Positions 1 through 21,201 of a stretch of DNA of 21,201 bases are shown piece by piece. The position numbers were made by a program, and so were the translations under genes. The notes below the pieces were generated by a model. That model saw nothing but the letters and a program-made list of their open reading frames with translations, made no database searches and was not told where the DNA came from. Every line of letters begins with the position of its first letter. The stretch's first letter is position 1. The DNA is from a virus, in the IMG/VR virus record IMGVR_UViG_3300020191_000088, positions 1-21,201 of that record. One strand, written 5' to 3'.

Positions 1-605
1 GGGCTGGCAAGACCACCCTGATGAAGACGTTGCCAACACCTATTGTGTTGTCCGCAGAAGGTGGTCTGTTGTCTGTTCAAGACGCCGATTTGCAGTTTAT
101 TGAGATTACTTCAATGGATGAACTTAAAGAAGCTTACGAATGGCTGACGCAATCGGCAGAGGCGCAAGCTTTCCAATCGGTTGGGCTGGATTCAATTTCT
201 GAAATTGCGGAGGTCTGTTTGAACACTGAAAAGAAATTGACCAAAGACCCGCGGCAAGCGTATGGGGCGATGCAGGAACAGATGAGTGACATCATCCGCG
301 CCTTCAGAGATATCCCTGGACGGCACGTTTTGATGACTGCAAAGCTGGAAAAGTCTACCGACGAAATGGGACGGATGCTCTATGCCCCATCGATGCCGGG
401 TGCCAAGACGGGCCAGGCGCTGCCGTATTTTTTCGATGAGGTGCTTGCACTGCGAATTGAGAAAGACGGCGATGGCGTGACGCAACGTGCGCTTATGTGC
501 GACAGCGATGGCCTGTGGTCTGCCAAAGACCGCAGCGGCAAGCTGGGTGCCTGGGAAGCCCCGGACATGACGGCCATCATTGCGAAGATTGGCGGCGTGG
601 TATGA
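1..605 (+). CDS. Sak4-like RecA-fold ATPase, phage recombinase family (5' end outside window)
   Basis: The reading frame is open from the first bases of the window. In frame before the ATG at 21 it reads A-G-K-T-T-L, the end of a Walker A P-loop, so the gene really starts upstream and the ATG at 21 is internal. A Walker B-like stretch (VGLDSISEIAE) follows about 55 residues later, then the segment HVLMTAKLEK and a C-terminal sequence rich in PGAKTGQALPYFFDEV. This order is typical of the phage AAA_24 / Sak4 ATP-binding family, RecA-core proteins linked to single-strand annealing and recombination in phages. It is the first visible gene of a co-oriented recombination operon with DUF669, a PD-(D/E)XK nuclease and a helicase, which supports that role. 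The stop overlaps the next start (ATGA at 602-605). The exact biochemical activity is inferred from family membership. Confidence 0.85.
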   Translation, partial: AGKTTLMKTLPTPIVLSAEGGLLSVQDADLQFIEITSMDELKEAYEWLTQSAEAQAFQSVGLDSISEIAEVCLNTEKKLTKDPRQAYGAMQEQMSDIIRAFRDIPGRHVLMTAKLEKSTDEMGRMLYAPSMPGAKTGQALPYFFDEVLALRIEKDGDGVTQRALMCDSDGLWSAKDRSGKLGAWEAPDMTAIIAKIGGVV

Positions 606-973
606 GCCTCTATCAAAAATGGATGGACGCCAAGAAGTTGGAAACCGCTGCAGTGGCCGAGCGCCGAGATTTGGAAGACCAGATTGTCAAAAGTCTGGCC
701 ATACCAAAAGACTTGGACGGCACTTTGAACCACCAGGTTGAAGGTTACAAGGTCAAAATTGAAGGTCGGTTAAATCGCAAAGTTGACTCGGACAAACTGC
801 AAACCGTGGCCGTGGAAGCTGGCCTGCAAGATCACCTGTCCAGTTTGTTTCGCTGGAAACCAGAAATCAACATGACGGCGTGGAAAGCGGCTGACCAAGC
901 CCTTATTGCGCCTCTCACGTTGGCTATTACGTCCACCCCTGGACGCCCATCATTCACCATTATCAAGGAATAA
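602..973 (+). CDS. Conserved phage protein of the recombination operon, function unknown
   Basis: A 123-residue protein starting at the ATG that overlaps the upstream stop by four bases. An in-frame extension back to 497 would lie inside the ATPase gene, so I chose 602. The N-terminal half is charged and probably helical (MDAKKLETAAVAERRDLEDQ shape). The middle is a short beta-like segment (EGYKVKIEGRLNRKVD), and the C-terminus reads FRWKPEINMTAWKAAD then a hydrophobic stretch. This pattern recurs in small proteins that sit between Sak4-like ATPases and DUF669 proteins in other phages, from my memory of such operons. No catalytic motif is visible. Position suggests an accessory role in recombination or DNA binding, but that is inference. 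Confidence 0.8.
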   Translation: MSLYQKWMDAKKLETAAVAERRDLEDQIVKSLAIPKDLDGTLNHQVEGYKVKIEGRLNRKVDSDKLQTVAVEAGLQDHLSSLFRWKPEINMTAWKAADQALIAPLTLAITSTPGRPSFTIIKE

Positions 974-975
974 AA

Positions 976-1464
976 ATGGCTTTTCTCGACCAAACTTTCA
1001 GCGTAGACACATTGCCCAAGGGCAACAGCTACGATCCACTTCCCGCCGGCTGGTACTCAGCCGTCATTGCCACCGCAGAGGTCAAAAAAACTTCTGCCGG
1101 CACGGGCAGCTATATCGGCGTGCGTTACAACATCACCGGGCCAACTCACCAGGGTCGGGCAGTGTTTGGCAACTTGAACATTAAAAACCCCAACCCCAAG
1201 GCGGAGGAAATTGGCAGGCAGCAGCTTGGCGAAATTATGCGTGCCATCGGTCTGAACCAAGTGACCGACACTGATCAGTTGATTGGTGGCCGGCTGGAAA
1301 TCAAACTGACCATCCGCAAGGATGAGCAGTATGGTGATGGCAACGACGTAAAGGGCTTTAAGTCACTGAACGGCGCGGCCATGCCCTCGGCCATGTCACA
1401 AACAGCGCCAGCAGCTACCAACACTGCACCTCCCAAGGCTGCACCACCCTGGGCGCGGAAATGA
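976..1464 (+). CDS. DUF669 family protein, probable single-stranded DNA-binding protein
   Basis: This 162-residue protein has the usual DUF669 layout. A conserved start (MAFLDQTFSVDTLP) leads into PLPAGWYSAVIATAEVKKT and then the beta strand SYIGVRYNITGP. An NP-rich loop follows (FGNLNIKNPNPKAEEIG), with a helix LGEIMRAIGL and a strand ending in IRKDEQYGDGNDVKGFKS. The tail is a flexible A/P-rich linker ending PPWARK, like the short conserved tip of many phage single-strand-binding proteins. Proteins of this family next to Sak4-like recombinases are thought to coat single-stranded DNA and help the recombinase. A Shine-Dalgarno AAGGAA lies just before the start, and only two bases separate it from the previous stop. 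The family call is strong; the DNA-binding role is family knowledge. Confidence 0.85.
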   Translation: MAFLDQTFSVDTLPKGNSYDPLPAGWYSAVIATAEVKKTSAGTGSYIGVRYNITGPTHQGRAVFGNLNIKNPNPKAEEIGRQQLGEIMRAIGLNQVTDTDQLIGGRLEIKLTIRKDEQYGDGNDVKGFKSLNGAAMPSAMSQTAPAATNTAPPKAAPPWARK

Positions 1465-1766
1465 GCAGCTACGCCGAAATTGAGATGAAGATTCTCCAGT
1501 GGGCAGAGGCCAGGAAGATCATTCCTAACTCAACCCCTGCAATTCAGCTTTTGAAAGCAATGAGCGAGATGGGAGAACTGGCCGACGCTACCATCAAAAA
1601 TGATTTGGAAGGAATTAAAGATGGCGTTGGCGATGTCATGGTTTGCTTGATCAATTATTGCGCCCTGCAAGACATCAATCTAATTGTGTGCATGTACTCG
1701 GCATTCCGTCAGATTCAAGACCGCAAAGGCACCTTACTAACCAACGGTGTTTTTGTCAAAGAGTAA
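1461..1766 (+). CDS. MazG-like nucleoside triphosphate pyrophosphohydrolase
   Basis: A 101-residue all-helical protein. The metal-binding motif of the MazG/all-alpha NTP pyrophosphatase superfamily is visible: an E-x-x-E pair at residues 36-39 (SEMGELAD), then an acidic pair at 54 and 58 (KDGVGDVMVCL), spaced as in the family. Such enzymes hydrolyse NTPs or dNTPs to the monophosphate and pyrophosphate. Phage copies may clear unusual nucleotides or lower (p)ppGpp signalling; which one applies here cannot be read from the sequence. The start overlaps the DUF669 stop (ATGA at 1461-1464), so translation is probably coupled. The length fits the single-domain phage form. The acidic residue before the last metal ligand is Asp rather than the commoner Glu. 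Confidence 0.8.
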   Translation: MSSYAEIEMKILQWAEARKIIPNSTPAIQLLKAMSEMGELADATIKNDLEGIKDGVGDVMVCLINYCALQDINLIVCMYSAFRQIQDRKGTLLTNGVFVKE

Positions 1767-1819
1767 TCAACCAGGGGGAAAGCGCAGGCAAGTACCCCAA
1801 TTTTTCAGAAGACAAGAAA

Positions 1820-2851
1820 ATGCAAATACCTGAACCCACAGAGCCAGTCGTAACCATTGAATCTTTGATCGATGAGGCCCATGAGAAGCGCCAGGAGCGC
1901 CCCCGGCAACACTTGGGCTGCTCTACCCTTGGCCACCCCTGTGATCGCTGGCTGTGGCTGTCATTTCGGTGGGCCGTCGTGGAAAAATTCCAGGGTCGTA
2001 TCCTGCGTTTGTTCCGCCGTGGCCAAAACGAAGAGGCCACCATTGTGTCTGACCTGCGCGACATTGGCATCGATATCCGAGCCACCACCGGGTCGCAAAG
2101 TCGGGTGGACTTTGGTAGCCATGTGAGCGGCAGCCTGGACGGCATTATTCACTCTGGTGTGCCGGGTGCCAGGAAAACCAAGCACATTGCCGAATTCAAA
2201 ACTCACGCCAAAAAGTCATTTGATGGCGTGGTCAAGGACGGCGTGGAAAAGTCTAAATTTATGCACTTCATTCAGATGCAGGTTTACATGCTGGGTGCCA
2301 AAATTGATCGGGCGTTGTATTTGGCAATCTGCAAAGATGATGACCGAATCTACACCGAGCGCGTCAAACTGGACAAGGAAGTGGCTCAGAAATTTGTGGA
2401 TCGTGGCCACCGAATAGCGTTGTCGGATCGTATGCCCGAGCCTATGAGTACTGACCCGACTTGGTTCGAATGCAAGTACTGTCCAGGCCACGATTTTTGT
2501 TTTGGCAGCAAGACCACCAAGCAAGTAACTTGTCGCACTTGTGCAAACGCCACGCCGCTGTCGGATAGCACTTGGCATTGTGTGCGTTGGGATGACATCA
2601 TTCCTGGCGATGCCCAGCATATTGGCTGCGAGTCACATATCTTGCACCCTGATCTGGTGCCGTGGCAGATTGTTGATAGTCCTCGGGATTGGGTTGCCAA
2701 GTACCGCATTGGCAAAAAAGAAGTCCTGAATGGTTTGCCGGCGGCAGATGTATTTGGTTCCAAAGAATTGCTGGCCAACACCGCGGCTTGCGTAGACGCC
2801 GACCCGTTTTTGATGGATTTGCGGAAGGAATGGGATGGCAGGGTATGCTGA
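1820..2851 (+). CDS. PD-(D/E)XK nuclease, Cas4/RecB-like with probable Fe-S cluster
   Basis: A 343-residue protein. I chose the ATG at 1820 because it follows a purine-rich AGAAGA site and lies after the MazG stop; the longer in-frame extension overlaps that gene. RecB-family signs are clear: LGCSTLGHPCDRWLW near the N-terminus, GQNEE at 68-72, catalytic D107 in GSLDG, E125-x-K127 in AEFKTH, and Q152-x-x-x-Y156. One N-terminal cysteine (C34 or C41) plus C218-x2-C221-x5-C227 matches the four-cysteine Fe-S arrangement of Cas4 and AddB. A second cysteine set follows (C238, C241, C254, C270) and could bind zinc. Enzymes of this class act as single-strand exonucleases; next to a helicase and Sak4 ATPase it probably resects DNA ends. 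The last bases overlap the helicase start. Confidence 0.88.
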   Translation: MQIPEPTEPVVTIESLIDEAHEKRQERPRQHLGCSTLGHPCDRWLWLSFRWAVVEKFQGRILRLFRRGQNEEATIVSDLRDIGIDIRATTGSQSRVDFGSHVSGSLDGIIHSGVPGARKTKHIAEFKTHAKKSFDGVVKDGVEKSKFMHFIQMQVYMLGAKIDRALYLAICKDDDRIYTERVKLDKEVAQKFVDRGHRIALSDRMPEPMSTDPTWFECKYCPGHDFCFGSKTTKQVTCRTCANATPLSDSTWHCVRWDDIIPGDAQHIGCESHILHPDLVPWQIVDSPRDWVAKYRIGKKEVLNGLPAADVFGSKELLANTAACVDADPFLMDLRKEWDGRVC

Positions 2852-4428
2852 GAGATTACCAGCAAACCACCATCGACCAGCTTTACCAATGGTTTGAGGC
2901 AGGCAACAAGGGCAACCCTTGCCTGGTGTTACCCACCGGGTCAGGCAAGTCTCACATCATTGCCGCACTGTGCAAAGATGCGCTGCAGTCTTGGCCTGAA
3001 ACACGCATTCTGATGCTGACCCATGTCAAAGAACTGATTGTGCAAAACGCCGACAAAATGCGCCAGCACTGGCCAGGAGCGCCAATGGGGATCTACAGCG
3101 CCAGCCTGAAGCGCCGCGACCTGGGGGAGCCGATTACTTTTGCTGGCATTCAATCGATCAGCAAGAAAGCCGATCAAATTGGCCATGTCGATCTGATCAT
3201 CATTGATGAGGCTCATCTGGTGAGCCACAAAGATGAAGGTGGTTATCGCGACTTGCTGACCGAACTGAGCAAAATCAATCCATCCTTGAGGGTGATTGGT
3301 CTGACCGCCACGCCTTACCGCCTGGGGCATGGCCTGATCACTGATAAGCCGGCCATCTTTGATGAGTTGATTGAATCAGTCAGTATTGAGCAATTAATTT
3401 ACAAAGGATTTTTATCAACGCTGCGTTCAAAGGTAACCAAATCTAAGCTGGATATATCACAAGTCAAAAAGCGTGGTGGCGAGTACATTGAGGCGGAATT
3501 GCAGGCTGCAGTCGATACCAATGAGCAGAATGAATCGGTGGTGCGCGAAGTTATAAACCTTGCTGGAGAAAGAAAAGCATGGTTATTTTTCTGCACTGGT
3601 GTTAATCATGCTCACCATATTGCCCAAGTATTGCGAGACAACGGCATAGCCGCTGATTGCGTGACTGGCGACACGCCGCATAAAGAGCGCCAGCAAATGT
3701 TGGAGGATTTCAAAAATGGGAAATTAAGGGCGCTGACAAATGCCAACGTATTGACAACGGGATTTGACTATCCAGACATCGACCTAATTGCCATGTTGCG
3801 GCCTACCATGAGTCCTGGCTTGTACGTCCAAATGGCCGGCAGGGGGTTGCGACCCAAGTCCCACACCGATCATTGTTTGGTGCTGGACTTTGCTGGCGTG
3901 GTGCAGACGCATGGGCCGATCACCAACGTGCAGACGCCCAAGAAAGCCGGCGAAGGTACTGGGGAAGCACCAGTCAAAGTCTGTGATAACTGCGGCGAAT
4001 TGTGTGCCATTTCAGTGGCCGTATGCCCCGCCTGTGGCACTGCTTTCCCCGTCAAAGATCCGCCTGTGCTGGCGCTAAGACACGATGACATCATGGGCCT
4101 GGAAGGCACCGATCTTATAGTGAGCAGTTGGGAATGGAGAGTCCACGAAAGCCGCGCCAGTGGCAAGGAAATGCTGGCCGTGACCTATTACGGGGCGTTG
4201 AGTGACATGCCAATCACTGAGTACCTGACGGTCTTGCACGACGGGTATGCCGCAGAAAAAGCCATGCGATTGCTCTTGACGATGTCCAAGAATGGTGGAG
4301 CCTCGCTGGTAAATATTGTGGGGTTGGAAAATATTACCCAGGCCATGAACAATGCCCAGCCACCAGCTTTGATTGAGTTCAAAAAAGACGGCAAATTTTA
4401 CCGTGTGTTGCAAAGGAGTTGGAAATGA
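2845..4428 (+). CDS. DEAH-box superfamily 2 helicase
   Basis: A 527-residue SF2 helicase. Motifs appear in order: Q-motif Q6 in LRDYQQ, Walker A PTGSGKS at 30-36, Ia-like MLTHVKEL, DEAH at 121-124, motif III LTATP at 153-157, motif V TTGFDYPDI and motif VI QMAGRGLRP starting at 329. After the second RecA-like domain comes a zinc ribbon with cysteines 380, 383, 394 and 397, then a C-terminal domain of about 120 residues. It resembles UvrB/RecQ-like and type I restriction-type phage helicases often called DEAD/DEAH box helicase, which probably unwind branched DNA in replication or recombination. The ATG at 2845 overlaps the nuclease stop by seven bases. An in-frame ATG at 2830 is the alternative, but the GGAAGGA abuts it too closely to serve it. 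Confidence 0.92.
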   Translation: MLRDYQQTTIDQLYQWFEAGNKGNPCLVLPTGSGKSHIIAALCKDALQSWPETRILMLTHVKELIVQNADKMRQHWPGAPMGIYSASLKRRDLGEPITFAGIQSISKKADQIGHVDLIIIDEAHLVSHKDEGGYRDLLTELSKINPSLRVIGLTATPYRLGHGLITDKPAIFDELIESVSIEQLIYKGFLSTLRSKVTKSKLDISQVKKRGGEYIEAELQAAVDTNEQNESVVREVINLAGERKAWLFFCTGVNHAHHIAQVLRDNGIAADCVTGDTPHKERQQMLEDFKNGKLRALTNANVLTTGFDYPDIDLIAMLRPTMSPGLYVQMAGRGLRPKSHTDHCLVLDFAGVVQTHGPITNVQTPKKAGEGTGEAPVKVCDNCGELCAISVAVCPACGTAFPVKDPPVLALRHDDIMGLEGTDLIVSSWEWRVHESRASGKEMLAVTYYGALSDMPITEYLTVLHDGYAAEKAMRLLLTMSKNGGASLVNIVGLENITQAMNNAQPPALIEFKKDGKFYRVLQRSWK

Positions 4429-4625
4429 GACATGCCAAACCGCAGGTTGTGCAAATTTACGAAGACATTGTGGACGCCTACATCAAAGGCCCACCGCAGT
4501 GTTGCCACACTTGCCAGTTCTACGGCAACGATGGAACTTGCACGGAATTCTTTTTGACACCACCCGAAGACTTTGCGGCGGCTGTCGATCAATGCCCAAA
4601 GTGGGAACAGGATCTGCCATTTTGA
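4425..4625 (+). CDS. Small cysteine-rich protein, probable metal-binding
   Basis: A 66-residue protein whose ATG overlaps the helicase stop (ATGA 4425-4428), with AAAGGAG at 4412-4418 at ideal spacing. That site also rules against the in-frame TTG at 4419. Cysteines lie at 26, 27, 30, 39 and 57 in a pattern PQCCHTCQFY, GTC and DQCPKW, with PPEDF between. This layout, C-x2-C, then G-x-C, then PP-x-D-F and C-x-x-W, recurs in small phage and bacterial proteins and suggests a bound zinc ion or Fe-S cluster. No enzyme motif is visible. Its place between the helicase and the VRR-NUC nuclease suggests an accessory to DNA processing, but that is inference only. Confidence 0.75.
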   Translation: MRHAKPQVVQIYEDIVDAYIKGPPQCCHTCQFYGNDGTCTEFFLTPPEDFAAAVDQCPKWEQDLPF

Positions 4626-4978
4626 GCGCCGACAAAATTCCTTCCGAGCATTACGAACAAGCTTTGGTCGTGCAATGGTTCCGCCGCCGGCATCCTGGGG
4701 TGCTGATCCATTCAATCCCCAACGGAGGGGCCAGGAGCATGGCCACAGCCGCCGCGCTCAAAGTCGAGGGGACAGTCAAGGGCATCCCTGATTTGTTCAT
4801 CCCAGCGTGGCGTTTGTGGGTCGAGATGAAACGGCAAAAAGGAGGAGTTTTAAGCCCTGACCAAAAAGAAATCATTGAGTACTTAAAACGTGTGAATTAT
4901 TCTGTTATAGTGGGAAAAGGTGCTGAAGATGCCAAACAACAAATCAGTGCCTATTACGACAACTTTCAATCTCAATAG
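4592..4978 (+). CDS. VRR-NUC domain nuclease
   Basis: A 128-residue single-domain VRR-NUC protein. The family signs are E22 in SEHYEQALV, NGGARS, KGIPDLFIP with D67, VEMKRQKGGVLSPDQ with the E78-x-K80 pair and Q91, and the final strand NYSVIVGKG. This is a compact PD-(D/E)XK fold; phage single-domain members can cut branched DNA such as Holliday junctions, and related domains occur in FAN1. It closes the recombination operon. The start is uncertain. The ATG at 4592 lies inside the upstream gene without a good ribosome site. A TTG at 4622, forming a TTGA overlap with the upstream stop and preceded by GGAACAGGA at 4604-4612, would give MSADKIPSEHYEQ and fits the coupled style of this operon. 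Confidence 0.87.
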   Translation: MPKVGTGSAILSADKIPSEHYEQALVVQWFRRRHPGVLIHSIPNGGARSMATAAALKVEGTVKGIPDLFIPAWRLWVEMKRQKGGVLSPDQKEIIEYLKRVNYSVIVGKGAEDAKQQISAYYDNFQSQ

Positions 4979-4986
4979 GAAAAAAA

Positions 4987-5208
4987 ATGGCAAATCGAAT
5001 TTATCTGGTCATCAACAAAAGTACCAGCGAACAACGCCTCATCCGCGCCGTCAGTCGGTCTGATGCTTGCCGCTTTGTGGCTCGCTCCAGCCTGGAGTCC
5101 AGCGCGGCCAGCCAGGACGATCTTGTGCGCTTGCTGACTGCAGGCACCAAGATCGAAGACAGCAAAGTGCTGCTTGGAAATGACAATGAAACCCCAGCCG
5201 AAGAATAA
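4987..5208 (+). CDS. Small conserved phage protein, function unknown
   Basis: A 73-residue protein with a TAGGA ribosome site just before its ATG. It opens with a beta-like hydrophobic strand (RIYLVINKS), then RLIRAVSRSDACRFVA, which looks like a helix, and ASQDDLVRLLTAGTKIED. The order of a strand, then an arginine/alanine-rich helix, then S-Q-D-D-L resembles a small protein often seen in the early region of betaproteobacterial phages, from memory. No catalytic or DNA-binding motif stands out. It is the first of the run of tiny genes that fills the rest of the plus-strand operon. Confidence 0.7.
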   Translation: MANRIYLVINKSTSEQRLIRAVSRSDACRFVARSSLESSAASQDDLVRLLTAGTKIEDSKVLLGNDNETPAEE

Positions 5209-5344
5209 GGAAATTAAAGAGCATTTCATGACCATCAGGTTGCCCCTGTCGGTCATGGAAGAACTTAAGCGGCAGGCCGAAGCCAACACCCGAACAATGT
5301 CTGGCCAAGCCCTGCTTTACATCAAACAAGGACTGAAAAAATGA
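5186..5344 (+). CDS. Ribbon-helix-helix (Arc-like) small protein, putative regulator
   Basis: A 52-residue ORF. The core MTIRLPLSVMEELKRQAEAN followed by TRTMSGQALLYIKQGL fits a ribbon-helix-helix fold: a beta strand of alternating residues (T-I-R-L-P-L), a first helix, a turn at N-T-R-T and a second helix. Arc/MetJ-type proteins of this kind bind DNA as dimers and often repress early phage or plasmid genes. The start at 5186 overlaps the previous gene by 23 bases. A shorter start at 5228, with AAAGAG at 5216-5221 six bases before it, would leave only the strand and two helices (38 residues). The fold is inferred from sequence pattern, and the target DNA is not identifiable. Confidence 0.65.
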   Translation: MKPQPKNKEIKEHFMTIRLPLSVMEELKRQAEANTRTMSGQALLYIKQGLKK

Positions 5345-5424
5345 AATCCATATCACCATTTCGGCTTGTCCTGGCCGTGGTGTATGTGGCCACATTGATC
5401 GTTTGGTTCTGGAGATTCAGATGA
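5341..5424 (+). CDS. 27-residue single-pass membrane microprotein
   Basis: The ATG overlaps the upstream stop (ATGA at 5341-5344) and AAGGA at 5328-5332 lies eight bases before it. The product is MKSISPFRLVLAVVYVATLI plus VWFWRFR: a basic N-terminus, about 17 hydrophobic residues and an aromatic/basic end, as expected for one transmembrane helix with positive charge on both sides. Its stop overlaps the next start in the same way. Both overlaps and the ribosome site argue that it is translated. No function can be assigned; small early membrane proteins of phages can interfere with host processes, but nothing here shows that. Confidence 0.55.
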   Translation: MKSISPFRLVLAVVYVATLIVWFWRFR

Positions 5425-5675
5425 AAAACATCATAAAAAATAGTGCGCCTACCCACATAGTGCGCCACGCCGCGCTTGAGTTGAACAAAAAAACAAAGGA
5501 AACTCTTGGCTCATACGTCAAGCGTGTCAAGTTGCCGGGTGAAGTCAGCGGCCCTAAAAACGATTTGTGGCAACGGGGGACGTACCGAACTGGTGACGGT
5601 GATAGCACTCAGCAAGTACCGCGATCCGGCAGTCTTGTGGCATCTAAATTACCGTCTAGGGGGCATCAAACATGA
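5421..5675 (+). CDS. Conserved hypothetical phage protein, Lys/Gly-rich
   Basis: An 84-residue protein starting at the ATG that overlaps the microprotein stop, with GGAG at 5411-5414 six bases before it. It has a basic N-terminal half (NKKTKETLGSYVKRVKLPGE) and a second half with PKNDLWQRGTYRTGDGD, then a serine/glutamine tail ending LPSRGHQT. The P-x-x-D-L-W-x-R-G-x-Y-x-T-G-D-G-D segment looks conserved and I recall similar short phage proteins of unknown role. A longer reading from 5403 would use a start inside the upstream gene, so I rejected it. A rival ORF in another frame at 5506-5697 lacks a ribosome site and breaks the ATGA chain. Confidence 0.65.
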   Translation: MKNIIKNSAPTHIVRHAALELNKKTKETLGSYVKRVKLPGEVSGPKNDLWQRGTYRTGDGDSTQQVPRSGSLVASKLPSRGHQT

Positions 5676-5767
5676 ACACCTGGCCCTTCCCAACTGAACT
5701 ACCACCCAACCGGCCTATCCCGCCGATGCCGTTCAACCCCGCAAACCATGAGGAGAGTCCGCTATGA
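5672..5767 (+). CDS. 31-residue proline-rich microprotein (tentative)
   Basis: The ATG overlaps the upstream stop (5672-5675) and AGGGGG at 5658-5663 is eight bases upstream. The product contains PTELPPNRPIPPMPFNPAN, eleven prolines in 31 residues including its last PL, so it is unlikely to fold on its own. Its stop again overlaps the next start. It may be a real microprotein, or a translated linker whose main role is to carry ribosomes to the next gene. Support comes only from the overlaps and ribosome site. Confidence 0.42.
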   Translation: MNTWPFPTELPPNRPIPPMPFNPANHEESPL

Positions 5768-5883
5768 AAGATGATGAGATCGAAGACCTATACGCAAACG
5801 AATGGGTTCAGTTTGCCATTGTGATGCTGATCACCGTTGTGTCAGTGGCGGCGTTTGCTTTTATATTGGGGTACTTGACATGA
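5764..5883 (+). CDS. 39-residue single-pass membrane microprotein
   Basis: The ATG overlaps the upstream stop and AGGAG at 5751-5755 lies eight bases before it. The first 13 residues are acidic (MKDDEIEDLYANE). They are followed by about 23 hydrophobic residues from W14 to L38, enough for one transmembrane helix, with almost no positive charge. The acidic N-terminus suggests it lies outside the cytoplasm, though without flanking lysines or arginines orientation is uncertain. The stop overlaps the next ATG (5880-5883). Function unknown; possible roles include membrane-level host modulation, which is inference. Confidence 0.55.
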   Translation: MKDDEIEDLYANEWVQFAIVMLITVVSVAAFAFILGYLT

Positions 5884-6116
5884 CCTTACCCGAAATGTTG
5901 GTGATCGACACCCACCTGCCAAGCAACACAAAGATTCGTGGCTACACCGTCGAGCAGATGCTGGCGTGGGGCAAAGCCTGTGCCGCTGCCGAGCGTGAGG
6001 CTTGCGCGAAGGTATGTGCAGACGCCTCCACACCCGTTGCTGGTGAAATGCTGACAGACGGCCAGTGGGCAGCAAAGGTATTAGCTGGGAAAATCAGAGC
6101 AAGGGGGAACACATGA
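5880..6116 (+). CDS. Conserved small phage protein with REACAKVC motif
   Basis: A 78-residue protein starting at an ATGA overlap. It begins LPEMLVIDTHLP, followed by RGYTVEQMLAWGKACAAAER and EACAKVCADA, then a linker and the C-terminus AAKVLAGKIRARGNT. The A-E-R-E-A-C-A-K-V-C helix and the final I-R-A-R-G are familiar from many short early proteins of Gram-negative phages, whose function is not known. The two cysteines four apart could bind a metal or redox pair, but there is no second pair. Its last codons contain AAGGGGG (6101-6107), the ribosome site of the next gene, a layout repeated at the following three junctions. Confidence 0.7.
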   Translation: MTLPEMLVIDTHLPSNTKIRGYTVEQMLAWGKACAAAEREACAKVCADASTPVAGEMLTDGQWAAKVLAGKIRARGNT

Positions 6117-6358
6117 CAGGATTCAACTCAAAGCGCCAAGCAGCGCAGGCCAAGGTGGACGATGACGATGACACACAGGTTTACGCCGACACGCTGCTGA
6201 TTGTGTACCAGCGCGGGTTTGCAGATGGCAAGAAGGCAGCACAGCGCAAATGGGCGGGTCTGACGGATGATGAGATTACTGAAATATACGAGATGGGTCT
6301 TGGAGTACGAGCCAGCATTGAGACTGCCTTGGACAAAATTGAGGAGCGCAACACATGA
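6113..6358 (+). CDS. Small phage protein with WAGLTDDE motif
   Basis: An 81-residue protein starting at the ATGA overlap at 6113-6116. An acidic run (VDDDDD) precedes a helix QVYADTLLIVYQRGFADGKK, then KWAGLTDDEITEIYEMGLG and a helical end LDKIEERNT. The W-x-G-L-T-D-x-[DE] motif recurs in the gene two positions downstream, so the two may be related. The C-terminal codons for E-E-R carry the next gene's ribosome site (GAGGAG at 6341-6346). No enzymatic motif is visible. Similar short proteins with this motif are common in the early regions of Burkholderiales phages, from memory. Confidence 0.7.
   Translation: MTGFNSKRQAAQAKVDDDDDTQVYADTLLIVYQRGFADGKKAAQRKWAGLTDDEITEIYEMGLGVRASIETALDKIEERNT
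6341..6346 (+). promoter_or_regulatory. Shine-Dalgarno GAGGAG embedded in the upstream coding end
   Basis: GAGGAG lies eight bases before the ATG at 6355 and also encodes E-E of the C-terminal K-I-E-E-R-N of the gene at 6113. Its position fixes the start at 6355. Confidence 0.75.
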
Positions 6359-6555
6359 CACCAAAATTCACACAACTACTTGAAAAGTGCATCCTCGACG
6401 GAGTAGTTTTGGGGCACAAAAGAGCATACAAGCACAACAATGCGCCAAGTGAATCGGACATTAATCAGTCAATCGTTAATGAAGTGCTTACTGAAATATA
6501 TGAGTGGTTTGATTTTGATGACGCCAAACTAAAGGAGAAGAATCATGACCTATGA
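6355..6555 (+). CDS. Small acidic phage protein, function unknown
   Basis: A 66-residue protein starting at the ATGA overlap. Two probable helices are visible (FTQLLEKCILDGVVLGHKRA and SESDINQSIVNEVLTEIYEW), then an acidic patch FDFDDAKLKEKNHDL. The segment LTEIYEW echoes EITEIYEMG of the preceding protein, and the end AKLKEKN echoes its KIEERN. The next gene's ribosome site (AAAGGAG, 6531-6537) lies inside the codons for this end, and the two reading frames overlap by 11 bases. No known domain recognised. Confidence 0.65.
   Translation: MTPKFTQLLEKCILDGVVLGHKRAYKHNNAPSESDINQSIVNEVLTEIYEWFDFDDAKLKEKNHDL
6531..6537 (+). promoter_or_regulatory. Shine-Dalgarno AAAGGAG embedded in the upstream coding end
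   Basis: AAAGGAG lies seven bases before the ATG at 6545 and is part of the codons for A-K-L-K-E-K-N of the preceding gene. It is the second of three near-identical junctions. Confidence 0.75.
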
Positions 6556-6808
6556 AGAGTTTTTAAAGTTTGTGCCAGCCAAGTGCATTTACGAAACCCT
6601 TTACGAGGACACTGAGGGCCGACCAATACTTGTGATCAGTATGCTTGATGCATATGACATGGTAAACAAATCACAGTGCACATGGGTAGGGCTGACGGAT
6701 GCGGATTGGGAGCATATTGACAGCAAGAAAGGCACAGCTTTGAATACGTTTACACAAGGGGCGGTGTGGGCAGAAGACAAACTGAAGGAGCGCAACAATG
6801 GTTACTGA
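6545..6808 (+). CDS. Small phage protein with WVGLTDAD motif
   Basis: An 87-residue protein with a strong ribosome site seven bases before the ATG. It opens with MTYEEFLKFVP, contains a beta-like stretch GRPILVISMLDAYDM, then CTWVGLTDADWEHIDSKKG and a helical end QGAVWAEDKLKERNNGY. The W-x-G-L-T-D motif matches the gene at 6113, and the end D-K-L-K-E-R-N matches its end. Between them the two proteins differ, so if they share an ancestor they have diverged or exchanged segments. AAGGAG at 6785-6790 in the last codons serves the next gene. No function can be assigned. Confidence 0.68.
   Translation: MTYEEFLKFVPAKCIYETLYEDTEGRPILVISMLDAYDMVNKSQCTWVGLTDADWEHIDSKKGTALNTFTQGAVWAEDKLKERNNGY
6785..6790 (+). 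promoter_or_regulatory. Shine-Dalgarno AAGGAG embedded in the upstream coding end
   Basis: AAGGAG lies seven bases before the ATG at 6798 and encodes the K-E of the C-terminal D-K-L-K-E-R-N of the gene at 6545. It confirms the start of the 59-residue gene. Confidence 0.75.
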
Positions 6809-6977
6809 AAATGATGAATGGGAACGCATTGAAAGAGAGATTGCGCGGAGAAAAGAGAAAGCTGACGCCGAACTTATGGTTGTCTACTCATTGCGTCTGA
6901 CCAAAGCACAGCGCGTCAAGCTGTTGAAGTTGGGTGGGCCGCAGTGGATAAGGAATCAGATTGAACGATCTGCCTAA
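6798..6977 (+). CDS. 59-residue charged helical protein
   Basis: The ATG at 6798 overlaps the upstream gene by 11 bases and has AAGGAG at 6785-6790. The product begins MVTENDEWERIEREIARRKE, is rich in Glu, Arg and Lys, and continues ADAELMVVYSLRLTKAQR to VKLLKLGGPQWIRNQIERSA. The part L-T-K-A-Q-R-x-K-L-L-K-L-G-G-x-x-W looks like a short conserved helix-turn motif seen in small phage proteins, possibly a nucleic-acid-binding one, but I cannot name the family. Its 3' end overlaps the next gene by 17 bases. Confidence 0.62.
   Translation: MVTENDEWERIEREIARRKEKADAELMVVYSLRLTKAQRVKLLKLGGPQWIRNQIERSA
6950..6954 (+). promoter_or_regulatory. Shine-Dalgarno AAGGA deciding a TTG start
   Basis: AAGGA sits six bases before the TTG at 6961. 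Without it the coiled-coil gene at 6961-7140 would have no credible start. Confidence 0.7.
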
Positions 6978-7140
6978 CTTCGCAGCCTGGGAGCGTCAGA
7001 CGCTGGACAGGTTCGCCTCGGACGCTTACATCCGCCTTCAGCAGCAGCAAGAGGCGCTTGAGCAGCTACGTCAAGACCTAAGAGATGCTATGAACTTACT
7101 TAGGACAAAAACAACGCACGTTCGTCTTGACGGCGTTTGA
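6961..7140 (+). CDS. Small coiled-coil protein with TTG start, last gene of the plus-strand operon
   Basis: A 59-residue product read from the TTG at 6961. An AAGGA at 6950-6954, six bases upstream, supports this unusual start, as no ATG lies near. The sequence MNDLPNFAAWERQTLDRFAS, then YIRLQQQQEALEQLRQDLRD, is a typical small phage protein: a short N-terminal motif L-P-N-F-A-x-W-E and a long coiled-coil helix. It ends TKTTHVRLDGV. It begins inside the preceding gene and its last 41 bases overlap the end of the convergent lysozyme gene. Function unknown. Confidence 0.65.
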   Translation: MNDLPNFAAWERQTLDRFASDAYIRLQQQQEALEQLRQDLRDAMNLLRTKTTHVRLDGV

Positions 7141-7576
7141 CTAATCCTGGCAGAACCTTACCACCGCCCCTGGTGAACTTTAGGAACTCATCTGCCGCCG
7201 CTTCAATCTCACCCCGCAGAACCTTCTGACGGAGGGTGCTTCGCTGTACGCCGCCCAAACCGAGATTAAAAGCAAAGCTGCACAAAGCATCGTTTTGACC
7301 TTGGGTAAGTACCATAGGAAAAAGTTTGGCGATGCCAGCTTCAAATCGGATGAGATCAGCACTAAGGAGTCCATTTACTTCGGCTCCGGGAAACGTACGT
7401 TGATCTTTTGCTTGAAGCGGGTAAGCATCTCTTTGATCCAGTGGTAAACGACCTTGATCTGGGTATAAAACATGACCAACTCCTACAGTCCAAAGTTTTG
7501 CAGGGCAACGGTACGGCTTGTATCTAACACCTTCATGGTGCTTGATCATCTCTTTGCACCAAGCAGAGACTTTCAT
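7100..7576 (-). CDS. Endolysin, GH24 phage lysozyme
   Basis: A 158-residue T4-type lysozyme that cuts the N-acetylmuramic acid to N-acetylglucosamine bond of peptidoglycan. The catalytic triad motif is visible as E15-x8-C24-x5-T30 (HHEGVRYKPYRCPAKLWTVG). The middle residue is Cys where T4 lysozyme has Asp; phage members with Cys here are known and active. The second family block SFAFNLGLGGVQRSTL and the end GGGKVLPGLVKRRQDERALF are typical. I chose the ATG at 7576, which overlaps the holin stop (ATGA); the in-frame TTG at 7606 lies inside the holin gene. There is no N-terminal signal or SAR segment, so release depends on a holin. It is the last gene of the late operon. Confidence 0.92.
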   Translation of the reverse strand: MKVSAWCKEMIKHHEGVRYKPYRCPAKLWTVGVGHVLYPDQGRLPLDQRDAYPLQAKDQRTFPGAEVNGLLSADLIRFEAGIAKLFPMVLTQGQNDALCSFAFNLGLGGVQRSTLRQKVLRGEIEAAADEFLKFTRGGGKVLPGLVKRRQDERALFLS

Positions 7577-8058
7577 TTTTTGCTGAAAGCCTGACTTCCG
7601 AACCAAAAGCTAATGACGCTTGCCCAAATGATCTGAGTCTCATCGTCCCAAATATTATTCAACATGACTTGAAAGTCAACGCCGTGCTGCCACGCATAAA
7701 CAAACCCAGCAACGTCAACAAACACTAGCAGCAAGAACAACCCGTATGTGATGATTGGCCTGACCCCCGCACGGAGATTAACCATCCACTGCGATGCACC
7801 TTGACCAATAGCAATGTCATGGGCGTATAGGGCGCTGCGTTCTGCTGATGCCGCCTCTATCATCTGGCCCTCAACCCTGATCTCCTCCACCCTTTGCTGG
7901 GCTTCAAAACCAGCTTTGCGGAGTTCTAGTTCACGCTCAGTCTGGAGTCGAGCCATTGCCATTTCGTGGCTCTTATCGGCACGGTCTTGGAAAAACCCCA
8001 ACAGCTTGGGCAAGCCCCCCGCCAAGAAACTAACCAATGTAGTAATTAAAGTGATCAT
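7573..8058 (-). CDS. Holin, GTA_holin_3TM-like
   Basis: A 161-residue membrane protein. A first hydrophobic helix covers about residues 1-23 (ITLITTLVSFLAGGLPKLLG). A charged helical stretch rich in Glu, Arg and Gln runs from 25 to 75. A second hydrophobic helix spans about 100-122 (VRPIITYGLFLLLVF) and a third about 141-156, ending FWFGSQAFSKK. R-P-x-I-T-Y and F-W-F-G-S-x-x-F are familiar from the three-transmembrane holin family first noted in gene transfer agents. It would form the membrane hole that lets lysozyme out. It sits directly upstream of the lysozyme with an ATGA overlap, which supports the role. The long charged helix between the first two hydrophobic segments is part of the family. 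Confidence 0.8.
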   Translation of the reverse strand: MITLITTLVSFLAGGLPKLLGFFQDRADKSHEMAMARLQTERELELRKAGFEAQQRVEEIRVEGQMIEAASAERSALYAHDIAIGQGASQWMVNLRAGVRPIITYGLFLLLVFVDVAGFVYAWQHGVDFQVMLNNIWDDETQIIWASVISFWFGSQAFSKK

Positions 8059-8279
8059 TTTGGTTCTTCTTCATCATGTGATAGTTTGACGCCAGCAAGC
8101 AACCCAATAAACCCGCCGACAATGGTCTGAAACGCTGGGCTAATCAATTTGAATATTTCCGAGTTGTCCACTTTTTCATCAAACAGCCCAATCATCAGCA
8201 CGCCGACCATGCCAATCACAACAATGCACAAGGTCACACTGACCATCAGCGTCACGCAAAAGGTAAGTTTGGCTTTCAT
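8055..8279 (-). CDS. Two-pass membrane protein, possible second holin or antiholin
   Basis: A 74-residue protein. The ATG at 8279 overlaps the upstream stop, so I rejected the longer reading from 8327. The first hydrophobic segment, about 5-32, includes CVTLMVSVTLCIVVIGMVG. The second, about 52-66, is FQTIVGGFIGLLAG. Between them lies a short charged loop DEKVDNSEIFK, and the C-terminus is acidic (SHDEEEPK). Its size, two membrane segments and place between the coiled-coil membrane gene and the three-pass holin suggest a lysis role, such as a class II holin or a regulator of the neighbouring holin. No family motif confirms this. Confidence 0.72.
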   Translation of the reverse strand: MKAKLTFCVTLMVSVTLCIVVIGMVGVLMIGLFDEKVDNSEIFKLISPAFQTIVGGFIGLLAGVKLSHDEEEPK

Positions 8280-8530
8280 TTTCTCCAGAATTGAACAAAT
8301 GAAAACACTATCGCCGCCGCCGCCCATATGCCGACGCCACGGTTAACCCACTGATCGACTTTGCGGTCAGTACGATGCAGCATAGACTCATGGACGCTGA
8401 GTTGCGTTTCAAAAGCAACAATCTTTGCGCCCTGGTTAGCCTGCCGTTCCTCAAACAGGATCAGCTTGCCAACAGCGTCCGTCAGCTTGTCAACTTTGCT
8501 TTCCAATCGCCTAAAATCATCGTCAGTCAT
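8276..8530 (-). CDS. Coiled-coil protein with C-terminal membrane anchor, XhlA-like
   Basis: An 84-residue protein. The first 60 residues form heptad-like repeats (DFRRLESKVDKLTDAVGKLI, then ERQANQGAKIVAFETQLSVH), and KVDQWVNRGVG leads into a single C-terminal hydrophobic helix WAAAAIVFSFVQF with the end RK. This layout, a cytoplasmic coiled coil anchored at the C-terminus, resembles the haemolysin XhlA type and phage lysis-cassette proteins that share V-D-Q-W-V-N-R-G. It probably helps assemble the lysis machinery at the membrane. There is a 13-base gap to the collar fibre gene upstream. Confidence 0.75.
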   Translation of the reverse strand: MTDDDFRRLESKVDKLTDAVGKLILFEERQANQGAKIVAFETQLSVHESMLHRTDRKVDQWVNRGVGIWAAAAIVFSFVQFWRK

Positions 8531-8543
8531 TATCGGCTCCAGA

Positions 8544-9122
8544 TCAAGATTTCATAATAAACGCAAGTGCGTAGTATGGTGGCAAATTGGCGTTGGTTCC
8601 GCTGCTGCCTGTAGTGCTGTTGGCAACGGATATTCCAGTCACTGCTGATGATGTGCTGGCGGCTGATGTAGACCCGACAGGGCCACCGCCATATAAGGTT
8701 CCCGAAGCTGTTTGTTGGTCAGCACTAAATACATGAGTGTGTCCAGGGTCTGTCACAGTCGCTGTGTGGGTGTGGCTCACGACAATCGCATTGGCAGAAC
8801 CGCCCGTCGCGGCAACCGCATAAGTTGAGCCTGCGGCAATGACAAATCGGTCTAACAGGTTGGGTGTGCCGTTGGCTCCGTTGCAAAGGAACCATCCCGT
8901 TGGGATTGAACCCACACTGCCTGACCACATAATAATGCCGCCTGCAGGCACTGCGTAAACAGCTTGTGCAACATCAAGGTTCGTCCTGGCTCCGGAGGCG
9001 CTTGATGCGCCTGTGCCGCCATTTGCAATTGGCACAGCATTGACCAAACCATCTGTGGCGTCTAGCTGCCCGGTGCTGTTGAGGTTGTTCGCAAGCTGCG
9101 AAAGGTTATATGCTTGTGTCAT
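8544..9122 (-). CDS. Tail-collar domain fibre protein
   Basis: A 192-residue protein. Residues 1-50 form a short linker with I-A-N-G-G-T-G-A-S-S-A-x-G-A-R-T-N-L, a motif common in phage tail fibres. Residues about 55-95 hold the collar domain signature (PAGGIIMWSGS, then IPTGWFLCNGANGTPNLLDR and FVIAAG), as in the Phage Tail Collar family of T4 gp12. The rest is histidine- and glycine-rich (SHTHTATVTDPGHTHVF), suited to metal binding along a trimer axis. The end NLPPYYALAFIMKS is the usual closing strand. It probably binds a host surface receptor or forms the fibre tip. It starts one base inside the J-like gene stop (TGATG), so it is translationally coupled to the hub. Confidence 0.88.
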   Translation of the reverse strand: MTQAYNLSQLANNLNSTGQLDATDGLVNAVPIANGGTGASSASGARTNLDVAQAVYAVPAGGIIMWSGSVGSIPTGWFLCNGANGTPNLLDRFVIAAGSTYAVAATGGSANAIVVSHTHTATVTDPGHTHVFSADQQTASGTLYGGGPVGSTSAASTSSAVTGISVANSTTGSSGTNANLPPYYALAFIMKS

Positions 9123-12100
9123 CAGGCGGCTCCAATCCGGGCAAATGTTTGCTGATTAAATAATGTCGAGTTGTTGTTGTATGCTGTGGTCAAAATAAAG
9201 TTTGTCGCACTTGCCGTGTAATCATAACCTGACCCTTTGGTAAGGAATGCACCATTTGCATACAACTCCATTGACAACGGGTTGCTGGCGAATGGGTATG
9301 TGGTCTGCCCGGCAGTTGAATATGCTGTGGTGTTGGCAATGTTGCTCGCTGGCACACCCAAGTTGTTTTGCCAGAACTGGACGATGGACAGTTTGCCCGT
9401 CACAGCCGACGGAAACCCATCCAACACATTTCCGACCAAGTTGTAATCAATTTCGTTGATCTGCGATCCGTTTACATAGATCATTTCAAAACCATTGTTC
9501 AGCGCATAGGTGGTTGGCGAAAATGTGGTGATGGCAGCAACGTCTTGGTCAAACCGGGTGAACGGTGCATAGGTAGAACCTGCCGCCCGATACCGATAAA
9601 CCGTGTTGCCTGCTGTTGCACCTGCAATGGTTGCGGTGAAGGTGATGACTTTGGTAGTTGTGTTGATTGTGGACACCGTGTATTGAGTCGGTGTTCCTGT
9701 GTTACTAAAAGTCAGCAAATCTCCAGCGGCAATTTCAGCCCAGGGTGCGCTGCTGTAGGTGATGGAGTTGCTGGTGTTGGATGCAATCGTAATGTTTAGC
9801 GGCTCATAATATGCGCTGGTGCTTACTGCTCGCATATAAATGGTCACAATTGTTTCTCCAGCCGCGCAAGCATTAGTCATGACCACCGTGGTACTTGTCT
9901 CGGTGTACTCGGCAGAATTCAAAAGCACCCCATTTCTAAACACCAAAATATAACCAACAATGTGCGTCAACGAAAATGTTGTTTGCGCGGCTGTTGCGAT
10001 AAATACCGTTTCGGTGTAAAAGAAATCATCCTCTTGAGTAAACCCAACCACACGCCCATAAATGTCAATTGTCAAAGTGGCGGCTGCAAAATTTTTGGTA
10101 TAAATGCCAGAGCCAAAATTTAGAAAGTCGTGCAGATTGACTTTCATTGTTCCATCGGTATTGTTAGTCACCGACAAAAAACCATCATTCACGTTGTTGC
10201 CTGTTGATCCCACAAGAATAGATTGTCCGGTGCGAGCGTCCAGATCAATAAAAGTCTGCAGGCCGCCTGTGGGGTCAACTGCCGCGCCCCAAACGCTAGA
10301 GTCGTACACAGCGGTATTGCTTGGGACAAATGCGCCGCCAAGGTTGATGTAGCCAGCGTTGCCAACAGCAAAACTAAACTTGCGATTGGATCGATTCCCG
10401 TACAGCAAATAATTGTCTGTGCTGAAATTGGAACTGGCTGTGTACCATGTGTACAGCGTCGGGTCAGTTCCTCCGTTGGCTACGGTATTGTTAAACAATC
10501 CGTAGAAACCCTTGTTGCGCGGCGAATAGCTAAAACCTGATGTGCCTGTGATGTTGTCGGCGTATGCGACTGCCAAATATCTATCAACATATTGGAAAGT
10601 CGTTGGACGCCATTTTAGAACTGCCGATGCTGAAGAGAATGGACTTTTGCCAAGGCCATTCACCATGCGAACAAAGAAATACCAATCCCCACCTGGCAGC
10701 GTATTCAGCGTCACAGTCCCCATGCTCAAACTGGGCGTGTAGGGATTGCCGCCTGGATTGATAGCTGTCGTGCCTGCAAAAAGACGCTGGGATTCTGTTG
10801 GTGTTGCGTAGGCAGAATAATAGACTTCTGCGTATTGCGTAATGCCAGAACTTGCAGCGGTTACGATAACTCCAAAAGATGGCACAGCGGCAGAAGGTAA
10901 TTGATTGGTGATGGTTGGCGCAAACAAAGTGCCAAAAGCCAAAGGCGAACTGATGCCTGTGTTTGGGGCAGTTACAAACTGTGTGATGCTTATGTCATCG
11001 TAAACTGTAGGATTAAATTCCATCAACGCCAAAGTCGCGCTGATTGTTCCATCGTCGCCAAAATTCTCTACCACCTGATTGATGCGAAACAGTTTGGCAG
11101 TCCAACCATAGTTTGTGTTGGTAACGGTTACTACATCGCCAGCTTCCAACTGCAATCCAACATAATTTATGGAGCAGCGCAGGTTTAAATCCTCTCGGCC
11201 AGATTTCAAAAACCTGTTGGCCAAGTATTGCGCTCGCACGTTGTTGTTGACCAGCGGCAGGTTGATGACCTGTTTGTTGACTGGCTCATTGGAATACATA
11301 AGCGATGGATTGATGACCGCAAGGTTAAATGTGGCTGTGGCAAATGCGTCTTGCGCTGTGCCATCTGGAAACTTGACCTCTGCGATGTTGTAGCTGGACG
11401 CAATATCAGTGGGTGTGATTTGGAATGCTGAAATGATGTTGGAATCAGACAGTGCCATCGCAACGGTATAGGCTGGAGATTGGACAATCACACCCCACAG
11501 ACCAGATATTTCGTTGTACTTGACCAAGCAATCGCAGCAGCTTGCCATGAGTTGCAGATTGTTCATGATGGTCTGGTTGGTGTCCAGGGTTCCATCAAAT
11601 CTGAATCGGGCTTGCGTTTGTGGGCCTGAACTGTTTGTGTAGGCAAATGCGCCATCACTGTAAACATTCAGCGCAGTCATTGTTGCAGCATCAATGCCAG
11701 CCACCGGCACAGCCGCGCCATACCGAGTAGAGGTCAAGTAATCAGTAAAGCAATCCCCAGGTTTGGTGCGACTGTTGGTGAGTTGGAATTTGGTCTGCTG
11801 AATGCCCGTCAGGTTGGCATTCTGGTTGTACACCATTTTCATAATGGCGAACGCGCAGTTGCTCATCAGCTTGTTGTTGTCCCACTGATAGACGCAATCG
11901 ATATCTTGCATAACGGCAATTGCAGTCTGCGCGGTGTTTACCCCAGAAGATGAGCCATTCCGATAAAGATAAAAGAACAAATTGCCCGATACAGTTGTGT
12001 CGGTTAATCCGGTAGATTCGTCCAGCAGCCCGACAACTTTGGTCAAATCCGCGCCATCAAAGACGCACTTTTTACCGCCAAAATAAACATCCCCGAAAGT

Positions 12101-12463
12101 GTATGTGTCTGCTGTGCCGCCAGTTTCAGTGTTGGTGACTTCTGCCAGCGACAACACATAGTAAAGAATTTGATTGTTGGTGGTGATACTTAGGTCAGTC
12201 ACCATGCCGCCGATGTAGCCTGAGCCGTACAGCACTGGCAGTTTGTTCTCGCCAGCAGGCGGCATTTGTTGGCGATTGCCGGGATTTGCGCCAGCGGCAT
12301 TGATCGCGGCATTGTCCACGTTGGGTGCGAATGCTTTGCTGACAATCATGGACGCCACGATGTTGATGGCAAACGATGCAACTGCCATTCCCGTTGCGCC
12401 AAGCGCAGCAGCAGCCATGACCACATCGCCAAATATTGCCGTCAGAATTATTGAACTTGGCAT
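9122..12463 (-). CDS. J-like tail hub/host specificity protein with C-terminal fibre modules
   Basis: A 1113-residue protein. The N-terminus has a hydrophobic Ala/Ile-rich stretch (about 1-45), then KLPVLYGSGYIGG. A Phage-tail_3-like hub core follows, with RTKPGDCFTDYL, NNLQLMASCCDCLVKYN and, at 425-463, LRCSINYVGLQLEAGDVVTV. A fibronectin-like region spans about 510-620 (VTLNTLPGGDWYFFVRMV). The C-terminal third is fibre-like: about 819-880 reads F-x-A-T-A-x-Q-T-T-F-x-L through FRNGVLLN, and two related modules lie at about 960-1034 and 1046-1113 (IYVNGSQINEIDY; AGQTTYPF with LYANGAFL). J-type proteins form the tail tip, contact the receptor and end the tail tube. The gene is followed at once by the collar fibre and preceded by GNAT with one base between. 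Confidence 0.85.
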   Translation of the reverse strand: MPSSIILTAIFGDVVMAAAALGATGMAVASFAINIVASMIVSKAFAPNVDNAAINAAGANPGNRQQMPPAGENKLPVLYGSGYIGGMVTDLSITTNNQILYYVLSLAEVTNTETGGTADTYTFGDVYFGGKKCVFDGADLTKVVGLLDESTGLTDTTVSGNLFFYLYRNGSSSGVNTAQTAIAVMQDIDCVYQWDNNKLMSNCAFAIMKMVYNQNANLTGIQQTKFQLTNSRTKPGDCFTDYLTSTRYGAAVPVAGIDAATMTALNVYSDGAFAYTNSSGPQTQARFRFDGTLDTNQTIMNNLQLMASCCDCLVKYNEISGLWGVIVQSPAYTVAMALSDSNIISAFQITPTDIASSYNIAEVKFPDGTAQDAFATATFNLAVINPSLMYSNEPVNKQVINLPLVNNNVRAQYLANRFLKSGREDLNLRCSINYVGLQLEAGDVVTVTNTNYGWTAKLFRINQVVENFGDDGTISATLALMEFNPTVYDDISITQFVTAPNTGISSPLAFGTLFAPTITNQLPSAAVPSFGVIVTAASSGITQYAEVYYSAYATPTESQRLFAGTTAINPGGNPYTPSLSMGTVTLNTLPGGDWYFFVRMVNGLGKSPFSSASAVLKWRPTTFQYVDRYLAVAYADNITGTSGFSYSPRNKGFYGLFNNTVANGGTDPTLYTWYTASSNFSTDNYLLYGNRSNRKFSFAVGNAGYINLGGAFVPSNTAVYDSSVWGAAVDPTGGLQTFIDLDARTGQSILVGSTGNNVNDGFLSVTNNTDGTMKVNLHDFLNFGSGIYTKNFAAATLTIDIYGRVVGFTQEDDFFYTETVFIATAAQTTFSLTHIVGYILVFRNGVLLNSAEYTETSTTVVMTNACAAGETIVTIYMRAVSTSAYYEPLNITIASNTSNSITYSSAPWAEIAAGDLLTFSNTGTPTQYTVSTINTTTKVITFTATIAGATAGNTVYRYRAAGSTYAPFTRFDQDVAAITTFSPTTYALNNGFEMIYVNGSQINEIDYNLVGNVLDGFPSAVTGKLSIVQFWQNNLGVPASNIANTTAYSTAGQTTYPFASNPLSMELYANGAFLTKGSGYDYTASATNFILTTAYNNNSTLFNQQTFARIGAA

Positions 12464-12464
12464 C

Positions 12465-12917
12465 TTAGATCACCCAAAAATCTTCTAATTTCTTAAAACC
12501 AAACTTGTCATATTTCAAGTCTGGGCTGTTCACCATCTTACTGATGAAGAAAGCCGAGATGCGTTTCTGCGATTTAAGCGCATTTCCATGTTCGACGTAA
12601 GCTGCTATCAACCTGTGCGCTGCAGAGCCGCCACGGGCCTCTACGTTGATCCAAAAGGCCATCTCCATCATTACCAAATGCTTGGGACTCCAGGCACTTG
12701 GCGAAATAGCCGCCAACAGCATCCCGTCAATTTTATCTGTCTCCGCGACCAGAGCAATCCCGCGACCCGCCATTATTTCAGTCAGCACCTGGGTGATGTA
12801 AATTTCGTCATCCACCTCCTGCAAAAATTCCAGCGGTGCAAATGCGCGGTACTGCCGCAGCATCCCCAGAATTGCCGGGATGTCAAACGGGTTGGCATCT
12901 CGAATTGTGGGCCTCAT
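12465..12917 (-). CDS. GNAT family N-acetyltransferase
   Basis: A 150-residue GNAT-fold protein. The N-terminal strand and helix are seen in TIRDANPFDIPAILGMLRQY. A central strand pair follows (GIALVAETDKIDGMLLAAIS), then MMEMAFWINVEARGGSAAHRL. The A-R-G-G-S-A-A-H-R-L stretch fits the acetyl-CoA pyrophosphate-binding loop, with the first position of the usual Q/R-x-x-G-x-G/A replaced. The C-terminus has SPDLKYDKFGFKKLEDFW, typical of GNAT ends. It would move an acetyl group from acetyl-CoA to an amine. The substrate is unknown: a tail protein and a host protein are both possible. GNAT genes inside tail operons, just before the hub gene, occur in several phages. It overlaps the upstream gene by four bases (ATGA). 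Confidence 0.85.
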   Translation of the reverse strand: MRPTIRDANPFDIPAILGMLRQYRAFAPLEFLQEVDDEIYITQVLTEIMAGRGIALVAETDKIDGMLLAAISPSAWSPKHLVMMEMAFWINVEARGGSAAHRLIAAYVEHGNALKSQKRISAFFISKMVNSPDLKYDKFGFKKLEDFWVI

Positions 12918-13594
12918 GCTGCCGTCTTGCCAAATGTGTAATTGATGGTTGAGATGAAATTCACCCGGTTCATCGACGTATCACCGGAATTGAACGATTG
13001 CCAGGATGCATCGTTGGTGTACCGTCCTGCTGTGCGATTCTGAAGGATAAGCTGGAAGCTGGATGCGCTTATGGTAATGACACCTGTAAACGCGCGAACT
13101 TCTTCCATCCATTCTTCTGAGATTGAGAACGAATTTACATAGCCATTGAAGTATTTGTACAACCCTGAAATGCCAGCATCTACTGTCCAATCCGTCAACA
13201 CAGACGAACTGTTTGTCCAGCCAATAACGGCGGATGCGTTGTTTGTCCATGCGACTGGGGTGGTGGTAATTAACTCATTGTTGGCATTAAAGAATCCATG
13301 CCACAGTTCAATCTGCGAACCTTTGATTTTCTCAGCCAGCACAATAGCCAGCATTGAGGTGTCAATCCCCACCAGGGTGACGGTGGTTTCGTTAGCTGTG
13401 CTTTTGATGTCGCGTTGCGCGGCGTTGACTTTTATTAACTGCCCAAGAGCCGAGAATGGCGAGGCAGAAATAGAAGGCACAACGATTGCATAAGGCGCTG
13501 TAGAGAATAGATATGTCCCGGTTGGCGTTGTGAGCCGAAAGAAATCCGCATACCGAATTATGTTGGTATTTTGAACTGCAGGGATCTGATTCAC
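12914..13594 (-). CDS. Distal/minor tail protein
   Basis: A 226-residue protein starting at GTG 13594, which overlaps the upstream stop (GTGA) and has a perfect GGAGGT at 13601-13606 six bases away. The longer reading from TTG 13630 was rejected for this reason. It opens NIIRYADFFRLTTPTGTYLF and then has GQLIKVNAAQRDIKSTANET, TVTLVGIDTSMLAIVLAEKI, IELWHGFFN, KYFNGYVNSFSISEEWMEE and ISASSFQLILQNRTAGRYTN with DTSMNRVNFI. It is largely beta-strand. The style (V-T-L-x-G-I-D, W-H-G-F-F, Q-N-R-x-A-G-R) matches tail proteins placed between the tape measure and the hub in siphoviruses, functionally like minor tail protein L. The exact part of the tail tip is inference. Confidence 0.75.
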   Translation of the reverse strand: MNQIPAVQNTNIIRYADFFRLTTPTGTYLFSTAPYAIVVPSISASPFSALGQLIKVNAAQRDIKSTANETTVTLVGIDTSMLAIVLAEKIKGSQIELWHGFFNANNELITTTPVAWTNNASAVIGWTNSSSVLTDWTVDAGISGLYKYFNGYVNSFSISEEWMEEVRAFTGVITISASSFQLILQNRTAGRYTNDASWQSFNSGDTSMNRVNFISTINYTFGKTAA

Positions 13595-14271
13595 AAAACA
13601 ACCTCCATTGCGCTGAATGCATTTGACCAAGCAATGAAGCTGTCGTTGGTCATTGGCACAAGCGTGTAGGTTGGATAATCGCGCACAATGACCGGGAAGG
13701 TTATGCCGGTGTACGTTGAGCCGCCCAGGGCCACGGTGGTGCCGTATTGCCCGATGACAGCCAGCATCCCGATTGTTGGCGCATCAATCAATGATCGATG
13801 CACAGGCACGTTGACCGTCGAGCCGCCGCCGCGAGTGACGTTGGCTGTTGCAATGTACGCATACCGACCAACCTGGATAAAGTCGCCAGCCTTGACGATA
13901 AATAGGGTGGAGGTGATTGACGGGAGCGTACCCAGCACAATGGTCTTGCCAGAAGATGCAGCTTGCACCGTGACTGCGGCAGCTTGCACTGCGCTCATGT
14001 CGCCTTGGTAGGCGATGTAGTTGACCCAGCCTGTAGAGGCGTAGTTCAGGTATTGCTCTGCCACCCGGTCAGCCACGCGCAGCGCAGACAGCACGGCACG
14101 GTTCTGCGAGTACAGCAGATAGTCATTTGGCTTTATCGTGAACTGAAATGGCTGAACCGTCAATATCTCTGATGTGCTGATCCGCATGTTGCGCGAAAGC
14201 ATTTGCCCTGCAAACTTGTGGTCGTTGATGGCTACGGTTTCAGCAATTGACAGGATGGTTTGCAGGCTCAT
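13591..14271 (-). CDS. Putative distal tail protein
   Basis: A 226-residue protein. It begins MSLQTILSIAETVAINDHKF followed by AGQMLSRNMRISTSEILT and QPFQFTIKPNDYLLYSQNR. A helix LRVADRVAEQYLNYA comes next, then alternating beta segments, including TLFIVKAGDFIQVGRYAY and VRDYPTYTLVPMTND, and the end WSNAFSAMEVVL. The N-terminal half reads like the strand-rich distal tail proteins that ring the tube end, and F-x-x-G-D-F-I-Q is a frequent phage tail motif. It shares length with its downstream neighbour but not sequence. The ATG overlaps the 50-residue gene stop by one base (TAATG). Family assignment is by position and pattern only. Confidence 0.72.
   Translation of the reverse strand: MSLQTILSIAETVAINDHKFAGQMLSRNMRISTSEILTVQPFQFTIKPNDYLLYSQNRAVLSALRVADRVAEQYLNYASTGWVNYIAYQGDMSAVQAAAVTVQAASSGKTIVLGTLPSITSTLFIVKAGDFIQVGRYAYIATANVTRGGGSTVNVPVHRSLIDAPTIGMLAVIGQYGTTVALGGSTYTGITFPVIVRDYPTYTLVPMTNDSFIAWSNAFSAMEVVL
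13601..13606 (-). promoter_or_regulatory. Shine-Dalgarno GGAGGT deciding a GTG start
   Basis: On the minus strand GGAGGT lies six bases before GTG 13594. It is the strongest ribosome site seen in this window and fixes a non-ATG start. Confidence 0.8.
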
Positions 14272-14423
14272 TATTTTTCTTTCCGGTTGAAGAGTTCAAA
14301 CAGAGTCTTGATCTTCTCTTCCAAAACTGCAACACGCAAGTCTAACTTTGCCAAAACGATAATCAAAGTGATCAACGCCAGCAGTATCGGCCATGCTTTG
14401 GACAGGACTTCAAATAAGTCCAT
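14271..14423 (-). CDS. 50-residue single-pass membrane protein
   Basis: A short ORF that fills the gap between two tail genes: the ATG at 14423 is one base after the upstream stop, and its TAA overlaps the next ATG by one base. The product starts MDLFEVLSKAWPILLALITL, a hydrophobic helix that continues IIVLAK, followed by an amphipathic coiled-coil-like end LRVAVLEEKIKTLFELFNRK. An N-terminal membrane helix with a charged helical tail mirrors, in reverse order, the XhlA-like protein of the lysis cassette. Its tight fit supports it as a true gene. Role unknown; it could assist tail entry or lysis. Confidence 0.65.
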   Translation of the reverse strand: MDLFEVLSKAWPILLALITLIIVLAKLDLRVAVLEEKIKTLFELFNRKEK

Positions 14424-14424
14424 A

Positions 14425-14685
14425 TCAGTATCCCGACTTAGCCCTAGCCTCTACCTCATAGGGGCTGTTGATGTAGCCGTAGCGCAGCAAGTACCAGAAA
14501 ATCTTCACCGTCCACCGAAAAGCCCCGTCCCGCTCAATCTGTGACACATGCACCGCCTCGTGAGCGGCGAGGGCGTAGTTGTCCTCCTGTCCGGGTCGGC
14601 AGTAGACGGTCTTCCACGGCATGGTGATTGCCAGCGAGTTGCTGGCTTTCAAGAACCACAGAACGGGGAACGGGGCGGTTTTCAT
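14425..14685 (-). CDS. Small HEXXH protein, putative zinc metallopeptidase
   Basis: An 86-residue protein. H42-E-A-V-H46 in LAAHEAVHVSQIERDG matches the HEXXH zinc site, with Q49 placed as in H-E-x-x-H-x-x-Q. Downstream, INSPYEVEARA has E77 and E79, either able to act as the third zinc ligand, and the helix WTVKIFWYLLRYGY lies between. The N-terminus is short (FPVLWFLKASNSLAI) with no signal peptide. Small proteins of this plan occur in phages and bacteria, in my memory, with no proved substrate. Possible roles are cutting a virion protein or the cell wall, or binding zinc without catalysis. The ATG overlaps the upstream stop (ATGA). Confidence 0.75.
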   Translation of the reverse strand: MKTAPFPVLWFLKASNSLAITMPWKTVYCRPGQEDNYALAAHEAVHVSQIERDGAFRWTVKIFWYLLRYGYINSPYEVEARAKSGY

Positions 14686-14909
14686 ACGGCTTCGGCTTCT
14701 ACCTTTTCAGGGGTTATCAGCGCCTCTTTGAGCAGCTTTAGGAACGAGTCCTTGCCGACTTGGAGTTGCTGAAGCTGAAACTGGGTCGAGCCAATCTTGC
14801 GATCCAAGTCGATGGTGTGGTTCAACAGCAAGATTTGCTGTTCCGTAAAAGTGTTGGCGTCATGCTCAACACCGTCTATCGTGACGATCTGGGGCTTTTT
14901 GTTTTCCAT
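14682..14909 (-). CDS. Small phage protein, coiled coil (DUF6447-like)
   Basis: A 75-residue protein. I chose the ATG at 14909, since AAAGGA at 14916-14921 is six bases before it; the in-frame ATG at 14924 overlaps that ribosome site. It opens with a charged part and the short beta element QIVTIDGVEHDANTFTEQQI, then a long helix LLLNHTIDLDRKIGSTQFQL ending LLKEALITPEKVEAEAV. The I-D-G-x-E-x start and following glutamine-rich helix resemble a small family found in the tail regions of other phages (DUF6447, from memory and not certain). Function unknown. Confidence 0.7.
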   Translation of the reverse strand: MENKKPQIVTIDGVEHDANTFTEQQILLLNHTIDLDRKIGSTQFQLQQLQVGKDSFLKLLKEALITPEKVEAEAV

Positions 14910-14915
14910 TTCGTG

Positions 14916-14921
14916 TCCTTT
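14916..14921 (-). promoter_or_regulatory. Shine-Dalgarno AAAGGA deciding the start at 14909
   Basis: On the minus strand AAAGGA lies six bases before ATG 14909 and follows a strong stem-loop. It shows that the upstream in-frame ATG at 14924 is unlikely to be used. Confidence 0.7.
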
Positions 14922-14927
14922 CAATGT

Positions 14928-14949
14928 GCTGCCAAGGGCGGGTGGCAGC
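14928..14949 (-). promoter_or_regulatory. Intercistronic stem-loop in the late operon
   Basis: A perfect seven-base inverted repeat (GCTGCCA and TGGCAGC) with an eight-base loop lies in the 46-base gap between the stop at 14956 and the start at 14909. G-T pairs could extend the stem by two. No T-run follows on the minus strand, so it is not a classic rho-independent terminator. It may stabilise the mRNA 3' end, tune the next gene or act as a partial terminator. Confidence 0.55.
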
Positions 14950-14955
14950 GTCCCG

Positions 14956-15270
14956 TTATGCGGCCCAAGGCAGGGGTGTGTTGGCGGGGCTGACAGGTGG
15001 GGTAATCATTGAGTCAATCTGGCCCTGTACGCAAGCCTGTGCGCTGGTGATGGCAGACTCAGGAATCCAGCCGATGACCACTGCCTCAGTCAGTTGGTCG
15101 TAGGGAATGAACACAGCGCCCTGCTGGGAGTCAAACTGCGTGTTGCCGCCGATACTGGCGGTGTTGGAGCCGTCTACACCTGTGACTTGCCACAAAGCGT
15201 TGACCACATAGTTTGGGTCAGGCTGTTGCAGGGTGTACATAGCGGTGATGGTTGTGGTGAAGGTTGTCAT
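14956..15270 (-). CDS. Conserved phage protein, DUF7936-like
   Basis: A 104-residue protein. It opens with a strand (TTFTTTITAMYTLQQPDPNY) followed by VVNALWQVTGVDGSNTASIG and GNTQFDSQQGAVFIPYDQLT, then EAVVIGWIPESAITSAQACV and a proline-rich end TPLPWAA. The blocks A-L-W-x-V-T-G-V-D-G and F-I-P-Y-D-Q-L-T-E-A-x-V-x-G-W-I recall a small family seen beside fibre genes of phages including cyanophages (DUF7936, from memory). It may be a fibre-associated or tail-assembly protein. The ATG overlaps the S74 fibre stop (ATGA at 15267-15270), pointing to coupled translation with the fibre. Confidence 0.72.
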   Translation of the reverse strand: MTTFTTTITAMYTLQQPDPNYVVNALWQVTGVDGSNTASIGGNTQFDSQQGAVFIPYDQLTEAVVIGWIPESAITSAQACVQGQIDSMITPPVSPANTPLPWAA

Positions 15271-18200
15271 GGTTTGCTTTCAAGTTGTGCGACACGGGCG
15301 CGGAGGGATTGGAGTTCAGCAACAAGGTCGGCAATGACCTCAGAGGTGCTTGCTTGCATGGACTGGTACACGGGCTTGCCTTCAGCGTCCACAGCGTCTT
15401 TATCGCCTGATACGCTGCTTGGGTAGACCTCTTGGAATTGATGCGCCAAGAAACCGCGAGTACGTTCGCCGCCAGCGTTCCATGTGTACTCAACAGGCTG
15501 CAAGGCATCAATGCGTTGGCCTGCATCAGCCACGGGGCCAACTACTGTTTTAAGGCGGTAGTCGGAGGTTACGTTGTACAGAACGCCTGTTGTGCCTGAT
15601 TGTGTAATTGAGCCGATTTGACTGCTGTTGTAGTTAAATTCATGGTATGTGTCGCCCGTAGTGTTGCCAATTACATGACCAATTATCAGACGCTGAACAG
15701 AGCTTGATCCGGGGCTTATGAATGCAAAACCAGTTGCGCCGCTTGTGCTTGTAGTCCCCACCAGCAAGTTACCGCTGCCATCGAACACACCCCGTGGATT
15801 CCCATCCCCATCAGACAGCACGATGTAGTTGCTTGCTGTGCGAATGTCTAGGCCACCTTGGTTGCCTGAGAAGCCGCCGATGATGGTATTCTTGGAGCCT
15901 GTTGTTATGGCAGAACCAGCGCCTTGGCCTAAAGCGGCATTAAATCCACCTGTGGTTACACTAGCAAGTGCTTGATAACCTATGGCAGTGTGGTAACCAC
16001 CCGTTGTGTTTGAGTAAAGGGCTTGGTATCCCAATGACACAGTTTGTGGCCCTGTTGTATTACTATACCCCGCCTGATAACCCACAGCGGTGTTGTTGGA
16101 GGCTGTGGTGTTGGAGTAGAGGGCGCTATAGCCAAAAGCTGTATTACTCGCCCCCGTATTATTGGAGTACAGCGCCGACAAACCCATTGCCGTAGAACCA
16201 ACGCCCGTTGTGTTGGAGTACATTGCCAACCGACCAACAGCAGTTACATCACCAGTTGTATTCGTATACCCAGCTTGGAAACCTACAGCGGTGTTGTTTG
16301 AAGCGGTGGTGTTGTTGCCAAGTGCTGCTTTGCCAACAGCGGTATTTTGTACTCCCGTGGTGTTGTAGTACATTGCTTCTGAGCCAAAAGCACTGTTGTA
16401 ATACCCCGTTGTGTTGGCGTAAAACGCATACGACCCAGCAGAGGTATTTTGTCCAGTTCCAGTTGTAGTGCTGTACCCCGCCAGATACCCTAATGCTACG
16501 TTACCTGCACCTGTAGTATTACTATACCCCGCCTGATAACCTACTGCGGTATTGTTAGATGCTGTGGTGTTGGAGCCAAGTGCTCCCACGCCTAATGCTG
16601 AGTTGAAAGAGCCTGTTGTGTTGCTTCTTAATGCCGCAGAAGTTGTGGCATCTGCACTACCAACCGCCACGTTGCTTGTACCCGTAGTGTTAGCGTTAAG
16701 AGCGTTATAACCAACTCCAGTGTTGTAGGCCGCAGTATTGTTTTGTAGAACAAGACTACCAATAGCCGTTACCGCATTACTTGTTGAATTTGAATATCCA
16801 GCCAAATTACCTAAAGAAGTGTTTAGAGTACCAGTAGTATTACTATACCCCGCCTGATAACCTACAGCGGTGTTGTAAGAGGCTGTGGTGTTGGATTGAA
16901 GTGCTGATACTCCAACAGCAGTATTAGATGCACCAGAAGTATTTAGTGCGAGAGCATAAAAACCTAAACCAGTGTTAAAACTTGCCGTAGTGTTAGCCAA
17001 CGCAACACGACCAATTGCGGTGTTTTGAGTTCCTGTTGAATTTAACAACAATGCACTATCACCCAAGGCTGTGTTATCTGTGCCAGTTGTATTAGCCGCC
17101 AAAGCACTAGCACCCACCGCAGTATTAGATGCCACAGCACCAGCACCACGGCCCACGGTCAAGCCTTGGATGGTTGCGCCAAGGGTGCTACTCAGCGCCC
17201 CGGTGACTGCTAGTCCGGTGGAGGAGAATGTGCCGATGGTGGCTATGGAACCGCTTACTAAAACTCTTGCCTCTAGTGTTCCGTTTTGGCTGGTTTGTGC
17301 AAGCGCACGAATTGCCCCAAGTGAATTATTTGTTGATGTTGAATCCAGCCCAAAAAACCCTAACTGTGGGCCGGTAACACCCGCACTAAATGCTCTAGTG
17401 TCTTTGCTGATTATTGGATATGTTCCATCACCAGTCGATGCTGTAAGTTGCGCTGAAATAGTAGTTGCCCCACTTGCACTCAGCGTCCCGGTGACTGCTA
17501 GGCCGGTGGTGGTGAGATTCATGTAAGTCGTACCAACCGAGCTATCTCTAAAGCTCAATCCCCCAGCAGTACCTAAAGGCGAACTCGTCGCATTTGAGGC
17601 TATTGTCCAAACCTTACCACCGGCTGATGTTGCCTGTAGCTGAACTGCGGCATATAGTAGACCGCCTGATTCTGTTGCTATAAGTTGTGGGGATACACCT
17701 CCCGTCGCACTAATCGCCCCGGTGACTGCTAGGCCGGTGGAGTTGAGAAGAGTGACAGTGCTATTGTTTACTCTGCTGTATATGCTACCGCCAGTAGGGA
17801 CGCCGATTATCATATCTGGACTACCTGCACCTCCCCAGATACCAGTTAACGTAGTTGCTGCAAACGCTCCATTAAATGATAGCAATCCATACGTTGGGTC
17901 GGTACTTACCTGACCAAGACTTATGGCGGAAGTCTGCCCCGACATAGTTACGCCTGACCGCCCCGTAGCACTCAGCGTCCCGGTGACTGCTAGGCCGGTG
18001 GAGGAGACTGTGCCAACTATTGCGCTATTTGAAACAAGATAGAACGGGGTGTTTGTAAATGACCCAATAAACGACGAATACGCCGCCGACCCCGCCAACG
18101 CTTCAGCCCCCACACTACTGTCAATCCCAAACCTTAAATCGCCGCCAGTGTTAAAAATTCTTTCGCGGTTAAATCCGGTGGTAGTACCCGTTGCAGATAA

Positions 18201-18539
18201 AAATGTAGTGTTTGTTGCAGCCGTTCCCGTAGCACTCAGCGTAGTAAAAGCCCCCGTCGTAGGCGTTGTAGCCCCGACAGTGCCGTTCAGTGCGCCAGCA
18301 AATTTTGTGCTTGATAGGGTTGTGCCATCAAAGGTCAGCACAGCCCCGCTGGTCAGCACCTTGCTGGCGTTGAGGTATGGAACTCCGTTGGCTGTGCCTG
18401 TGGTCAGCGTGATGCTGCCTGCAAACGTGACTGCCGAGCCACTCAGCGAAAATCCTGCGTCATAGTACGCAAAGTTTGCGTCTAGGTTGGCAAGAGGAAT
18501 GGAACTGGTTGCGCTTGCGAATGTATTTGGGACTGCCAT
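15267..18539 (-). CDS. Tail fibre with YadA-head-like repeats and self-cleaving S74 chaperone domain
   Basis: A 1090-residue fibre. The N-terminus (1-45) attaches to the virion: NTFASATSSIPLANLDANFA. Residues 100-455 carry four copies of a T-G-L-A-V-T-G block followed by [ST]-A-[ST]-G-like ends. Residues 472-890 hold about 24 repeats of 17 residues with the consensus N-T-A-x-G-x-x-A-x-x-x-N-T-T, like the YadA head or Hep_Hag left-handed beta-roll. The C-terminus is a Peptidase S74 intramolecular chaperone: S992-D-Y-R-L-K997 has the Ser and Lys five apart used for self-cleavage in endosialidase fibres, and RGFLAHQFQEVYPSSVSG and a helical end follow. S74 domains drive trimer assembly and then cut themselves off, so the mature fibre would end near 991. 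The gene follows the tape measure by nine bases. Confidence 0.9.
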   Translation of the reverse strand: MAVPNTFASATSSIPLANLDANFAYYDAGFSLSGSAVTFAGSITLTTGTANGVPYLNASKVLTSGAVLTFDGTTLSSTKFAGALNGTVGATTPTTGAFTTLSATGTAATNTTFLSATGTTTGFNRERIFNTGGDLRFGIDSSVGAEALAGSAAYSSFIGSFTNTPFYLVSNSAIVGTVSSTGLAVTGTLSATGRSGVTMSGQTSAISLGQVSTDPTYGLLSFNGAFAATTLTGIWGGAGSPDMIIGVPTGGSIYSRVNNSTVTLLNSTGLAVTGAISATGGVSPQLIATESGGLLYAAVQLQATSAGGKVWTIASNATSSPLGTAGGLSFRDSSVGTTYMNLTTTGLAVTGTLSASGATTISAQLTASTGDGTYPIISKDTRAFSAGVTGPQLGFFGLDSTSTNNSLGAIRALAQTSQNGTLEARVLVSGSIATIGTFSSTGLAVTGALSSTLGATIQGLTVGRGAGAVASNTAVGASALAANTTGTDNTALGDSALLLNSTGTQNTAIGRVALANTTASFNTGLGFYALALNTSGASNTAVGVSALQSNTTASYNTAVGYQAGYSNTTGTLNTSLGNLAGYSNSTSNAVTAIGSLVLQNNTAAYNTGVGYNALNANTTGTSNVAVGSADATTSAALRSNTTGSFNSALGVGALGSNTTASNNTAVGYQAGYSNTTGAGNVALGYLAGYSTTTGTGQNTSAGSYAFYANTTGYYNSAFGSEAMYYNTTGVQNTAVGKAALGNNTTASNNTAVGFQAGYTNTTGDVTAVGRLAMYSNTTGVGSTAMGLSALYSNNTGASNTAFGYSALYSNTTASNNTAVGYQAGYSNTTGPQTVSLGYQALYSNTTGGYHTAIGYQALASVTTGGFNAALGQGAGSAITTGSKNTIIGGFSGNQGGLDIRTASNYIVLSDGDGNPRGVFDGSGNLLVGTTSTSGATGFAFISPGSSSVQRLIIGHVIGNTTGDTYHEFNYNSSQIGSITQSGTTGVLYNVTSDYRLKTVVGPVADAGQRIDALQPVEYTWNAGGERTRGFLAHQFQEVYPSSVSGDKDAVDAEGKPVYQSMQASTSEVIADLVAELQSLRARVAQLESKP
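15870..17126 (-). repeat. Tandem 51-bp repeats encoding 17-residue fibre units
   Basis: About 24 imperfect 51-base units, plus a partial one, encode N-T-A-x-G units of the S74 fibre. Three copies share an identical 26-base stretch starting at 16057, 16516 and 16837. The first two are 459 bases apart, exactly nine units; the second and third differ by 321 because one unit is longer. Such repeats let the fibre change length by recombination. Confidence 0.85.
17201..18000 (-). repeat. Four dispersed direct repeats encoding TGLAVTG
   Basis: A 20-base sequence, cggtgactgctaggccggtg on the plus strand, occurs at 17489-17508, 17720-17739 and 17981-18000. A copy with one mismatch is at 17201-17220. 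They encode the T-G-L-A-V-T-G blocks of the fibre and are about 240-290 bases apart, separated by unlike sequence, as expected for shuffled shaft modules. Confidence 0.85.
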
Positions 18540-18548
18540 TGTGATTCC

Positions 18549-20978
18549 TTAACGTGACATTGGGATACTACGATTGGCCGACTGATACACAGACCAGACG
18601 GACTGCTTGTTCTTGGCCAGGAACTGAAGACCCGACTGCGTATCAATTGCGCTCATGCTGGCAATGTACGGGCCATTGTAATTGATTGTTGGCGCTTGCT
18701 GGCTACTGCCCAGCATGTGATTTGGCACGATTGTGCCAGCCGTCTTGGGAACAAACAACTCCGGGCCACGCTCACCAACCATCGAAGGCACGCCAACCGG
18801 CGGGTCGCCGCCATCGGCAAAGCCAAAGATTTTGCCGACCATCCCCATGAAGCCTTTTCCACCGCTGGCCATTTCCCACAGCGCCAGGGCTTGCTTCTTC
18901 AATTCAATTTTCAGCAAGTCTTTCAGAATGCTTTCCGTTAGTTTGCTAAATGATGTTGTGCCATTTTGCACCATTTCATCAATAGCGGAAGTCATGTTGT
19001 TCCAGACAGCATCGTTTATCGATTGCAAATATTTTAATTGATCGGTTAACTGAATATTCAATATTCCGTCTTTCTTTTTGGCTTCAGCCATTGCGTTTAG
19101 AGCCGCCAAAGCTTCTGCGTTGTCTCCATATTGCTTTTGATTATTTAAAATATCTTCTTGATATTTTGCTTCCAACTCTGCCAATTTAACCTGGCGTTCA
19201 CTCCAACCAACCATTTTAATTTGGGCTTCAAGCTTGTCTTTGGATTCTAAATTAGATGTGTGAGATTTTTGATAATATTCAACATCATCCATTAACCTTT
19301 TTAATTTGTCTTCTGCTTCTTGATCGGCAATTTTTTTGCGAGCATCGCGTTCTGCTTCTGCAGCATCAATTTCTAGATTTAATCTTTTTTGCCTAAAATC
19401 TTCTAATTTTTTCTCATATTGCTGAACTTCTAAAGCCAATTCCTCCATATAAATTTTTCGTCGCAAAACAAGATAATTTTTATCTTTTCCTTCTATATCT
19501 CTATGATATTGAACCAACAAAGCGCGACCGCGCTCATAAGATTCAATTTGAATTTTATTTTCTTCATCAGCATTTGATTTTCTATCGTCATAGTCCAAAG
19601 CATCAACAGCATCTTGAAATCTTTGTCTAAGACTTAATTCATGTTGATAGCCGCCATCGCCAGCATAAACATTTATTTTTTTCTTTTCACCTTCTATTTT
19701 TTTGGCGTCTGCATTGGCTTTAACTAAAATTGCAATTAATTTAGCTTTTTGATCTTCCAGACGATTTAATTCATCAGCATATGCTTTGACATTTTCATCT
19801 TTATCACCAAGAAGTGGCCGTGGTTTTGGCGCACCTCGCTCTACCATTGCATTGATACGTTCTTGAATGGTTCTAATTTGATCGGGAACAGAATCTGGTT
19901 TGCCAAAATTCATGGCTGCATCCCAGAATTCACTCCATTTCTTTTTGGTAAAGTCTAATGCTTGATCTAAATAACCCAGTTCTGTTTTTGTCTTGTCAAA
20001 ACTAGCGCGCATTAAATCAGAAGTCAATATAATTGACTCTTGCATTTTGTTTTGTCGCTCTAATGTTTCAATTTGTTTGTATTGAGCCAACGTCAAAAAG
20101 TTGTATTGATCGTTTAGTTTTTTGGCGCTGGCTGCTGAACCATCCAGTGTTGGAATAAGCTTTGCTGCAGCTTCTTTGGATGTCAGGCTACTCAATTCCG
20201 AAAATCTTTGAATAGTCTTTGACACCGAATCAAAGGTTTGATTGGTGAATTGGCCAGAGCCAATCATGGCATTCAAAATATCTTTGGCACCGCCAATGCT
20301 TGCGCGGGAGGTGCTGCTGATGGTTTCAGCCATCACCTTAAAGCTGTCTGTCGTGACGCCAGAATACTGGCCAGTCAGGATCAATGAGTTGTTGAGCGCA
20401 TCAAACTCTTTTCGACCCATGACGGCTGCAGTCGCCGCCAAACCAAGGGTTGCGGCAAATGCCACCAAAGCGCCCATTGGAGACACAATCAACGGCGTCA
20501 GTACCCGGAACATATTGCCCAGGCCACCCATTTGATCCTTCAACTGGCCACCCTGCTGAATGGCGGCGATCATGATGCTTTGGCCAGAAGCAACCTGCGT
20601 GAAGAAGTCAGTGGTCTGGTACATCAGACCTTGTTTTTGCCATGCTGTGAGGCCACCAGCGGCCTTCAGAGAACTTGCAGCAATTCGGTCATAGGCAGCG
20701 GCCTGGGCCAGCAGTTGCATTTTGAGATCATCTGACGCCAGCCTAAATTTTCCTGTGCTGATTTCTCGCTCAATGATTTGAACCTTGGTTAAGGTTTTGC
20801 CGTAATCATCCGTAGCATTTTTTAGCGAAACAATTTCGCCGGCTGCGGCATTGCTTTCGCGTTTGATAGCCTGGCCAAGTTTGCGGTTTTCACTGATTGC
20901 CTTGTCAATCGACGCCGTAAATTCTGCCGTGTCCAACCCCAGGACTACACCCAGCCGAGCGATATTATTGGATGCCAT
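18549..20978 (-). CDS. Tape measure protein, lambda gpH-like
   Basis: An 809-residue protein that sets tail length and is ejected with the DNA. The N-terminal TMP_2-like region includes RLGVVLGLDTAEF, GLMYQTTDFFTQVASGQSIM and IAAIQQGGQLKDQMGGLG, with a hydrophobic segment at about 158-187 (LTPLIVSPMGALVAFAATLG). Residues 300-650 are long charged helices rich in Lys, Glu and Asp, probably coiled coil. The C-terminus (about 655-760) fits the lambda tail tape measure family: NNMTSAIDEMVQNGTTSFSK, then LKDLLKIELKKQALALW and GFADGGDPPVGVPSMVGERG with PELFVPKTAGTIVPN. The central part of the gene is far richer in A/T than its ends, suggesting an exchanged segment. The ATG overlaps the gp10-like stop (TAATG). 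Confidence 0.93.
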   Translation of the reverse strand: MASNNIARLGVVLGLDTAEFTASIDKAISENRKLGQAIKRESNAAAGEIVSLKNATDDYGKTLTKVQIIEREISTGKFRLASDDLKMQLLAQAAAYDRIAASSLKAAGGLTAWQKQGLMYQTTDFFTQVASGQSIMIAAIQQGGQLKDQMGGLGNMFRVLTPLIVSPMGALVAFAATLGLAATAAVMGRKEFDALNNSLILTGQYSGVTTDSFKVMAETISSTSRASIGGAKDILNAMIGSGQFTNQTFDSVSKTIQRFSELSSLTSKEAAAKLIPTLDGSAASAKKLNDQYNFLTLAQYKQIETLERQNKMQESIILTSDLMRASFDKTKTELGYLDQALDFTKKKWSEFWDAAMNFGKPDSVPDQIRTIQERINAMVERGAPKPRPLLGDKDENVKAYADELNRLEDQKAKLIAILVKANADAKKIEGEKKKINVYAGDGGYQHELSLRQRFQDAVDALDYDDRKSNADEENKIQIESYERGRALLVQYHRDIEGKDKNYLVLRRKIYMEELALEVQQYEKKLEDFRQKRLNLEIDAAEAERDARKKIADQEAEDKLKRLMDDVEYYQKSHTSNLESKDKLEAQIKMVGWSERQVKLAELEAKYQEDILNNQKQYGDNAEALAALNAMAEAKKKDGILNIQLTDQLKYLQSINDAVWNNMTSAIDEMVQNGTTSFSKLTESILKDLLKIELKKQALALWEMASGGKGFMGMVGKIFGFADGGDPPVGVPSMVGERGPELFVPKTAGTIVPNHMLGSSQQAPTINYNGPYIASMSAIDTQSGLQFLAKNKQSVWSVYQSANRSIPMSR

Positions 20979-21201
20979 TATTTCTTCCTTCGTTTGGACA
21001 GTGTCAGCGCGTAAGCTGGAATAATCTCTGCCAGTTTTCCTTTCAACACGCCAAGGACTGTTTCGGCATTGCTGTCAAGCGCCGGGCGCAAGAATGGGCG
21101 TGCAGACATTTTACTGGTTCCAAATTCATTTGCCAGAGATACCGCGCTTCGCTTGACAGAAACAACGGCAATTACTGCGTCAGTTGGGTTGACGTAACCA
21201 G
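20978..21201 (-). CDS. HK97 gp10-like connector/tail completion protein (5' end outside window)
   Basis: Only the last 74 residues lie in the window. They read GYVNPTDAVIAVVSVKRSAV, then SLANEFGTSKMSARPFLRPA and LDSNAETVLGVLKGKLAEII, ending in a basic tail LSKRRKK. The E-F-G-T-x-x-x-x-A-R-P-F-L-R-P-A block is the hallmark of the HK97 gp10-like family, which completes the head-tail junction or the tail tube end. The stop overlaps the tape measure ATG by one base. Finding it directly before the tape measure is unusual, because a major tail protein and assembly chaperones normally lie between. Confidence 0.85.
   Translation of the reverse strand, partial: GYVNPTDAVIAVVSVKRSAVSLANEFGTSKMSARPFLRPALDSNAETVLGVLKGKLAEIIPAYALTLSKRRKK

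What the first reader, a model, noticed from the sequence alone, without database searches (positions are those of the whole stretch)
14425..14685. Small HEXXH protein inside the tail operon
H42-E-A-V-H46-x-x-Q and a downstream E-V-E-A form a near-complete zinc-peptidase site in only 86 residues. It sits where many siphoviruses carry a cell-wall peptidase, but is a different fold type. It could be a virion metalloprotease, an assembly protease or a non-catalytic zinc protein.
Basis: partly seen in the sequence, partly recalled or inferred. Interest (0 to 1): 0.6.

Follow-up and report, generated by a model that had tools for sequence, protein, structure and literature searches.

The report
Tiny phage zinc peptidase near lysis genes
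This phage gene makes a very small protein with a complete, invariant zinc-peptidase signature, shared with dozens of other phages and a few bacteria; in many of them it sits just before the genes that burst the host cell, so it is probably a small enzyme that helps with lysis rather than a part of the tail.

Summary
The ORF is real and lies on the minus strand (14425-14685, 86 aa). In 34 homologues, including a T4-like cyanophage and Burkholderia, Cupriavidus and Deinococcus proteins, H42, E43, H46, Q49, G54, G70, Y71, E77 and A80 are invariant. E79 is not, so E77 is the likely third zinc ligand (HExxH-x30-E). Close pairs have dN/dS of about 0.08-0.15.

AlphaFold gives a confident compact fold (pLDDT 96). 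The HExxH helix follows a beta strand and E77 starts the last helix. Fold searches hit a phage protein named DUF4157-domain (TM 0.80). For a divergent homologue the top solved structures are gluzincins, selecase first, but with non-significant E-values. The peptidase reading is supported. The 'tail-operon cell-wall-peptidase position' reading is not: cultured phage P19250A has the same core (tape measure, three genes, J) without this gene. In the window it belongs to an inserted five-gene fibre-to-membrane-protein cassette.

Among 39 context clusters, 19 have a holin or endolysin (GH24, GH19, GH108 or M15) within 2.5 kb downstream, against 0 of 38 upstream. Best explanation: an accessory late lysis zinc peptidase. 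The substrate is unknown and nothing has been assayed. The family is catalogued (PHROG 37302) but uncharacterised.

The parts
14425..14685 (-). 86-aa HExxH...E minimal gluzincin-like protein (H42, E43, H46, Q49; probable third ligand E77)
14551..14565 (-). codons of H42-E43-A-V-H46, the zinc-binding and catalytic motif on the active-site helix (residues 37-53 of the model)
   Evidence: invariant
14446..14457 (-). codons of E77-V-E79-A80; E77 invariant (probable third zinc ligand), E79 replaced by D or A in bacterial relatives
14682..14924 (-). 80-aa upstream partner (phrog_21153, unknown); its stop overlaps the HExxH start (ATGA); directly upstream in many relatives
14956..15270 (-). DUF7936 small protein (PF25590), recurrent upstream neighbour next to the fibre gene
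15267..18539 (-). 1090-aa repetitive fibre or spike protein with C-terminal Peptidase_S74 (self-cleaving chaperone); first gene of the inserted cassette
14271..14423 (-). 50-aa single-TM plus coiled-coil protein (TM50), ATG 1 nt after the HExxH stop; in relatives it lies next to holin genes
12465..14271 (-). p226-p238-p150 tail genes leading to J; collinear with P19250A_0016-0018, which lack the HExxH cassette
7100..8530 (-). the window's own lysis block: small TM proteins (84 and 90 aa), holin-like 161 aa (phrog_6637), GH24-type endolysin 168 aa; about 5.9-7.3 kb downstream in the same direction

Best explanation
A late-expressed, free-standing minimal gluzincin: one domain in which a short sheet, the HExxH helix and a C-terminal helix carrying E77 would hold one zinc ion (ligands H42, H46, E77) with E43 as general base. 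It is carried as an accessory gene at the junction between tail-fibre and lysis genes, usually as the first gene of the lysis cassette. The likely role is to help destroy the host envelope: made in the cytoplasm without a signal peptide, it would reach the periplasm when the holin opens the inner membrane and there cleave a peptide bond in peptidoglycan cross-links or in an envelope protein, alongside the phage's ordinary endolysin. Shown: gene, conservation of the site, predicted fold, neighbourhood. Inferred: zinc binding, catalysis, release through the holin, and the substrate.
For: Invariant H42/E43/H46/Q49/E77 over 34 homologues down to about 22% identity. dN/dS 0.08-0.15. AF2 pLDDT 96 with HExxH in helix 37-53 after strand 27-29 and E77 in helix 75-84; a divergent homologue adds a third strand, matching the zincin core described in PMC5512222. 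Fold hits: a phage protein named DUF4157 domain-containing (TM 0.80, E 6e-7) and a SprT-like phage protein (TM 0.56, E 0.4); the top six PDB hits for the divergent homologue are all HExxH zinc peptidases (selecase, anthrax lethal factor). Context: 19 of 39 clusters have a holin or endolysin on the same strand within 2.5 kb downstream, 0 of 38 upstream, and 4 more have a convergent M15 endolysin. Four unrelated endolysin types are involved. Precedent: VgrG2b C-terminal domain, a DUF4157-annotated gluzincin, causes blebbing and lysis in the periplasm, and E936A abolishes this (PMC6899460).
Against: In the window and its closest relatives (L001, L005, L008) the gene is about 6-7 kb from the lysis block, in a fibre cassette. 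About half of the context clusters show no lysis gene nearby: some sit next to terminase or portal genes (L054, L058, L060, L061), one in a cyanophage accessory region, and some in bacteria with no phage context. PDB fold hits are not statistically significant. No zinc-site distances were available. The census used lysis proteins taken from the same loci and a capped set of near relatives. Adjacency may reflect a shared accessory-gene slot rather than shared function.
Confidence: 0.45

Rival explanations
1. An assembly or virion protease: it processes the large S74 fibre or another tail protein, or is carried in the tail tip to open the cell wall at entry.
For: In the window it sits in a fibre cassette, 0.6 kb from the fibre gene and inside the tail operon. 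Fibre and DUF7936/p80 genes are frequent upstream neighbours.
Against: The tail core TMP-p226-p238-p150-J is collinear in P19250A without it. The S74 domain already has its own self-cleavage. Fibres upstream differ while the gene is kept. It also occurs beside terminase or portal genes and in bacteria.
Confidence: 0.2
2. An intracellular regulatory or anti-host protease (for example against a host repressor, stress or defence protein) carried as an accessory gene in a variable slot.
For: Very varied contexts, including a T4-like cyanophage accessory region, the end of early-type operons in L069-L072 and chromid or plasmid copies. There is no signal peptide. Zincin peptidases are common in phage conflict proteins (PMC5512222).
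Against: Strong one-sided association with lysis genes in about half of the contexts; late-operon position in the window.
Confidence: 0.22
3. A non-catalytic zinc-binding protein, structural or a chaperone or adaptor.
For: Very small. For DUF4157 domains a chaperone role has been proposed, and one eCIS toxin (Cgo1) acts independently of its metalloprotease motif (PMC11297309).
Against: E43, which is not a zinc ligand in gluzincins, is invariant in all members, as are the HExxH histidines and E77.
Confidence: 0.12

Closest known systems
PHROG 37302 (phage family, function unknown)
   Same: Window protein matches 80 of 98 positions at E=1e-19, and 33 of 34 members of A5 match: membership.
   Different: No function given there; no lysis link recorded.
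DUF4157 / eCIS_core (PF13699), including VgrG2b C-terminal domain
   Same: HExxHxxQ after a hydrophobic strand; 17 of 34 members give weak matches, best E=1e-4; nearest BFVD fold hit is named DUF4157 domain-containing. VgrG2bC-ter also is a gluzincin with the third Glu downstream.
   Different: Window protein scores 15.4 bits against a cut-off of 22 and aligns to only 22 of 79 positions; no eCIS or T6SS context; VgrG2bC-ter not retrieved by fold search.
Minigluzincins, selecase (PDB 4qhi)
   Same: Single-domain gluzincin of about 110 aa; top PDB hit of the divergent homologue.
   Different: E=0.33, TM 0.37: not significant; no sequence similarity detected; the window protein is shorter (86 aa).
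Tail-associated cell-wall peptidases of siphoviruses (lambda gpK type, NlpC/P60, JAMM)
   Same: Lies in the same late transcript; peptidase.
   Different: Different signature and fold; not at that locus; dispensable relative to P19250A.

Membership tests
PHROG 37302 | Profile match over most of the family model | tested here: met
   E=1.1e-19, residues 3-82, model 15-94 of 98
Gluzincin (clan MA(E)) | HExxH with both His and catalytic Glu conserved | tested here: met
   Invariant in 34 of 34
Gluzincin (clan MA(E)) | Downstream Glu as third ligand, in a helix after the active-site helix | tested here: met
   E77 invariant, at the start of helix 75-84; role as ligand inferred
Gluzincin (clan MA(E)) | Zincin fold similar to solved gluzincins | tested here: inconclusive
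   Topology agrees and zincins rank first for a homologue, but E >= 0.33; none for the window model
Gluzincin (clan MA(E)) | Binds zinc and hydrolyses peptides | not testable with these tools
   Needs protein
DUF4157 / eCIS_core PF13699 | Score above the Pfam gathering cut-off over the domain | tested here: not met
   15.4 bits against 22, model 55-76 of 79 only
DUF4157 / eCIS_core PF13699 | Genetic link to eCIS or T6SS loci | tested here: not met
   Neighbours are tail-fibre, lysis, head and packaging genes
Minigluzincin/selecase | Sequence or significant structural similarity | tested here: inconclusive
   Top fold hit 4qhi but E=0.33; no sequence hit
Phage lysis module gene | Recurrent position in lysis cassettes | tested here: met
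   19 of 39 clusters downstream, 0 of 38 upstream; not in the window itself
Phage lysis module gene | Loss or inactivation changes lysis | not testable with these tools
   No cultured phage experiment available
NlpC/P60 or JAMM tail cell-wall peptidase | Family profile match and position just before J | tested here: not met
   No such Pfam match; slot before J is p150

The most novel reading that the evidence does not exclude
A widespread third type of lysis enzyme: a holin-released mini-gluzincin that cleaves an envelope protein or peptidoglycan peptide, acting beside glycosidase or M15 endolysins and perhaps in place of spanins.
Probability: 0.2. Interest if true: 0.65.

Novelty: new member of a known kind. 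Interest (0 to 1): 0.4.

Why it matters
If active, it would be among the smallest zinc peptidases known (86 aa) and useful as a minimal scaffold. The repeated placement ahead of unrelated holin-endolysin pairs makes a testable prediction that some phages add a protease to lysis, and would give a function to a family now labelled unknown.

Tried and rejected
PDB sequence searches with the single protein and two profiles gave only chance hits. The PDB fold search with the window model gave no zincin. NCBIfam gave nothing. The genome-contig scan returned one hit, a frame without the HExxH motif (L036), rejected as spurious; bacterial relatives were found instead in plasmid records. Zinc-site distances could not be computed because model coordinates are not exposed. 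Considered and rejected: chance motif (invariance, dN/dS); a product of the overlapping plus-strand ORFs 14260-14544 and 14548-14772 (the minus-strand frame is the conserved, coupled one); the gene as an obligatory tail gene (absent from P19250A). Literature searches found no paper on this family or on a gluzincin in a lysis cassette, within an open-licence library only.

Full report
OBSERVATION. The ORF is on the minus strand, 14425-14685, and encodes MKTAPFPVLWFLKASNSLAITMPWKTVYCRPGQEDNYALAAHEAVHVSQIERDGAFRWTVKIFWYLLRYGYINSPYEVEARAKSGY. The motif is as described. By shuffling, an HExxH is expected about 0.05 times in the window's proteins and HExxH plus E..A about 0.01 times. The start overlaps the stop of the 80-aa gene (ATGA) and the following 50-aa gene starts 1 nt after the stop, so the three look translationally coupled.

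CONSERVATION. Viral contigs hold many relatives: 35 loci with the single sequence; with profiles, 271-306 candidate stretches encode a relative, of which 79-80 were kept. In 35 phage proteins W24, L39, H42, E43, H46, Q49, G54, G70, Y71, P75, E77, E79 and A80 are invariant. Adding Pseudoalteromonas phage J2-1, cyanophage-like C48C1 and Cupriavidus, Burkholderia and Deinococcus proteins leaves H42, E43, H46, Q49, G54, G70, Y71, E77 and A80 invariant. E79 becomes D or A. This points to E77 as third ligand and to catalysis (E43) rather than a structural zinc site. dN/dS is 0.08-0.15 against close relatives.

FOLD. AlphaFold2 from the 35-row alignment gives pLDDT 96 and pTM 0.83: helix 6-14, strands 19-21 and 27-29, HExxH helix 37-53, helix 55-69, helix 75-84 with E77. 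A divergent homologue (L058) adds a third strand before the N-terminal helix. This agrees with the zincin core described for phage polyvalent proteins: three-stranded sheet, N-terminal helix, HExxH helix and a later helix with the glutamate (PMC5512222). In BFVD the best hit is a phage protein named DUF4157 domain-containing (TM 0.80, 37% identity, E 6e-7), with a SprT-like phage protein further down at E 0.4. In the PDB nothing is significant: none for the window model; for L058 the first six hits are all HExxH zinc peptidases, selecase first, with E from 0.33.

FAMILIES. PHROG 37302 (unknown) at E=1e-19 is a clear match. Pfam gives only eCIS_core/DUF4157 below cut-off for the window protein (15.4 against 22 bits, 22 columns), so it is not filed as a DUF4157 member. 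DUF4157 is an HExxH domain whose role is still debated (PMC8213781; PMC11297309). VgrG2b C-terminal domain, which belongs to a family largely annotated DUF4157, is a gluzincin that kills from the periplasm in a catalytic-residue-dependent way (PMC6899460).

NEIGHBOURHOOD. In the window the order on the minus strand is tape measure (18549-20978), S74 fibre, DUF7936, p80, HExxH, TM50, p226, p238, p150, J, collar, small TM proteins, holin-like, GH24 endolysin. Methylophilaceae phage P19250A, the nearest annotated phage by J (52% identity over 97%), has tape measure - P16 - P17 - P18 - J with 66%, 53%, 27% and 52% identity to p226, p238, p150 and J, and no fibre/DUF7936/p80/HExxH/TM50 block in between. 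The HExxH gene is therefore not part of the tail core; it lies in an inserted cassette. The slot just before J, where a cell-wall peptidase is usual in many siphoviruses (general knowledge), is p150, which resembles an acetyltransferase (phrog_1249).

In relatives the same cassette usually runs straight into a lysis cassette: TM50, a 74-aa TM protein, p151, one of several holin-like proteins, then an endolysin of type M15, GH24, GH108 or GH19. Collapsing 84 loci to 41 context clusters, 19 of 39 with enough sequence have a holin-like or endolysin gene on the same strand within 2.5 kb downstream, 0 of 38 upstream, and 4 more end against a convergent M15 endolysin. About half of the clusters show no lysis gene nearby; some lie beside terminase or portal genes (L054, L058, L060, L061).

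MECHANISM. Most likely a late, accessory minimal gluzincin that joins the lysis step after the holin opens the membrane. The enzyme class is likely (about 0.85), the lysis association moderately likely (about 0.6), and the route and substrate are inference (about 0.3). The main rivals are a virion or assembly protease and an intracellular anti-host protease.

VERDICT. Observation confirmed, interpretation partly supported. The family is already catalogued without function and the fold class is known. What is new here is the completeness and invariance of the site, the assignment of E77, and the lysis-side placement. No experimental evidence was found.

Noticed in passing
window 12465-12917 (-): A 150-aa protein resembling an acetyltransferase (phrog_1249, E=2e-11) occupies the slot between tail gene p238 and J where a cell-wall peptidase is usual; weak homologue in P19250A (27%).
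   Followed up: partly
window 13591-21000 (-): Compared with P19250A a five-gene block (fibre, DUF7936, p80, HExxH, TM50) is inserted between tape measure and p226, suggesting a mobile fibre-plus-accessory module.
   Followed up: yes
window 15267-18539 (-): 1090-aa fibre with many degenerate 'NTAVGYQAGYSNTTG'-like repeats and a C-terminal S74 self-cleaving domain.
   Followed up: no
window 7573-8058 (-); L007, L027, L089: phrog_6637 (unknown function) sits directly before GH24 endolysins and looks like a holin; a candidate for annotation.
   Followed up: partly
L003:8189-8641, L007, L012, L041 and others: p151, a 151-aa protein with an N-terminal TM and a periplasmic-looking domain, without Pfam or PHROG match, recurs between the HExxH gene and the holin.
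   Followed up: partly
L091, L092, L093, L094: Distant HExxHxxQ...E relatives on replicons of Cupriavidus, Burkholderia and Deinococcus, some with a longer N-terminal region, all of unknown function.
   Followed up: partly
window 21-4428 (+): Divergent early operon with Sak4-like annealing protein, SSB-like protein and a DEAD-type helicase.
   Followed up: no
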